Positions 1 to 64,000 of a stretch of 64,000 nucleotides of DNA are shown one piece after another. The translations under genes and the position numbers were made by a program. The notes beneath the pieces were generated by a model that made no database searches, had not been told where the DNA came from, and saw only the letters and a program-made list of their open reading frames with translations. The stretch's first letter is position 1; each line of letters opens with the position of its first letter. This stretch comes from Acinetobacter sp. SAAs474 (GTDB lineage Bacteria; Pseudomonadota; Gammaproteobacteria; Pseudomonadales; Moraxellaceae), in contig NZ_CP127915.1 in NCBI RefSeq assembly GCF_032823475.1, positions 1,860,001 to 1,924,000 on the forward strand, given 5' to 3'.

Positions 1-864
1 CTGCCTCATAGGCAGCTTAGAAATTTTTAGTCAAGTATGGATGTGATTCGCACGGGTTCACTGCCTCATAGGCAGCTTAGAAAGTGACCGATGTAAATCA
101 CGCTCTGCTCGATCAGTTCACTGCCTCATAGGCAGCTTAGAAATCAGTCAATCATGCGTACCAAAGATGAAGTTGGTTCACTGCCTCATAGGCAGCTTAG
201 AAATTTCAGTTTTGCTTCTTTCTCAAAAAAGGATAGTTCACTGCCTCATAGGCAGCTTAGAAAACCATCCGACAGCTTTACATTACTACCTTCTGGTTCA
301 CTGCCTCATAGGCAGCTTAGAAACATCCCAAATATCAGCATCGCAGCATCACGTTGTTCACTGCCTCATAGGCAGCTTAGAAAGCCTTTAGATTTGACAG
401 GTGGGAAAAATCAGAGTTCACTGCCTCATAGGCAGCTTAGAAAACAGAACGTATTCAGCGTTGGTCGTCAATTGTGTTCACTGCCTCATAGGCAGCTTAG
501 AAAATTTTTCGCTCATAATCGAGTTTAAGTTCTTCTGTTCACTGCCTCATAGGCAGCTTAGAAACGCACGTTGTGCTTGTCCTCCTTCAGAGGTACAGCG
601 TTCACTGCCTCATAGGCAGCTTAGAAAAGAAACTGATTGCACGAAATACACCAGCTAATGTTCACTGCCACATAGGCAGCTTAGAAATAAAGACGGCATC
701 GTGATGAATTTTAGACAGTGTTCACTGCCACATAGGCAGCTTAGAAAACCAGAATTTGGATTACATAAGTCAGGATATTGTTCACTGCCACATAGGCAGC
801 TTAGAAACATTGTTTAGCCCCAACTTTAGCTCTCGCATCGTTCACTGCCATTATAGGCAGCTTA
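1..864 (+). CRISPR. Type I-F CRISPR array, trailer end
   Basis: A 28-nt repeat with a CTGCC/GGCAG hairpin and a TTAGAAA-type 3' end recurs with spacers mostly of 32 nt, as in type I-F. The first repeat is cut by the window edge (1-23). Full repeats start at 56, 116, 176, 236, 296, 356, 416, 476, 537, 600, 660, 720 and 780, and a degenerate one at 840. That gives 14 spacers. The spacers at 504-536 (33 nt) and 565-599 (35 nt) are longer than the rest. Repeats up to 600 read CTGCCTC; those at 660, 720 and 780 read CTGCCAC. The decayed repeat at 840 has an extra base and a lost 3' end, so the trailer is on the right and the leader and newest spacers lie left of the window. No cas gene is in the window. 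Short open frames inside the array are artefacts of the 60-nt period. Confidence 0.97.
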
Positions 865-1056
865 TCATATTGTATTTATAGTTTATTTTTTTAATGATAA
901 TCAATCAGTGATTGGTTTTTATGGCGATATATTTTAATTTTTTAACGCTATAAAGATGTTTAGCCAGCGTGTAATTTTGTTTATTCAATGTTAATTATGA
1001 ATTAAGTTAATCTTAATTCATGTAGGCTTTATCTCTATCAATAAAGGTCTAGATAA

Positions 1057-1968
1057 ATGCATATTGTTGTATCAGATTTAATGTCTAAGCAATGGAAGTT
1101 AGAATTAATAAAAATAAATATTAAAAATCAGATTATTACAAATGATGCGCTGAATCTTAGTGCTCAATTGGCTAAAAAATATTTAAGTTTAAGTACACTC
1201 TCTGATGAAATTAAATATGGTGCTGGATTTTTAGAACTATATAATGTTCCTATTGATTCAGATATATATTCACCACCATCAAATGCTGAAAGGCCCTATG
1301 CAAAAGGTTATATTTCAGAGCTTGTATTATTAGGAATAACCAAAGCATTAGGCTTTCATCCTTTTTCTTATTTAGAAGAAAAACAAGGTGTATTTATTCA
1401 TGAAATTACACCTACACACTATGATAATAATCAAAAAATTTCGAGTGAAGGGATACAAGAATTTGATTTTCATACGGATGGTGCTTACTTAGACAGATAT
1501 ATAAGACCTCATATATTAGTCTTATTATGTTTAATTGATGAGTTAAATACGGATACAAAGCTTATAAAAGTTGATGATATTATTCAAAAAATATCGGATA
1601 AAAATAAAGCTATTTTATCTGAAGCTAGATTTATACATTTGGCCCCCGAAACATTTAAAGTAAAACATAATGCAAATAGAAGTTCTGTCATTGATTTAGT
1701 TAATGGCTATTATGAAATGAAAATGGCATTTCACCAGATACAGCCTATAGATGACGATGCTAAAATTGCTTTGCAAGAACTAAAAAAAATCATGGATTGT
1801 CATTTTATTATAAAAAATTGGAAACCTGGAAATTTACTGATATTAAATAATTTAAGATATTTGCATGGAAGAGGCGAGATTAAAGGAAAACGTTGGTTAC
1901 AGCGTTGTTATGGTTCATCTATTATTCCGAGTTTAACTCGACTTAATTTAGACCGATTTATTGAATGA
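1057..1968 (+). CDS. Fe(II)/2-oxoglutarate dioxygenase, TauD/clavaminate synthase-like
   Basis: A 303-aa protein with the facial triad of non-haem Fe(II)/2-oxoglutarate oxygenases. It has an HTD motif (H139, D141, in FHTDGAY), a distal His at 270 (LHGRG) and downstream arginines (R279, R283) that would hold 2-oxoglutarate. This spacing fits the TauD/TfdA and clavaminate-synthase-like group, which includes amino-acid hydroxylases such as AsnO and VioC. The substrate cannot be read from the sequence. The ATG at 1057 follows an AGG; the second Met (codon 9) has no visible ribosome site. The gene is very AT-rich, lies just outside the CRISPR array, and is followed 53 bp later by an exporter gene on the same strand, so the two may form a unit. 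No signal peptide is visible, so it is probably cytoplasmic. Confidence 0.8.
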   Translation: MHIVVSDLMSKQWKLELIKINIKNQIITNDALNLSAQLAKKYLSLSTLSDEIKYGAGFLELYNVPIDSDIYSPPSNAERPYAKGYISELVLLGITKALGFHPFSYLEEKQGVFIHEITPTHYDNNQKISSEGIQEFDFHTDGAYLDRYIRPHILVLLCLIDELNTDTKLIKVDDIIQKISDKNKAILSEARFIHLAPETFKVKHNANRSSVIDLVNGYYEMKMAFHQIQPIDDDAKIALQELKKIMDCHFIIKNWKPGNLLILNNLRYLHGRGEIKGKRWLQRCYGSSIIPSLTRLNLDRFIE

Positions 1969-2021
1969 TTTTTATCAATGTGTACTAAATTTTAAATTAT
2001 AAAAACAATATTGAGCATCAT

Positions 2022-2945
2022 ATGTTTAGTAGTATTTTACTTAGATCATTTTTATTATTATTTATTTCTGGTATTGGTTGGGGAGTTGGAAAAAGATTTC
2101 AACTAGATGGCAAGAGTTTAGCTTCGCTATTAATTTATGTTATTTCTCCTTTTGTTATTTTTTACTCAATCGTCCAGTCACCTGCCAATGGATATTATTT
2201 AATTTATGCTTTAGCTGCTTTTATAATAGCTTGCATAATGGCATGTTTGGGTTTGTTATTTGCACGGTTATTTTGGCAAGATAATCATATTCATCTTTTT
2301 GCCTTTGCAGCAGGTACAGGCAATACAGGATATTTTGCTTTACCTTTGGCCTTAGCTATTTTTAACCAACAGCAAATTGCGATTGCTATTTTTATTATTA
2401 TTGGGGTGAATTGTTATGAATTTAGTGTTGGTTATTTTTTAACTGCAAAAGGCGCTATGGGTTATCGGGAAAGTTTAAAAAAAGTCATTAAGATGCCCAT
2501 ACTTTATGCTGCATTATTGGGCATACTATTTAAATATTTTGATTTTAGCTTAAGTGATATTTTACTTTCTTTTTTAGATAATTTTAAAGGTGCATACAGT
2601 GTATTAGGGATGATGACGATTGGGATTACGCTGGCTCAATTTTCTCAAATAGACATCGACTGGCGCTATGCCATCACCTCTATTTTTTGGAAACATGTGC
2701 TGTATCCTATTATGGCGGTTATGGTATTTATTTTTATCATTCCTGTGGATTTAAAAACCTTACAAGTGATAGGTTTAATGGCGGCAACACCGATGGCCGC
2801 AAATGTGGTGATTATTTCCAGCGCTTTGGGTTTACATCCAGAAAAAGCAGTGACCTCAGTCATGCTTAGCAGTGTCTTCGCAGTGGTGACAATTCCATTG
2901 GTTTTATACGTAATTGATCATTTGATACTACCGCAGTATGTTTAG
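2022..2945 (+). CDS. AEC-family (auxin efflux carrier-like) permease
   Basis: A 307-aa integral membrane protein with about ten hydrophobic segments and the AEC-family motif TGNTGYFALPLAL in the middle of the N-terminal half. The C-terminal half repeats the topology and contains an AATPMAANVV stretch, as in other bacterial AEC permeases. Members of this family export or exchange small organic acids, auxin-like compounds or amino acids across the inner membrane; the substrate here is unknown. It follows the dioxygenase by 53 bp and may export that enzyme's product, which is inference. It is the last gene before the left end of the genomic island. Confidence 0.88.
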   Translation: MFSSILLRSFLLLFISGIGWGVGKRFQLDGKSLASLLIYVISPFVIFYSIVQSPANGYYLIYALAAFIIACIMACLGLLFARLFWQDNHIHLFAFAAGTGNTGYFALPLALAIFNQQQIAIAIFIIIGVNCYEFSVGYFLTAKGAMGYRESLKKVIKMPILYAALLGILFKYFDFSLSDILLSFLDNFKGAYSVLGMMTIGITLAQFSQIDIDWRYAITSIFWKHVLYPIMAVMVFIFIIPVDLKTLQVIGLMAATPMAANVVIISSALGLHPEKAVTSVMLSSVFAVVTIPLVLYVIDHLILPQYV

Positions 2946-3154
2946 CGTGGCGACGGAACCGGCTTGAGTAAAGTGGGTCAAAATGATCTCAGCAGATGCT
3001 AATTTGATAGAACAAAAACATCGATAATACATCGTGATGTTATATCATGTATGGGGATCTATTAATGGTCTATTTATTAAAAAGTGAGGTAAATGATCTA
3101 TGGGATATTTATATTAGAATGTTTATAAATTATTGTTTTTATAATAAATAAAGT

Positions 3155-3204
3155 ACTCCGGAGATGCCGCTGCATGTCATTACCCTTGAACCCGAAGAGT
3201 TCAA
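3155..3204. repeat. attL: displaced 3' end of ssrS
   Basis: Fifty bases identical to 27079-27128. They match only the last part of 6S RNA (minus strand), including the CCTTGAA/TTCAAGG region and the closing-stem bases. Sequence to the right of 3204 has no 6S similarity. This is the left attachment site of the island. Confidence 0.93.
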
Positions 3205-3339
3205 AGCTGGTTGCATGAATTAAGCAACATTAAGGTGTATTTGGAAACAAAAAAAATCCCATAACAAATTAATTTTCATACATATTTTTGTTTAAAGTCT
3301 ACCAAAAAACAAGTAGCAACTTTAAACAACATTCTTGCA

Positions 3340-3406
3340 GTATACACTGGGTATACATGGAATTTAAGAGGTATTTTTATAACAAAGGTATACACTGGGT
3401 ATACAT
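3340..3406. repeat. Two GTATACACTGGGTATACAT direct repeats near attL
   Basis: The same 19-bp sequence occurs exactly at 3340-3358 and 3388-3406, 48 bp apart, 136 bp inside attL. Each contains two GTATAC palindromes. A related TGGGTATACAT plus GTATAC pair lies at 26977-26996, just upstream of the integrase gene near attR. Likely recombinase arm-type sites, Xis sites or operators shared by both ends; the choice between these is inference. Confidence 0.6.
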
Positions 3407-3416
3407 TATATGGAAT

Positions 3417-3444
3417 AAAAAAAGGCCTTTGTGGCCTTTTAAAA
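3417..3444 (-). terminator. Rho-independent terminator of the AlpA-like gene
   Basis: On the minus strand a stem of AAAAGGCC/GGCCTTTT with a 5-nt loop is followed by a run of T. It lies just past the stop of the minus-strand gene at 3453. Confidence 0.8.
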
Positions 3445-3452
3445 GTTGCGCG

Positions 3453-3728
3453 TTAATTGGAATTACAGGTATTCAAATACCTATTTTTACCTAAAAATTC
3501 TATGACATCTCTTTTTATATATCCCACTTTTCTTGGCCCCACTTTAATAAAGGGAATGCCATCGCCTTTACATCTTTTAGCTTGAAGCCAAGACAGTGAT
3601 AGATCACATACCAAAGCTACGACTTCTGGTGAGAATACAGCATCTTCAGGAAGATTCCAAAATTGATGAATTGAGCTCAAACGTTGCTCTTCTGACATGC
3701 GAGCAATACGATCCAATCTTTTTTTCAT
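3453..3728 (-). CDS. AlpA/Xis-like helix-turn-helix regulator
   Basis: A 91-aa basic protein. Residues about 45-80 (LSLSWLQAKRCKGDGIPFIK, then GYIKRDVIEFL) have the pattern of AlpA/excisionase-type MerR-like helix-turn-helix domains, where the helix-turn-helix is followed by a short strand pair contacting DNA. Such proteins act as recombination directionality factors or activate integrase genes in islands. Its place 250 bp inside attL and next to paired GTATAC repeats supports a role in excision. Upstream, at 3764-3785, is an inverted repeat AGATATA/TATATCT that could be its operator. The length is slightly longer than classic AlpA (about 70 aa), with an extra acidic N-terminal helix. It could instead be a plain transcriptional regulator. 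Confidence 0.72.
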   Translation of the reverse strand: MKKRLDRIARMSEEQRLSSIHQFWNLPEDAVFSPEVVALVCDLSLSWLQAKRCKGDGIPFIKVGPRKVGYIKRDVIEFLGKNRYLNTCNSN

Positions 3729-4152
3729 TAATTTTACAGGTCCTATAACAATTTTTGTATTTTAGATATACCTATAGATATATCTTCTGATAGGAAGAAC
3801 ATAGCATATGAAATTTTTTTAAATTTCATTTCGTTTAAAACATCAAAAAATCGGTTTATTTTTTTATATGCCAGTTCTAATTATGAGAATGAATGAAATT
3901 GATCGGAAGGGGGACTTATGTCCTAAACAATGTTTATGAAGCTAATGAGAACTATCAGATTGATGTTTATTTATGTTGAAAGGAAGCTTGATCATCCACT
4001 TAACTATTTTAATTGCATGAGCTCCGCTATTACTCTTTATAGAACCGATAAAGAAATCAGGCTAAATTCACTTGGCTATTAGAATGCTAAGAGCTTATTA
4101 ATAAATAGGTAAAACCTATAATTTACTCACCTGTATTGAGGAACTTTAAAAA
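3729..4152. other. Non-coding AT-rich stretch upstream of the AlpA-like gene
   Basis: No convincing gene. The right-to-left promoter region of the AlpA-like gene should lie at 3730-3800, where the inverted repeat AGATATA (3764-3770) / TATATCT (3779-3785) sits. The rest shows no recognisable motif or open frame of note. Confidence 0.5.
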
Positions 4153-4285
4153 AATGTGACACAGTTCAAAACTGTACGTTACACAGCAAAAAATTGTCCG
4201 TTTCATCCATTTTCTTGATTTTTTTAATTGCGTTACACAGCAAAATTTTGTGCGTTACACGGCAGAAAATACGATGTTACATGAC
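4153..4285. repeat. Iteron-like CGTTACACAGCAAA repeats
   Basis: CGTTACACAGCAAA occurs at 4177-4190 and 4231-4244, a variant CGTTACACGGCAGA at 4253-4266, and looser matches (TGTGACACAGTTCAAA at 4155, GATGTTACATGACA at 4272). All are in the same orientation. No replication initiator gene lies next to them. They could be a relic of a plasmid origin, binding sites for a mobilisation protein, or repressor sites. Confidence 0.5.
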
Positions 4286-4600
4286 ATAAATTAAAATTTA
4301 TAAAAACAATACTTTATTTATTTTCTATTGGGTTTGAGGCGCTTTTTAATAGAGCTATTTTATTCTTAATATCACTTTTTAATGCTTTTGACGAATAAAA
4401 GGTGAAGCAAGAGAAATTGTCTTATGTGTCCTCTTATTTTTAGACTTAAAAACAATTAATACATCTATTTAGCTCGATTCGTATCAATCTTATCTATTTT
4501 TACTCTTCGATTTTCTGAGTTAGCTCAAAGCATTTTTAATAAAAATTCAATGAAACAGGACGGTTGAAGATCTGTTTTTTCGCATTTGTTTATCATCAAA

Positions 4601-4749
4601 AGTGTGAGGGGAGGCCCTCTTCGAATTTGGACGAAGTCAAGCAAGCCTACCTGTAGCTACAAACAACGAATTCTGCGAATTCATTATTTGGTACGCAACA
4701 GGGCTTGTTAGGGGCGACCCCCTAAGACCCCAAAAAAACTTCAATTCAT
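4601..4749. other. Putative oriT upstream of the mobilisation genes
   Basis: The 150 bp before mobC are much more GC-rich than their surroundings and dense in inverted repeats: GTAGCTAC, GAATTC-TGC-GAATTC, and GGGGCGACCCCC near 4711-4722. Short hairpins next to a relaxase operon are typical of an origin of transfer, and the AACAGGGCTTGTTAGG region could hold the nick. The left half of 4286-4600 shows nothing recognisable. The exact nick site cannot be given. Confidence 0.5.
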
Positions 4750-4761
4750 ATGAGGTGGATG

Positions 4762-5295
4762 ATGAAAAAATCAAAACGCGATATTACAAAACGGTTTCGT
4801 TTAACTGATGAGCAGGCAAAACGGTTAGACAGCTATCTTGAAAAGAATAAGTTTACATTTACTGATTTCATGCATTATCTAATTAAGATTGAGTTAGATC
4901 GTCGAGGTTGGTTGTGTAGTGAAAATGAGACTTTTGTTGAAACGGAGGTCAGCAATAGTCATGTCGATTTGCCAGTTCGACAGAGGAGACGGGAAAAATT
5001 TAATATTACTGGTCGTCCAGCTCCAGAGGTTGATCCTCAGCTATTAAAAAAATTAGGAGGTATTGGGCACAACGTGAATCAAATTACACGTTCGCTCAAT
5101 ATTATTTGTAAGTATCAACCCGATGTTATGCAGCAGTTTTCTTTTATAGATTGTCTTGATGTTTTGGCAGATATTCAGCTGCAAATTCATAAATATTTAC
5201 CTGAAATCCCTCAATATACGATTTCAGAAAAACGCGTAGCGTATAACAGTTCAAAAGTACAAGGCTCAATAGAAAAAGTTGAGCATACATCATGA
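4762..5295 (+). CDS. mobC: MobC-like relaxosome accessory protein
   Basis: A 177-aa basic protein. The N-terminus (about residues 5-50) looks like a ribbon-helix-helix DNA-binding domain. Residues around 90-110 carry LLKKLGGIGHNVNQITRSLN, the pattern typical of MobC-family relaxosome proteins, which bind oriT and help the relaxase melt the nick region. ATG codons occur at 4750, 4759 and 4762; GAGG at 4752-4755 is well placed only for the last, which is chosen. The gene overlaps the relaxase start by 4 nt (ATGA), so translation is coupled. The oriT-like region lies directly upstream, giving the usual oriT-mobC-relaxase order of mobilisable elements. Confidence 0.82.
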   Translation: MKKSKRDITKRFRLTDEQAKRLDSYLEKNKFTFTDFMHYLIKIELDRRGWLCSENETFVETEVSNSHVDLPVRQRRREKFNITGRPAPEVDPQLLKKLGGIGHNVNQITRSLNIICKYQPDVMQQFSFIDCLDVLADIQLQIHKYLPEIPQYTISEKRVAYNSSKVQGSIEKVEHTS

Positions 5296-7766
5296 TTATC
5301 AAATTTTTACCGGTCGGCACTGGAGATCCGAAGCTGGCAGTTTCATATTTGATTGGTGAGCTAGATCATAACGGTGATAGGCGAGCTGATGTAGAGATTT
5401 TAGCTGGTGATCCTTTTACCTTTTCTGCGCTTGCAGAGAGTGTGTCTTTTAAATATTGCTATACATCTGTTGTAATTGCGTGGTCACCGAAAGATCTCGT
5501 GACCGATGAGCATATCAGTGAAGTAGTATCTGAATTTCAACAGCACATTGGGGCAGGGCTTGAGCCTGATCAGTATCACATGACGGTCGTCATGCATAGT
5601 GAGGAAGATGGTTCAAGACATTTACATATATTAATACCTCGCGTTGAACTGAGAACTGGAAAATCATTTAATGTTGCCCCACCTGGGCACAGACACTATT
5701 TTGATCCACTACGAGATTACTTTAACTATAAATACAGCTGGTCTAGACCTGACGACGTTAAAGGTTTGGATTCGAACGAGCTGAATCAGCATGTCCATTT
5801 ACACAGTGTAGAAGATATCAAAGCAAATTTAGATGGAAAAACAGACCAAAAGTGGACAAAGGCTGAGCGAGTTGAATTAGTGGATCAATTTATTCATCAA
5901 CAGATTACGTTGCAGAAAATTAACAATCGTCATGAATTAGTTGAGTGTTTAAAACAGTTAGGCAATATCACTCGACTAAGTGCGAACTATATTTCTCTTA
6001 AGCATGAAATTGCTACAGATCGACTCAAAGGAAAATTTTATGGCGCAGATTTTTCATTTTTAGACTATCAACTTAAGCAAAGAAGAGCTTTGCAAAATAA
6101 TATTGCAAGCGCACAAGAGCTTATGACGCATGAAGAGCGCTTCAAGAAGATGGACGAGAGCTTTAAAGAAATGCATCGTGTCAGAGCAAAACGTGCTGAA
6201 TACAACAAAAAATATTATCAGCCCAAAAAGTCAAAACATCGAACCATCGATCATGACTTAGTAAATGAAGATATTTATATAAATTCAATGATCAGAAAGT
6301 TGATTCCTTCACCTGAAATTAATCATGAACAGACTTCTCAGACTCATGATCTTCACAAGAGAGATGTCGAGCCAACCAAGCAAAGCCACAGCTTATTAGC
6401 ACAATTGGATGGAATGAGTGTGTCTGATGAAATCAATAGCATGTTTAAGCTAGGTGAAGAACTTGTTTCTGAGCCACCATCAACTTCTAGCCCAAACCTC
6501 TATGAAGTGGAACTGAAAGCTCCAAAAACAGATTTTGGGCCAAATAAAGCAGTTAAAGCGAATAACTACTCAATTGCAAAGACCCCGCAAATTTTTTGGG
6601 AAATTGACCAAATCCAACATTCTTTAAATTATCAAGCATCTAAATCAATGATAGGAGTTAAGTATGAGAGATACACCGTTGCAAGCACAGAAAAATCAAT
6701 TGTTAGCACAGCAGAACACTGTGATCAGCGAATTGAAGAACTTGGTGAGCGTACTCAAAGACGAAATCGATCAACACAAACAGGTGATTGCAGCACAACA
6801 GAGTTATATCAACTCACTCAAGCAGTCAGAGATGCAACAGAAGCAAGAACAAGAGCTCATGAGGAAAGAAAACTTGCTTTTGAGCAAGAAGTTGAAAGAT
6901 ATGAACTCGAAGTCAATCGAGCAAGACAAAATCATCAAGTTATATCAAGAGGAACTGCAAAAAGAGATTTCATTGAAAGAGCTCATCGAGTATTTAGAGA
7001 CACTAAAGACAGAATTAGAAACACATTTCAAGATATTATTAAAAGTCTCATATCTGAGGCCCCTGATTCAGGAGGAAATAGATGGCGTTTTAAGACCATA
7101 TCTGAAAGGGCTGAAGCAATTGGAGTCGATCGACTGGTCAACATTGCAAGACAGCGAACTGAGCGTAGGCAACGTACTGAAAACGTTCAACGATTTAAAC
7201 AAGAAATAGAGCTAATACAACAGCAGTCAGCTAAAAATAGGATACAGCATACAATCACAGATGCTTTAGTCAATGTGGGGAAAGCATTACCGGAACTGGA
7301 TTTAACTGAAGTTAAACGTCTTGCTAGTCGCGCAGAAGTCTTTTTACAAGATTTTAATTCATCTGATACTGTTAATGATGATCCAGATTTGTGGCTTAAT
7401 GGTTATGAATTTCATCTTGAGCGATGCGTAGAATCACTCAAGCACCAGCTCAATAAAAAGATCTATATAGGAAGTGATTTAGATGTGCTAAAACAGTTTG
7501 CAATGACCGTTGAAACGCATATAGAACAAATCGAATCAGAAACGTTATCTAAAACTTCACTAATCTTTTATGAAGATGCTCAGTTGAAAGTAGCTAAATT
7601 AGTTCAAGAATTTAGAGCTCATATTGTGCAGGGGAAAACAAATGTGAGTGTAGAGTCAGTAGAGCAAGCTCAAATGATGAGTCAGCTTGATAATGATTTT
7701 ATGAATACTCAAAAGGATCATATTGATAGTACGTATATTGAAAGAGACGATGGACCACATTTTTAG
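5292..7766 (+). CDS. mobA: MobA/MobL-like conjugative relaxase
   Basis: An 824-aa relaxase that would nick oriT and pilot the strand during transfer. The N-terminal 150 residues carry the relaxase core: a candidate catalytic Tyr19 and a metal-binding histidine cluster H102...H110-x-H112 (HSEEDGSRHLHILI), followed by HRHYFDPLRDYFNYK. Residues about 200-330 form a linker rich in basic residues. From about residue 455 the protein is coiled-coil-like and unusually rich in Arg, Glu and Gln. Part of that stretch is overprinted by a second gene in another frame (6664-7209), which may explain its odd composition. It is translationally coupled to mobC and followed by a strong terminator. No type IV secretion genes are near, so the element is mobilisable rather than self-transmissible. 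Confidence 0.87.
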   Translation: MIIKFLPVGTGDPKLAVSYLIGELDHNGDRRADVEILAGDPFTFSALAESVSFKYCYTSVVIAWSPKDLVTDEHISEVVSEFQQHIGAGLEPDQYHMTVVMHSEEDGSRHLHILIPRVELRTGKSFNVAPPGHRHYFDPLRDYFNYKYSWSRPDDVKGLDSNELNQHVHLHSVEDIKANLDGKTDQKWTKAERVELVDQFIHQQITLQKINNRHELVECLKQLGNITRLSANYISLKHEIATDRLKGKFYGADFSFLDYQLKQRRALQNNIASAQELMTHEERFKKMDESFKEMHRVRAKRAEYNKKYYQPKKSKHRTIDHDLVNEDIYINSMIRKLIPSPEINHEQTSQTHDLHKRDVEPTKQSHSLLAQLDGMSVSDEINSMFKLGEELVSEPPSTSSPNLYEVELKAPKTDFGPNKAVKANNYSIAKTPQIFWEIDQIQHSLNYQASKSMIGVKYERYTVASTEKSIVSTAEHCDQRIEELGERTQRRNRSTQTGDCSTTELYQLTQAVRDATEARTRAHEERKLAFEQEVERYELEVNRARQNHQVISRGTAKRDFIERAHRVFRDTKDRIRNTFQDIIKSLISEAPDSGGNRWRFKTISERAEAIGVDRLVNIARQRTERRQRTENVQRFKQEIELIQQQSAKNRIQHTITDALVNVGKALPELDLTEVKRLASRAEVFLQDFNSSDTVNDDPDLWLNGYEFHLERCVESLKHQLNKKIYIGSDLDVLKQFAMTVETHIEQIESETLSKTSLIFYEDAQLKVAKLVQEFRAHIVQGKTNVSVESVEQAQMMSQLDNDFMNTQKDHIDSTYIERDDGPHF
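6664..7209 (+). CDS. MobB/MobD-like coiled-coil protein nested in relaxase
   Basis: A 181-aa open frame wholly inside the relaxase gene in a different forward frame. It has an ATG and a very good ribosome site (AGGAG at 6653-6657, 6-nt spacer). The product reads like a real protein: long heptad-rich helices (about residues 10-120) with normal composition, then a more mixed C-terminus. The relaxase frame over the same bases is the strange one (Arg/Thr/Glu-rich). Nested or overlapping mobB and mobD genes inside mobA are known from ColE1-type mobilisation regions. The role is probably a relaxosome or membrane-contact accessory. Expression is inferred, not shown. Confidence 0.62.
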   Translation: MRDTPLQAQKNQLLAQQNTVISELKNLVSVLKDEIDQHKQVIAAQQSYINSLKQSEMQQKQEQELMRKENLLLSKKLKDMNSKSIEQDKIIKLYQEELQKEISLKELIEYLETLKTELETHFKILLKVSYLRPLIQEEIDGVLRPYLKGLKQLESIDWSTLQDSELSVGNVLKTFNDLNKK

Positions 7767-7788
7767 TAATGAACATTAAATGATGAAA

Positions 7789-7816
7789 TTGGGAGCTAAA
7801 TGGCTCCCAACTTTTT
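7789..7816 (+). terminator. Terminator of the mob operon
   Basis: TTGGGAGC (7789-7796) and GCTCCCAA (7803-7810) form an 8-bp stem with a 6-nt loop, followed by CTTTTT. It lies 22 bp after the relaxase stop. Confidence 0.85.
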
Positions 7817-7925
7817 AGGGATTTTTTAAGTATTAATGAAGCCCAAGCTGCTTGTATCTTGTGAATAGCCACCGATTTTGTAGACACCTTTTAGTTAGAT
7901 AAAATGGCTAATTAACGAGGTGCTT

Positions 7926-8204
7926 ATGAGCAGTAAACGATATCCTGAAGAATTCAAAATTGAAGCAGTAAAACAGGTCACTGAGAAAGGTCATAGTGTG
8001 GCCGAGGTTGCTACGCGTTTAGGAACCACCACCCATAGTTTGTATGCTTGGATTAAACGTTATGATCCACAGCAGCCCAAGACGATAGAGTCTAATGATC
8101 CAAGTGCAGAATTAGCAAAGTTAAAAAAAGAGCTGCAACGGGTTACTGAAGAAAGGGACATATTAAAAAAGGCCGCGGTGTACTTCGCAAGCCAGTCCAA
8201 ATGA
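7926..8204 (+). CDS. IS3-family transposase OrfA
   Basis: A 92-aa helix-turn-helix protein (PEEFKIEAVKQVTEKGHSVA, then TTTHSLYAWIKRY) followed by a leucine-zipper-like helix, the standard OrfA of IS3 elements. It binds the IS ends. The ATG at 7926 follows GAGG by 5 nt and is preferred over the upstream GTG at 7920. The 3' end overlaps OrfB (ATGA). A slippery A-AAA-AAG heptamer in frame at 8165-8171 would allow a -1 shift into the OrfB frame, with no stop in between, to make the fused OrfAB transposase. Confidence 0.92.
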   Translation: MSSKRYPEEFKIEAVKQVTEKGHSVAEVATRLGTTTHSLYAWIKRYDPQQPKTIESNDPSAELAKLKKELQRVTEERDILKKAAVYFASQSK

Positions 8205-9073
8205 GGTACGCCTTTATTCAGGACAATCAGCACATATGGCCTGTTCGTCGTTTATGTTCAACATTAGATGTTCACCACAGTGGTTATTACGCATGGTTAA
8301 AGCAACCCACTAGTGAAACTGCAAGGAAACGGCAACAGCTTTCAGAACTGATTAAACAATTCTGGCTGGAATCTGGCGGAGTCTATGGCTATCGCAAGAT
8401 TCACTATGATTTGAAAGATGTTGGCGAAAGTTGCGGGATCAATCGAGTACATCGACTGATGAAAGCAGATGGTCTTAAATCACAGCGTGGTTATCGTAAA
8501 CCTAGAGCTCACGCTGGTACTCCAGCGGTCATTGCCGCAAACAGCTTAAATCGACAGTTTAATCCAACTCAGCCGAACCAATTATGGGTGACGGACATTA
8601 CCTATATCCGTACACATGAAGGGTGGTTGTATCTTGCAGTTGTGATTGATCTATTTTCACGTCTTGTTGTTGGTTGGTCTATGAAATCCAGAATCACGAC
8701 AGATTTGGTTTTAGATGCGTTATTGATGGCTTTGTGGCGAAGAAATCCAAAGAACAAAGTCCTAATTCATTCTGATCAAGGTAGCCAATATACCAGCCAT
8801 GAATGGCAGACATTTCTCAAGCATCATAATCTTGAAAGTAGTATGAGTCGTAGAGGTAATTGCCATGACAATGCTGTTGCAGAAAGCTTCTTCCAGCTAT
8901 TAAAGCGGGAACGAATTAAAAAGAAAATCTATGTAACTAGAACTGAAGCAAGATCCGATATCTTTGAATATATAGAGATGTTCTATAATTCAAAACGCAG
9001 ACATGGTTCCAATGGTCAACGTTCTCCATTAGATTATGAAAAGGCCCATCAAAAGATGGTTATGTGTGTCTAG
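8201..9073 (+). CDS. IS3-family transposase OrfB (DDE integrase)
   Basis: A 290-aa protein with an HTH_21-like N-terminus (SGGVYGYRKIHYDLK) and an rve-type integrase core. The DDE residues are visible in WVTDITYI, HSDQGSQY and NAVAESFFQLLKRE. It has the full length for the family and is undamaged. It catalyses strand transfer, most likely as the OrfAB fusion made by -1 frameshifting at 8165-8171. A diverged fragment of a relative lies at 21283-21690. Confidence 0.94.
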   Translation: MRYAFIQDNQHIWPVRRLCSTLDVHHSGYYAWLKQPTSETARKRQQLSELIKQFWLESGGVYGYRKIHYDLKDVGESCGINRVHRLMKADGLKSQRGYRKPRAHAGTPAVIAANSLNRQFNPTQPNQLWVTDITYIRTHEGWLYLAVVIDLFSRLVVGWSMKSRITTDLVLDALLMALWRRNPKNKVLIHSDQGSQYTSHEWQTFLKHHNLESSMSRRGNCHDNAVAESFFQLLKRERIKKKIYVTRTEARSDIFEYIEMFYNSKRRHGSNGQRSPLDYEKAHQKMVMCV

Positions 9074-9094
9074 AATTTTGGTGGCTATTCATTG

Positions 9095-9215
9095 ATTGAT
9101 ATAGTGATTAGCTACCACTATACGCAAATTGTAGAGTTTGGAGTGCTGCTTGTATCTTGATTGATATAGTGATTAGCTACCACTATACGCAAATTGTAGA
9201 GTTTGGAGTGCTGCT
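9095..9215. repeat. 65-bp tandem repeat split by the IS3 element
   Basis: The unit starts GCTGCTTGTATCTTG. Copy A is 7847-7861 plus 9095-9144, interrupted by the IS3 element; copy B is 9145-9209; a third copy stops after GCTGCT (9210-9215). Each full unit contains an inverted repeat TATAGTG/CACTATA with a 9-nt loop. The repeats lie on the upstream side of the IS110 transposase gene. Confidence 0.85.
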
Positions 9216-9369
9216 AAAATCTTAAATTTGAACCTGAGATAAAACCTACAATTTGCCCTTATCCCTCATACAACTCTGAACGGTAACTAAGCACTTTGAT
9301 GCTGTATTCACAAGGTAAGATGATGGTTAATGGGATAAAAATCATAGCTTAAACTCAAGGAATATCACT
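9210..9369 (+). ncRNA. IS110-family non-coding end, possible bridge/seek RNA
   Basis: About 160 bp (270 bp with the tandem repeat) lie upstream of the IS110 transposase with no gene. GCAAATTGTAG in the repeat can pair with CTACAATTTGC at 9248-9258, forming a long stem-loop. IS110-group elements are known to encode a structured guide RNA in the non-coding end upstream of the transposase. Assignment here rests on position and the potential fold only; exact RNA ends are not visible. Confidence 0.4.
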
Positions 9370-10356
9370 ATGATTATGCTAGGTATTGATGTCAGTAAAA
9401 CCAAAATAGATTGTTGCATTTTCCCTCAAGGTTTGACTGGAAAAAGAAAAAATAAAATATTTACTAATACAGAAAGTGGCTTTGGCAGTCTGCTCAAATG
9501 GCTCATCACTCTTAAAATTGAACCTGATCAAGTGACAGCAATCATGGAAGCGACTTCGGTTTATCATGAGAATTTGGGATATTATCTATATGATGCAGGT
9601 GTAAAGGTTTGTGTGGCTAATCCTTCACGAGTAAGAGCCTTTGCCAAAGGCATGTCCATGCTAAATAAAACGGATAAAGCTGATAGTGAAGCTCTTTCAC
9701 GTTATGGTTACACCGCAAAGTTAATCATATGGCAGCCTGAACCTGAAAATGTCAGATTATTAAAAGCTTTACTAGGCAGACGAGATGTCTATCTAGGTAG
9801 TCTATTGCAGGAAAAGAATCGACTTGAAAAGGCGCAGTCCACTCATACCTCCGTTGTTGTGATTAAATTATTTGAAGAGAATATTGAGTATTTAAATCAG
9901 CAACTTGAACATATTGATAAGTTAATAAATAATCACATAGATCAAGATCCAACATTGAAACAGGATTTGAAATTACTGCAAACTATTCCTTCAATCGGTG
10001 AACGATCAGGCTTATTACTGTTGGGGTTATTTCATTCGCACAAGTTTGAAAAAGCAAGTCAAGCTGCTGCATATGTAGGTTTGGTTCCAGTACATCAGTT
10101 GTCTGGCAGTTCAGTCAACAAGCAAAGTCACTTATCAAAAGCAGGTGACAGTAAAATACGCTCAGTATTGTATATGTCGGCATTAACAGCGATTAAATAT
10201 AATCCACACATTGAAGCTTTATATCAACGATTATTAAGCCAGGGTAAAAATAAAATGTGTGCTTTAGGTGCTGCAATGCGCAAGCTTATACATCTGTGTT
10301 ATGGCGTTTTAAAACATCAGACTGCCTATCAAAGAGATTATTTAGTGGTCGAATAA
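9370..10356 (+). CDS. IS110-family transposase (DEDD recombinase)
   Basis: A 328-aa full-length IS110 transposase. The N-terminal RuvC-like DEDD domain shows D7 (LGIDVSK), E60 (IMEATSVYH) and D102/D105 (NKTDKADSEAL). The C-terminal transposase_20 domain has LLQTIPSIGE and LVPVHQLSGSS, whose serine is the likely nucleophile, then KAGDSKIRSVLYM. IS110 enzymes make no target duplication and lack terminal inverted repeats, so the element's ends cannot be fixed by eye. It separates the IS3 element on the left from an IS5-type remnant on the right. Confidence 0.93.
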   Translation: MIMLGIDVSKTKIDCCIFPQGLTGKRKNKIFTNTESGFGSLLKWLITLKIEPDQVTAIMEATSVYHENLGYYLYDAGVKVCVANPSRVRAFAKGMSMLNKTDKADSEALSRYGYTAKLIIWQPEPENVRLLKALLGRRDVYLGSLLQEKNRLEKAQSTHTSVVVIKLFEENIEYLNQQLEHIDKLINNHIDQDPTLKQDLKLLQTIPSIGERSGLLLLGLFHSHKFEKASQAAAYVGLVPVHQLSGSSVNKQSHLSKAGDSKIRSVLYMSALTAIKYNPHIEALYQRLLSQGKNKMCALGAAMRKLIHLCYGVLKHQTAYQRDYLVVE

Positions 10357-10365
10357 TCTCAAAAC

Positions 10366-10562
10366 CTGATTGACTACCAAGACGGTATCTCAGGTGATAA
10401 ATTAACGGCAAGGAGTTTTTCTAGTCAAGTAAATGAGATCCATGCACGCATAGCCGTATTGAATAAATTTACCGAATTAGGTCGTCCTCATACCCAAGTT
10501 GTCTCTTGAGTTTTCTTTAAATGAGCAGAGTGCTGTCTTTTAAATCTTTGTGCAACAAAGCC
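10366..10562 (+). pseudogene. IS5-family (IS903-like) remnant, right end
   Basis: The open frame downstream of the IS110 gene ends in LTARSFSSQVNEIHARIAVL, then NKFTELGRPHTQ and a stop near 10508. This resembles the C-terminus of IS5/IS903-group transposases. It is followed by a terminal repeat that reads GGCTTTGTTGCACAAA on the minus strand, ending at 10562. Only the last part of the element is present; the rest was lost or displaced at the IS110 junction. Confidence 0.55.
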
Positions 10563-10850
10563 GTTTTTAGCTAAAACTTGTTCCCGAAACTTATATAGTT
10601 TTATAGTCTCACTATATAAAAATACCCTATCATTATATCTAGAGTGTTCAGCGCTTAAAAAACCATTCGTTGTTAAAACCCTTAATCCATTGTACATTTT
10701 CTGCCTTAAACCCTTATCTACGATCTGATTTAGATGTTCAATATTTAACCAAAATAACTTTGCTTCCCAGTTTTGAATTTTATTTTCTAGTAATATTTTT
10801 ACGAAGTACTTCTCAAGTGGTAGATAAAAGTCAAACATATAAATTTTCAT
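10488..10850 (-). CDS. Hypothetical protein, 3' end replaced by IS sequence
   Basis: A 120-aa frame not recognised. Residues 1-96 are native; from about NGFVAQRF onward the codons are the terminal repeat and tail of the IS5-type remnant, so the original C-terminus is lost. The middle (LRQKMYNGLRVLTTNGFLSA, then DRVFLYSET) could be a winged helix. It is divergent from the XRE regulator gene, with 83 bp between them holding a repeated operator-like sequence. It may once have been part of the regulatory pair of the downstream defence genes. Probably non-functional now. Confidence 0.5.
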   Translation of the reverse strand: MKIYMFDFYLPLEKYFVKILLENKIQNWEAKLFWLNIEHLNQIVDKGLRQKMYNGLRVLTTNGFLSAEHSRYNDRVFLYSETIKLYKFREQVLAKNGFVAQRFKRQHSAHLKKTQETTWV

Positions 10851-10869
10851 TAAAAAATTAAAAGAGGAT

Positions 10870-10892
10870 TATAGTCCGTGGATATATAGTCC
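10870..10892. promoter_or_regulatory. TATAGTCC direct repeats, candidate operator for the XRE regulator
   Basis: TATAGTCC occurs at 10870-10877 and 10885-10892, 15 bp apart, framed by GAGGA at 10864-10868 and TCCTC at 10890-10894. It lies 42-64 bp upstream of the XRE gene. Controller-type XRE proteins often bind such paired boxes to regulate their own and neighbouring genes. Confidence 0.4.
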
Positions 10893-10933
10893 TCAATTGG
10901 TGATATTTCTGTTTTTTGAGCAGTTAGTTTCAA

Positions 10934-11140
10934 ATGACAGAATTATCTATCAAAATTGGCCATTTAATCCGCAATCGAAGAAAAGAACTAAAAATCACAC
11001 AAGAGTCCCTCGCACTTCAATGTGGTATTGATCGCAGTTATCTTGGACGAATTGAACGAGGTGAAGTAAATATCACAGTCGAAAAACTATATGAAATTGC
11101 TAATACATTAGAAGTTGATATAAGAGGCCTACTACCTTAG
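10934..11140 (+). CDS. XRE-family transcriptional regulator
   Basis: A 68-aa protein that is a single Cro/C1-type helix-turn-helix domain: IGHLIRNRRKELKITQESLA, then CGIDRSYLGRIERGEVNITV. No other domain is present. It starts 100 bp before the Avs3-like nuclease gene on the same strand, so it probably controls that operon, as small XRE proteins do for restriction and other defence genes. Candidate operator repeats lie at 10870-10892. The ribosome site before the ATG is weak. Confidence 0.85.
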   Translation: MTELSIKIGHLIRNRRKELKITQESLALQCGIDRSYLGRIERGEVNITVEKLYEIANTLEVDIRGLLP

Positions 11141-11240
11141 TAAGAGGAAATTTAATTTTTAATCATATAAAATTAAAGAATTAGATAAGGTTACAAGCAA
11201 ACTTTTTTGAAAATTATTATCTTATAAAACAGGTAAAGCA

Positions 11241-14200
11241 ATGGGAAATGCAGATTTAGTTAGAGCAAGTAGAGATGGAGATCAGTTTCATTATTTATGG
11301 GCTGCAAGAAAAGCTCTTCTACTTCTAAATCCCCTATCTGGATTACATACCTTGACTATTGAAGGTCCAAGTAAAACTGAATTTAATGAAGAGGTAGAAG
11401 AAGGCGAAGAAATCGTAGATGTGGGGGAATACTATACTAGTAATCATTTTTCTAATGCCTCTAAAATCATATACACGCAACTTAAACACTCCACATTACA
11501 TGCACAAACCCCATTTGAACCTAGTAAATTACGCAATACCATCGAAGGTTTTTCGAAAAGATATCGTAGCCTGATAGATAAAGAATCTAAGGATGAAGTA
11601 TTAAAAAAAGTAGAATTTCACTTCGTTTCAAATAGACCGATCAACGATGAGTTCTATAAGTCAATTATTGAGCTCAAAGAGTCAGGACAAGTTACTAAAA
11701 CTCAGAACCTTCAAAAATTAATTGACTACACTGAACTTAGAGGCCAATCTTTAAAAGAATTTATTAAGCTAGTAAAATTCCCTTCTCAAGAGCCTAACTA
11801 TATAGCTCAACGGGAGATTCTTGCTCAAGACGTTGCTTACTATCTACCAGGCGACGATGTTAATGCTCCAAATGAGTTAAAGGAATTAATAACTCGTAAA
11901 GCACTTAGCGAAAATCAAAATACACCTGAAATTACACAATACGATGTACTCCGTGCACTTAAAACTAACCCAGATGATCTGTTTCCAGTAAAGAACTTAA
12001 TAAAACAGTTAAAAACTATCGTAGATAGGCCTATCGTAAGAACATTAATAGATACTATTAATGAATCACATAGTCAAAAATTTATTATTCAGGCTGAAGG
12101 TGGCGTAGGTAAATCAATCTTAAGTACGCAAATTAGCAACTATATCTTTTCTGGATCGTTATCAATTGTCTATGACTGCTTTGGTAACGGTGACTACAGA
12201 CAATCCTCATCAGCGAGACATACACATAAAATAGCGTTAGTTCAAATTGCAAACGAACTAGCTGGATTAGGCTTATGTCATCCACTAATACCAACAACCG
12301 GTGCTGGGCCTAGCGAGTATATAAAGGCATTTTTGTTTAGATTAAAGCAGGTTTCTGAAAGATTCTCTAATGAGAATAAGCAACTATTCATAGTTATTGA
12401 TGCTGCTGATAACTCACAAATGGCAGCAGATGAATTTAATTATGGTCGTTCTTTCATAACTGATCTTTTACAAGAAGATATACCCGTTAATATTAAAATA
12501 ATTGCTTTAGCAAGACCTTATAGAGTTGAGCTTTTAATGCCGAAGCAAGATATCAAAATTATTACTTTAGAAGGCTTTAGTGAAAATGAGACAAAACAAC
12601 ATCTATTAAACTACTATTCTGATGTTTCGACACAAGATGCGATAGAATTTCATCGACTTACTAGTGGGAACCCACGAGTCCAGAGCATTGCTTTAGAACA
12701 AAAATTAACTTTACATGAAGTTCTTTCATTTTTCGGTGGAACGCCCAAAAGCGTAGAAGATACTATTAAAGATTTGTTAGACAAGGCAATTTCCACTTTC
12801 AAAGAACAAAACTACTCCGAATCAGAAGAAATTGATTTACTGCTTACTTCAATTGCTATTTTACGTCCATTAATTCCACTGCAAATTTTATCTGATTTAA
12901 CTAATATCAGGGCTAATCAAATAAGAAGTATTATTTCTGATATAGGTGGCCATCCAATTCGTCTTAGTGACAATAATATTCAATTTGTTGATGAGCCAAC
13001 AGAGTCTTGGTTCCGTGAAATTTATAAGCCAAAAGATACTAGTTTGTTGAATGATTTTATTCAGAAGCTTAAACCTCTCGCTGTAAATTCTGTATATGCC
13101 GCTTCTGTACTACCCCAAATCTTGATGGATGCAGGTAATTTTGAGGAGTTAGTTGAGTTATCTTTAAATTCTGAAATGTTACCAACGAATTCCACATTAG
13201 AAAAAAGAAAGGTTGAATTACAACGCCTACAATTTGCAATTAAAGCTGGCCTAAAACTTGGTAAATATACAGACGTTGCTAAGTTGTCACTAAAAGCTGG
13301 TGGAGAGGTTGCTGCAGAGACTAGGCAACATCAATTACTCGAAGAAAATATAGACATAGTTAGTACAACCTTTAGTGATCATCAAATTTTAGAGCTAATT
13401 TCTGAAAAAGTATTCAAAGGTGGTTCATGGCATGGCTCAAAATACATTACTGAGGCTAAACTTCTCTCATATCGAGAAGAATTCCATGGAGAATCACGTA
13501 GCAAGCTTCGTATTGCAAATCAATGGTTAACTAGTTGGTTTAAACTTCCCAAAAAACAACGACACAATCAAAATGTAGAATATAAAGAACTCAGTGATTA
13601 CTTTATTACTCTAATAACTTTAGAAGGCGTTGACTATGCGATTAATTGGCTTCGTAGATGGCGTCCAAAAAGTGTAAGTTATGATGTAGCCAAGTTGGCG
13701 ACAAAAGAATTGATTAGACATAGCAAAATTGATCTTATACAGACGATATTAGATAAATCAGGTAATAACATATTTTTAACTTTAGGTATTGTTGAGATAC
13801 TTAAATTAAATCACTGTGTTATCCATTCTGAGAATTTTTCACGAGTTATAAAATTACTTAGTTACGCCAAAGTAAAACTTGATATTGGTCTAAGCCCAAT
13901 TCTTTGCTTTTTAGAAGTGGGTTTTAAACAACAACTTTGTTCATCTATCGAAGCATATCAAATTTTATCAAAATATTTGCCTACTGAAATACCATATGAG
14001 ATTAGAGATCGTTTTGGGCACTCAGATAGAGTAAGTTATATGAAAGCTTATGCTTTACATAAAGCATGGGATAATAAGACATTAGAACTAATTGATTTAG
14101 TACCTGACAAATTAAAAGATGAATTTTTAAAGGACTCGGCTTATAGCTCATCAGAAGAAATTATTACACTAAAACGAGATGTAGCAGCAGTTTTACCATG

Positions 14201-17200
14201 GTGCAAATTGTATGTTCGGTCAATCATAGAGAAGATTTGTACTAAGGAATTCGATCAACTAATTGAACAAGCGAAATCAGACTCCCAGAAAGCTCAAGGA
14301 TACTCTCACCGGGATTATGGTTATCATCTAGAAAATGAAATTGCAAGAATTTGGTTTGATATTTTAATTTTAAATAATCATCTTAACCAAGAAACTTATT
14401 CAAAGATAGAAAGTCATTTCAAGGAAAAAATTTATCTTAATACACGTAATTATTTCACGCTTATTTTGGCTTTGCAGAAACAATGTGAATTAGAAGATTA
14501 TTGTTATGGAAATACAGATAAGAACTTAAAAGATCTTGAGAATAGTGATGATCATGCAGAAACATTGGTGAGTGACTATATGTCTATTGCTCAATCAATT
14601 TTCCCTCTAGATCAAGAAGAAGCTTCTGCAATATTAGATATAGCAATTAAAGTAAGTAGTAAGCTAGGCGAAGAAAATCTGCAACGATGGAATGCATTAC
14701 TTTGCTATGGCGTAAGAGCTGGACAGGAGCAAAATAATAGAAAACCACAGCTATGCTACCGATTTAGTCAATGTGCTGAATTGACATATAAATATGTGCA
14801 TAGAGATAAACATTTTCCATGGGATTACACAGTTGATGCAATTTATGATTTGGATCCTAATTCAGCTATTGCTATTGCTAGCCGTTGGCGTGATCGTAGA
14901 TTTGGAGATGAAGATAGAATATTAGGCAATTTAGTGGATAAGTTACTTAAAGAACCACTTTTATCACCATTGATACCTTTGGCTTTCAGAGCGATGGGAG
15001 CTACATATGACTTAGATAATCTATTAAGCTCTATTAAATCATTAGCTTTAAGTGATGAACTAAAAAGAAAGGTTCTACAAAGCTTCTATCTTTATATTGT
15101 TGTACCTAACCCATCCGAAAAGCATATCAGTCGCCTTAAGGATTTGGTCGAGGCATTTCATATAACAGATCAAACTGTCCAAGATTTTTTCTTATACCTT
15201 AGTAATTCAGAAGTTTATGTTCAAGTAGAAGAAGCAGCTCACTCTTCAACCTACGACCAAGAAGAGTTTGATTGGGATGTGTTTTTTGAAAATTATACTG
15301 ATTCAAATCAAAGTATAGATTTTGATTCAGCTTTTAATGATTTTCAGAAATTGGAAAATAAGTATTGGATTAGAAAAGCCCTCTATTTACAGCTTTTAAA
15401 AAGAATAAGTGCTTCACAAGCGATTCCACTGATTAATTGGTGGTTCGATGATCCTAGAAATGGAATGTATGAATTAGGTGATCTTTTAAAAGCTATACCA
15501 CATCACTTTAAACGGAGAATAGCATTTTTAAATGTTCTAGATTCAAGAATAAAACAATTTTTGAAAACACATCATGCTGATTTTTATATAGATACTTATG
15601 GGAGTAATCTGAAATTACATATTTTAAGTGAGTTAACAGGGAAACCTAAGACTGATTATATTCAATCTCTCTTAGAGGGCATAAGTGAAAGCTCCATTAC
15701 ATTAGAGAGTGAACGCTTATTTAGGATGGCTCATTTACTAACGCCTATGATTGCACCAAATCAATCTTATGAGATTCTAGAGTATGGTCTAGATTTGTTG
15801 GAAAATGATTTAGGAACAGATATCGCTGATGGGCAATGGCATGAGGAATTAGCGCCGCCAGAGAACATAATAGAATCTATCTCAGGTTACATTTGGTCTA
15901 GCCTAGCATCACCTTTCAATACTGTTAAATGGCAAGCCGCTCATGCCGTTAAGTTACTTTGTGATTTAGAGCAAAGAGAATTGTTATCTAATTTAATTAA
16001 CTTTATGGGCGATAAAAATTACCTGAGTTTTTATGATCACAAATTTGAATTTTATCAATATTCAGCTACTCAATGGTTACTTAATGCTTTACTAAAAGTG
16101 TCTTATAACCCGAATAACTTTTTGGCTGAGTATGTTGAAACGTTTAAGCAGTTAGCAGATCCAAATCGACCACATTTGATGATTCGACTACTCACTTCAA
16201 AAATTCTTCTAAATCTATTTAATTCAAAGCTTATAACGCTAAATGAAGATGAGATTCAAGCCTATCAGGGAGTTGGTAAATCTAGTTTTAGTAAAGTACA
16301 ACGAGACGCTATTGATCTTTCAAAATATTCAGAAATGAATCAAGAGGAAATTGATTCATTTGGTATTGATTTTGGTCTTTACTGGCTTGATCCATTAGGT
16401 TCAATGTTTGGTTTACACCCTACACACATACACTTTGAAACAACTCAAACATTAAAGAATGAAATTGGATTTACGGATAAGTGTAAAGCTAATGATGCAC
16501 GTCAAAAAATGGAAATTTATGACTGGAAGCAAACAAGTCATAGTCATGGATCTAGTCCAAAAGTTGAAGATTTAGATTTTTATCTGTCCTACCATGCAAT
16601 GATGATCACCGCAGATAAACTACTCCAAACAAAACCATTACTTGAAAGTGAATATTCATGGAGAGAGTTTGATGATTGGATTAAACGACATGATTTATCC
16701 TCTCTAGAACCTTATTGGCTAAGTGACTTTAGAGATCCATGTCCTCGAATAACGACAGAATGGCCTAAAGACGATAGAGAAAATTCTATAAATTGGACTT
16801 ACAGTTGTTCTTCTGTTGATTATGAGGATGCCATAAAGTTAGATGATCAGGAGCTCTATTTATGGGGCATCTGGTCTGAAGTAAATAGTTATAGTCAGGC
16901 AAAACGTATTCGTATCCGTTCAAGTTTAGTTAGTCCCGAAACATCTAATGCGCTATTGAGAAGCTTACAAAGTACGGAATCAAGTCAGGACTATCACTTA
17001 CCTAGTTCAAATGATGAAAGACTTGAATTTCAAGATGATAAATTTAAGTTAAAAGGTTGGATTGCAGAACAGGAACTTGATTTATCGAATTTTGATGATG
17101 ATTTATGGGGGGCATCCTTGGAATATGATATGACCAAACCATCAAATGAGATTATCTCCTTAATGAATCTGCATTCTGATGCCTTAGGGAAAAATTGGTT

Positions 17201-17480
17201 TTATGAAAATGAAAGAGTACTACAACTTATCATTTGGGGGAAATATCAAAATGAGGATTATGAATACTCAAATGGTTACAAACTGAAAGTGAACAAAAAA
17301 TTTATTCTCGATCTACTTCAAAAAATTAATATGGATATGATCATTTCTGTAGATATCAATCGTAGATATAAATATGGCAGTTACCAATCAAAAGAAGATT
17401 CAAAAGGATTGAATAAGTATTTACCAAGTAGTAAAAGAGTTTATTTAATGAAAAAGAATGGAGATATGTATGTCTACTGA
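11241..17480 (+). CDS. avs3a: Avs3a-like STAND NTPase with N-terminal Cap4-type nuclease
   Basis: A 2,079-aa protein in three parts. Residues 1-130 resemble the Cap4/DUF4297 dsDNA nuclease: DQFHYLWAARKALLLL, E41, D60 (EIVDVGEYY) and Q80-x-K82 (IYTQLKHS), a PD-(D/E)xK-like core. Residues about 260-560 form a STAND ATPase with Walker A GGVGKS (287-292) and Walker B FIVIDAAD (383-390). The remaining 1,500 residues are mostly helical and probably form the repeat sensor. In Avs (antiviral STAND) proteins the sensor binds a conserved phage protein, terminase in the Avs3 case, the ATPase oligomerises, and the nuclease degrades DNA. Size, domain order and a small downstream partner fit AVAST type 3. 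The exact subtype needs a profile search; Avs2 or Avs4 relatives are alternatives. Confidence 0.78.
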   Translation: MGNADLVRASRDGDQFHYLWAARKALLLLNPLSGLHTLTIEGPSKTEFNEEVEEGEEIVDVGEYYTSNHFSNASKIIYTQLKHSTLHAQTPFEPSKLRNTIEGFSKRYRSLIDKESKDEVLKKVEFHFVSNRPINDEFYKSIIELKESGQVTKTQNLQKLIDYTELRGQSLKEFIKLVKFPSQEPNYIAQREILAQDVAYYLPGDDVNAPNELKELITRKALSENQNTPEITQYDVLRALKTNPDDLFPVKNLIKQLKTIVDRPIVRTLIDTINESHSQKFIIQAEGGVGKSILSTQISNYIFSGSLSIVYDCFGNGDYRQSSSARHTHKIALVQIANELAGLGLCHPLIPTTGAGPSEYIKAFLFRLKQVSERFSNENKQLFIVIDAADNSQMAADEFNYGRSFITDLLQEDIPVNIKIIALARPYRVELLMPKQDIKIITLEGFSENETKQHLLNYYSDVSTQDAIEFHRLTSGNPRVQSIALEQKLTLHEVLSFFGGTPKSVEDTIKDLLDKAISTFKEQNYSESEEIDLLLTSIAILRPLIPLQILSDLTNIRANQIRSIISDIGGHPIRLSDNNIQFVDEPTESWFREIYKPKDTSLLNDFIQKLKPLAVNSVYAASVLPQILMDAGNFEELVELSLNSEMLPTNSTLEKRKVELQRLQFAIKAGLKLGKYTDVAKLSLKAGGEVAAETRQHQLLEENIDIVSTTFSDHQILELISEKVFKGGSWHGSKYITEAKLLSYREEFHGESRSKLRIANQWLTSWFKLPKKQRHNQNVEYKELSDYFITLITLEGVDYAINWLRRWRPKSVSYDVAKLATKELIRHSKIDLIQTILDKSGNNIFLTLGIVEILKLNHCVIHSENFSRVIKLLSYAKVKLDIGLSPILCFLEVGFKQQLCSSIEAYQILSKYLPTEIPYEIRDRFGHSDRVSYMKAYALHKAWDNKTLELIDLVPDKLKDEFLKDSAYSSSEEIITLKRDVAAVLPWCKLYVRSIIEKICTKEFDQLIEQAKSDSQKAQGYSHRDYGYHLENEIARIWFDILILNNHLNQETYSKIESHFKEKIYLNTRNYFTLILALQKQCELEDYCYGNTDKNLKDLENSDDHAETLVSDYMSIAQSIFPLDQEEASAILDIAIKVSSKLGEENLQRWNALLCYGVRAGQEQNNRKPQLCYRFSQCAELTYKYVHRDKHFPWDYTVDAIYDLDPNSAIAIASRWRDRRFGDEDRILGNLVDKLLKEPLLSPLIPLAFRAMGATYDLDNLLSSIKSLALSDELKRKVLQSFYLYIVVPNPSEKHISRLKDLVEAFHITDQTVQDFFLYLSNSEVYVQVEEAAHSSTYDQEEFDWDVFFENYTDSNQSIDFDSAFNDFQKLENKYWIRKALYLQLLKRISASQAIPLINWWFDDPRNGMYELGDLLKAIPHHFKRRIAFLNVLDSRIKQFLKTHHADFYIDTYGSNLKLHILSELTGKPKTDYIQSLLEGISESSITLESERLFRMAHLLTPMIAPNQSYEILEYGLDLLENDLGTDIADGQWHEELAPPENIIESISGYIWSSLASPFNTVKWQAAHAVKLLCDLEQRELLSNLINFMGDKNYLSFYDHKFEFYQYSATQWLLNALLKVSYNPNNFLAEYVETFKQLADPNRPHLMIRLLTSKILLNLFNSKLITLNEDEIQAYQGVGKSSFSKVQRDAIDLSKYSEMNQEEIDSFGIDFGLYWLDPLGSMFGLHPTHIHFETTQTLKNEIGFTDKCKANDARQKMEIYDWKQTSHSHGSSPKVEDLDFYLSYHAMMITADKLLQTKPLLESEYSWREFDDWIKRHDLSSLEPYWLSDFRDPCPRITTEWPKDDRENSINWTYSCSSVDYEDAIKLDDQELYLWGIWSEVNSYSQAKRIRIRSSLVSPETSNALLRSLQSTESSQDYHLPSSNDERLEFQDDKFKLKGWIAEQELDLSNFDDDLWGASLEYDMTKPSNEIISLMNLHSDALGKNWFYENERVLQLIIWGKYQNEDYEYSNGYKLKVNKKFILDLLQKINMDMIISVDINRRYKYGSYQSKEDSKGLNKYLPSSKRVYLMKKNGDMYVY

Positions 17481-18117
17481 AAGTCTTATCGAACTAGGAA
17501 AAAGACTAGTAGAAGAATTTAAGTTAGAGGATAAAACGGATACATTATCTCAATGGATGCTTCACTATTTAGCAGAACTATTTGAACGGTATGATCTATC
17601 CACTTCTCCTGAAGAAAAGCGTATAGCATCTGTCGATATCAGAGATACTATTTTTAAGCTCTGGGAATTTCGCTATCAGCAGTCCCGTTCCCATAGTAGT
17701 TTCAAAAATACAGAATTTTTAATTTCAACATTACAAAAATTAAATTTAGATAATGATGATGCTTTCTACTCAGGTTTAAGATATTTCAGAAATGTAGAAA
17801 GTACTATAGATCAGAGTAGTCCTGCATATTGGTACAGTTATGCACTCAAGCTCGATAAGGCATCACGTTTCTTGATAAGAAATTGTATCCTCAAAGGATA
17901 TGCTATAACAGAAGCTGATAACCAAGAAATTGCTGATCTCATCAAAGAGTTTGAGGAGTTAGATTCTTACGAAAATTTATTAGGTAGATTTTATAGCGAC
18001 CAGTCCGATGAAGATGAAGAAGTTAGAAATATTAAAAATAATATTTCTAACATAGAGGAGTTGATGGATGCTTTAGCAGAGTTAAAGACTAATTATGAGG
18101 AAAAATTAACTTCATAA
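17470..18117 (+). CDS. avs3b: Avs3b-like accessory protein
   Basis: A 215-aa acidic protein with no recognisable catalytic motif, probably all-helical. It overlaps the end of the STAND nuclease gene by 11 bp, so the two are translationally coupled. The start at 17470 (MSTESLIELG) is chosen over 17458 because GGAG at 17460-17463 sits 6 nt before it. AVAST type 3 systems are described as a large nuclease/ATPase plus a small second protein of this size, whose role is unclear; the assignment here is mainly from context. The C-terminal 40 residues are highly charged and look like a coiled coil. Confidence 0.58.
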   Translation: MSTESLIELGKRLVEEFKLEDKTDTLSQWMLHYLAELFERYDLSTSPEEKRIASVDIRDTIFKLWEFRYQQSRSHSSFKNTEFLISTLQKLNLDNDDAFYSGLRYFRNVESTIDQSSPAYWYSYALKLDKASRFLIRNCILKGYAITEADNQEIADLIKEFEELDSYENLLGRFYSDQSDEDEEVRNIKNNISNIEELMDALAELKTNYEEKLTS

Positions 18118-18125
18118 TTTAAAAG

Positions 18126-18183
18126 TGTTCAAGTAAGATAAGAATTGATGTTCAACTTCTATTGATCTTCTGTGTCCAAGTAA
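18126..18183. repeat. Triple TGTYCA motif array, copy A
   Basis: TGTTCAAGTAA, TGTTCAACT and TGTCCAAGTAA start at 18126, 18149 and 18173, spaced 23 and 24 bp. The same arrangement and spacing recur at 20338. Regularly spaced repeats like these resemble transposase-binding sites at a transposon end. No matching transposase gene is present. Confidence 0.5.
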
Positions 18184-18379
18184 ATAGGAATATGCAAAAG
18201 GTATATAAAGTGAAGCTTATTATTAGTTTAAATATAAAAAATGTCTATAAATCTTGTAATACCAGTGGGAGTATACTATAAATATTTTTTCAGATTCTTC
18301 TGAGCATAAAATTAAATTTACTTGAATAAAAGTTTATTAATTAATGCTTTACAAGTAAAATTGTATTTTGGGGTCTTGT

Positions 18380-19717
18380 GTGAATAAAATAATAGCTATT
18401 GCGATAGATGAATATAGTAATGAGCCTGTAAAAAACTTAAGTAATTGTCTAAATGATATAAATAGCATAATTGGCATTCTTACTTCTGAATACGTATATG
18501 ATTCTGATAACTCTGAAATTACACTTTTTGCTGAACCTCAGCAAACTACTCTTTCTTTCCTCTATAAAAGCTTAAATCAAGAATTTTTTAACGCATTAGA
18601 ATCTGACTCAATTTTGATAATTCATGCTGGTCACGGTGAATACAATGATCATTTGAAAACAGGATATTGGTGCTGTTCAGATAGCCAATTTGATGATCCT
18701 ACAACATGGTTTGATATCAATATTTTACTTTCTTTTTTTGCTAACTCTAAAGCAAAACATATTGCTTTGATTTCTGATAGCTGCTTTTCTGGTTCAATTT
18801 TCAATCGTAATAGAGGCGGCGGCGAAAACGCATTAACTGGTAAAAAGTCTATACAAGCTCTCACTTCGGGTGGATTAGAAAAAGTTAGCGATGGAAGTGC
18901 TAATGACAACAGCCCTTTTAATAAAGCAATTCAATTAACATTAAAAACAAATGAGTTTGAATTTCTGAGTTTTAACCAATTCTGTGAGTCAACAATTAAA
19001 TTTTTTTCACCTAATCGAATTCAAACCCCTCAATTTGGTTCACTAAATATACAAGGTGATGAAGGTGGAACATATGCATTCAAGAAAAGATTAAAAATAT
19101 ACAATGATGATTTATCATATGAAAATTCAACTCTAGCTCTTGAAATAGATAATCGAATAAATATAACTAGTAATATCAACGTCCCATTTTTTTTAGATAA
19201 CAAAAACTTTGACTCAAAATTTATCAATACATTTATTCAAAAATTAGGTTATGAAATTATTAATGATATTCGTATTTATGCTTCTGAAGATATTGATTAC
19301 TTAGTAGAGAGAAGTTCTGATTATCCATTTGAAGTTGATTTAATGTATTCAATAGATAGACTAGACCAAGACTATTTAAGTATATCTTTTTCGCGAAATG
19401 AGTACTTTGGGACTATGCACCCAAATCACTATATATATTCCATTAACTTTAGGCTGAAGCCTTTTGTTCTTCAAGTTGGTTTATATGATGTTTTCAAAAT
19501 AAATAATACTGATCAATTAAAATATTTAATTAATAAATTTTCAGAAGATGAATGTAAGGAGATAATATCAAGGCACGTAGATGAGCAAAACATATATGAA
19601 TTAGATTTCTCCTTTAATGAACAAACATTATTTCTATATTTTATTAATCACTTACCTCATGCATGCAAAGCATGTGGAGTTGTTGAGATTCCATTAAGTG
19701 AAGTAAAATTTAAATAA
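18380..19717 (+). CDS. Caspase-family (C14-like) cysteine protease
   Basis: A 445-aa protein. Residues 1-200 form a caspase/metacaspase-like domain: the first strand NKIIAIAIDEY, catalytic His85 in IIHAGHGEYND and catalytic Cys135 in ISDSCFSGS. Residues about 230-445 form a domain I do not recognise; it ends with a CKACG pair of cysteines. The GTG at 18380 is chosen because GGGGT precedes it at the right distance; an upstream TTG at 18368 has none. It is separated from the Avs3-like operon by 260 bp, so it is probably its own transcription unit. Prokaryotic caspases act as suicide effectors in several anti-phage systems. No sensor gene is adjacent on the same strand, so the C-terminal domain may itself sense. 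Confidence 0.82.
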   Translation: MNKIIAIAIDEYSNEPVKNLSNCLNDINSIIGILTSEYVYDSDNSEITLFAEPQQTTLSFLYKSLNQEFFNALESDSILIIHAGHGEYNDHLKTGYWCCSDSQFDDPTTWFDINILLSFFANSKAKHIALISDSCFSGSIFNRNRGGGENALTGKKSIQALTSGGLEKVSDGSANDNSPFNKAIQLTLKTNEFEFLSFNQFCESTIKFFSPNRIQTPQFGSLNIQGDEGGTYAFKKRLKIYNDDLSYENSTLALEIDNRINITSNINVPFFLDNKNFDSKFINTFIQKLGYEIINDIRIYASEDIDYLVERSSDYPFEVDLMYSIDRLDQDYLSISFSRNEYFGTMHPNHYIYSINFRLKPFVLQVGLYDVFKINNTDQLKYLINKFSEDECKEIISRHVDEQNIYELDFSFNEQTLFLYFINHLPHACKACGVVEIPLSEVKFK

Positions 19718-19774
19718 TAAATATCCATAAAAGGATAAAAATTACGTTATTTTACTGTTTTTATATAGTTTTTA

Positions 19775-20044
19775 GAGACTGTTCTAAATTTTGTGTAAGT
19801 ACTTAGTTTTCATTTATCCTAATGAAAATAATAAAAAGAGGTACTTCACATGGATGAAGCAATAATCAAGAGTATGGCGGCTGAACTGGCTAAAGGTTTA
19901 AAAACTCCTGAAGATTTAAACCAAATGACAGCAGTCTTCAAAAAGTTCATGATTGAAACAGCTCTCAATACTGAGCTCTCTGAACAATTAGGTTATAAAA
20001 AGCATCAACCAAAGAAAAGGTTTAATACTGAGAAGATTGGCTAA
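19775..20044 (+). pseudogene. IS256-family remnant (left end and transposase N-terminus)
   Basis: A terminal-repeat-like GAGACTGTTCTAAATTTTGT starts at 19775. The following 64-aa frame (19850-20044) matches the N-terminus of IS256-family transposases: TPEDLNQMTAVFKKFMIETA, then LSEQLGYKKHQPKK. It stops after the region where the full protein of about 400 aa would continue, so more than 80% is gone. Confidence 0.8.
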
Positions 20045-20253
20045 ATTGCACCTTTGAAAATGCGTATGAGTTTTACTTTGAAATGCCTGAAGAATTTGTG
20101 TCTTTTCCGAAGATGCGGATTGTGGGCTAATCTTAATGCATCAGTATGCAGATAAAAACATAGTAGATGAATGTACTGAAAGGGAAAAATCATAAAAACT
20201 GCATAATTTCTGATCCTAAGTTATAGTTAATACCATTGAATAAATTTTACATT

Positions 20254-20286
20254 AAAGGCTCTTTACATATTGTAGCCTTTATTTTT
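20254..20286 (+). terminator. Probable terminator
   Basis: AAAGGCT (20254-20260) and AGCCTTT (20274-20280) form a 7-bp stem followed by ATTTTTG. It lies downstream of the remnant frame ending near 20130. Confidence 0.55.
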
Positions 20287-20337
20287 GCAATGTTTTATAT
20301 ATGCATTCACATATCCAAATATGGTTTCTTATAAAAG

Positions 20338-20395
20338 TGTCCAAGTAAAAGTAGAATCAGTGTCCAGCTCTATACGCCACTAGATGTCCAGTTGG
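20338..20395. repeat. Triple TGTYCA motif array, copy B
   Basis: TGTCCAAGTAAA, TGTCCAGCTC and TGTCCAGTTGG start at 20338, 20361 and 20385, spaced 23 and 24 bp exactly as in copy A at 18126. Both copies run in the same direction and both are followed by GAATATGCAA. The two bracket a 2.2-kb segment with the caspase gene. Confidence 0.5.
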
Positions 20396-20434
20396 AAAAG
20401 AATATGCAACCTCATTAAAATACATACATTTTAA

Positions 20435-20465
20435 AAACTCGGATTATTCCAAATAAACCGAGTTT
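20435..20465 (-). terminator. Terminator of the 191-aa gene
   Basis: AAACTCGG and CCGAGTTT form an 8-bp stem with a 15-nt loop, followed on the minus strand by TTTA. It lies 20 bp past the stop of the minus-strand gene at 20487. Confidence 0.6.
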
Positions 20466-20486
20466 GATAGTAATAAAATTTTTTAA

Positions 20487-21062
20487 TTAACTGAATATGG
20501 TAGAAGGTATAGTCTCTGTAAGATTTTTGATTTTAATCTGTCTCAATGATTCTATTTCTTCAGTAGTAAGCTCGTGAGACAAGAAATTTTCTATCCAAAT
20601 ATTTTCATCGAATGTGCCATTATGAAAAGCAGTATATAAATCAAAAAAAGTATCACCAATCAAATCAAGTGTCGGCTCACCTTCATTATTGAAAAAATAT
20701 ACACCTGTTTCAAGATATAAGGGGTGTTCTGTAAACCATTTTTGATATCGATTTTTAAAAAATTCTTTACCCCCTAATTCATCGTAATGCTCAGGATTAT
20801 TATGAAGTAAATCGTAATTTGTTACGTACTCAAGAGCATCAATCCACCATTTCCGGAAATTATTATCCGCAGGATGGCGTTTTGGAATTTTATCTAAAAA
20901 TGAAAGAAAATCCTCCGCTATGAGAGATAATTCAAGCTCAAGTATTTCATTAATGTCTTTAACAGCAGTATGCAGAAGAATGGCATTCTGACCATCTATA
21001 AAAATACAATCATTCTGAGCAGCATTTTTCATAATTTTTTGCACATTTGCTGTAGTTTTCAA
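20487..21062 (-). CDS. Hypothetical protein, 191 aa
   Basis: Not recognised. The protein is acidic, without signal peptide or membrane segment. Residues about 60-75 (IPKRHPADNNFRKWWIDALE) and 105-150 (aromatic-rich, with YFFNNEGEPTLDLIG) look like a compact globular domain. It is a single-gene unit with its own terminator, between an IS256 remnant and an IS3 remnant in the island. That placement, and its isolation, fit cargo such as an immunity, antitoxin or defence protein, but nothing in the sequence decides this. Confidence 0.6.
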   Translation of the reverse strand: MKTTANVQKIMKNAAQNDCIFIDGQNAILLHTAVKDINEILELELSLIAEDFLSFLDKIPKRHPADNNFRKWWIDALEYVTNYDLLHNNPEHYDELGGKEFFKNRYQKWFTEHPLYLETGVYFFNNEGEPTLDLIGDTFFDLYTAFHNGTFDENIWIENFLSHELTTEEIESLRQIKIKNLTETIPSTIFS

Positions 21063-21282
21063 AGTGTAAACTCCTGTTTTTGAAAATTTAAAAAAATTAA
21101 TAAAAGATATCTACAAATTAAATTGCTATGGCGGATATCTTGTTGAAACAATTCTCATATTACAGGTTTTTAATCACTTGAAAATTTCACCAATATGCGT
21201 ATTTGGGGAATTATTGTAACGAATAAGATTGTTTATCAATTACATTGTTCTGATGCAATTTTAAGAAAGTATTGAGAGTAAA

Positions 21283-21690
21283 AAAAGGAGAAAGCTAACC
21301 ATTGGAACCATGTCTTCGTTTTGAGTTATAAAACATTTCAATATATTCAAAGATATCTGACCTAGCTTCAGTTCTCGATACATATATTTTCCTCTTGATC
21401 CTCTCTCGCTTTAACAACTGAAAGAAGCTTTCAGCAACAGCATTATCATGGCAATTTCCTCTGCGACTCATACTACATTCCAGATTATGCTGCTTAAGGA
21501 ATGTTTGCCACTCATGGCTCATATATTGACTGCCTTGGTCAGAGTGAATCAGAACTTTATTCTGTGGTTTTCTCCGCCATAGAGCCATTAATAACGCATC
21601 TAAGACCAGGTTTGTTGTGATTCTGGATTTCATAGACCAAACAATGACAAGACGTGAAAACAGATCAATCACAACTGCAAGATAAAGTTG
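21283..21690 (-). pseudogene. IS3-family OrfB fragment
   Basis: About 400 bp encode the central part of an OrfB very close to the intact one at 8201 (HSDQGSQY, NAVAESFFQLLKRERIKRK, FYNSKRRHGSNG). The N-terminal half is missing: the match begins at LYLAVVIDL. A stop replaces the Gln codon after GSNG, though weak similarity runs on to about 21283. Substitutions such as VIVW for VVGW show it is a diverged relative and not a copy of the intact element. Confidence 0.9.
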
Positions 21691-21691
21691 C

Positions 21692-21923
21692 ATGGTGACT
21701 GGCAAAAGTGAAAATGCAGAACAGGCTTTAGCATTGATTCAGAAACTCTATGGAATAGAAGCTGAAATCAGAAAAAATACGGATGGTAGTGCTGAACAAC
21801 GCTGTCAGTACCGGCAAAAATATAGTCAACCTGTGATGCAGCAACTTCATACGTGGCTGATACAACATCAAAATGCAGTTCCCTCAAGTTCTGCAACAGC
21901 CAAAGCCATTAATTACATTGGCG
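21692..21923 (+). pseudogene. IS66-family transposase fragment
   Basis: The frame reads VTGKSENAEQALALIQKLYG, then IEAEIR, QLHTWLIQHQ and SATAKAINY. This is the pattern just after the DDE core of IS66 transposases (TnpC). It abuts the IS3 fragment at 21691 with no spacer and loses similarity after AINYIG. Only about 77 residues of roughly 500 remain. The ATG at its start is a chance codon in the joint. Confidence 0.75.
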
Positions 21924-22010
21924 TAAAGCCTGATTGTACTCAGCCCAGTTGGTTGTTTTGTAGGGGCTTTTTGATTCTGTATCCATCTAAATTTTATGGG
22001 GATGAATTCC

Positions 22011-22027
22011 TTTTATGCAACAAAGCC
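22011..22027. repeat. IS terminal repeat remnant (GGCTTTGTTGCATAAAA)
   Basis: On the minus strand this reads GGCTTTGTTGCATAAAA, the form of end seen in IS5/IS903- and IS6-type elements of Acinetobacter. It resembles the one at 10547-10562. The interior at 21930-22010 encodes no transposase. Confidence 0.45.
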
Positions 22028-22121
22028 TTTCAGAACTTTATAAATTAATTTTTCTAAGCTATTGGTCAGTATAAATTTATTAAATATAGATGTAAAAGCA
22101 ATATGGATTTTGAAGTAAAGA

Positions 22122-22820
22122 TCAATCTAAATTTAGTTTAAGAGATTCAACATTATTTTGAGATTTCATTAGAAATAATAAAAAATTATCATGATCTACT
22201 TTAGAAAAAATAAATTTGAAGTCATAGGAGATCGTAATTTTAACTGTAGGCATATCGTTAAAGAATAAATCGATTTTGAATATTTTATATGATTTTGTCG
22301 TTAAATTTTCACTAAAAAAATCAAATAAATTATTATCAAAGCTTTGTGTGTAAAGAATTTTCTTTTCAAAAATATTGTTGGGATGAATAATTTCACGAGC
22401 ATCAATTTTGGAAATATGGTTAATCGATTCGAGATTATTTTTTATAAAATTATCTAAATTCAAAGTCTTTTTATTTAAGGAAAATTGAAAATTAAAAATT
22501 TTAGATAGTAGATTGCGTAATTTTAATATGCTTCTAGGTTGATCAAAGACTATGAAATTATTAGAATTGAATTTATAAATTCTAAAGATAATATTTTCAA
22601 CTTTCATTCTCTCTAATTTATTTAAATTATTATTTAGGTCTAAGTATTCCTCAACAAAAATATTTTTGTAAGTAAAAAAACACTCTATATAGGAAGTGCG
22701 TTTTTTTACAACTTTAATACTCTCAGACTCATTTCTTTGGGTCTCACGTTCTAAACGTGATGGTATATCATCAAAGTCACAAGGGAAGGATGCATCATAA
22801 AAGCTTATTTTATTCATCAT
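22122..22820 (-). CDS. Hypothetical protein C of unrecognised three-gene operon
   Basis: A 232-aa protein, rich in Asn, Lys, Phe and Ile; not recognised. There is no signal peptide or membrane segment. The body alternates predicted strands and helices (for example VENIIFRIYKFNSNNFIVFD and VKITISYDFKFIFSKVDHDN) and could be a small alpha/beta domain. The start overlaps the stop of gene B by 11 nt, so it is translated with it. It is the last gene of the operon and very AT-rich, like most late-acquired cargo. A role as specificity or regulatory subunit is possible but unproven. Confidence 0.65.
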   Translation of the reverse strand: MMNKISFYDASFPCDFDDIPSRLERETQRNESESIKVVKKRTSYIECFFTYKNIFVEEYLDLNNNLNKLERMKVENIIFRIYKFNSNNFIVFDQPRSILKLRNLLSKIFNFQFSLNKKTLNLDNFIKNNLESINHISKIDAREIIHPNNIFEKKILYTQSFDNNLFDFFSENLTTKSYKIFKIDLFFNDMPTVKITISYDFKFIFSKVDHDNFLLFLMKSQNNVESLKLNLD

Positions 22821-23916
22821 CTTTTACCAATTGGTTATCATATTCGGTTACGATCTGATCATAGGTCAGGTACAGAAACTTGTCGAAAAATTTTAAAAAC
22901 TCCGCTTTTTCAGTATCTAAGATCTTGTGTCTTTCAGTCGTATAATTTTCACCTTTTATATTTTTTTTGTATGTTCCTTTTATGTCATAAAAGAAGCGAG
23001 TACATTCTTTAGGGTTATTAAAACCAGCATTGATTTCAATCAATCTGTTATTTTTGGATTCTTCTACAGTCCATGTTATTTCTGTTATGTAATGGCCTAA
23101 AGCTCTTAATCCTTGATATAGTTTATTTGTGTGTAGTGATGAACCAGATAGATGAGCGGTTTTAAGGAAGCCAGAGTCTTTGCTAGGTTCTAAATCATTT
23201 GGATCCAAGTCCATTACTGAGTTTTTAGAGTTATGATGCACTTTTATTCGTTTTACATCATGCAAAGAGTACTTTTTATCATCCATTACAATTAGATTGA
23301 GAAAAAAACTTGTTCTATATTCAGATAATAGAATATTTGATAAAGTAATTTCTTGTTTCTTAAAGGTTTGGTGTTTTGCACCTGCCACCTTTTCTATGAT
23401 TTTATTTACAATAGGGTCAAGAACTTCATCAGAATCATATCTAAAGACGATGTCATTACCATTTTGTTCTACCGAAATAGATTGATCAGTTAGTGGTTTT
23501 TGAATCAATCTAGTATTACTTCTTTCGAGTGTCGAAGTTGTTAAATTTACTTCGTATTTATTAACACCTACACCTTTATGGCTCATTTGATTGTCAGAAA
23601 ATTGTGGAGCTATGTCTTTGATTACTTCTTTGAAGTCTGCCAACGAAGCACCTGAAATCAGTAGCGAAGAAGTTTTCTTACTTTTTTCATTATAGTTTAA
23701 ATTATCCAAAATGGTTTTTAAGCTATGCCAATCTTTGAACTGTGTGGAAATATATTGACAAATACTTTCTCGACTTTCATTCGTTGATAAAAAAATCCCT
23801 ATATTTTTACAAAGGGCTAAAAGTTTTTCATCAGGTAGTTTCTGTTTTTGGCTATATAGTGCATCAAATATTTCACGATCAGAAACGAGTAAATTATCAA
23901 AACCAAATTTTTTCAT
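22810..23916 (-). CDS. Hypothetical protein B of unrecognised three-gene operon
   Basis: A 368-aa cytoplasmic-type protein; not recognised. An N-terminal helical part (residues 1-100, FDNLLVSDREIFDALYSQKQ, and so on) is followed by a strand-rich region (about 130-310, with FFLNLIVMDDKKYSLHDVKR and EITWTVEESKNNRLIEINAG) and a charged C-terminal helix ending in LVKDDE. No ATPase, nuclease or methylase motif is evident. It joins the upstream gene by TAATG (1-nt overlap) and the downstream one by an 11-nt overlap. Such tight coupling suggests that the three proteins form one complex in fixed amounts. Confidence 0.68.
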   Translation of the reverse strand: MKKFGFDNLLVSDREIFDALYSQKQKLPDEKLLALCKNIGIFLSTNESRESICQYISTQFKDWHSLKTILDNLNYNEKSKKTSSLLISGASLADFKEVIKDIAPQFSDNQMSHKGVGVNKYEVNLTTSTLERSNTRLIQKPLTDQSISVEQNGNDIVFRYDSDEVLDPIVNKIIEKVAGAKHQTFKKQEITLSNILLSEYRTSFFLNLIVMDDKKYSLHDVKRIKVHHNSKNSVMDLDPNDLEPSKDSGFLKTAHLSGSSLHTNKLYQGLRALGHYITEITWTVEESKNNRLIEINAGFNNPKECTRFFYDIKGTYKKNIKGENYTTERHKILDTEKAEFLKFFDKFLYLTYDQIVTEYDNQLVKDDE

Positions 23917-24869
23917 TATCTAATACCCATTCCAATTTCTAACTCACTAAATTCGGTTGTAAATTTTTTAATTTTCTGGTGTTCAATACTATCTAGGAGC
24001 TTAATTAGATTTGGTTCTTTAATATTTAGTATGTTCTTACATTTACTGATTGCAGTTGTAAAATTTGTAGGGGCAAATTGATCTTGTTCTAGTTGAAAAA
24101 TTTTTATGGAATTTCCTTCTTCTAGAATTTGATGATGTCTAAGGTAGTCTATGAGATAGATGAACTCATCAACTTCTTCACCTGAGGGTCTATAAAATAT
24201 TACTTTACAACTTTTTTCTTTATCTTCAATTATGAAAAATGGGGATTTAAGTAGATCTATGGTAGCTGATTTGCTGGAACCAATGGTGGCTTGATCTTTG
24301 CGTTGAGGGTAAAAGAAAGTATAGTTTTCTGTTAGTACTTTTTTTTCAAGAAGTTTTCCAATATGAGATGCTACATTGTTTAACCAAAAAATATCATTGG
24401 GATCTAATACATATATTTTACTTTGCTTCGGTAGATTAAAAATATTAGAAGGAACTTTTTGAAGTTTACTTGTAAATAACTTGGTATACTGACCATCATG
24501 GTTATAAATAAACAGCATTCCATGAATTCTATAATCTGTTTCTTGACCTGAGTAAAGTTTTTGCCACTCATCACTAATTTCTGCACATTGAACTTGCATA
24601 GATAGACTGGTTAGAGTTGATTCAAGTTCTAATTTTTCAAGTGTACTGACACCAAAGCTTTTCAAGTCTGTATGGATGAAGTTTAAAGTGTCTGTGTATG
24701 GGTCATTGTAATGAAATACGACATCTGCAGGATGTGTTTTTTTATTATGCTCTAAGTCTTCGCATTTCCAATTTTGGTCTTCTGGTTTGGATTTTGACCA
24801 TCCAAAGTAACAAAATATGTCTTCAGACATTATTTTGGCCATCTCACCAATGTTTTGAGTCTCTGCCAT
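23916..24869 (-). CDS. Putative PD-(D/E)xK nuclease, gene A of three-gene operon
   Basis: A 317-aa protein, first gene of the operon. Residues about 15-75 look like a restriction-nuclease fold: a helix (MAKIMSEDIFCYFGW), an Asp in HPADVVFHYNDP (residue 49), then a strand ending in D-x-K (NFIHTDLKSFG, D68-x-K70). This is the D...(D/E)xK pattern of Mrr- and DUF4297-like endonucleases. The rest is not recognised; the C-terminus is helical. The ATG at 24869 follows GGGG. A perfect palindrome at 24891-24905 may be the operator. The position between IS remnants and the integrase, where island cargo sits, and the coupling to two unknown genes suggest a multi-subunit anti-phage or plasmid-exclusion system. 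This is inference from motif and context only. Confidence 0.62.
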   Translation of the reverse strand: MAETQNIGEMAKIMSEDIFCYFGWSKSKPEDQNWKCEDLEHNKKTHPADVVFHYNDPYTDTLNFIHTDLKSFGVSTLEKLELESTLTSLSMQVQCAEISDEWQKLYSGQETDYRIHGMLFIYNHDGQYTKLFTSKLQKVPSNIFNLPKQSKIYVLDPNDIFWLNNVASHIGKLLEKKVLTENYTFFYPQRKDQATIGSSKSATIDLLKSPFFIIEDKEKSCKVIFYRPSGEEVDEFIYLIDYLRHHQILEEGNSIKIFQLEQDQFAPTNFTTAISKCKNILNIKEPNLIKLLDSIEHQKIKKFTTEFSELEIGMGIR

Positions 24870-24890
24870 TATTTTCGCCCCATTAAATTA

Positions 24891-24905
24891 TTCTAAATTT
24901 TAGAA
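24891..24905. promoter_or_regulatory. Palindrome upstream of the three-gene operon
   Basis: TTCTAAATTTTAGAA is a perfect 7+1+7 palindrome, 22 bp before the first ATG of the minus-strand operon. The location fits a repressor site overlapping the promoter or leader. No regulator gene is adjacent. Confidence 0.35.
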
Positions 24906-25563
24906 AACTTACTCTTCTATACAACGCAGTAGAGCAAATATCCATTACTGTCACATCTTGCTCTAAGCTGAAAGTAATTATTAGCTTTGAATTATATGGA
25001 ACTTGTGACTAGCATTAAAACTTAAAGTGCATAATAACAAATAGATACTATCATTTGTTCTCTTTTAGCCACCCAAGAGCATATTTTTTATATTGTGCCA
25101 CTTAAAGCTGTACTTGATCTTTTTAGTATTAGTATATTTATTTACGGTAATTTTTGCGGTAAACAATTTAAAAAATATTTTTTTTATATTATATAACATG
25201 TACTTATATTGTTTTTATTGTGCGCGCTGATGGAATAGTATCTTATGTTACTATGTCTGCACGCGGAAGATATCTTGTTACATATAAAAAGAGGGAAAAA
25301 CTCCGAGCTCAAATCTCAATTTCATGAAAAATATTTGTACTCAGTTTATACATCAAGTATCTGAGTTGCCCTTGCTGAATACCGGAAATGCATTTTTTTC
25401 TGCGACACATTTTAGTGACTATAATTAACTAGCAAAGAGAAATAACCAAAAAAAGGGAAATTTATATGCTTGTGTTATATAGGTTTTGATGAAGTTGAAC
25501 TTTGATAAGTTCAACTCATGCCGTTTTTGAATTTCTCTTCACAACTTTTATTATTTCAGTTGG
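24906..25563. other. AT-rich intergenic stretch between operon and integrase
   Basis: No gene is seen on either strand. It should hold the promoter of the three-gene operon (minus strand). Two hairpins stand out: ATAGTA/TACTAT near 25236-25255, and GTTGAACTT-TGAT-AAGTTCAAC at 25494-25515, which is 50 bp past the integrase stop but lacks a T run in either direction. Confidence 0.4.
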
Positions 25564-26940
25564 CTATATACGCATTCTATTTGGTTTTTTAACCACATAC
25601 TTTCGAGCCAAAATCCTACTTTTAACTTCTTCCGAAAGAATATGATTTTCAATTTTATTCATAGCATCTCTCAAATCTCTAGCATCTATTTGAGTATAGT
25701 CAGCCGTTATATCTGAATCTTCTTGATAGGAGTGGTTAATCAAAGCTTTAACAGTATACATTCCAATTCCACAACGATTGGCAATAGAAGTAAAAGTACG
25801 TCTCAAATCATGAAATGTGAAGGGAATTCCTGTAGTTTCAGAAATCTTATTGCGAACATGTCTCCGATCTTTTACATGAGTTTGATTATTTGATGCTGGG
25901 AAAACATATTTACAGCCATTGGAATACTTTTTTCGCTGGTTGAATATATGAAGTAATATATTTCCTAAAGGTAAAAGTAAATCATTGCCATTTTTAGGAT
26001 TAATAATTTTTAAAGTTCCAAATTTTAGGTCAACATTAGCCCAAACGAGTTGCTCAATTTCGCTACGTCTCAATCCAGTGAGTACGAAAGTCAAAAGAAA
26101 ATCTTGGTTCAAATAACCATATTCATTAGCATATATTTGACCACGCCATGTGCTGTCAACAATCGCTTTTATCCAGTCGGTTTGTTGTTCACTATTAATA
26201 TAGGTTTTTCTTGGTTTTAGCTTATTAAATAGATCATTTCTATAAAGAATCGCAACTGGGCTAAATTCTTTAATAATTGGTTGATCATTACAAATCAATC
26301 TCTTGCGATGATAATTATAAACAGCTGAAAATAATTTAAGCGTAATATTTGCATGAGATTTATTGGTTTTTGAAATTTCAGCATGCTTATCTATGACCAT
26401 TTGCATCGTTACATCTGTAATTTTTAAATGATGCCAATCTTTTAAGTACAAGCTCATATCTCTGTCATACACAGCAACTGTATTTGGCTTTAGCTCTGTT
26501 CTAGCTTCTATGTAGTGTTTATAAGCATCTATCAAAGTTGGGATTTGCTGATAATTTAATCGCCCCTGGGAGGCTTTTTGGCGTAGTTGTTCTTTTTTAT
26601 CGTTTGGGTTTATTCCCTGGGACATTTCAAGGAGATATTCGGTTGCTTTCTGTCTAGCAGTTTCTGGTGTAAAAATACCATGATCTCCGATAGTGACACG
26701 GCAGGGAACACCATTTGGCATTTTCTTTTCAACAGTATATACAAGAGAGTGGCGAGTCGCTCTGATAGCAAATCCAATCAGTTTAAGATCACGAAAAAAA
26801 AGTTGTTTCCCACTTGGAATATCAAAACAGTATTGTTTGGAATCCTTAAGGGCTTCATCTGCATAAGGATCACTTAGTTGTTTAATGAGACCTTTAACAA
26901 ATGAAAGGGTAATGTGTGTTTTTTTATTGGACATTTTCAT
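25564..26940 (-). CDS. int: Tyrosine recombinase (island integrase)
   Basis: A 458-aa P4-type integrase. The N-terminal 110 residues look like the arm-DNA-binding domain found in island integrases (CRVTIGDHGIFTPETARQKA). The core-binding domain covers about 130-240. The catalytic domain shows Arg291 (LTGLRRSE), a Lys near 316, H377-x-x-R380 (FHDLRRTF), His403 (LINHS) and the nucleophile Tyr415 (ADYTQ), so the catalytic set is complete. It would recombine the 50-bp att repeats within ssrS. The start is at 26940 or, two codons on, at 26934. The gene points away from attR, whose edge is 138 bp upstream of its start. Confidence 0.95.
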   Translation of the reverse strand: MKMSNKKTHITLSFVKGLIKQLSDPYADEALKDSKQYCFDIPSGKQLFFRDLKLIGFAIRATRHSLVYTVEKKMPNGVPCRVTIGDHGIFTPETARQKATEYLLEMSQGINPNDKKEQLRQKASQGRLNYQQIPTLIDAYKHYIEARTELKPNTVAVYDRDMSLYLKDWHHLKITDVTMQMVIDKHAEISKTNKSHANITLKLFSAVYNYHRKRLICNDQPIIKEFSPVAILYRNDLFNKLKPRKTYINSEQQTDWIKAIVDSTWRGQIYANEYGYLNQDFLLTFVLTGLRRSEIEQLVWANVDLKFGTLKIINPKNGNDLLLPLGNILLHIFNQRKKYSNGCKYVFPASNNQTHVKDRRHVRNKISETTGIPFTFHDLRRTFTSIANRCGIGMYTVKALINHSYQEDSDITADYTQIDARDLRDAMNKIENHILSEEVKSRILARKYVVKKPNRMRI

Positions 26941-26976
26941 TTCCTATCAGCAGTCGCTGAATAAGTGAATAGAACT

Positions 26977-26997
26977 TGGGTATACATGGAGTATACA
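26977..26997. promoter_or_regulatory. GTATAC repeat upstream of the integrase
   Basis: TGGGTATACAT followed by GGAGTATAC lies 37-57 bp before the integrase start. It shares TGGGTATACAT with the two repeats at 3340-3406 near attL. The same factor may bind both island ends: the integrase arm domain, or the AlpA-like protein acting on the int promoter. Confidence 0.45.
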
Positions 26998-27074
26998 AAG
27001 ATCTAAAAAATGAAAATTCATTTGGTGGAGATTTGAAGAATTTTGTACATGATCGTTATAAAACAATCATTTAG

Positions 27075-27260
27075 AAACACTCCGGAGATGCCGCTGCATG
27101 TCATTACCCTTGAACCCGAAGAGTTCAAGGCGGACGCGACGCATACTTGCTGGGTGTCCCACTCGGGGTGGGCATACGCTCTAAATATGCAGAACACAAT
27201 CCATAAGTTTAAGTATCGGCTCAGGGGAATTTGACCCGCTGGCGAACATCCCAGAGTTAG
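27075..27260 (-). ncRNA. ssrS: 6S RNA
   Basis: Read on the minus strand, the segment has the hallmarks of gammaproteobacterial 6S RNA: a 5' end CTCTGGGATGTTCGCCAGCG, then CCCCTGAGCCGATA, and near the 3' end CCTTGAAC...GGGTTCAAGGGT, GCGGCATCTCCGGAG. It sits downstream of zapA as in Escherichia coli. 6S RNA binds sigma70 RNA polymerase and lowers transcription in stationary phase. A TATACT -10 box lies at about 27265-27270. The last 50 bp are the island's right att site, so the island restores the closing stem while replacing the DNA just downstream. Confidence 0.92.
27079..27128. repeat. attR within the 3' part of ssrS
   Basis: Identical over 50 bp to 3155-3204. The match breaks at 27129 (G against A at 3205), inside the 6S gene body, and at 27078, just past its 3' end. 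This fixes the right boundary of the island. Confidence 0.93.
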
Positions 27261-27362
27261 ACCCAGTATACAGAATAAATCTTCGCTGCGAAATCTTAAA
27301 TTCGCTTTAAAAATGTAAGAAGAGATATTGATTGCATGATATTTAAACAAAGTCAGTTTAAA

Positions 27363-27647
27363 TTAACTAAAGGCTTTGATTTCATCCAACATATGGTTGA
27401 GTAATCGTTCGCAGTGTTCATATTCTTGTAATGCTTTATTCATGGACAGCACTTCTTGCATCAATTCGAGTGCCACCATAATGGTGAGTTTACTGGGTTC
27501 CATTCGTGGTGCTTTACGACGGAGGTCATTATAACGTTCATTGAGTAAATCAGCAGCGCGTTGCAGATCAGCCCGTTGATCCTCAGTGGTGGCTAAACGA
27601 AAACTATGACCAAGCACTTTTAGCTCAATTGGAATTTGCTCACTCAT
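27363..27647 (-). CDS. zapA: Cell division protein ZapA
   Basis: A 94-aa protein with the ZapA pattern: an N-terminal strand pair (IPIELKVLGHSFRLA), the helix RADLQRAADLLNERYNDLRR and a C-terminal coiled coil. ZapA binds FtsZ and bundles the Z-ring filaments at midcell. It follows the coiled-coil gene with TAA directly abutting ATG, and ssrS lies 100 bp downstream, an order conserved in gammaproteobacteria. Confidence 0.93.
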   Translation of the reverse strand: MSEQIPIELKVLGHSFRLATTEDQRADLQRAADLLNERYNDLRRKAPRMEPSKLTIMVALELMQEVLSMNKALQEYEHCERLLNHMLDEIKAFS

Positions 27648-28199
27648 TTATGCGTCCTCATTGTGTTCAGTAGGATGTGCAAGCTGTTGGATTTCTTGTG
27701 TATAGGCATCTTGTGCGGTACCTAAAATACTTAAGCGTTGAATAATGGTTTCAATTTTTGCTTTTGCATGATCATTTTTTTGCAATAAACGTTCTCGTTC
27801 ATGTTGTAAGGCTTGAATATCTTGGTGTAAATGACGGTGTTCATTTTGTAATTTTTCTTTAACCAAACGTAATTCATTACGCTCAGCAAGAATTTCTTGA
27901 AAACGATTTTTTAAATCAGTACAACTTTTTTCTAAGCGATTATACCGATCAGCTAAAGTAGTCGCATCGTCATTTAATTGTTTTAACTGTGCCTGACTGG
28001 TTTGTAATTGTTGCAACAGTTGCGAGTTTTCTTCTTGTTTTTGTTCAATAATACTATTTTTTAGCTCTGTTTGAGCATTAAACTGTTGATTCGAAAGAAA
28101 TTGAGTATCTTTCAAAGTATTATTTTCAGACTCACATTCCGTTAAACGTGATTTGAGCGCATCAATGTGCGCTTTAAGACGCTGTAATTCTTCTAACAT
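27648..28199 (-). CDS. Coiled-coil protein, ZapB-like partner of ZapA
   Basis: A 183-aa protein that is almost entirely heptad repeat from residue 1 to about 165 (MLEELQRLKAHIDALKSRL and onward), with an acidic tail. The longer frame starting at 28358 includes an unlikely Cys/Ser-rich leader overlapping the divergent ygfB gene, so the ATG at 28199 is chosen. Short ZapB/TIGR02449-type coiled-coil proteins are often encoded just before zapA and link ZapA-FtsZ to the division site; this one is longer than usual. The call rests on position and structure, not on a specific motif. Confidence 0.65.
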   Translation of the reverse strand: MLEELQRLKAHIDALKSRLTECESENNTLKDTQFLSNQQFNAQTELKNSIIEQKQEENSQLLQQLQTSQAQLKQLNDDATTLADRYNRLEKSCTDLKNRFQEILAERNELRLVKEKLQNEHRHLHQDIQALQHERERLLQKNDHAKAKIETIIQRLSILGTAQDAYTQEIQQLAHPTEHNEDA

Positions 28200-28263
28200 A
28201 TCGTAGTCGCACAGTATTGCAAACAAAGGTAATATATAAGAAGTATAGAGATTGGATAGACGA

Positions 28264-28881
28264 ATGCAAGACGATATTTCAGGTTGGTTAGACTGGCAGC
28301 GTAATTTTTCACAAATTGAAGAGATTTCAAGTCCAAGTGAGTTACATGGCTTACTCACAGGTATTGTTTGTGTAACTGAAGCACCGAGTCGTGAACAATG
28401 GCAACAAATTTTAGCAACATTAGATATACAGTTGTCTAATGAGGATGCACTGTCTCTGTTAGAAGAGGAAAGTGAAGATGTATCACATGCTTTAGCGGAA
28501 GATGAATTAGATTATTTACCGATGCTTCCTGATGATGAACATTCTTTATCTGAACGCGTACAAGCACTAGCCGACTGGTGTGCTGGTGTCGTGTTAGGCT
28601 TTGGTTTAGCTTCGGGTCATTTACGACAGGATGAACAGGAATTGATCGAACATTTACAGGATGTGGCATCAGTTGAGTTTGATGATTCGGATGATGATGA
28701 AGAAGGCGAAGAAAGTTATCAGGAGTTATACGAGTTTGTACGTTTAATTCCTGTCAGTTTAGCGATGGGGCGTAAAAAAGTGGCTATAGAAGAAACACCA
28801 TTATTGCAGGGTAGTCGCGTTAAAACAGCAGACAGCACGAGCCAAGTGGTGGAAATGTTTACACCACATCGCCCAAGCTAA
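28264..28881 (+). CDS. ygfB: UPF0149 family protein YgfB
   Basis: A 205-aa acidic protein with the UPF0149/YecA-like pattern (SELHGLLTGIVC near residue 29, LADWCAGVVLGFGLA near 107, YQELYEFVRLIPVSL near 160). It has no known catalytic activity; in Pseudomonas aeruginosa YgfB modulates beta-lactamase expression. The ATG at 28264 is used, not the TTG at 28252. It is the first gene of the ygfB-pepP-ubiH-ubiI block and is divergent from the zapA genes. Confidence 0.9.
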   Translation: MQDDISGWLDWQRNFSQIEEISSPSELHGLLTGIVCVTEAPSREQWQQILATLDIQLSNEDALSLLEEESEDVSHALAEDELDYLPMLPDDEHSLSERVQALADWCAGVVLGFGLASGHLRQDEQELIEHLQDVASVEFDDSDDDEEGEESYQELYEFVRLIPVSLAMGRKKVAIEETPLLQGSRVKTADSTSQVVEMFTPHRPS

Positions 28882-28941
28882 GACAACATGACCATGTTGC
28901 GGTTCACTTTTGTTCACTTAAAATCAAAGAAGTAATATCTC

Positions 28942-30279
28942 ATGAAGCAATTGACTCAAGCTCATTTTCAACAACGTCGTGATCGTTTAGCGGCAGAAAT
29001 GGGGCCACGCAGTATTGCGATTATTGCGACTAGTCCTGCAGTGATGCGTAATCGTGATGCCGATTATAAGTATAGAGCCGACAGTAGTTTCTTTTATTTA
29101 ACGGGATTTCCTGAACCTGAAGCCGTTGCTGTCATTGAAACTTTTGATCGCGAAGAAGACGGATATTGTTATAGCTTGTTTTGTCGTGAACGTGATCGTG
29201 ACATGGAAATCTGGAATGGTTATCGAGCAGGTCTAGAGGGTGCGATAGAAAACTATCAAGCTGACGAGGCCTGTGCGATTGATATGCTGGATGAAGAAAT
29301 TATTGAAAAACTATTTGATAAAGATCGAATATTTTATCGAATTGGTCATCAAGAAGAATTTGATGCTCGTGTAATTCAATGGCTAAAGCAAGCGGAAATA
29401 CAACAACGTAAAGCCAATCATTGTCCAAAAACAATAATGCAATTGGATGAAATTATTGATGAAATGCGATTACATAAAGCGGATGAAGAAATTGCGATGA
29501 TGCAAATTGCTTCAGATATTAGTGCTGAAGCACATATGCGTGCCATGCAAATGGTTCGTCCGGGTATGATGGAATATGCTCTAGAGGCTGAGTTAAATTA
29601 CGTATTTGGTAAAAATGGTTGTGTGCCTGCCTATAACAGCATTGTTGGCGGAGGTGCAAATGGCTGTATTTTGCATTATGTGGAAAATGATCAGGTGCTA
29701 AAGGATGGTGATCTGGTTTTAATTGATGCTGCTTGTGAATATCAATGTTATGCCTCTGATATTACACGTACTTTTCCAGTTAATGGTCGATTTAGTTTAG
29801 AACAAAAACAATTATATTCTCTTGTTCTTCAAGCACAAATTGCTGCGATTGCTGCCGTGCGTATTGGTCATTCTTATCAAGAACCGCACCGTGTTGCAGT
29901 CAGAATTTTGGTGCAGGGACTATTGGATTTAGGTTTAATGACGGGTGATCTGGAAGAGATTATTGCCACAGAAGCTTATCGTCAGTTCTATATGCACGGT
30001 ACTGGGCATTGGCTGGGTATGGATGTTCATGATGTTGGCACTTATCAGCAACATGGCGAGTGGCGAGATTATCAACCAGGGATGGTCGTCACCGTTGAGC
30101 CTGGGTTGTATATTGCACCAGACGATGAAAGTGTCGAGGAAAAATGGCGCGGTATTGGTATTCGTATTGAAGATGATGTGTTGGTGACTGAAGCAGGACC
30201 TTATGTATTAACTGCTGCTGTTACCAAAGATATTGAAGAAATTGAAGCATTTATGGCACTGTCACAGGTATCATCTTAA
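28942..30279 (+). CDS. pepP: Xaa-Pro aminopeptidase P
   Basis: A 445-aa M24 metallopeptidase that removes N-terminal residues preceding proline. The N-terminal AMP_N domain has DYKYRADSSFFYLTGF; the C-terminal pita-bread domain shows the dimetal ligands: Asp in LIDAACEY, Asp in ASDITRTF, His in GTGHWLGMDVHD, Glu in VTVEPGLY and Glu in IRIEDDVL. The set is complete, and the length is normal for bacterial PepP (about 440). It lies 60 bp after ygfB and upstream of ubiH, as in E. coli. Confidence 0.95.
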   Translation: MKQLTQAHFQQRRDRLAAEMGPRSIAIIATSPAVMRNRDADYKYRADSSFFYLTGFPEPEAVAVIETFDREEDGYCYSLFCRERDRDMEIWNGYRAGLEGAIENYQADEACAIDMLDEEIIEKLFDKDRIFYRIGHQEEFDARVIQWLKQAEIQQRKANHCPKTIMQLDEIIDEMRLHKADEEIAMMQIASDISAEAHMRAMQMVRPGMMEYALEAELNYVFGKNGCVPAYNSIVGGGANGCILHYVENDQVLKDGDLVLIDAACEYQCYASDITRTFPVNGRFSLEQKQLYSLVLQAQIAAIAAVRIGHSYQEPHRVAVRILVQGLLDLGLMTGDLEEIIATEAYRQFYMHGTGHWLGMDVHDVGTYQQHGEWRDYQPGMVVTVEPGLYIAPDDESVEEKWRGIGIRIEDDVLVTEAGPYVLTAAVTKDIEEIEAFMALSQVSS

Positions 30280-30620
30280 ACAGGCTAAAGAACTGGCATG
30301 CTGTTGTTCACACTGGATATCAGGATCCGGCATGTCAGCGATTTTTTATGCTATCTGGCTGAGCAGCAATCAACAAATTTTTTAGAATGATACATGCTAT
30401 TTAAGCATACAGATAATGGCATAAAATAACGGTTATACCGGTATCCAAGATAAATCAAATGGATGCTTGATGATATTAATGTACTGAATATTCGATGTTA
30501 AGGTCGTCAACAGACTGCGTTTTGATTATAAAAATAATCGTCCTTCATGTAATATAAATTAATATTCGATAGTTTTAGTATTGGCGCATTGCGCCAGATA
30601 CTTTGAGAAAGGATCAAAGC
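30280..30620. other. Intergenic region before ubiH
   Basis: 341 bp with no gene or clear terminator. A promoter for ubiH-ubiI may lie near 30540-30580; no strong box is evident. GAAAGGA at 30606-30612 is the ubiH ribosome site. Confidence 0.4.
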
Positions 30621-31829
30621 ATGCAACAAGATGTCATCATTGTAGGCGGTGGTATGGTGGGGCTGAGCCTCGCTTTAATGTTAGCAAAAGCACAGATTGG
30701 GGTAAAACTATTAGAAGCGATTCAATACCCAGATTATGATGATATAAACCTTGCGCCTTATCATACGAGCTTTGATGCACGTAATAGTGCTTTATCACGT
30801 CGTACGGTACAAATTTATCAACAATTAGGCTTATGGTCTGCATTGCAACAACATGCGACACCGATTTTACAGGTGCATATTACGGAACAGGGTAGTTTTG
30901 GTAAGGCACGTTTAGTGGCCGAACAGGAGAAGGTCGAGAGTTTTGGTCAGGTGATTGAAAATGCATGGTTGGGTCGGGTGCTCTTGGCTCAGGTACGTCA
31001 ACAGCCTTTGATTGAGTTGATTGATGGTGTTCAAGTCACTGCATTAAGCCAAAATCAGCATCATGTGGTTATTGAAGCACAACGTGGTCAAAATGCATTG
31101 TCATTACAAACCAAGTTGTTAATTGCAGCAGATGGCCGAGATTCTTTTTGTCGTCAGGCATTGGGCGTAACAGCAACAGTACATGATTATGATCAGGTGG
31201 CGATTGTCACGACAGTACAAACTTCAAAGCCACATGCACATATTGGTTTTGAGCGGTTTAGTGATTTAGGACCTTTAGCATTGTTGCCATTACCGGGCGA
31301 ATATCGACGCTCGGTCGTTTGGCCTGTGAAAAAAGGCACCGAATCAGAGTGGCTGGGGGAAGAAAATGATCAACATTTTCTCTCTGCTTTACAGCAGACC
31401 TATGGTGACCGTGCTGGTAAATTTCAAAAAACAGGTAAACGCTTCAGTTTTCCACTGTCGCAGGTGTTAGCAGAGAAACAGGCTGTTGGACGTGTGGTAT
31501 TAATGGGCAATGCAGCACATACCATTCATCCAGTGGCAGGCCAAGGATTCAATTTATGTATGCGAGATGCGGATGTGCTGGTTCGCTATTTAAGCCAGCA
31601 GTTAGCCAAAGGTGCAGATTTAGGTGATCCTGAGCTATTACGTCAATATGAGCAAGCGCGTCTAGCCGATCAACAGCGTGTGATTAAATTCTGTGATGCA
31701 GTGGTGCGTGGTTTTAGTCATACCAATCCTTTACTTAAATTTATTCGTAATACTGGCTTAATTGCCTTTGATACATTACCTGGGGTAAAACCTTTGATTG
31801 CCAACTATGCGATGGGGCTGAAAGCATGA
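30621..31829 (+). CDS. ubiH: Ubiquinone biosynthesis FAD monooxygenase UbiH
   Basis: A 402-aa flavoprotein of the UbiH/UbiF/COQ6 family. It has the N-terminal GGGMVGLSLA dinucleotide fold, a central AADGRDS motif and the C-terminal GNAAHTIHPVAGQGFNL FAD signature. It hydroxylates the aromatic ring of a ubiquinone precursor at the inner membrane. The ATG at 30621 follows GAAAGGA, so the longer TTG start is rejected. It overlaps ubiI by 4 nt. Which ring position each paralogue modifies is taken from E. coli gene order. Confidence 0.9.
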   Translation: MQQDVIIVGGGMVGLSLALMLAKAQIGVKLLEAIQYPDYDDINLAPYHTSFDARNSALSRRTVQIYQQLGLWSALQQHATPILQVHITEQGSFGKARLVAEQEKVESFGQVIENAWLGRVLLAQVRQQPLIELIDGVQVTALSQNQHHVVIEAQRGQNALSLQTKLLIAADGRDSFCRQALGVTATVHDYDQVAIVTTVQTSKPHAHIGFERFSDLGPLALLPLPGEYRRSVVWPVKKGTESEWLGEENDQHFLSALQQTYGDRAGKFQKTGKRFSFPLSQVLAEKQAVGRVVLMGNAAHTIHPVAGQGFNLCMRDADVLVRYLSQQLAKGADLGDPELLRQYEQARLADQQRVIKFCDAVVRGFSHTNPLLKFIRNTGLIAFDTLPGVKPLIANYAMGLKA

Positions 31830-33070
31830 GTCATTTACCTGAAGATACGCTGGATGTCGTGATTGTTGGCGGTGGGCTGGTGGGAGGCCTTAGCGCTTTA
31901 TTGCTTGCTCAAGGTGGTGTAGACGTTACAGTATTAGATGCAGCTCCTGTGCTAGATCAGCAGCAAACACTTCATTATACCAATCCACGTGTTTTGGCCT
32001 TAAGTCAAGCGACTATTCAGTTATTAAAACACGTAGGTGTATGGGACAAACTTGCTCGACACATGCCGTATAGCGGTATGCAAGTTTGGAATAAAAATGG
32101 TTATGGTGACATTAACTTTGGTATAGCCTCTGAATATACGCCTGCAATTGAACACGCACTGGGTTCGATGGTTGAGCCCAGTATTTTAAATTTAGCAATT
32201 CAACAGCAAATGTTTCAACATATCCGTGATTATCAAACACAGGTTCAAGTCACAGCAGTAGAACAAGGTGTCGATGTTTGGTATGTACATTTGGCGGATG
32301 GTCGTATCCTCACAACCAAATTGGTGATTGGTGCGGATGGTGCAAATTCCTTTGTTAGAGAACAAGCATTTATTGATATTGATATCTTGGATTATCACCA
32401 AGCTGGGATAAGTTGTGCGATTCAAACAGCACAGCCACACCAACATGTTGCTCGACAACTGTTCTTAGAAACGGGTCCTTTGGCATTTTTACCGATGGCC
32501 AGTTTAGCTACTGAACAGCAAAAGTGCTGGCAGTCTATTGTATGGACATTGCCTGATGATTTGGCAGCACAATATGCGGTTTTATCTGATGAAGATTTTA
32601 AGGCATTATTGACGCAACAAAGTCATCATATGTTAGGTGAGGTTTTGGCGGTCACATCACGTGCCCAATTTCCACTAAAAGCACGTGCAGCACAGCAGTA
32701 TGTCAAATCTGGTTTAGCGCTGATTGGTGATGCTGCGCATGTGATTCATCCACTGGCAGGACAAGGAGTAAATATTGGCTGTTTAGATGCTGCCATACTC
32801 TGTGATGTTTTGTTACATGATCGCGAGCGTGGTGTATGGGCACATCCACAAACACTACGACGCTATGAGCATCAACGTAAAGGTCAAAATGATGCCATGA
32901 TGCATGCGATGTCTGCTATTGGCTGGTTGGAAAAGAGTGCATTTTTTCCGTTGGTATGGGCCAGAAATATCGGTTTAAAACAGGTGGAACAGCAGCATAT
33001 TTTAAAAGATGCATTTATGGCGCAAGCAAATGGATTAAAAATTTTGCAGCAAACACGTTATCACAATTAA
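31826..33070 (+). CDS. ubiI: Ubiquinone biosynthesis FAD monooxygenase UbiI/VisC
   Basis: A 414-aa paralogue of the upstream UbiH: GGGLVGGLSALLLA at the N-terminus, GADGANS in the middle and GDAAHVIHPLAGQGVNIG toward the C-terminus. It is the second hydroxylase of the ubiH-ubiI pair, and its start overlaps the ubiH stop (ATGA). By order and family it should be the C5-hydroxylase UbiI (VisC); UbiF-like activity cannot be excluded by eye. Confidence 0.86.
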   Translation: MSHLPEDTLDVVIVGGGLVGGLSALLLAQGGVDVTVLDAAPVLDQQQTLHYTNPRVLALSQATIQLLKHVGVWDKLARHMPYSGMQVWNKNGYGDINFGIASEYTPAIEHALGSMVEPSILNLAIQQQMFQHIRDYQTQVQVTAVEQGVDVWYVHLADGRILTTKLVIGADGANSFVREQAFIDIDILDYHQAGISCAIQTAQPHQHVARQLFLETGPLAFLPMASLATEQQKCWQSIVWTLPDDLAAQYAVLSDEDFKALLTQQSHHMLGEVLAVTSRAQFPLKARAAQQYVKSGLALIGDAAHVIHPLAGQGVNIGCLDAAILCDVLLHDRERGVWAHPQTLRRYEHQRKGQNDAMMHAMSAIGWLEKSAFFPLVWARNIGLKQVEQQHILKDAFMAQANGLKILQQTRYHN

Positions 33071-33245
33071 TGTGTTGTGTTTTTTTTAATCGATTGGTTG
33101 CTGATGATGCCTATTTGGATTAAAAAATATACTATTTTTTGAGTTTTACTACTAGGCGAAAGGCATAGAGATTGATAAATTTCTCCGTAATTCAAAACCA
33201 AATATTTGGATCCATGTCACAAAACCAGGTGTAGGGAGTATTGAG

Positions 33246-33494
33246 ATGACGGATATGAATGATTATGACGATGTTGATGATTCTGCAGTCGATGAAGATG
33301 AAGCAAAAGCTGCGGAAAAAGGGGCAACAGACAGTGATGAAAAACTAAGTGATATTGATGTTGCAGAGGCTGAAACCCTGACAGTAACAGCAAAACAAAA
33401 GAAACGTCAGGCATTAGAAGATGAAATTGCCGCATTTTTAGCACGTGGTGGAAGTATTACTGAGGTGCCACCAGATGAATCTGCTCGTGACTAA
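33246..33494 (+). CDS. SutA-like acidic protein
   Basis: An 82-aa protein with a disordered acidic N-terminal half and a C-terminal helix AKQKKRQALEDEIAAFLARG, then GSITEVPPDES. This matches the layout of SutA, a small RNA-polymerase-binding regulator known from Pseudomonas (acidic N-terminus, AKQKERDAL-type helix, FLSRGGKV end). It has a good AGG/GAG ribosome context before the ATG. The resemblance is from memory of the family and limited to about 35 residues. Confidence 0.6.
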   Translation: MTDMNDYDDVDDSAVDEDEAKAAEKGATDSDEKLSDIDVAEAETLTVTAKQKKRQALEDEIAAFLARGGSITEVPPDESARD

Positions 33495-33516
33495 ACGCAG
33501 TGACAGAGAGTAGGAC

Positions 33517-33546
33517 ATAACAGCACTAAAGTTTTAGTGCTGTTAT
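33517..33546. terminator. Bidirectional hairpin between convergent genes
   Basis: ATAACAGCACTAAA and TTTAGTGCTGTTAT form a perfect 14-bp stem around GT. It lies 23 bp after the SutA-like gene and 68 bp past the stop of rsmI on the other strand. The T run is weak. Confidence 0.65.
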
Positions 33547-33614
33547 ATTGATATATTTTAATACGGTGCTCGATCAATCACACTATGTTGCATCAACGTA
33601 TGACCTATAAAAAC

Positions 33615-34454
33615 TTAAGCTTTATTGGTAAGTTCGAGGGCACGTTGATAAGCAATTTTCTTTTTAACGCCAGTTAAATCTGCTGCCAGTTGTGATGCTG
33701 CTTTTACAGAGAGGTCTTGTAAAAGGCGAATTAGCAGTTGATCCAGTTGCTCTTGTGCCAAATCTTTTTGCTGTGATGCACCACCAATCACTAAAACGAT
33801 TTCTCCTTTTTGTTGATGGTGATCATTGCCAATAAAACTGACCAGTTCACCCAGTGTCATCTTTTTAATGGTTTCAAAGGTCTTGGTAATTTCACGTGCA
33901 AAGCCAACGGGTCGGTCTGCTCCAAAAATATTGGCCATATCTTGTACAGAATCTAGAATACGATGAGGCGCTTCATAAAAAATCAGGGTTTGTGTTTCAT
34001 CTTTTAATTTTTCGAGCTGCATGATACGTTGTGATTGTTTTGAAGGTAAAAAGCCTTCGAAACTAAAACGATCACTTGGCAGGCCGACAGCACTTAATGC
34101 TGCAATCGCTGCACACGCTCCTGGCACAGGAATTACCCGAATACCTTTATCTTGAGCAGCACGAACAAATTTAAAGCCAGGATCACTAATAAGTGGCGTT
34201 CCTGCATCACTGATCAATGCAATATCCTGACCATTTAATAATTGATCGACCAGTTGCTCAATTTTATTACTTTCATTATGTTCATGACAGGCTGTAAGTG
34301 CGGTTGTAATATTAAAATGCTTGAGTAACTGTGCAGAGGTTCGCGTATCTTCTGCTGCAATCAGATCGACCGACTTGAGTACATCAATGGCCCGATAGCT
34401 GATATCGTCTAAGTGCCCAATAGGGGTAGCAACAACAAATAATTGAGCACTCAT
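33615..34454 (-). CDS. rsmI: 16S rRNA (cytidine-1402-2'-O)-methyltransferase RsmI
   Basis: A 279-aa tetrapyrrole-methylase-fold enzyme. Visible motifs are LFVVATPIGHLDDISYRA at the start, LIAAEDTRTS, ISDAGTPLISDPGFKFV (SAM and substrate loop), PGACAAIAALSAVGLPSDRF and FYEAPHRI. It methylates the ribose of C1402 in the decoding centre. It is divergent from yraN, 137 bp away, as in many gammaproteobacteria. The C-terminal helix-rich region has the usual length. Confidence 0.95.
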   Translation of the reverse strand: MSAQLFVVATPIGHLDDISYRAIDVLKSVDLIAAEDTRTSAQLLKHFNITTALTACHEHNESNKIEQLVDQLLNGQDIALISDAGTPLISDPGFKFVRAAQDKGIRVIPVPGACAAIAALSAVGLPSDRFSFEGFLPSKQSQRIMQLEKLKDETQTLIFYEAPHRILDSVQDMANIFGADRPVGFAREITKTFETIKKMTLGELVSFIGNDHHQQKGEIVLVIGGASQQKDLAQEQLDQLLIRLLQDLSVKAASQLAADLTGVKKKIAYQRALELTNKA

Positions 34455-34591
34455 GATGATCTCCAGACCTATAGCAACGACAAATTAAAGTGAGTATCTT
34501 ACCTGAATTTAGTGAATGAAAGCATAAGCAGAATAATTTTAACGCTTTAATGGATGATTCCTAGACAGTCAAATAACAATAGGTAACAGAC

Positions 34592-35011
34592 ATGATACAA
34601 AATAAACACCTTGGGCAATGGGCAGAATGGCAAGCTGAAAGCCATTTGCGAAATTTGGGATATATACTGATTCAGAAGAATTATTGCTCACGCTTTGGTG
34701 AAATCGATCTGATTATGAGTCATCATCATCAATTGATTTTTATTGAAGTAAAAGCACGTTCAAAAACTGCTTATGGATGTGCAGCCGAAGTTATTTCCGT
34801 CTCTAAACGTCAAAAAATAATTAAAACGGCCTATATTTTTCTGATGCAATATCCTCAATATGAATCATATTATTGCCGTTTTGATGTGATTTGCTATGAT
34901 TTTATGCAACGTGTGACTGCCAAAATGAGCGCAGACTTCTCACAGTGCTGTTATCGTTTGAATTGGATTGAAAATGCTTTTACTTTTGATCCAGAGTTGA
35001 TTAATCTCTGA
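34592..35011 (+). CDS. yraN: UPF0102 family protein YraN
   Basis: A 139-aa protein of the restriction-fold YraN family: QWAEWQAESHLRNLGY, then RFGEIDLIMSH and LIFIEVKARS give the E...D...ExK arrangement. Function is unproven in most bacteria; a DNA-processing nuclease role is suspected. It lies between rsmI and dolP, its conserved place. Confidence 0.9.
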   Translation: MIQNKHLGQWAEWQAESHLRNLGYILIQKNYCSRFGEIDLIMSHHHQLIFIEVKARSKTAYGCAAEVISVSKRQKIIKTAYIFLMQYPQYESYYCRFDVICYDFMQRVTAKMSADFSQCCYRLNWIENAFTFDPELINL

Positions 35012-35070
35012 ATGATTAATCCATACTGTGAATGAAAATTTTAATTATTTTGATCAAGGAGTTTGCTTGA

Positions 35071-35730
35071 GTGTTTAAGCGTATTGCTGTAGTCGGGCTA
35101 TGTATGGCAAGTTTATCAGGTTGTCTCAGTTTTATCTCAGGAGGTACAGGTTCTGCGCCTGTGGGCACTGATCAGGGCACCCGAACTTTAGGTCAAGTTT
35201 TTATTGACAATGCAATTGAGCGTACCGCTAAAATTAATATGTATAAATTAGATTCCAGATTTAAACAGTCTCGAGTCAATATTAATAGTTTCCATGGTAA
35301 TGTTCTGCTAACAGGTCAAGTTCCTGATCAAGCTTTAAAACAATTAGCAGAAGATAATTTACGTGCCATGAGTGATGTTAAATCAGTGCATAATTACATT
35401 ACAGTAGGCAATCAAATTGGTTATAGCACCATTATGCAAGATATGGCAGTCACAACCAATACTCGTGCCTTGATCATGAAAGCCCCAATATTGTCTGACA
35501 GTAAAGTACAAGTCCATACTGAAGATGGAGTACTGTATGTAATGGGGCGTTTAAATACTGCTGAGATTAATGATTTAAACAGCATTTTAAAGCAGGTTGG
35601 CAATGTGACTAAAATAGTGGTTTTGGTCGATAATTTGGATAATGCAAGCGCAAACAGCACATTACAACCGAGTGTACAAACCCCAGTTGCCATTGAGGCT
35701 GATCAAATCGAGCCAACTCATGCGCCTTAA
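35071..35730 (+). CDS. dolP: Outer-membrane lipoprotein DolP (two BON domains)
   Basis: A 219-aa lipoprotein. The signal peptide ends in a lipobox LSGC (Cys18). Two BON domains follow, at about 45-115 (SRVNINSFHGNVLLTGQVPD) and 125-195 (KVQVHTEDGVLYVMGRLN). DolP/YraP localises to division sites, binds anionic phospholipid and supports the BAM complex. It starts with GTG at 35071, preceded by AAGGAG. The C-terminal tail past residue 195 is low-complexity. The next gene starts inside its last codons. Confidence 0.92.
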   Translation: MFKRIAVVGLCMASLSGCLSFISGGTGSAPVGTDQGTRTLGQVFIDNAIERTAKINMYKLDSRFKQSRVNINSFHGNVLLTGQVPDQALKQLAEDNLRAMSDVKSVHNYITVGNQIGYSTIMQDMAVTTNTRALIMKAPILSDSKVQVHTEDGVLYVMGRLNTAEINDLNSILKQVGNVTKIVVLVDNLDNASANSTLQPSVQTPVAIEADQIEPTHAP

Positions 35731-36604
35731 TTTTTCCAATGTACTCGTTGATGCAAAACATAGACTGGAAAAGTTGAAGCAGGATTATGATGATTTTAAA
35801 ATTTATGATCTAGGCAGTTTCAGTCTGAATTATTTAACCCCTAAGCGTGGTTTTGATCAGCAGTGTCAGATTGTATATGGTCCAGATCCACGTCATCAAT
35901 TGGATATTTTTTATAGTCAGGTTGCAAAAGCATCCCGGCCACTGATTGTCTTTGTACATGGCGGTGCTTGGTCGCATGGTAATAAAAAAGACTATCATTT
36001 TGTTGGTCAAGCTTTGGCGAGTCATGGTTATGATGTGGTGATCATCAATTATCGTTTAGCGCCAGATTATATTTTCCCTAGTTCTGTTGATGATCTACAT
36101 TTGGCACTGGATTATTTATTGCAACATCAGCAGCAGCTTAACATCAATACTGAAAAACTGGTGTTAATGGGCCATTCTGCTGGGGCATTTAATATTATGT
36201 CTGTATTATATCGTCAAGATATGCCTGTAGCATTAGCCGATAAAATTACTGCTGTCATTGGTCTGGCTGGACCTTATCATTTTGACTATAAAAATGACCC
36301 TTTATGTGCAGATGCTTTTGATCAAGAACTTCCCTATCCAGCAGTCATGCCTTATTATTTTGTTTATCCGAATCAAATTAAACATTATTTATTGATTGCT
36401 GAACATGATCAGATCGTGGCAGAAAGTAATGCAATCGATTTTTATGCACAGTTAAAATATCATCGTAATCATGCTGAAATGGTGATTATTCCACATACTG
36501 GACATTTAACCATGATTGCATCTTTAGCAAGTTTATTTCAGCCATTTTTTAACACGCAATCGGAAGTGTTACGTGTTTTAGAGGATGCATTAAGCCCGGC
36601 TTAA
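35720..36604 (+). CDS. Alpha/beta hydrolase, esterase/lipase-like
   Basis: A 294-aa hydrolase with the oxyanion motif FVHGGAWSHG and nucleophile elbow GHSAGA. The His is likely in IPHTGHLT near the C-terminus and the Asp in EHDQIVAES. The pattern resembles the HSL/kynurenine-formamidase-like esterase group. The ATG at 35720 overlaps dolP by 11 nt; the earlier ATG at 35642 would put 78 bp more inside dolP. No signal peptide. The stop overlaps the stop of convergent nudC by 4 nt. Substrate unknown. Confidence 0.82.
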   Translation: MRLNFSNVLVDAKHRLEKLKQDYDDFKIYDLGSFSLNYLTPKRGFDQQCQIVYGPDPRHQLDIFYSQVAKASRPLIVFVHGGAWSHGNKKDYHFVGQALASHGYDVVIINYRLAPDYIFPSSVDDLHLALDYLLQHQQQLNINTEKLVLMGHSAGAFNIMSVLYRQDMPVALADKITAVIGLAGPYHFDYKNDPLCADAFDQELPYPAVMPYYFVYPNQIKHYLLIAEHDQIVAESNAIDFYAQLKYHRNHAEMVIIPHTGHLTMIASLASLFQPFFNTQSEVLRVLEDALSPA

Positions 36605-37374
36605 AGCCAGGCTTTGCTATCATCCGCGACAGGGTGACCTGTTAAAACATGCATAATCATGGCATGTGCGATACTGCCTTTAAATGGAATTTCAGGCAGT
36701 TGATGCCGATTAAAAAATTGCGCATCGCTGATTTCTTCTGTTTGTAACTGTATTTCACCCGAATCATATTCAGCTTTAAATGCAATCATCAAGTTACTTG
36801 GAAAAGGCCAAGGCTGACTGGCCAAATATTGTAAATTTTTAATCTTTAAACCTACTTCTTCTAAGGTTTCACGTCTAACCGCTTCTTCTAAGGTTTCACC
36901 TACCTCAACAAATCCAGCAATCAGCCCGTACATATTACTGTGATTATGTGCATTTTTAGCCAATAAAATTTCATCTTGGCCTTTGGTGATAATCGTAATA
37001 ACACAGGGTTGTACACGTGGATATTGATGATACTGACATGCAGGACAAATCATGGCAAATTCAGTAGCGTGTGCTTGTGTTTTTTCGCCACAATGACTAC
37101 AAAACTGATGATTGCGACGCCACTCCAACAGTTGAATGGCTTTGCTGGCCTGTTCAAACTGTTCAATCGACCAAAATTGTAATAATTGACGAATAGGCAC
37201 CAATTGTAATCCTGCTGGAATAGGTTCATGTTCCAGTAGGTCACGGGCAATTACGTGATCACCCGAATGAAAACTCAGATCACTGGCTAAACGTTCAACT
37301 TTAGGAAGTTGAAACTGATCGTCAACCAGTAATTGTTGTTGATGAAAGATATAAGCAAGAGATAAGGTATTCAT
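36601..37374 (-). CDS. nudC: NAD(H) pyrophosphatase / RNA decapping hydrolase NudC
   Basis: A 257-aa Nudix hydrolase. A four-cysteine zinc site (CSHCGEK...CPACQ) is followed by the Nudix box GFVEVGETLEEAVRRETLEEVG-like sequence (the core G-x5-E-x7-REVGEE variant is visible, with RRETLEEVG) and the NADH-class SQPWPFPSNLM motif. It cleaves NADH and removes NAD caps from RNA 5' ends. The length is normal. It is convergent with the upstream hydrolase gene. Confidence 0.94.
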   Translation of the reverse strand: MNTLSLAYIFHQQQLLVDDQFQLPKVERLASDLSFHSGDHVIARDLLEHEPIPAGLQLVPIRQLLQFWSIEQFEQASKAIQLLEWRRNHQFCSHCGEKTQAHATEFAMICPACQYHQYPRVQPCVITIITKGQDEILLAKNAHNHSNMYGLIAGFVEVGETLEEAVRRETLEEVGLKIKNLQYLASQPWPFPSNLMIAFKAEYDSGEIQLQTEEISDAQFFNRHQLPEIPFKGSIAHAMIMHVLTGHPVADDSKAWL

Positions 37375-37493
37375 ACGGCTACATATTTCAGTTTTTGCTA
37401 TGTTCTAATGTATATCAAACATGCGTTAAAACCTAGTGAGTTTTCTCGGTTTGACACCGTTAAATGCACAAACTAACCAAAATTATCAATAGC

Positions 37494-38831
37494 TTATTTA
37501 GCAAATAGGCACATTTCTCCATATTTTTCTTGGTATTGATTTAACCATTTATCGTGTTCTGCTAACTCTTGATCTGATGGGTAAATGACGGCTAATTCAA
37601 TTTGAACCTCACGTTTGCCTGCATTACCCAAGCTATGTTCGCTATGCGAGAGTGCTTCGATGTCGAAACTTACTTGTCCACCTGTCATGGCCAAGTAGAC
37701 ATCAGCTAAAATTTCTGCATCGAGTAATGCGCCGTGGAAGGTACGATCACGTGCCGGAATTTCGTAACGTCGAACCAGTGCATCAAGTGAGTTTTTTTGT
37801 CCTGGATGTTTATTTTTGGCCATTGCCAAAGTATCGGTGACTTGACAGACGCTGGATAGCTTGGCTAAACCAGCACGTTCAAACTCCATATCCAAGAAAT
37901 TCATATCGAAGCTGGCATTATGTGCAATAATTTCAGCACCTTGCAAATATTGAAATAATACATCAGCAATTTCTGCATATTTAGGCTTATCTTTTAAGAA
38001 GTCATCACTAATACCGTGAATATTTTCTGAATCGCCCACAGCTTTTTCGGGATTAATATAAATATGGATTGAACTGCCTGTTAGTTTACGATTGATCATT
38101 TCAATGGCACCCACTTCAATAATCCGGTCACCATCTTGATAATAAAATCCCGTAGTTTCGGTATCTAAAATCAGTTGTCTTGGACCAGTAGCATCGAGTG
38201 TCGCTGGTGTAATTAAAATCTGAGGGTGGAGGGAATGAACATTTTCTATCGATGAATCCTCTGGCGGTAGATCTGCAGTTGGTTCTATATTGTTCAATAG
38301 CTCATCATCGTCAGCGTCATCCTGATCATCGATATCCAGTCCAAAAGGATCGTTGAGCAGCCAATCAGCTTCAGCTTTTTTTTTATCTATTGTGGAATGC
38401 GAATGTTGTTGTGCAGTCTGATCTGCACCTTGATTTGCCAGTTGATCTGCCATTTCATTACCTTCATGTCCAGCATGTCCTTTGACCCAGTGCCAGTCTA
38501 TTTCTCGGCCTTGGCAGACTTGATCTAACTTTTGCCATAAATCTGGATTTTTAACATCTTTCCAGTTTTTCTTTTTCCAGCCATGAATCCATTCTGTAAT
38601 GCCTTTCTTGACATAAGTCGAGTCTGTCCAAATCGTCAGCTTGGCATTGGTTGGGCAGAATAAAATACCTTCGATGGCCGCAGTCAGCTCCATGCGGTTA
38701 TTGGTGGTATTGAGTTCACCACCACATATTTGATGTGTTGTGTCTTCGGTAATAATATACGCACCCCAACCGCCTAAACCAGGATTACCACGGCAAGCTC
38801 CGTCAACGTAAAGCGTGATTGTTTGAGTCAT
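37494..38831 (-). CDS. rnhA-dnaQ: RNase HI-DNA polymerase III epsilon fusion protein
   Basis: A 445-aa fusion. Residues 1-150 are RNase HI: YVDGACRGNPG, NRMELTAAIEG, TDSTYVKKGI and the HAGHEGNEMADQLA end. An acidic linker (about 150-220) leads to a DEDDh exonuclease of the DnaQ type: LILDTETTGF, EVGAIEMINR, HNASFDMNFLD and HGALLDAEILADVY. The first removes RNA from hybrids, the second proofreads for replicative polymerase. In E. coli rnhA and dnaQ are separate divergent genes; the fusion is known from Acinetobacter and relatives and supports that origin. ATG at 38831 chosen over TTG at 38846. Confidence 0.95.
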   Translation of the reverse strand: MTQTITLYVDGACRGNPGLGGWGAYIITEDTTHQICGGELNTTNNRMELTAAIEGILFCPTNAKLTIWTDSTYVKKGITEWIHGWKKKNWKDVKNPDLWQKLDQVCQGREIDWHWVKGHAGHEGNEMADQLANQGADQTAQQHSHSTIDKKKAEADWLLNDPFGLDIDDQDDADDDELLNNIEPTADLPPEDSSIENVHSLHPQILITPATLDATGPRQLILDTETTGFYYQDGDRIIEVGAIEMINRKLTGSSIHIYINPEKAVGDSENIHGISDDFLKDKPKYAEIADVLFQYLQGAEIIAHNASFDMNFLDMEFERAGLAKLSSVCQVTDTLAMAKNKHPGQKNSLDALVRRYEIPARDRTFHGALLDAEILADVYLAMTGGQVSFDIEALSHSEHSLGNAGKREVQIELAVIYPSDQELAEHDKWLNQYQEKYGEMCLFAK

Positions 38832-39033
38832 CGGTGTCAATTCCAAAAGCCAAAACTAAAAACCTTACTATTGTATATCGCAAATTGATCAATTCATCGC
38901 TTTAAATCTGTTTTTTTAATTTCTTGTAACATTTATATCTAAATAGCATTAAATTATAGCCTTGTGTCCGCGTCATGCTTCACTACAATGTCAGTATTAA
39001 AAATAAATTTTATACGAGTTGTTTGGATTCCTT

Positions 39034-42000
39034 ATGTATAAATCAACCACGACAATGTGGCAACCTAAATTACCCTCACTATTTAAAATTACAGTATTAG
39101 GCTCAGCATTGCTGGCGATGGGAGTAATAACGGGTTGTTCGTCGACACCAAGTGCATCAAAAACCACCAAGTCCAAACAACTCAATAGTGGCAGTGGTTA
39201 TCTAGATGCGGATAGTCTTAACTCCTTAGAAGACTTATTATCTGCAACAGATATGCGTGCAGTGGAAGGTGATCGTTTACTGATCTTAAAGCACGGTGAC
39301 GTTTGGAAACGAATGCGGGTTGGTTTTAAACTGGATACCGATCAATGGAATCCACGTATTGATGCACAGCGTAGCTGGTTTGTTTCCCGACAACCGTATA
39401 TTGATCGTTTAAGTGCACGTGCATCACGCTATCTATATCACACCGTAAAAGAAGCAGAACGTCGTGGTTTACCTACAGAATTGGCATTATTGCCGGTGAT
39501 TGAAAGTTCTTATGATCCTGCTGCAACCAGTAGTGCAGCAGCAGCAGGTTTATGGCAATTTATTCCGAGTACAGGAAAAATTTACGGTTTAAGACAAACT
39601 TCACTCTATGACGGTCGCCGTGATGTGGTGGAGTCTACACGTGCTGCGTATGAATTTTTAGGGAGTTTATACAATCAATTTGGTTCATGGGAATTGGCGC
39701 TTGCGGCCTATAATGCTGGTCCGGGACGTATTCAACAGGCGATTAACCGTAATCAGGCGGCAGGTTTGCCAACAGATTTCTGGTCATTAAAACTACCTCA
39801 AGAAACCATGAACTATGTGCCAAGATTTCTAGCAGTGGCACAAATTATTAAAAATCCACAGAGTTATGGTGTTTCACTGCCACCAATTGCCAATCGACCT
39901 CACTTTAGAGAGGTGACCGTCGGTGCTGTTGATTTAAATGATGTTGCTTTGGTTACGGGTCTTAGTCGTGCAGAAATCTATGCACTAAACCCAGGGCATC
40001 GTGGTGAAAATATTGACTTTAATAGTCCAATGAAATTATTAATTCCTGCAGATTTAAGCCCAACTGTTGATGGTAAATTAAAAAAACTTTCAGGTTCAAA
40101 TGCTGCATTACTGGCTGCAGATCGTCCTGTGAGTAAAGCTCCTGTAGCGAGTGTGACAACGACGGTCTCAGCGGCTAAACCGACTGTGAGTTCAACGCCT
40201 GCTATGGTTGCCAATACCACGGTTGCAAATAATAGTAATATGACAGCAGCAGTCAGAAAAGGTGCAACACCTAAAGGTTCTGATGCCTTAGCTGCGTTTG
40301 CATCCAACTCGGATATTCCAAGTGCACCACGTATTCCAGTTGCAGTAACACCGGCAAGTAATGTAAAGCCTGTCACGGTTGAACCGCCAATTTCAGAAAC
40401 TGAAAAAGCACAAATCTTAGCAGCGGTTAAAGCGGAAGGGGCAAGTAAAACGGTTGACGAGGTATTAAAACCGATTGCCAGCAAAGCTGAACAAGATTTG
40501 GTGGTTGAAGAGTTAAAATTAATTGCACCACAAGGCACAGAAATTGTTGATCCATATGACGGTAAAATTAAATTAACCGCAATTCAGACCAGCCAGTCTG
40601 TTGCAGAACAACAAGGTAAAGAAGTGACCAAAGGTTTCGCATATCCGAAATCTGTGGCAGCCAATACCAAAGCAGATTCCGCTGAGGCTCGATTGAATCA
40701 GGGTAAAAACGTGATTCAAACAGAATCAGAAGTGGTGGTAATTGCACCTAAAGGTAAACGTAGTACCTATACCGTTATTGCAGGAGATACGCTGGCATTG
40801 ATTGCTGCAAAAAATGGTGTAAGTTGGCGTGATATTGCCAAATGGAATCAAATTGATCCAAACGGCACACTATTTGCAGGAACAACGATTTATTTATATG
40901 ATGCTAAACCTGTGGTTGAAAGTAGCAGTAAAGAAAAAGCCAAACCTGAAACTTATCTGGTTCAAGCGAATGATTCACTGACCAACGTGGCTGCACGTTT
41001 TGGACTTTCAGTAAAACAACTTGCGGATTATAATAATCTGGCACCAAACAGTAATTTGTTAATCGGTCAAAAGTTGAATTTACAAGAAACTGAAGCTGTA
41101 AAATCAAAAAATGATGTAATACAAAAAACCGAAGCAAAAAGCAAAGTGGCCACCAAATCCTATGTGGTTAAACGCGGCGAATATTTAAAGCTGATCGCAG
41201 AGCGCTACGGATTATCAACTCAAGAGCTTGCGGATTTAACGCCAGATCTTAATTCGACCAGTAGTTTGATGGCGGGACAAAAAATTAATGTGCCATTAAA
41301 TGAAGTCAGCGACACAAAATCGAATACTAAAAATACGCTCAATGAGTCTAACAGCAAAGTTGAGGTGAATCGTAAAGTTGAATCCTATACCGTGCAACGT
41401 GGTGATACCCTATATAGTGTTGCGAATGCCACCAATATCAGCATTGCAGAGTTAGCCAGCTTAAATAATTTATCCACCAGTCAAGGGTTGTTGGCTGGCC
41501 AAGTTATTAAAGTGCCTGTCACGCAGCCAAGTACAGAGCATAAGCGTCTACCTGACAGTTATACTGTACAATCAGGAGATACTTTATCTGCAATTGCCAA
41601 TAAATATAATTTAGCCATCGATGATTTACTTGAATTCAATGATTTGTCTCTGAACTCATCCATTCAGGTTGGACAAAAATTAAAACTGCTGGGTGATGTG
41701 AAGAAGACGAGCAAATCCAGTAAGCAAAATGACAGTAGTGCTGAGTCCAAGACTAAAGTTACAACGGTCAAAGAGACTGAAAAATATGTGGTGAAATCTG
41801 GTGAATCACTCAATGTGATTGCAAGTCGCACGGGAAGTTCTGTTGCTGAGTTGGCTGCATTAAATAACCTGAGTACACGTGCTGGATTACGTGTAGGTCA
41901 GACTTTGCTGATTCCAAAAACAGTGACGGAATATAAAGTGAAACGTGGTGATACTTTAATCGGTTTGGCAAATCGTTATGGGATAGACAGCGCTGCATTG

Positions 42001-42069
42001 GCTGAACTAAATGGTATTAAAGCAAACACACAATTAAAAATTGGTGATGTGATTAAAGTTCCTAATTGA
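39034..42069 (+). CDS. mltD: Membrane-bound lytic transglycosylase D with seven LysM repeats
   Basis: A 1,011-aa lipoprotein. The signal peptide ends in a lipobox ITGC. The SLT domain (about 130-270) shows the catalytic Glu in LPVIESSYDP, then AAGLWQFIPSTGKIYGL and LAAYNAGPGRI. After an Ala/Thr/Pro-rich linker come seven LysM repeats from about residue 580 to the end, each with the Y-x-V...G-D-T-L start. It cleaves glycan strands to 1,6-anhydro ends during wall turnover. E. coli MltD is about 450 aa with two LysM, so this one is much longer. ATG at 39034 preferred; 39055 is possible. Confidence 0.92.
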   Translation: MYKSTTTMWQPKLPSLFKITVLGSALLAMGVITGCSSTPSASKTTKSKQLNSGSGYLDADSLNSLEDLLSATDMRAVEGDRLLILKHGDVWKRMRVGFKLDTDQWNPRIDAQRSWFVSRQPYIDRLSARASRYLYHTVKEAERRGLPTELALLPVIESSYDPAATSSAAAAGLWQFIPSTGKIYGLRQTSLYDGRRDVVESTRAAYEFLGSLYNQFGSWELALAAYNAGPGRIQQAINRNQAAGLPTDFWSLKLPQETMNYVPRFLAVAQIIKNPQSYGVSLPPIANRPHFREVTVGAVDLNDVALVTGLSRAEIYALNPGHRGENIDFNSPMKLLIPADLSPTVDGKLKKLSGSNAALLAADRPVSKAPVASVTTTVSAAKPTVSSTPAMVANTTVANNSNMTAAVRKGATPKGSDALAAFASNSDIPSAPRIPVAVTPASNVKPVTVEPPISETEKAQILAAVKAEGASKTVDEVLKPIASKAEQDLVVEELKLIAPQGTEIVDPYDGKIKLTAIQTSQSVAEQQGKEVTKGFAYPKSVAANTKADSAEARLNQGKNVIQTESEVVVIAPKGKRSTYTVIAGDTLALIAAKNGVSWRDIAKWNQIDPNGTLFAGTTIYLYDAKPVVESSSKEKAKPETYLVQANDSLTNVAARFGLSVKQLADYNNLAPNSNLLIGQKLNLQETEAVKSKNDVIQKTEAKSKVATKSYVVKRGEYLKLIAERYGLSTQELADLTPDLNSTSSLMAGQKINVPLNEVSDTKSNTKNTLNESNSKVEVNRKVESYTVQRGDTLYSVANATNISIAELASLNNLSTSQGLLAGQVIKVPVTQPSTEHKRLPDSYTVQSGDTLSAIANKYNLAIDDLLEFNDLSLNSSIQVGQKLKLLGDVKKTSKSSKQNDSSAESKTKVTTVKETEKYVVKSGESLNVIASRTGSSVAELAALNNLSTRAGLRVGQTLLIPKTVTEYKVKRGDTLIGLANRYGIDSAALAELNGIKANTQLKIGDVIKVPN

Positions 42070-42094
42070 TCCTGTAGATTAGGAGCAGTACCAA

Positions 42095-43933
42095 ATGCTA
42101 AAAACTGTTGCAAAACAAGTGAGTTTTGCTTTGAGTTGGATGCTTATCTCTTCAACAACGTGGCCAGCTTTGCTGACCACGCCATATATCGCATTTCACA
42201 GTAAACCGCTTTATGCACATAGAAGCGCTATGCCGTATGCAAATCCCCAAGCGATTAAGGGAGGATATTTATCTCGGGCTGTAGCGGGTACCTTTGATAA
42301 CTTAAATGCCATGAATGGGCAAGGAAGTTATGTTGAAGCAAGTTCATATCTTTTTGATTCACTTATGGTGAATTCTTTAGATGAATCTGGCGTTATGTAT
42401 CCGTTACTGGCAGAAAAAATAAGTTATGATCCGAAGCAAACTAATTTTGTTATTTTTCATTTAAACCCTAAGGCGAAATTTAGCAATGGTCGCCCAGTGA
42501 CCGCAGCAGATGTTAAATTTAGCTTTGATACCTTTAAAACAAAATCTAATCCAGGTTTACAGACTTATTTGGCAGATTTAAAGCACACGGTGGTGCTATC
42601 CCGATATCAAGTTAAAATAATATTTAACTCAGATCGAAATATCGAGATGTCGGCTGTTTTGGCCTCAATGCCGATTTATTCAAAACAGGACTGGCAGCAG
42701 CGCGATTTTACTCGAATTAGCTTACAGCCTATTTTAGGTTCTGGTCCTTATCTCATTGATAAAATTGATCCGGGACGGAGTATTCGTTATAAACGTAATC
42801 CAGATTATTGGGGTAAAAATTTACCAGTCAATCAAGGTAAATATAATTTTAATTATATTCAATATAGATACTATCGTGATTTAGCAATTGCATTTGAAGC
42901 CTTTAAATCAGGGCAGGTGACATTTTATGAAGAAAATCTTGCTGGTCAATGGGTAAATGGTTATCGCTTTCCTGCTGTTCAGGCAGGGATGGTAAAACAG
43001 CTTGAGTTTAAACATCATAATCCTATTCCAACGCAAAGTTTTATTTTTAATACACGACGAACACCATTCAATGATATTCGCTTTCGTCAGGCAATCAGTT
43101 ATGTTTATGATTTTGAATGGCAAAATAAAGCATTATTTTTTGGTAAATATCAGCGATTACAAAGTTTTTTTAGCAACAGTGAGCTTGAAGCCAAAGCAAA
43201 ACCAAGTGCTGCTGAAATGGCCATTTTACGACCTTATTTACCGCAGTTAAACGCAATACAACGCCATGGTGTACTAAGTGATTGGCGTTATCCGGTATCA
43301 GATGCAAGTGGTTTTAATCGAGCTGGTTTATTAAAAGCACGTGAATTGCTATTAAAAGCAGGTTATCGTTATCAGAATGGTCAATTATTAAACTTAAAAG
43401 GCCAGCCAATTCGCATTGAGTTTTTGATTCATCAGCAGAGTTTGACACGAACGCTCATGCCTTTTGTACGAAATATGCAACGCTTAGGGATTAAAATGAC
43501 CATTCGTCAGGTCGATTTTCCACAATATATTGAAAGGAAAAGTCATTTTGATTTTGATATGACGACTGATATCATGCCGCAATCATTAAGTCCGGGCAAT
43601 GAGCAAGCACAATTTTGGGGTAGTGCTGCCGCAAATCAGCCTTTAAATTATAATTATGCAGGTATTCAAAATCCTGTAATTGATGCCGTTATTCAGTTGG
43701 TCATTCAGGCACCTAATCGTCAGCAACTGGTGCTAAGAACTCGGGTGTTGGATCGGCTGTTAAGAGCGGGATATTATCAAATTCCAACTTATGGTAAGGG
43801 GGGAGATTGGTATGCTTATTGGAATATGTATCGTTGGCCAAAAATACAACCTAAATTATCATTAGGTATCGATTATTGGTGGAGTGATGCACAGCAAGCA
43901 CAAAAAGTAGCACAATATTTACGTCAGCATTAG
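42095..43933 (+). CDS. yejA: Oligopeptide ABC transporter substrate-binding protein YejA
   Basis: A 612-aa family-5 extracellular solute-binding protein with an N-terminal hydrophobic signal (WMLISSTTWPALL). Motifs of the family are visible: IKGGYLSRAVAGTFDNLNAM, YPLLAEKISYD, GRPVTAADVKFSFDTF and GSGPYLIDKIDPGRSIRY. It delivers peptides to the YejBEF translocator; in E. coli this system imports microcin C-type peptide-nucleotides. It starts 25 bp after mltD and heads the yejABEF operon. Confidence 0.92.
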   Translation: MLKTVAKQVSFALSWMLISSTTWPALLTTPYIAFHSKPLYAHRSAMPYANPQAIKGGYLSRAVAGTFDNLNAMNGQGSYVEASSYLFDSLMVNSLDESGVMYPLLAEKISYDPKQTNFVIFHLNPKAKFSNGRPVTAADVKFSFDTFKTKSNPGLQTYLADLKHTVVLSRYQVKIIFNSDRNIEMSAVLASMPIYSKQDWQQRDFTRISLQPILGSGPYLIDKIDPGRSIRYKRNPDYWGKNLPVNQGKYNFNYIQYRYYRDLAIAFEAFKSGQVTFYEENLAGQWVNGYRFPAVQAGMVKQLEFKHHNPIPTQSFIFNTRRTPFNDIRFRQAISYVYDFEWQNKALFFGKYQRLQSFFSNSELEAKAKPSAAEMAILRPYLPQLNAIQRHGVLSDWRYPVSDASGFNRAGLLKARELLLKAGYRYQNGQLLNLKGQPIRIEFLIHQQSLTRTLMPFVRNMQRLGIKMTIRQVDFPQYIERKSHFDFDMTTDIMPQSLSPGNEQAQFWGSAAANQPLNYNYAGIQNPVIDAVIQLVIQAPNRQQLVLRTRVLDRLLRAGYYQIPTYGKGGDWYAYWNMYRWPKIQPKLSLGIDYWWSDAQQAQKVAQYLRQH

Positions 43934-44030
43934 ACATGCTTTATTTCAGCGTATGTCTGATTGATTTTAGCCCACGATACAAGTCATGAAATGTCAACAG
44001 TCCCTTGTATATGTCAACAGGACCATATTG

Positions 44031-45089
44031 ATGCCTGCCTATATATTAAAAAGATTATTACTGATGATTCCCACCTTATTTTTAATTCTGGTGATTAACT
44101 TTATTGTGGTGCAAATTGCACCTGGCGGTCCTGTGGAGCAGGCAATTCAAAAAATTCAGCAAGCACAGGGAATGTTGCAAGATCAGGGACAGTCTTTAGT
44201 CAATCATCCACAATATTTAGCTGCACAAGGTTTAAGTCCTGAAATGGTCAAAAAAATTGAAGTTCAGTATGGTTTTGATCAGCCTTTATCAACGCGTTTT
44301 TGGAAAATGCTGGGTGATTATTTACGTCTAGATTTTGGCAGTAGTTTTTTTAAAGATAAGCCTGTGATTGAATTGATCTTGCAGCGATTACCAGTTTCAA
44401 TTTCACTGGGGTTATGGAGTACTTTGTTGATTTATTTGATTGCTATTCCACTTGGTATCAAAAAAGCACGTACACATGGCCTAATTTTTGATAAGGTAAC
44501 ATCACTCTTTTTGGCGATTGGTTATGCGATACCAGCGTTTGCATTTGCCATCGTATTGGTGGTGTTTTTTGCAGGGGGATCGTATTGGCAATGGTTTCCA
44601 TTACAGGGTTTAGTTTCAGAAAATTTTAATCAACTTTCTGTGTTGGGTAAAATAGCAGACTATTTTTGGCATATGGCTTTACCATTGTTGGCTATGGTTG
44701 TGGGTGGTTTTGCCAGTTTAACCTATTTGACCAAATATTCATTTATGGAAGAATTAAACAAGCAGTATGTCGTGACTGCAAGAGCCAAAGGATTAACATC
44801 CAGACGGGTACTTTATGGACATGTTTTTCGTAATGCGATGCTGGTGGTGATTGCTGGATTGCCAGAAGCCTTATTGGGTGTTTTTTTTGTTGGTAATTTA
44901 TTTATTGAAATTATTTTTAATTTAGATGGATTAGGTTTACTTGGTTTTGAGGCGATTACACAGCGTGATTATCCTGTTATTTTTGGTACATTGTTTATTT
45001 TTACCTTATTTGGGCTAGTACTTAGGCTCATCAGTGATGTGTTATACCAAGTCATTGATCCTCGAATTAACTTTGACTCGCGAGCTTAA
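44031..45089 (+). CDS. yejB: ABC transporter permease YejB
   Basis: A 352-aa inner-membrane permease with six predicted segments. The first segment (YILKRLLLMIPTLFLILVIN) leads to QIAPGGPVEQ, the mark of DppB/YejB-type permeases. The EAA loop is in VVTARAKGLTSRRVLYGHVF. The ATG at 44031 has AGGA upstream; the earlier ATG at 43986 adds 15 unlikely residues. Only 3 bp separate it from yejE. Confidence 0.94.
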   Translation: MPAYILKRLLLMIPTLFLILVINFIVVQIAPGGPVEQAIQKIQQAQGMLQDQGQSLVNHPQYLAAQGLSPEMVKKIEVQYGFDQPLSTRFWKMLGDYLRLDFGSSFFKDKPVIELILQRLPVSISLGLWSTLLIYLIAIPLGIKKARTHGLIFDKVTSLFLAIGYAIPAFAFAIVLVVFFAGGSYWQWFPLQGLVSENFNQLSVLGKIADYFWHMALPLLAMVVGGFASLTYLTKYSFMEELNKQYVVTARAKGLTSRRVLYGHVFRNAMLVVIAGLPEALLGVFFVGNLFIEIIFNLDGLGLLGFEAITQRDYPVIFGTLFIFTLFGLVLRLISDVLYQVIDPRINFDSRA

Positions 45090-45092
45090 ATC

Positions 45093-46106
45093 ATGTCACC
45101 CATAATGAAAGCTCGTCTTCATCGTTTTCAGCACAATAAATTAGGGTTTATCAGTTTTATTATTTTTTGTGTAATTTTTATTCTATCATTAAGTGCAACG
45201 TTTATCGCCAATGATAAACCTTTGATCGTTAAATATAATCAGTCTTATTATTTTCCTGTATTCAAGGCATACCCTGAAACAACATTTGGCGGTGTATTTG
45301 AAACCGAAACAGATTATCGTGATCCTGCTGTTCGACGCATGATTGCTGAAAAAGGCTGGGAAATCTGGCCGATCATTCCATTTTCATATCAAACTCCCAA
45401 TTTAGACTTAGCCGTTCCGGTACCTTCACCGCCATCGACCACCAACTGGTTGGGTACAGATGATCAAGGGCGAGATGTGGTTGCTCGTATTTTGTATGGC
45501 CTTAGAATTTCCTTATTATTTGGCTTAAGTTTAACTTTGGCCTCGAGTATTGTGGGGATTATTGTGGGTGCAATACAAGGCTATTATGGTGGATGGATTG
45601 ATCTTATTGGGCAGCGTATTCTGGAGGTGTGGGGTGGACTACCGATGCTGTTCATGGTCATGATTATCGTCAGTATGCTCAGTCCCAGTGTATATTGGTT
45701 ATTGTTGATTATGTTGTTATTTGGTTGGCCCAGTTTGGTGGGACTGGTTCGTGCAGAATTTTTAAAAGCACGTCACTTGGATTATGTCCGTGCAGCACAA
45801 GGTTTAGGTGTAAAAAATAGCACGATTATTTTGCGTCATATTTTACCTCATGCCATGAGTTCCAGTCTGTCACAGTTACCATTTATATTAACGGCAAATA
45901 TTATCGCATTAACTGCACTGGATTTTTTAGGTTATGGTTTGTCGCCAGATAGCGCATCTTTAGGAGAATTATTAGCACAAGGCAAGGAGAATATTACAGC
46001 ACCTTGGCTGGCACTGTCTGGATTTTTAACTTTAGCCATTGTTTTATCGCTATTGATTTATATTGGGGAGGCAACACGAGATGCATTCGATCCAAGACGT
46101 CAATAA
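45093..46106 (+). CDS. yejE: ABC transporter permease YejE
   Basis: A 337-aa permease, the partner of YejB. An N-terminal segment is followed by a periplasmic region with NWLGTDDQGRDVVARILYGL, the DppC/YejE hallmark, and the EAA loop DYVRAAQGLGVKNSTIILRH. It overlaps the yejF start by 26 bp. Confidence 0.94.
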   Translation: MSPIMKARLHRFQHNKLGFISFIIFCVIFILSLSATFIANDKPLIVKYNQSYYFPVFKAYPETTFGGVFETETDYRDPAVRRMIAEKGWEIWPIIPFSYQTPNLDLAVPVPSPPSTTNWLGTDDQGRDVVARILYGLRISLLFGLSLTLASSIVGIIVGAIQGYYGGWIDLIGQRILEVWGGLPMLFMVMIIVSMLSPSVYWLLLIMLLFGWPSLVGLVRAEFLKARHLDYVRAAQGLGVKNSTIILRHILPHAMSSSLSQLPFILTANIIALTALDFLGYGLSPDSASLGELLAQGKENITAPWLALSGFLTLAIVLSLLIYIGEATRDAFDPRRQ

Positions 46107-47664
46107 TACTCCCATACTGTCTGTACAGCATTTACAGATTTGCCATCAACAGCAAACTTTAGTTAAGGATATCAGTTTTAATCTCTATCCTGCGCATACT
46201 GTAGCCATAATTGGTGCCAGTGGTTCTGGAAAATCGCTAACGAGTTTGGCATTATTGGGTTTACTGCCCAGTACATTAGCTGTGACTGGTACGGTACAAT
46301 TTGAGAAGCGTAATCTGTTGGATTTGACTGAAGTGCAACTGCAACAGATTCGTGGCCGTAAAATTGCCATGATCTTTCAAGAACCTATGACTGCACTTAA
46401 TCCTTTACATCGTGTTGAAACACTGATTGGTGAGATGCTGTTGCTGCAAGGATGGTCTAAAACCGAAGTGCGACAACGCATTATACAGTTATTAATTGAA
46501 GTTGGGATTGATCAGCCTGAACATAAGTTAAAATGCTATCCACATCAACTGTCAGGTGGACAACGACAACGTATCATGATTGCAATGGCGTTGGTTTTAG
46601 AACCAGAGATTTTAATTGCAGATGAACCGACCACAGCCTTAGATCTTCACTTACAAAAACATATTCTTGATTTGCTGAAATCTTTGCAACAGCGTAGAAA
46701 AATGGCATTACTTTTGATTAGTCATGATTTAAAGATGGTAAAGCATTATGCTGATCATGTGATCGTAATGGACCAAGGTCATGTAAAAGAGCAGGGTAAT
46801 GTGCAGAAAATATTCAATGATCCACAGCAAATATATACCCAGCATTTGTTAGATCAACCCATGATCCGGCCACAACCCTATCACCATCAAACGACTTTAT
46901 TGCAGCTCAAGCAATGCATGGTAAAATTTCCTTATTCGTCAGGTATATTGGGCTGGCATAAACGTTATTTTACTGCTATCGAACCTTTAGCATTGTCATT
47001 GGGGCAAGGTGAATCGATCGGTATTGTTGGCGAAAGTGGTTCTGGAAAAACCTCTTTGGCATTGGCTATTGCCAGACTGATTGTCAGTGAAGGAGAAATT
47101 TACTTTCAAGGTACTGACTTAAATCAACTGACGGAGAAATATTTACGACCTTTACGAATCAATTTTCAAATGGTATTTCAAGATCCATTGAATAGCTTAA
47201 ATTCACGCTTAAATATCGAACAGATTGTCGGTGAGGGTTTAACTTTACACACAAACACTAAAACAGAAATAAGCCAGAAAATTGATCGCATTCTTGAAAA
47301 AGTTGAACTACCTGTCACGATTAAGTCACGTTATCCTCATGAGTTATCTGGTGGACAACGACAACGCGTGGTCTTGGCTCGTGCTTTAATTTTACAGCCC
47401 AAGTTACTTATTTTAGATGAACCAACATCAGCACTTGATCGCAATACACAAAATGCAATTTTAGCATTATTAAGTCAATTACAAGCTGAATTGCAGTTAA
47501 GTTATGTTTGTATTAGTCATGATTTAAATGTGATTAAAGCATTGTGTCATAAAGTGATAGTGCTTAAGCAAGCCAAAGTCGTCGAATTTCAAACAACCGA
47601 ATTATTATTTTCCCAGCCACAACACCATTATACGCGCCAATTAATTCAAGCCAGTGAGTATTGA
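46081..47664 (+). CDS. yejF: Duplicated ABC transporter ATPase YejF
   Basis: A 527-aa protein with two nucleotide-binding domains: Walker A GASGSGKS near residue 46 and GESGSGKT near 320, each followed by LSGGQRQR and Walker B (LIADEPTTALD, LILDEPTSALD). It powers YejABE import. The ATG at 46081 is preceded by GGGAGG; the TTG at 46063 is rejected. It ends the operon, with no sharp terminator seen after it. Confidence 0.95.
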   Translation: MHSIQDVNNTPILSVQHLQICHQQQTLVKDISFNLYPAHTVAIIGASGSGKSLTSLALLGLLPSTLAVTGTVQFEKRNLLDLTEVQLQQIRGRKIAMIFQEPMTALNPLHRVETLIGEMLLLQGWSKTEVRQRIIQLLIEVGIDQPEHKLKCYPHQLSGGQRQRIMIAMALVLEPEILIADEPTTALDLHLQKHILDLLKSLQQRRKMALLLISHDLKMVKHYADHVIVMDQGHVKEQGNVQKIFNDPQQIYTQHLLDQPMIRPQPYHHQTTLLQLKQCMVKFPYSSGILGWHKRYFTAIEPLALSLGQGESIGIVGESGSGKTSLALAIARLIVSEGEIYFQGTDLNQLTEKYLRPLRINFQMVFQDPLNSLNSRLNIEQIVGEGLTLHTNTKTEISQKIDRILEKVELPVTIKSRYPHELSGGQRQRVVLARALILQPKLLILDEPTSALDRNTQNAILALLSQLQAELQLSYVCISHDLNVIKALCHKVIVLKQAKVVEFQTTELLFSQPQHHYTRQLIQASEY

Positions 47665-47871
47665 TTGGTTAATTTAGTATAATTGAGTGATATTTTATCG
47701 TATTTTTACGTTAACAATATAACAAGTTATCACGATAGTGGCATGGTTAATCCCTATCACTTGTAGAGTGATCGATTATTTTTTTGATCGCATCAGATGT
47801 GTTGTATTTTGAATAATCTTGTTGATTGATATACATAAAATAAATAATTTAAATCTTGTATTTTTTGCTTA

Positions 47872-47888
47872 TTGAGAGATACTCTCAA
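47872..47888. promoter_or_regulatory. Inverted repeat upstream of lipoprotein gene
   Basis: TTGAGAG-ATA-CTCTCAA is a perfect 7-bp inverted repeat with a 3-nt loop, 50 bp before the GTG start. It could be an operator or a leader hairpin. Confidence 0.3.
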
Positions 47889-47938
47889 TTGAATTAAAAA
47901 TTTAATTAACTTTATTATTAGAAACGAGGAGAATAAAT

Positions 47939-48490
47939 GTGAAAAAATTGATCCCGGCATCAATGGCATTGGCGTTAATGGTTACAATGAGTGGTTGTGC
48001 ATTATCTCCAAGTAAGCCATTATCTTTTAATCAATTGGGCGAATTTTCAGCATATCCATTAAGTACACAATCTTTTAGAATCGCTTACAAGGCAAGAGAT
48101 AGTATTAGTTATTCACAGGCACAAAATATTACACTGGTTAAAGCTGCACAAACAGCAATTCTAAATGGTTATCAATATTTTGTGATCTTAAATGGTCCAA
48201 CTACAGTCAACAGACGTCCACAAACTGAGGTGGTATATCCAAATACAGGTTGGGCACCAGGTCCATGGGGATGGGGTCCGGGATGGAGTGATCCGTTTTA
48301 TGGTATGCCACAAACCATCACCACGGGTCCTGCAGAAATTGCCTATAATATTGAGTGTTATAAAAATGAAAGTGACGCACCAGCAAAAGCCTATAATGCT
48401 CGTTTAATCTTACAATCGATTGGTGCTCAATATGGTGTAACACCAACAGGGCAAATTTTGATGCCGCAAGCTGCAAGTCCGACATCATAA
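47939..48490 (+). CDS. Hypothetical lipoprotein, CC0125/CC1285-like
   Basis: A 183-aa lipoprotein with a signal peptide ending in lipobox MSGC (Cys20). The middle has a strand-helix element (SYSQAQNITLVKAAQTAILN, then YFVILNG) and a Trp/Gly/Pro-rich segment (GWAPGPWGWGPGW). These features recall the CC0125/CC1285 lipoprotein family of unknown function. GTG start with GAGGAG upstream. Long AT-rich upstream region of 270 bp. Confidence 0.75.
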   Translation: MKKLIPASMALALMVTMSGCALSPSKPLSFNQLGEFSAYPLSTQSFRIAYKARDSISYSQAQNITLVKAAQTAILNGYQYFVILNGPTTVNRRPQTEVVYPNTGWAPGPWGWGPGWSDPFYGMPQTITTGPAEIAYNIECYKNESDAPAKAYNARLILQSIGAQYGVTPTGQILMPQAASPTS

Positions 48491-48504
48491 ATAGATCCTT
48501 GCAT

Positions 48505-48540
48505 GCCTAAAACCTGCGAGTTGATCGTTAGGTTTTAGGC
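48505..48540. other. Stem-loop after the lipoprotein gene
   Basis: GCCTAAAACCT (48505-48515) and AGGTTTTAGGC (48530-48540) form an 11-bp stem with a 14-nt loop, without a T run. It lies 15 bp past the stop codon, probably stabilising the transcript end or acting as a weak terminator. Confidence 0.5.
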
Positions 48541-48639
48541 GAAGAATGGATATTGATAGTGAATTAAATCCGTTATTTTCGATCTGATTTCATGTCACTC
48601 TTGTTCGGGTTAGATCGACTATATTTTAGCTTAAACCAA

Positions 48640-49983
48640 TTATCCGTCTTTCAGCGAGGACTGTGGTGTAATTTTATCCCAATTAATTGAATTCTCTAGA
48701 ATCAAAGCCAATAGAATACCCATTAATAATCCATTTCCAAATAAAGAGCTAAACATTGGTGGTAAGGACTCTATGACCACTTTCGGTGCTGCCATTAAAA
48801 ATATGCCGATAAATAAAGGCAAGGCAAGTCTATAAATATTACGTGGATTTAATTCAATTTCTTTAACGAATGATAGTGATGAAAAGAGTAAAGGAAGATA
48901 GGTGACTAGCATCACCGCACTACCAATAGCCAATGGGAGTGCGCGGAAAAAATCGGTGAGGAAGGCGATACTGCCAATCAACAAGAAGATCAGACTACCA
49001 ATGCTAAATGAAATACGAGAACTGTCTTTGGTTTGTGTAATTAAACCAATTGACGATACAAAGGGTGAAAATGGTACGATTCCTAATGGTGCTGCACATA
49101 TGGTCATAAAGCCAGAGGTCATAAAACTACGTCTATAGCGTGATTTTACATTTAATTTATCCGTGTAGAATATATCGGTTCCACGCATGGCACCAAAGGT
49201 ATTAGAGGTATTTAAAATACCCACCAAGATTGCGGTAATCACAATACTTAGATTAATTTCTTCTGATTGACCGAGAGGAAATAACATCCATGTGATGGAT
49301 GAGCTGTCATTGAGTACTGTGCTCTGTGGTGGTGTAAATAAAATACTGTAAATGATCCAGCCCAAAATGGTGGCGAACAATAATGAATATTGGCTAATAC
49401 GTGCAGGGAGATACAAGATTGCAGCAATCATAGCAATCATAATTGCACAGGCAAGAAAGAATACAGGATAATTGACACTGGTGGCGATAGTGCTAATACC
49501 AAAAGGAAGTCCGAGCATGCCTTTTAAAAAAATACTGACTAATTGTGCGCCCAGTAAAAACATAAAAACAACCAGTACACCTGGTTTAAATAAACGAGCG
49601 AGCCAGCTTCCTATACCACTTAAGCCAATTAAAATAGTGATGATTCCTGAGAGAAAGATTCCGACAGTCAAGCTCCAGCCAATGGTTGCAAGTGCGGTGC
49701 CTTGCATTGATTCTGAAAGTGTTACGGTTAAAATAGTGGCCCACCAAAGTCCTGTAGGACCTTCCATAATTGAGCGTTGATGACCTAGAAAGGCTTGTAA
49801 TAAACAGGCAACAGCAGTAAGCAAAAAAGAATATTGTGTAATAACAAATGTGGTTGCATCAGAGAGATGAAATGCTGACTGTAGCGTTGGCGGAATCACG
49901 ACAGTATTGCAGAAAATAAAGAAGAACCATTGAAAGCCTGAAATCATATGGGTTTTATGAATCATTATTTTTTGCATATTCAT
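48640..49983 (-). CDS. NCS2-type nucleobase (xanthine/uracil) permease
   Basis: A 447-aa integral membrane protein with about 12-14 segments. The N-terminal part (FIFCNTVVIPPTLQSAFHLS), GPTGLWWATILT, the NTSNTFGAMRGTD loop and FMTICAAPLGIVPFSPFVSS are typical of the xanthine/uracil permease (NCS2) superfamily. It imports a purine or pyrimidine with protons; which one is not clear. It stands alone, with the tRNA-Glu terminator 250 bp upstream of its start on the same strand. Confidence 0.85.
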   Translation of the reverse strand: MNMQKIMIHKTHMISGFQWFFFIFCNTVVIPPTLQSAFHLSDATTFVITQYSFLLTAVACLLQAFLGHQRSIMEGPTGLWWATILTVTLSESMQGTALATIGWSLTVGIFLSGIITILIGLSGIGSWLARLFKPGVLVVFMFLLGAQLVSIFLKGMLGLPFGISTIATSVNYPVFFLACAIMIAMIAAILYLPARISQYSLLFATILGWIIYSILFTPPQSTVLNDSSSITWMLFPLGQSEEINLSIVITAILVGILNTSNTFGAMRGTDIFYTDKLNVKSRYRRSFMTSGFMTICAAPLGIVPFSPFVSSIGLITQTKDSSRISFSIGSLIFLLIGSIAFLTDFFRALPLAIGSAVMLVTYLPLLFSSLSFVKEIELNPRNIYRLALPLFIGIFLMAAPKVVIESLPPMFSSLFGNGLLMGILLALILENSINWDKITPQSSLKDG

Positions 49984-50233
49984 CCTTTAAATATGTGTGA
50001 AACAATCTAGTCAAAGATAAGATAACATTGAATGTGATCATCAGCCTATGTGTATGACAAAGGTCTATGGTGTTTTTTGACGGTGAGAGATCTAGATATA
50101 GTAAAGAAAGAGATAATCAATATTTTCTTTACAGTGTAAAATTGACTGACCAATGTCATTGTTGCTGTTTATTTTTGAATAGGCTCAGTAGTATTGATGA
50201 ATTGCGTAATAGCTCAATCAGTTGCCAGATAAT

Positions 50234-50265
50234 AAAAAACCCAAGTCATTTTGCTTGGGTTTTTT
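50234..50265 (-). terminator. Terminator of the tRNA-Glu cluster
   Basis: AAAAAACCCAAG (50234-50245) and CTTGGGTTTTTT (50254-50265) form a 12-bp stem with an 8-nt loop ending in T on either strand. It lies 23 bp past the last minus-strand tRNA. The stretch 49984-50233 between it and the permease gene shows nothing recognisable. Confidence 0.9.
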
Positions 50266-50288
50266 GTTGACCATATTGGTCTTGAATT

Positions 50289-50364
50289 TGGCGTCCCTAC
50301 GGGGATTCGAACCCCGGTTACCGCCGTGAAAGGGCGATGTCCTAGGCCTCTAGACGATAGGGAC
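50289..50364 (-). tRNA. tRNA-Glu (TTC), copy 3 of the transcript
   Basis: 76 nt with encoded CCA. Minus strand begins GTCCCTATCGTCTAGAGGCC, has anticodon TTC in CCCTTTCACGG, T-loop GGTTCGAATCC and a 7-bp acceptor stem GTCCCTA/TAGGGAC. Identical in sequence to the next two copies. Confidence 0.98.
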
Positions 50365-50414
50365 TATAAGAAGAAATTTTTAACCGATATGGTGTTTTTC
50401 TACAACACTAATAT

Positions 50415-50490
50415 TGGCGTCCCTACGGGGATTCGAACCCCGGTTACCGCCGTGAAAGGGCGATGTCCTAGGCCTCTAGACGATAGGGAC
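50415..50490 (-). tRNA. tRNA-Glu (TTC), copy 2 of the transcript
   Basis: 76 nt, identical to the copies at 50289 and 50515. The spacer to the left copy is 50 nt and to the right copy 24 nt. Confidence 0.98.
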
Positions 50491-50514
50491 TTTATAAAAA
50501 TTTACTTCTGATAT

Positions 50515-50590
50515 TGGCGTCCCTACGGGGATTCGAACCCCGGTTACCGCCGTGAAAGGGCGATGTCCTAGGCCTCTAGACGATAGGGAC
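50515..50590 (-). tRNA. tRNA-Glu (TTC), copy 1 of the transcript
   Basis: 76 nt, identical to the other two. It is closest to the promoter at 50608-50636, so it is transcribed first. Confidence 0.98.
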
Positions 50591-50607
50591 GTTTCAGAGG
50601 TGGGCGT

Positions 50608-50636
50608 ATATTAGGTTGAAAAGCACAGGGTGTCAA
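50608..50636 (-). promoter_or_regulatory. Sigma70 promoter of the tRNA-Glu cluster
   Basis: On the minus strand TTGACA (50636-50631) and TAATAT (50613-50608) are separated by exactly 17 bp, a near-consensus promoter just upstream of the first tRNA-Glu. Confidence 0.85.
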
Positions 50637-51052
50637 ACACTTTTATGGCAAAAATGATCTAAAATGAGATTAACTGAATAAATTTAAAACAAAACTGAAA
50701 AATATGTTTAAAAATAACGCAAAATCACCAATATTTTTGATTGAAATGAATAAATTAAATATAAAGCCAAACGTATAGAACAGTTTAAGATGAGTTGATG
50801 AAATAAAGTAAAATTCTTTGATATCTAGCTTGGGCGGCCGAAATGCTGAGTTTTAATTGATCATGTCATGTAGCGATGTAATTAATGTTGAATAATGCTA
50901 GATTTGCTATGAAATTGTTTAAGTAATATCGACACTTATCTTTGCGATAAAGTGGTTCATTTAGTAAAAAATCATAACACTTTCTTGCATTTTTCGATCT
51001 TAGACAATGTTATATTGTTGGGCTGAGATCGGAAAATGATAGAGTAAAAATA
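50637..51052. other. Intergenic region between tRNA-Glu promoter and bepA
   Basis: 416 bp, AT-rich, no gene. The promoter of bepA should lie in its right part (TTGGGCTGAGATCGG near 51017-51033 just precedes the gene), but no strong box is visible. Confidence 0.4.
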
Positions 51053-52498
51053 TTGAAAGGTTGGTTACTTGCTTATACTTTAAGTGTAATGACATCATAT
51101 GTATCTGCACATTCAGGTTTTCAAGACCAGTATGTTCCGACTTTTAGCGTTCCAGAGATTGGTAATGGTGTTGGTTTTTTAGATCAGCAACGTGAGAAAG
51201 CAATTGGTGGACAAGTCTTTAGACAAGTTCAGCAAAAAATGCCTGTACTGCAAAATCCATGGATTGAAGATCAGCTTTTTTCTGTTTTTAGTCAGATTTT
51301 GACTCAAACTCAATTGGGACAGCCTATTGGCTTGATTGTGATTGATGATCCACAAATTAATGCCTTTGCGGTACCTGGTGGTTTATTTGCCTTAAATACG
51401 GGCCTGATTACTCATGCACGAAATATGGATGAAGTTGTGGGCGTAATGGGGCATGAGATTGCCCATGTGACTCAGCGGCATTATAGTCGTTCTCAAGAAG
51501 CATTTAAGGGACAAGGTCTGTTAGCGCTTGCCGGTATTGTGGTTGGTGCATTGGTTGCTTCTCAGGGCGGTGGTGATGCGGGTACTGCTGTTATTTTAGG
51601 GTCTCAGGCAGCATTACTTGATAAGCAGTTGAGTTATAGTCGTAATCAGGAGCGTGAGGCTGACCGTATTGGGATGCAGTATATGTATGCATTAGGCTAT
51701 AATCCGCAAAGTATGGCCGATTTTTTTGAAGTAATGCATCGAGAAAGTTCTAATGTCGGATTTTTACCTGATTTTTGGCTGACGCATCCACTGACTTCTG
51801 AGCGTATGAGTGAAGCACGTTTGCGTGCAAACCAATTACCTAAAATTCATCAGTCCTCGAATCAACCGGAATTTGAGATATTAAAATTATATACAGCAGT
51901 GATTTCCAAACAGATTTCTGAACAACAGTTACTGCAGTTAACCAAACAAAATAATTTTGCAGCACAATTGGCATTATCGGCATTTTATCTCAATTTAGGC
52001 GATTATCAGAAAGCTCAGCAATTGCTCGCAGATGCGAAACAACACGGTCAAGCACATAATTTGATCCCATTAATTGAAACTGATATTTATTTAGGAAAAA
52101 ACCAACTGCAATCTGCATTAAATACGATTCAATCTCCCGCGAAAGTAATGCCAGAAAATCGGGCATTAAATTATAAATTGGCCGAAGTCTATATTCGTAT
52201 GCATCGTGCCGCTGATGCACAGCAGGTTGTACAAAGCTTTATTCAGCGTAACCCAAAAGATATTCAAGGATGGGATTTAATGCAACAAGCTGCCAACATA
52301 GATAAAGATAATCCAATGTATACGGTCAATGTATTAAGATATCGTGCAGAGAAGCAATTTTGGTCTGGGCAGGAACAAGAAGCAATTAAATCATTGCTAC
52401 ATGCACAACGTTTAAATCAAAAAAATAGTCAGGCGATGTCTATTACACTGAAAAAACGTCTAGAAGAAATGCAAAAGGAATTCACTACTAAAATTTAA
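51053..52498 (+). CDS. bepA: Periplasmic M48 metalloprotease BepA-like, with TPR domain
   Basis: A 481-aa protein with a signal peptide (MKGWLLAYTLSVMTSYVSA). The M48 zinc site is in GVMGHEIAHVTQRH (HExxH) with the third ligand Glu in NQEREADRIG. The C-terminal half (about 280-470) is built of TPR-like helices. BepA/YfgC helps assemble or degrade outer-membrane proteins such as LptD. A TTG at 51053 is taken as start because it gives the full signal peptide; the ribosome site is weak. Confidence 0.9.
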   Translation: MKGWLLAYTLSVMTSYVSAHSGFQDQYVPTFSVPEIGNGVGFLDQQREKAIGGQVFRQVQQKMPVLQNPWIEDQLFSVFSQILTQTQLGQPIGLIVIDDPQINAFAVPGGLFALNTGLITHARNMDEVVGVMGHEIAHVTQRHYSRSQEAFKGQGLLALAGIVVGALVASQGGGDAGTAVILGSQAALLDKQLSYSRNQEREADRIGMQYMYALGYNPQSMADFFEVMHRESSNVGFLPDFWLTHPLTSERMSEARLRANQLPKIHQSSNQPEFEILKLYTAVISKQISEQQLLQLTKQNNFAAQLALSAFYLNLGDYQKAQQLLADAKQHGQAHNLIPLIETDIYLGKNQLQSALNTIQSPAKVMPENRALNYKLAEVYIRMHRAADAQQVVQSFIQRNPKDIQGWDLMQQAANIDKDNPMYTVNVLRYRAEKQFWSGQEQEAIKSLLHAQRLNQKNSQAMSITLKKRLEEMQKEFTTKI

Positions 52499-52598
52499 AT
52501 TTATGCTGGAGATTTGACTAACGATATAGTCTAGCTAAGCAGCCGTAGGTTAAATATTTTATGATAATTTTTAAAATTGGCAGGTGGGTTAACTGCGT

Positions 52599-52624
52599 TT
52601 GAACTGCTTTTTTAAGCAGTTCAA
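52599..52624. terminator. Bidirectional terminator between bepA and yqeY
   Basis: TTGAACTGCTT (52599-52609) and AAGCAGTTCAA (52614-52624) make a perfect 11-bp stem with a TTTT loop, between convergent genes. Confidence 0.7.
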
Positions 52625-52644
52625 CGTAATTAATTTAGTCAGAT

Positions 52645-53091
52645 TTAGGCAAGTTTCGCTTTAATTTTTGCTGAAACTTGAGCAGGATCGGCGCGTCCGG
52701 CTATGAGCGGACGCAGAGAGTTCATCACCTTACCCATATCTTTCATGCTAGTAGCTTCTTGCGCAGTAATTGTCTGTGCAATGATGGAATCAAGCTCTTC
52801 CTCAGTCATAGCTTCTGGTAGAAATTGTGATAATACTTCAATTTCAGCTTGTTCCTTACTAGCTAAATCTTCTCGGCCAGCACCTTCAAAGGCTTTTACC
52901 GATTCTTTACGTTGTTTGATTTGCTTTTCAATGACCGCAAGAACTTGTTGATCGTTAAGCTCAATACGATCATCGACTTCAATTTGCTTAATTGCTGCCT
53001 GTAGACTACGTATAACCGTTAACTTATTCATTTCTTTAGCACGCATTGTTGCTTTCAAAACTTCAGTGATTTGGTTTTTTAAAGTAGTCAT
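52645..53091 (-). CDS. yqeY: GatB/YqeY domain protein
   Basis: A 148-aa protein of the YqeY family, related to the tail domain of GatB: LKNQITEVLKATMRAKEMNK, VIRSLQAAIKQIEVD, RKESVKAFEGAGR and PLIAGRADPAQVSAKIK. Function unproven; often encoded beside rpsU. The ATG at 53091 is chosen over the longer start at 53115, which adds non-family residues. Confidence 0.92.
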   Translation of the reverse strand: MTTLKNQITEVLKATMRAKEMNKLTVIRSLQAAIKQIEVDDRIELNDQQVLAVIEKQIKQRKESVKAFEGAGREDLASKEQAEIEVLSQFLPEAMTEEELDSIIAQTITAQEATSMKDMGKVMNSLRPLIAGRADPAQVSAKIKAKLA

Positions 53092-53128
53092 AATATATTC
53101 ATTCCAAGCAGTCAATCACAAATTAATT

Positions 53129-53344
53129 TTAGTAAAGGCGAGTAGTGCGAATAGATTCGCGAGCCAATTTCTTTTGGTAACGTTTAACAGCAGCAGCTTT
53201 TTTACGTTTACGCTCTTGAGTTGGTTTTTCGTAGAATTCACGTTTACGAACGTCAGCAAGAATACCTGCTTTTTCGCAAGAACGTTTAAAACGACGAATT
53301 GCTACGTCTACTGGTTCGCCTTCTTTCAATTTAACTTGTGGCAT
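53129..53344 (-). CDS. rpsU: 30S ribosomal protein bS21
   Basis: A 71-aa highly basic protein starting [20 protein letters not shown], with the [12 protein letters not shown] motif ([16 protein letters not shown]). It is full length. bS21 sits near the 16S 3' end and aids initiation. It is divergent from tsaD and followed by yqeY. Confidence 0.97.
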
Positions 53345-53489
53345 GAAGAATCCTCATTAAGTTATGGATAAGATCTCGGCTGGATTGCCTAAGATCACAA
53401 GTGAAGGTCAGTATTTTACTCATTTACATCTCATATCACAAGTCTATAATAGTACGCGCATAAAATTGAGATAGGTTATAGGCAGTTTA

Positions 53490-54506
53490 ATGATCGTTTT
53501 GGGCTTAGAAACTTCGTGTGATGAGACTGGACTTGCATTGTATGACAGTGAGCAAGGATTGCGCGGCCAAGTACTGTACAGCCAGATTAAACTGCATGCA
53601 GAGTATGGTGGTGTGGTACCTGAATTAGCATCGCGTGATCATGTACGCAAACTTATTCCATTAATGAATCAATTACTTGAACAAAGTCATATTGATAAAT
53701 CAGAGATTGATGCGATTGCCTATACTCGTGGCCCGGGCTTAATGGGTGCATTAATGACGGGTGCATTATTTGGTCGTACTCTGGCATTTGCCTTAAATAA
53801 ACCAGCCATTGGTGTCCATCATATGGAAGGACATATGCTGGCACCGCTTTTGTCTAAAAATCCACCAGAATTTCCATTTGTTGCTTTATTGGTCTCTGGT
53901 GGGCATACACAATTGATGGCGGCCTATGGAATTGGTCAATATGAATTATTGGGTGAATCGATTGATGATGCAGCCGGAGAGGCATTTGATAAAGTCGCAA
54001 AAATGATGGGTCTTGCCTATCCAGGTGGTCCTAATATTTCTAGATTGGCGGAACAGGGGGATGCAAAAGCCTTTGACTTTCCACGTCCGATTTTACATCA
54101 AGGTTTAGATTTTTCATTTAGCGGCTTAAAAACAGCAGTAGCGGTACAAATGAAAAAACTGGCTGAAGAAAATCGTGATGCAGATATTGCTGCTAGTTTC
54201 CAGGAAGCCATTGTGGATACTTTGGTTAAAAAATCAATAAAAGCATTAAAGCAAACGGGTTTAAAACGGTTGGTGATTGCTGGTGGTGTCAGTGCCAATA
54301 AGCGACTACGTGAACGCTTGGAACATGATTTAATTAAAATCCGTGCAGATGTATATTATGCAGAGCCTGCATTATGTACGGATAATGGTGCCATGATTGC
54401 ATTTGCAGGTTATCAGCGCCTAAAAGCAGGTCAGCAGGATGGTTTAGCCGTAACCACAACACCACGTTGGCCGATGACTGAGCTCAGTCGTCCCGATGTG
54501 CTTTAA
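53490..54506 (+). CDS. tsaD: tRNA N6-threonylcarbamoyladenosine synthase subunit TsaD
   Basis: A 338-aa ASKHA-fold protein. It has the N-terminal [15 protein letters not shown], the metal-binding [20 protein letters not shown] and the phosphate loop [18 protein letters not shown], with [13 protein letters not shown] near the end. With TsaB/TsaE it transfers the threonylcarbamoyl group to A37 of ANN-decoding tRNAs. Essential gene; divergent with rpsU as in many gammaproteobacteria. Confidence 0.97.
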
Positions 54507-54663
54507 CCATGCTAAATACTCAAGGATAATTGATCATGATAAGCATGATCGGTAGATTTTGAGCTGTGGATTTATCAGCTGGCTTAAGCAGCGATCAATA
54601 GGCCTATACGACATAGGATGAGTAGAACAATATTTATTGTTTAATGATAGAACGATGTATATA

Positions 54664-54712
54664 AATAGGATTACAGTGAAGAAAATTTATTATATTTCAA
54701 TGTAATCCTATT
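54664..54712. other. Long stem-loop downstream of tsaD
   Basis: AATAGGATTACA (54664-54675) and TGTAATCCTATT (54701-54712) form a perfect 12-bp stem with a 25-nt loop. It lies between convergent tsaD and the small membrane-protein gene and may end both transcripts. Confidence 0.45.
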
Positions 54713-54743
54713 GTAATATCACCCACATATTTTGCTGGCATGA

Positions 54744-55103
54744 TTATTTTTTAAGCCATTTATGACTGAGGTATTGCATCAGGATGCCGATTTGTAATGA
54801 CAGCCAGATTGCCAAAAGTAGTTGCCAAAGCTGCTGGGGAATTTGTTTGATAACATCTAGAAATAACGCAATAAATGCTACAATAATCAATGCCATTACC
54901 ATGGCATAGCGATATTGGTTCATGGGTGCTTTTTGTGCAATAAAATAACCAATGATGCCGAAGCTCAAAAAGAACAGCGGATATAAGATCATTTCAAGCT
55001 GTGTTTTAGTTAAAAACTGGTTACCCAGCATGGTTATTAAAATAATCACCAGCATCATCACAAATAATAAGCTGATACTAAAAGAAAAGTATTTAAAATT
55101 CAT
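54744..55103 (-). CDS. Hypothetical four-segment membrane protein
   Basis: A 119-aa protein with four hydrophobic segments (about 5-28, 38-56, 65-86 and 90-110) and a basic C-terminus HKWLKK. No family recognised. The ATG at 55103 is chosen; the upstream ATT is unlikely. It stands alone between tsaD and mutS. Confidence 0.65.
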   Translation of the reverse strand: MNFKYFSFSISLLFVMMLVIILITMLGNQFLTKTQLEMILYPLFFLSFGIIGYFIAQKAPMNQYRYAMVMALIIVAFIALFLDVIKQIPQQLWQLLLAIWLSLQIGILMQYLSHKWLKK

Positions 55104-55369
55104 AGCATAAATCACTGAGCATCATTGAATCTTGTGTGATTAACGATGCGATGAGAAATCTTAAGGGAGTGTAAAAAGTACTAAATCACCTTAAATCAGA
55201 GGATAAATGTATGATGGATGATTCAAAATTCAGTGATCGAATAAGAACAGGCAACAATACAATCAAATGATCAAAGATGAGGTATTTTGCATCAATATAC
55301 AGGATATTTAACTAATATTGATGCATGCGATAAAAAGAGCAACCTAAATTTCTCTTTAGTTAAATAGCG

Positions 55370-57994
55370 TTAGTTTGAACATTTAAGTTGCTCTTTTAAT
55401 GCATAGAGCTGCTCTAATGCCTGACGCGGTGTAAGGTTATCTACATCGATATTTTTTAACATTTCCAATGTTGCAGAAGGTTTTTCAATCTCAATAATTT
55501 CAGGTTCGGCAACAGCAGTAAATAAATCACTTTGAATCACTGGATTGACTGTTTTTTGTTGCTGATTTTCTAAAATTTTTAAACGATTTTGCGCTTCTTT
55601 GATTACATTAGAGGGAATACCGGCTAATTTTGCAACTTGTAAACCATGACTTTGGCTGGCCGGACCTGCTTGTACTTTGTGTAATAAAATGAGATTTCCT
55701 TTAAGTTCTTTTGCTGTGACATGATAGTTATCAATTCCCATCTCTTTACTTAATTCGGTCAGTTCAAAATAATGGGTTGCAAATAAGCATAAACATTTAA
55801 TTCGTTTTGCCAAATCAAGCACACATGCCCAAGCTAAAGATAAGCCATCATAAGTACTGGTACCACGTCCAACTTCATCCATCAGCACCAATGACTGATG
55901 CGTTGCATGATGTAAAATTTGTGATGTTTCAGTCATCTCGACCATGAAAGTTGATTTTCCTGTCGATAAATCATCAGCAGAACCAATACGTGTAAATATT
56001 CGATCAATTGGTCCAAAACAAGCCGCTTGTGCCGGAACAAAACTACCACAATACGCCAATAGGGTAATTAATGCACTTTGTCGCATAAACGTAGATTTTC
56101 CACCCATGTTAGGGCCAGTAATAATGGCTAAACGATGATTAAAATCAAGTAAAGTATCATTCGGAGTGAATGCAGATTTACTTAAAGCCTCCACGACTGG
56201 ATGTCGGCCAGCCGTAATCTGGATGCCAATCTCTGGGCTAAATTCAGGACGTATCCAGTTTCTTAACCGTGCTTGATGTGCAAAATTAGCAATTAAATCC
56301 ATGTGTGCAATGGCACTACTCATCATTTGTAAATTTGCAATATCTGCACGTAACTCATCTAAAAGTAGCTCAAAAAGCATTTTTTCACGAGCTAAGGCAC
56401 GTGATTCACTGGATAAGACTTTATCTTCAAAGGTTTTTAATTCTGGTGTGATATAGCGTTCGGCATTTTTTAAGGTCTGACGACGAATATAATGATCGGG
56501 TGCCTGAGAGGCTTGACCACGGCTGAGTTCAATATAATAGCCACTGACACGATTATAGCCAATTTTCAGTGTATTAATACCTGTTGCTGCACGTTCTTGT
56601 ATTTCTAAATCAATCAGATATTGTCCTGCATGATCACGAATTTTTCGCAATTCATCTAATTCAGCATCAAAACCTTCTGCAATGACATGACCATCACGAA
56701 GCAGGACGGGAGGGTTTTCCACAATGGCGGCAATAAGATGTTGATGAAGAGCATTAAAATCGCCCAACTCTTGATTGAGCTGTGCGATCAGTCCATCTTG
56801 ATGTTGTTGAATTACGGGGCTAATGGCATGACGTAACAACGGAATTTGTGCACATGCCTGGCGTAACTGGATTAAATCTCGTGGTCGAGCACTTCCCAAT
56901 GCAATACGGCTTAAAACGCGTTCGATATCACCGATTTCTTTAAGAATTAAACGTAATGGTGTTTCATGATAGCCGTGTAATAGATGTTGAATGGCATCAA
57001 GCTGGGTATCTAGAATTTGAGTATCACGTAAAGGTTGCATTAATGTGCGGCTTAATAAACGGCCACCCATAGCCGTTTGACAATCATTAATCAATTGAAA
57101 TAGTGAAGTACCATGTTCAAATAATGGTTCGATCAGTTCTAAATTACGCCGTGTTACTGGATCTAAAGCAATAAAATCACTGCTTTGTTCAAGCCGAATA
57201 CTACGAATATGGGGGAGAGCTGTTTTTTGGGTTTCTTTTGCATAATGTATAAGTGCTGCAGCGGCTGCTTTGGCTAAAGGTAAATGATCAATACCAAAAC
57301 CGGATAGTGTGGCAACAGCAAACTGATCGCAAAGGGTTTTTTGGGCATTATTTAAATTAAAATCGACATTCGGGCGTTTAGTAACAGGGCATTCAATCTG
57401 TTTTTGAATCACCTCAATAATATTCTGATCAACAATATTTTCATCAAGTAAAATTTCACTTGGCATCAGTCGTGCCAGTTCAATCATCAGCTGTTCAGGC
57501 TGATAGTTTTGCTGTTGTACTTTAAAAATACCGGCACTAAGATCGAGCAGTGCAATACCAATTTCATTCTGTTGTAAACACAATGCGACTAAATTAGAAC
57601 TTTGATGTGCGCTTAATAATGCATCATCGGTCAATGTACCTGGTGTAATAATACGGACCACACCACGTTCAACTGGTGCTTTACCCGTGACCTCACCAAT
57701 TTGTTCACAAATAACAACAGTTTCGCCTTTTTTAACTAAACGTGCGAGATAACCTTCTGCGGCATGAAAAGGAACACCTGCCATTGGAATAGGATGACCA
57801 TTGGCTTTCCCTCGATGTGTGAGTGTAATACCTAATAGCTTGGCTGCTTTTTTTGCATCATCAAAAAATAACTCGTAAAAATCTCCCATACGATAAAACA
57901 TCAGTGAATGAGGATGTTGCATTTTTACGGACATATACTGTTGCATCATCGGAGTAAGCGTAGAGAAATCAGTCATTGTTTCCGTAAGGTTCAT
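55370..57994 (-). CDS. mutS: DNA mismatch repair protein MutS
   Basis: An 874-aa MutS. Domain I has the mismatch-reading Phe-x-Glu in [13 protein letters not shown] (residues about 35-47). The core and clamp follow ([15 protein letters not shown]), and the ATPase domain shows Walker [15 protein letters not shown], Walker [21 protein letters not shown] and the [10 protein letters not shown] motif. Length is normal. It binds mismatches and recruits MutL. An inverted repeat GAGCAAC/GTTGCTC spans the gene's 3' end and could end transcription. Confidence 0.97.
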
Positions 57995-58306
57995 ATAGGG
58001 AGAATCCTTATAATTACATAAATAAAAAATTATTTTAAAATAGTCTGTCGAGAGAGCTCGATGTCAGCTATGTTTTGAGGTGCTTTGATTTTAGCAAAAA
58101 ATAAGCGGAGAAAATATTGATAGATTCATTCAATATCGAGCTGGATGATGCTTATTTTGGCGCTATACAGTTTTGAGTACGCAAATCAGCCAGATGACCG
58201 TGTTACCTTATCTATGAGCAGTCGAAGCCCCAGTATGATGATCACAGATGATGACCCATCTGATGACCAGTTTGATATATATCATTAAATCATAGGATGG
58301 CTTAAA
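57995..58306. other. Intergenic region mutS to lipase gene
   Basis: 312 bp upstream of mutS (minus strand) and downstream of the lipase-like gene. No gene. Repeated CAGATGAT/CTGATGAC words near 58190-58270 are not obviously functional. Confidence 0.4.
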
Positions 58307-60328
58307 TCAAGGTTGATATAAGCCAAGGTCAATGAGATGACGACGTAAAATACGACGTAATTCTAAAACAGCTTCTGGTGTTTCTTGAATTGAATGTCCA
58401 CCATGCAGTATTTTTTCAGATAAGGCTCCCTCTAAATGTGCGCTTTTATAAGGAACAATGCCATCTGTAATGACTTTCGGATCTGAACTGTTGGTAATAT
58501 TTCCCATAATACTGTGAAATTTTAGCCCAGGTTTTGGCATAATATCTTCAGTGATTTTAGTGAAATTAGAATTTTTACTTAAATCACTAGGTCCATTTTC
58601 AATTAAGCCATGACCTACCTCTTTAGAAAAATCTTTTAAATTTACTTCGCCCTGTAGTGTTTCTGCAAAAGCCTTTAAGAAGGCACCTGGCAGACGAATA
58701 ATTTTACGTGCAGCAAGTGTAAACCAGCGATCGGCATAAGCGGTACCTCGATGTGGCGCAGAGACAAAAATTGCCCGACTAAAGTATGGTAATGGTTTCA
58801 TTTCCAGACGTGCTTTGAGCAAAGGATCATTTTTTAGCTTAGTCAAGCGTTTTTCATTTTTAACCAAATTAAATGCTTTCTGGGTAATATTTGCATCGCT
58901 GACCAATAGACGAGTAATAATTCCCCCCATACTATGACCAATAATTACGGCATCTTTATATGCAGCATCATTGGCATCTACCAGTTCAAATGCTTGTTGA
59001 ATAATGGCATTGACTTGAAAACGACTTTCTAAAATTGGCATATTGGTTGAATAAAATACTTGCCAAACTTGATAATGATCACGTAGCACTGGGTCACCCA
59101 TAATATCGTTTGTTAAACGAATCCATGCTTCAGGACTACTGGCCAAACCATGTACTAAAACAATGACCTTTTTATCTGGATTATAGGGCTCAAGCATATA
59201 TAAATGTGGCATTGTCAAATTTTCATCACGATCAATCAGTGATAAATAAGCAGAGCGTCCTAAATTATTTTCAGCCAGCCATAAACCATAAGGTGCCGAA
59301 AAATTTGCTGCCAAGGGATATGTTTTACCTTCAATTTGGGTACTGTCATAACGATAAGGATTATAAATTTTTAATGAAAATTCTGCCTGATTAAGTAGCT
59401 CTTCTATTGAATCATTATGATGAGTGGGTTCCGCAGTAATGGTCGCTGCCAAATAACGGGCAGGGTGTAAGTTTGGATTGCTTCCTTCAGGATACTGATA
59501 ATGTAAGGGATCTAAAATATATTTGGTTTTATCATCCAGATCGTTTTTTTTATCACCAGAAAGTACCATTAAAAATTCTGAACCAAAACCATCTCTACGG
59601 GTAATTGAGCGTAAACCTGAAAAATTCATATTATAACTTGAAATCAACTGTTCAATTTTTTCATTATTTTTACTTTTCATTTTATGTGCATGATCGTAGT
59701 CGACTTTATAAGTACTTTGACCAATTTTAAGTGCTTGTAATGTATCTGAAGGTTGATGACGTGCAGAATAAGTTTGTACCAGTTTAGCAATCGCTTGATT
59801 ATAAAAATCACGAACTTGTACCTGTCTATTATCAAAAATACGATCCTGAGGACCGCGTTGTGTTTTAAAAAGATAGGCATAACTATAACGAATACTTTTA
59901 TCGAGCATAGCCAGTTCATCATCTAGACACTGATCATAATTTTTCTCTGCAAGATCTTGTTTTTCTTTTGACTTATAGCTTGTGAGCGAACTTATTTTAC
60001 AGTTTGAAGATGCATCTAAAGCTAATGCTTTGGCCAAATACAGCTCACTGGCCGTTGCATAGACTAACTCATCTTGAATTTGCGACACTTTTTTAAGTGA
60101 ATTAACACATTCAGTTGGCTGTTCTGTACAGTATTTAGCATCACGCCCTACCATGGTTAGTACATTGACACTGGCTTCACTGGGCTTATTTCGTGAAATG
60201 ATACTATCACGTTCGTTGGCAATACTGACATTCAGTGCTTGCTGTTTAACACTTACAACTTGACAACCAGTCAACAATATACTGTTTAAAAGAACAATAA
60301 GACTGACTTTTTTTATCGAGTTAAACAT
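58307..60328 (-). CDS. Lipase-like alpha/beta-hydrolase lipoprotein
   Basis: A 673-aa lipoprotein. The signal peptide from 60328 ends in a lipobox LLTGC. Residues about 30-330 are helical and not recognised. The hydrolase part has VIVLVHGLASSPEAW, the nucleophile elbow VIIGHSMGGIITRLL and a late His (LHGGHSIQETPEAV). The pattern fits a triacylglycerol-lipase or esterase of the outer membrane or periplasm. The longer frame starting at 60367 would hide the signal peptide, so it is rejected. It may act in lipid turnover; substrate unknown. Confidence 0.8.
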   Translation of the reverse strand: MFNSIKKVSLIVLLNSILLTGCQVVSVKQQALNVSIANERDSIISRNKPSEASVNVLTMVGRDAKYCTEQPTECVNSLKKVSQIQDELVYATASELYLAKALALDASSNCKISSLTSYKSKEKQDLAEKNYDQCLDDELAMLDKSIRYSYAYLFKTQRGPQDRIFDNRQVQVRDFYNQAIAKLVQTYSARHQPSDTLQALKIGQSTYKVDYDHAHKMKSKNNEKIEQLISSYNMNFSGLRSITRRDGFGSEFLMVLSGDKKNDLDDKTKYILDPLHYQYPEGSNPNLHPARYLAATITAEPTHHNDSIEELLNQAEFSLKIYNPYRYDSTQIEGKTYPLAANFSAPYGLWLAENNLGRSAYLSLIDRDENLTMPHLYMLEPYNPDKKVIVLVHGLASSPEAWIRLTNDIMGDPVLRDHYQVWQVFYSTNMPILESRFQVNAIIQQAFELVDANDAAYKDAVIIGHSMGGIITRLLVSDANITQKAFNLVKNEKRLTKLKNDPLLKARLEMKPLPYFSRAIFVSAPHRGTAYADRWFTLAARKIIRLPGAFLKAFAETLQGEVNLKDFSKEVGHGLIENGPSDLSKNSNFTKITEDIMPKPGLKFHSIMGNITNSSDPKVITDGIVPYKSAHLEGALSEKILHGGHSIQETPEAVLELRRILRRHLIDLGLYQP

Positions 60329-60431
60329 AAGTGGATCTAATCTAAGCAAAAATGTTTTTCTTATCATAAGATGATTTGGAATTTTTTAAAATCATTCGCA
60401 ACAAAAAATAGCGATTGTAATTGTTATTCGC

Positions 60432-60860
60432 TATGACGACTTGCACAAAATCATGAGAATACCGAGTAAAAACCACGCAGTGATTGTCGTTCAGGATTTA
60501 AAAGTAGCCAATATGTCGAAATCAACACAAGGTGCAATGGAAGAGTAGGATAAAAATCTTAAAGTCAAATCAGACTGAAACAAATTTATTCTAGATCAAG
60601 GCTGGTCGATGCTTGTCCGTATCTTGGCGGATCAGCAAACTTGGCGAGCTGGTTTATGGCTTAAGATTGCAACTAAGTATACCAATCGAACCGATAGCTT
60701 GTGTTGTCATGCTGCAAAAGAAAATCGACAAACATCGGCGACATGTGAGTACGTTGAGTGTGATTTTAGCGAGAATGCGGACTTAAGCGCTTTGGGTAAC
60801 ATTTTAGCGTTAGGGTATGCTGTATTGTCTATGGCGGGGTAGATGTGGTAAAGATCTCTA
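60432..60860 (+). pseudogene. IS200/IS605-family tnpB remnant
   Basis: One continuous reading frame from about 60432 encodes the C-terminal half of a TnpB: YDDLHKIMRIPSKNHAVIVV, QDLKVANMSKS, ILDQGWSMLV, CCHAAKENRQT, CEYVECDFSENADLSALGNI. In-frame TAG (about 60546) and TGA (about 60576) stops break it, the RuvC Glu of the usual VIEDL motif is Gln, and two zinc cysteines look lost. The tail 60861-60960 (KQKASEIRKEAA in another frame) probably comes from the element's right end. The guide-RNA region cannot be confirmed. Confidence 0.85.
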
Positions 60861-60969
60861 TAAAGCAGAAGGCAAGCGAAATCCGTAAGGAAGCCGCTTA
60901 AACACTTTTGCTTTTAGAATCCTTGTCAAACAAATTTTGCAAGGTGCGAGTCGAAAATGAGCAAGTATG

Positions 60970-62346
60970 TCAATCAATGAGATTTTTATAGATCACACCA
61001 TTTTTCATAATAATCAGTAAATTTTTTTCAGGATCTGCCAGTAAATTTATATTTTCGATAGGATTAGCCGTGATTAATAAAATATCAGCCAAGGCACCTT
61101 CTTCAATGACGCCTAATTTACCTTTATAGGGGCTACGTTCACCAGAAAGTTGTAATAGTTCAGCGTTGGTTGATGTTGCCAATTTTAATACTTCTGCTGG
61201 TGTATACCAACGTGTCATTGTTGTGAGTAGGGCACCTTGATTTTTAGTCATTTGTGGATTAAATAAAATATCAGTTCCCCAAGCCACCTTAATATTATAT
61301 TTTTTTGCAAGTTCAAAGGATTTATCGGTACCAGCTTGTACGTATTTTTGTTTCTCTCGATTTTCACCTGTCTGTGGATTAGCAAATTCATTATCGATAA
61401 ATGCTTGTGAACTCAGCCAAGCGCCCTTTTGTGCCATGAGTTTGGCGGTATCATTATCGATGAGCTGACCATGCTCAATGACCTTAACACCACTATTTAA
61501 AGCTGTTCGAATTGATTTGGGCGTATATGCATGTACTGATACATAGGTTCCCCAGTTTTCAGCAGCATTTACGGCTGCTTTAAATTCATCTGCTGTATAT
61601 TGTGCAACATCAATCGGATCATAATGTGAAGACACACCACCACCTGCAGCAAGTTTAACTTGTGATGCACCTAACATCAGTTGTTCGCGGGTACGTTTTA
61701 GTACTTCAGCAGTACCATCTGCAATCACACCACCTCCTAGGACTTCACCACGACTTAACATATTATTGGTCGATGGAATTTCATGGGGTAAGCGAAAATC
61801 TGCATGTCCACCGGTTTGAGAAATAATCGCACCTGATGGCCAAATACGTGGGCCGTCAATCATCTGGCTATCAATGGCACGTTTTAAAGCAAAAACAGGT
61901 CCGCCTAAATCACGAACACTTGTAAAACCACGCATTAAGGTATTGTTTGCTTCTTGTGCAGCAATAAAGTTTAAATCAACTAGGTCAATCGTCAGCATTT
62001 TACTTGCAGGTAAAGCCGCAAGCATGGTATGCCAGTGTGCATCAATTAAACCTGGCATCAGAAATTTATGTTGACCATTAATGATTTGAGTATTGGCGGG
62101 TATATTTATCGCTGTTGATGAAATTTTATTAATCTTATTATCTATGATTAAAACATTCATCGGTGGTGAAATTTTTGCAGATACACCATTAAAAATTTGT
62201 ACATTTTGAAATAATATAGGTCGATTTATTGCACTTTTTGTTGCTGTAATATCACGCTGAGCGGGTGTGTGGGCATCAACAGCGTTGATCGCGCAAAAAA
62301 ATAATAAAGCGCAATCTCTAATCAGTTTAAATATAGGCATAATCAT
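60970..62346 (-). CDS. Secreted amidohydrolase-family protein
   Basis: A 458-aa protein with an N-terminal signal (LIRDCALLFFCAINAVDA). It has the amidohydrolase metal site DAHWH (residues near 100), a Lys in VKLAAGGGVSSHYD, His residues in VHAYTPKSIRTALNSGVKVI and EHGQLID, and the final Asp in AWGTDILFN. This layout fits imidazolonepropionase-like or prolidase-type (Xaa-Pro, Sgx9260) periplasmic amidohydrolases. The substrate is unknown. It is divergent from the Fur-box esterase gene. Confidence 0.82.
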   Translation of the reverse strand: MIMPIFKLIRDCALLFFCAINAVDAHTPAQRDITATKSAINRPILFQNVQIFNGVSAKISPPMNVLIIDNKINKISSTAINIPANTQIINGQHKFLMPGLIDAHWHTMLAALPASKMLTIDLVDLNFIAAQEANNTLMRGFTSVRDLGGPVFALKRAIDSQMIDGPRIWPSGAIISQTGGHADFRLPHEIPSTNNMLSRGEVLGGGVIADGTAEVLKRTREQLMLGASQVKLAAGGGVSSHYDPIDVAQYTADEFKAAVNAAENWGTYVSVHAYTPKSIRTALNSGVKVIEHGQLIDNDTAKLMAQKGAWLSSQAFIDNEFANPQTGENREKQKYVQAGTDKSFELAKKYNIKVAWGTDILFNPQMTKNQGALLTTMTRWYTPAEVLKLATSTNAELLQLSGERSPYKGKLGVIEEGALADILLITANPIENINLLADPEKNLLIIMKNGVIYKNLID

Positions 62347-62531
62347 GTCTTCTCTAAAGACGAATTAAAATTATAAAAATATTGTAGGTTGATTCTGCCA
62401 AAATACTATTACAAGATATAATGGGTTTTGTAAAAGGAACTATATGCTTTTTCAGGATATTTTATGAGTAAAGTATCATGATGGTGATTTAATCATGGCA
62501 GAAGATTAATTTTGATAATTAATGGCTATTT

Positions 62532-62550
62532 GATAATGATTATTATTATA
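62532..62550. promoter_or_regulatory. Fur-box-like site
   Basis: GATAATGATTATTATTATA matches the 19-bp Fur consensus GATAATGATAATCATTATC at 16 of 19 positions. It lies 37 bp before the preferred start of the esterase gene at 62587 and would block its promoter when iron is plentiful. Confidence 0.6.
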
Positions 62551-62586
62551 ATATTGAAATATTTCTCGTTAGACATTAAAGCAAAG

Positions 62587-63504
62587 ATGAATTTCATATT
62601 AAAAAATATACGACGCTACTGTTGGGGGGTGATGTTATTAATAGGTTTGAATAGCATACTATATGCCAAACCAGACATAAAACCATTAGGGGCTAATATT
62701 GCACAGCTTGGTTCACAGTACTATGACTTTAAAATTAAAACATTTACCTCACAAGATCAACAAAGAACCTATCAAGTCTGGTTAGGTATTCCTAAAATAA
62801 ATAACCATCCAAAAGCAGCGTTTATTTCACTCTTTATGCTGGATGGTAATGCCGTGATGTCACATTTAAATGACCAGCTGCTACAACAATTGGCACAAAA
62901 TAATGCGCCTGTTTTGGTTGCAATTGGCTATAAAACAGATTTGCCTTTTGAATCGCATTCTCGTGCTTTGGATTATACACCTGCAGATTTAACGACAGCT
63001 AAACCGGCACCAGATCCAAGAAATACCGAGCGTATGAGTGGCGGAAGTCATGATTTTAGAATGGTGATTATTAATCAGATTGCCCCTTGGGTAGAACAGA
63101 ATGTAAAACTTGATCCTACGCATAGAGCAATTTGGGGGCATTCATATGGGGGACTATTTGTTTTAGATAGTTTGCTGGCAGGAGAGTATTTCAGTCACTA
63201 TTTTGCAGCGAGTCCATCTTTATCGTGGGCTAATCAGCGCATCATTGAAAAAATAAATACAGTCGCGGTTGATATGCCCAAACAAAAACATTTATTACTG
63301 ATGGAGGGTGATCTTAGCAGTGATCAGACTGAAAATAAAAGTATCAATTTTGATCAGCAAGGCATTGAGTCTAACCGAAAAATTCTGGCTTTAATTGATC
63401 AACAGGGTGTAGATGCTAAGTTTTTGATTTATCCCAATTTAAAACATGGTCAAGTCTTTAAGGCGGCATTGATGGATGTCTTATTAAACCAGCTTTATCA
63501 ATAG
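62587..63504 (+). CDS. Putative iron-regulated esterase (IroE/Fes-like hydrolase)
   Basis: A 305-aa secreted protein with a signal peptide (ending near ILYA-KPD). It has the esterase-D/PF00756-type fold: YQVWLGIP, FMLDGNAVM, the nucleophile elbow IWGHSYGGLFVLD, FAASPSLSWA, a likely Asp/Glu in LMEGDLSSD, and the His in NLKHGQVF. Relatives hydrolyse siderophore esters in the periplasm or cytoplasm. The upstream Fur-like box supports an iron role. The start at 62587 is chosen because the earlier one at 62512 would put the Fur box inside the gene. Confidence 0.72.
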   Translation: MNFILKNIRRYCWGVMLLIGLNSILYAKPDIKPLGANIAQLGSQYYDFKIKTFTSQDQQRTYQVWLGIPKINNHPKAAFISLFMLDGNAVMSHLNDQLLQQLAQNNAPVLVAIGYKTDLPFESHSRALDYTPADLTTAKPAPDPRNTERMSGGSHDFRMVIINQIAPWVEQNVKLDPTHRAIWGHSYGGLFVLDSLLAGEYFSHYFAASPSLSWANQRIIEKINTVAVDMPKQKHLLLMEGDLSSDQTENKSINFDQQGIESNRKILALIDQQGVDAKFLIYPNLKHGQVFKAALMDVLLNQLYQ

Positions 63505-63778
63505 GATACAGATCAGGCAGAGGATGAGGTCCCCGAAAATTTTATTCAAATAAAGCGTATTTTAAATTTGCAGCTAAACTCACCATGTGAATAATGACAA
63601 AATTGGTTTATTGATCTGATCGTGATGAAGATTGGCTAACAATATGCAAGGACGTTAGATTGATTTTATTATTAGAGAAAGCGTTTTATCCGTGCTGTAG
63701 ATGATTATTTTTTAACTAAAGGACAATTGAGTCTTGATGTTGAGTACAAAACGACAATTGTCCTCTAAAATACAGATA

Positions 63779-64000
63779 CTAATTTTTTGGAGTCATTAAT
63801 TGCCAGACATTCCAGCGCCCTTGTGTTTGAATCTCTTTAATTAAACGATCTGTAACCTGTGCTTCTTGTGGATATTTAAGCTTATAATTTTGTAAAATTT
63901 GAATCGCATTTTTCTTTTGTTCCATACCTAAATAATTGTTGGCAGCAACCAGATATGCTTCTTGTACACCACCTTGCATGGCATTATTTAAATATTTTAA
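63779..64000 (-). CDS. C-terminal part of a TPR/Sel1-like protein (cut by window edge)
   Basis: The frame is open from the window's right edge (first residues LKYLNNA) to the stop at 63779, giving 73 visible residues. The stretch VQEAYLVAANNYLGMEQKKN, then AIQILQNYKLKYPQEAQ looks like one or two tetratricopeptide-type helix pairs. The N-terminal part lies outside the window, so family and function cannot be called. The 274 bp before it (63505-63778) hold no gene. Confidence 0.6.
   Translation of the reverse strand, partial: LKYLNNAMQGGVQEAYLVAANNYLGMEQKKNAIQILQNYKLKYPQEAQVTDRLIKEIQTQGRWNVWQLMTPKN

Follow-up and report, generated by a model that had tools for sequence, protein, structure and literature searches.

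The three overlapping genes A, B and C at positions 22122-24869 of the window, by which we mean the whole analysed stretch of 64,000 nucleotides from Acinetobacter sp. SAAs474, are by their sequences almost certainly a divergent 3HP (Rst_3HP) anti-phage system. The family identity and the conserved operon were computed, as were the nuclease fold and residues of gene A and the predicted RdgC-like fold of gene B. The copy is a routine though divergent Acinetobacter member of a known, well-preserved system. The positions of the genes and of the surrounding features are collected in Table 1.

Table 1. The gene trio and the integrative element that carries it, in positions of the window.
Feature	Position	Strand	Remarks
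Left direct repeat (attachment site)	3155-3207		52/53 identical to 27079-27131
MobC-like and relaxase genes	4750-7766	plus	PF05713, E = 2.7e-6; PF03432, E = 1.1e-6
Avs3a	11241-17480	plus	PADLOC full-length match, 2010.8 bits; below NCBIfam cut-off
Avs3b	17458-18117	plus	PADLOC full-length match, E = 4e-29; below NCBIfam cut-off
Weakly caspase-like gene	18368-19717		449 aa, just after Avs3b; PADLOC "caspase", E = 5.4e-6, residues 11-162
Gene C (divergent Hp3)	22122-22820	minus	232 aa; possibly second RdgC-like subunit
Gene B (Hp2)	22810-23916	minus	368 aa; predicted RdgC/CENP-N/L-like fold
Gene A (Hp1)	23916-24869	minus	317 aa; predicted PD-(D/E)xK nuclease
Tyrosine-type integrase	25564-26940	minus	PF00589, E = 1.5e-15; beside the trio
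6S RNA gene (ssrS), integration target	27075-27260	minus	Rfam RF00013, 111.5 bits
Right direct repeat	27079-27131		53 bp; inside the 3′ part of the 6S RNA gene

The PADLOC run which the sequence-only reading had proposed identifies two of the three proteins. Gene A matches the model Hp1 with E = 1.2e-54 (residues 2-315) and gene B the model Hp2 with E = 2.6e-18 (residues 11-327); gene A further matches PHROG 7059 with E = 1.8e-84. For gene C there is no match of its own in PADLOC (Hp3 model included), PHROG and NCBIfam. The protein is too divergent for the Hp3 model, which finds 9/11 members of our alignment A4. We also compared gene C with a profile of 55 Hp3-like proteins, from which the window's protein and four rows from Acinetobacter or its vicinity had been removed. 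Here gene C scores 44.7 bits (E = 5.7e-13), and the best of 1000 shuffles reaches 10.2 bits. Gene C is assigned to the Hp3 family through this profile, the PADLOC model for Hp3 having missed it. Scans of A, B and C against Pfam and NCBIfam gave nothing but matches below the cut-off, and sequence searches of the PDB with A alone, B alone and three profiles gave nothing useful (0 matches for each profile, E up to 10).

The trio resembles 3HP (Rousset et al. 2022) in gene order, strand, sizes and overlaps, and all three homologues are present. The copy of a Klebsiella P2-like phage (L001) matches Hp1, Hp2 and Hp3 over the full length with 787, 820 and 521 bits; flanked by small genes, it sits between a portal gene and a replication endonuclease gene. 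Identity to this copy amounts to 37% for A, 21% for B and 15-16% for C. A Vibrio phage record labels the three homologous genes Rst_3HP__Hp1, Hp2 and Hp3. In contrast to the 3HP of P2 prophages, the carrier of the window's copy is an integrative mobilisable element inserted into the 6S RNA gene. The sequence-only reading had regarded the operon as unrecognised and as the best candidate for a new system, a view that a match of all three proteins to a described system was to overturn. This is the outcome, as all three proteins fall within the 3HP families (C through the family profile), and an undescribed new system is ruled out.

We take the three-gene system of the P2 hotspot, which has been studied experimentally, to be 3HP; the link rests on the names used by the tools. 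The founding paper (PMC9122126) presents a three-gene system without clear predicted domain, reports that the cloned system protected E. coli, against P1 only, and uses the word "3HP" 0 times in the main text.

The operon of A, B and C is genuine. As the sequence-only reading had it, the three genes are coupled on one strand by overlaps of 1 nt (A/B) and 11 nt (B/C). Its proposal to look for the three genes elsewhere was borne out, since gene order and strand are identical in 87/87 loci with all three genes; the arrangement is thus not due to chance. A and B lie at most 60 nt apart in 85/87 of these complete loci, B and C in 84/87. The 87 loci, among which close relatives were kept, are what is left of 92 after omission of L004 (the window's own copy, with a truncated C), L012 (in which A is broken) and the incomplete L043, L054 and L087. 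The three genes are inherited as one unit: the pairwise distance matrices of the 87 loci and the window correlate with r = 0.945 (A-B), 0.878 (A-C) and 0.915 (B-C), the permutation maximum being 0.107. Scans for promoters and terminators gave numbers near chance (24 found versus 19.9, sd 5.7, and 1 versus 1.5, respectively).

When genome contigs were scanned with just A, 126 encoding stretches came up, from which 80 loci were kept. Gene B is present in 78 and gene C in 77 of these 80 loci. The exceptions are L043 and L054, which end soon after A, and L087, which has a B of 311 aa and in which no C was found. Within the window's genus A is present in 6/175 genomes and within a phylum sample in 3/398, the window's own genome included in both cases; in the other genomes of these two samples the trio is complete (7/7). 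Among 5426 E. coli genomes, 18 contain DNA close to the Klebsiella phage trio; in 17 of these the match spans 80% of the query or more. Relatives of A were found in 8 phage and 21 plasmid records. The trio occurs in many phyla and is carried on phages, plasmids and an integrative element. Two plasmid loci deserve mention. In the Klebsiella plasmid locus L012 (2313-5311) Hp2 and Hp3 are whole and the profile finds of Hp1 just an intact piece of 89 aa. In an Aliarcobacter plasmid (L003, 1628-4415) the trio adjoins a gene pair for an HNH endonuclease and an AAA-ATPase, possibly another defence system.

In the window the trio is cargo of an integrative mobilisable element of about 24 kb (3155-27131) inserted into the 6S RNA gene at its 3′ part. 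The sequence-only reading was right to describe the trio as cargo of an island, next to the integrase and together with an Avs3-like system. The element is bounded by repeats, and Avs3a and Avs3b are found by PADLOC. Of the caspase also reported in the element, the gene does lie inside the repeats, but its PADLOC match is weak and partial; residues 266-353 of the same protein give a sub-threshold match to PdaC. The element further holds IS3-type and IS110 transposases. Between transposase remnants and the trio there is a minus-strand open reading frame of 191 aa (20487-21062), for which we obtained no PADLOC or NCBIfam match at E ≤ 1 and in Pfam a sub-threshold match only. In three of four relatives (L158-L160) the right flank maps to the same place as the left copy of the repeat; the fourth (L161) matches the right flank only. 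DNA past the right end (28252-30279) is matched in 60/60 genomes of the genus. The left border rests on the repeat, because the left flank (1057-2945) is matched in just 10/60.

The structure model of gene A (pLDDT 87.4, pTM 0.86) suggests a PD-(D/E)xK nuclease. The core fold alpha-beta-beta-beta-alpha-beta of these nucleases is present in the model, together with a predicted second alpha/beta domain (residues 156-304), and the structural alignments include the restriction enzymes FokI and PaqCI. Foldseek gave nothing at E ≤ 1e-3 with A, the top rows being unrelated. The catalytic D and the D-x-K follow in order as D49, D68 and K70. These residues are unchanged in 63/63 aligned homologues and invariant in 120/120 homologues among the matches listed. 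Predicted fold and invariant residues agree with the restriction-type nuclease core that had been proposed from D49 and D68-x-K70. Another five residues, C36, H41, H46, C95 and H124, are just as invariant (120/120 among the matches listed), and from this pattern a structural metal site is possible.

A 97% identical protein and all 120 homologues of A among the matches listed carry the precomputed label PF26115; our own Pfam scan of A did not report this domain. This nuclease domain connects the A homologues with GAPS4, and one of them is named "GAPS4 PD-(D/E)XK nuclease". GAPS4 is, however, a two-gene system, whereas the nuclease of the window pairs with Hp2 and Hp3. We looked for distant nuclease homologues with other partners in the 398 phylum genomes and obtained 3 matches including the window's own. 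As all 3 are strong, the boundary between the 3HP nuclease and GAPS4 was not reached.

For gene B the structure prediction suggests an N-terminal helical domain (residues 6-73) and an RdgC/CENP-N/L-like fold over residues 79-357. RdgC is a recombination protein which acts on DNA as a homodimer, Iml3-Chl4 is a heterodimer and lambda RexA is a phage-exclusion protein in the RdgC fold group; predicted B has the same fold type as these proteins and CENP-L-CENP-N. By structure alignment the predicted fold can be superimposed over 217 residues of E. coli RdgC. Foldseek with B gives matches to CENP-N and to phage RdgC at low TM-scores, namely 0.21-0.24 of the query for CENP-N and 0.32-0.44 for the four best viral models. 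B differs from RdgC by the extra helical domain and the linked nuclease gene, and neither B nor C matches the RdgC family PF04381 in Pfam at E ≤ 1. At the profile level B also does not stand out. Compared with a profile of 26 RdgC sequences, its score is reached by 10/60 column shuffles and 11/40 block shuffles; gene A, the negative control, is reached by 3/60 and 4/40. The sequence-only reading had seen no known motif in B and C; the fold predicted for B is of the RdgC/CENP-N/L type.

An RdgC-like nature of gene C is plausible from sequence profiles. C scores 23.7 against the same RdgC profile, which is reached neither by the 60 column shuffles (maximum 17.6) nor by the 40 block shuffles (maximum 22.4). 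The alignment joins both N-termini, with an hhalign probability of just 2.9%. For 60 members of the C family PF04381 is absent from the best 25 of 27 families. One depositor has named a C homologue "RdgC-like exonuclease". We also compared C with the B profile. The score lies above 40 column shuffles, but 8/40 block shuffles reach it and the reversed alignment scores higher. Homology of B and C by profile was dropped for this reason.

We suggest, with about an even chance of being right, that 3HP is a DNA-structure-guided nuclease in which Hp1 is held on DNA by a clamp of Hp2 and Hp3. Here we infer, besides an RdgC-like C, a complex of A, B and C, clamping of DNA, a trigger and cleavage, which could proceed in the following steps. 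Hp1 would be a metal-dependent PD-(D/E)xK DNA nuclease and Hp2 a DNA-binding protein with an RdgC/CENP-N/L fold and an extra N-terminal helical domain. Hp2 would most likely pair with the smaller Hp3 in a hetero-ring or clamp on DNA, a pairing modelled on the RdgC homodimer and the Iml3-Chl4 heterodimer. The clamp could recognise a structure of the DNA, or a nucleoprotein state, that arises often while phages replicate, such as ends and recombination or restart intermediates. It would hold Hp1 at such DNA, and Hp1 would cut there. If cutting is limited to DNA held by the clamp, no methyltransferase would be needed. The tight coupling without a methyltransferase would thus be explained by a nuclease, a partner with clamp fold and, probably, a second clamp subunit in C. 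More tentatively, 3HP might be a ring-guided nuclease in which an RdgC-fold heterodimer of Hp2 and Hp3, built like CENP-N-CENP-L, clamps phage DNA and licenses Hp1. In CENP-N-CENP-L, as would be the case for Hp2 and Hp3, the larger subunit has a helical domain at its N-terminus and pairs with a smaller one. In the PMC library searched, the papers listed as mentioning 3HP are by their titles not devoted to its mechanism, and no paper listed there links 3HP with RdgC in its title or the opening of its abstract.

Next in our ranking, behind the DNA-structure-guided nuclease, comes abortive infection, a possible though rather doubtful reading. Here B and C would be inhibitor and sensor instead of a guiding clamp: Hp2 and/or Hp3 would hold Hp1 off until a phage protein or DNA signal frees it, and host and phage DNA would be destroyed. 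The gene overlaps and the co-inheritance suit an effector that is kept in ratio with its controllers, and other systems of the P2/P4 hotspots such as PARIS act in this way (PMC9122126). An inhibitor, however, does not need a DNA-clamp fold as it is predicted in B. B and C might instead have an RdgC-like role in the recombination or upkeep of the mobile elements which host them, with the nuclease as helper and phage protection as a side effect. The trio is indeed carried by prophages, plasmids and an integrative element, and RdgC, a recombination protein, is encoded by phages. We nevertheless consider this reading improbable, as the window's copy shares one element with an Avs3-like system and as the cloned P2-hotspot trio, identified with 3HP, protected E. 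coli from P1 (PMC9122126). Least probable by our estimate, with a very slim chance, is restriction without modification, in which Hp1 alone or with B/C recognises a short sequence that the host avoids or masks. The PD-(D/E)xK fold and the appearance of FokI and PaqCI among the structural alignments of A would fit such an enzyme. But the genes form a conserved unit without a methyltransferase gene, and a spread over many phyla and on phages and plasmids is ill suited to a nuclease which needs a host with protected sequences.

In summary, what makes the system interesting is how Hp2 and, on weaker grounds, Hp3 are predicted to fold. A nuclease with an RdgC/CENP-N-like DNA-binding subunit turns a three-gene system described without clear domains into a mechanism open to point mutants and DNA-binding assays. 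If the RdgC-like nature of B holds, 3HP would be the second phage-exclusion system, after lambda RexA, in the RdgC fold group. And should the ring-guided reading be true, the DNA-gripping subunits of the kinetochore and phage defence would share an architecture and possibly ancestry.
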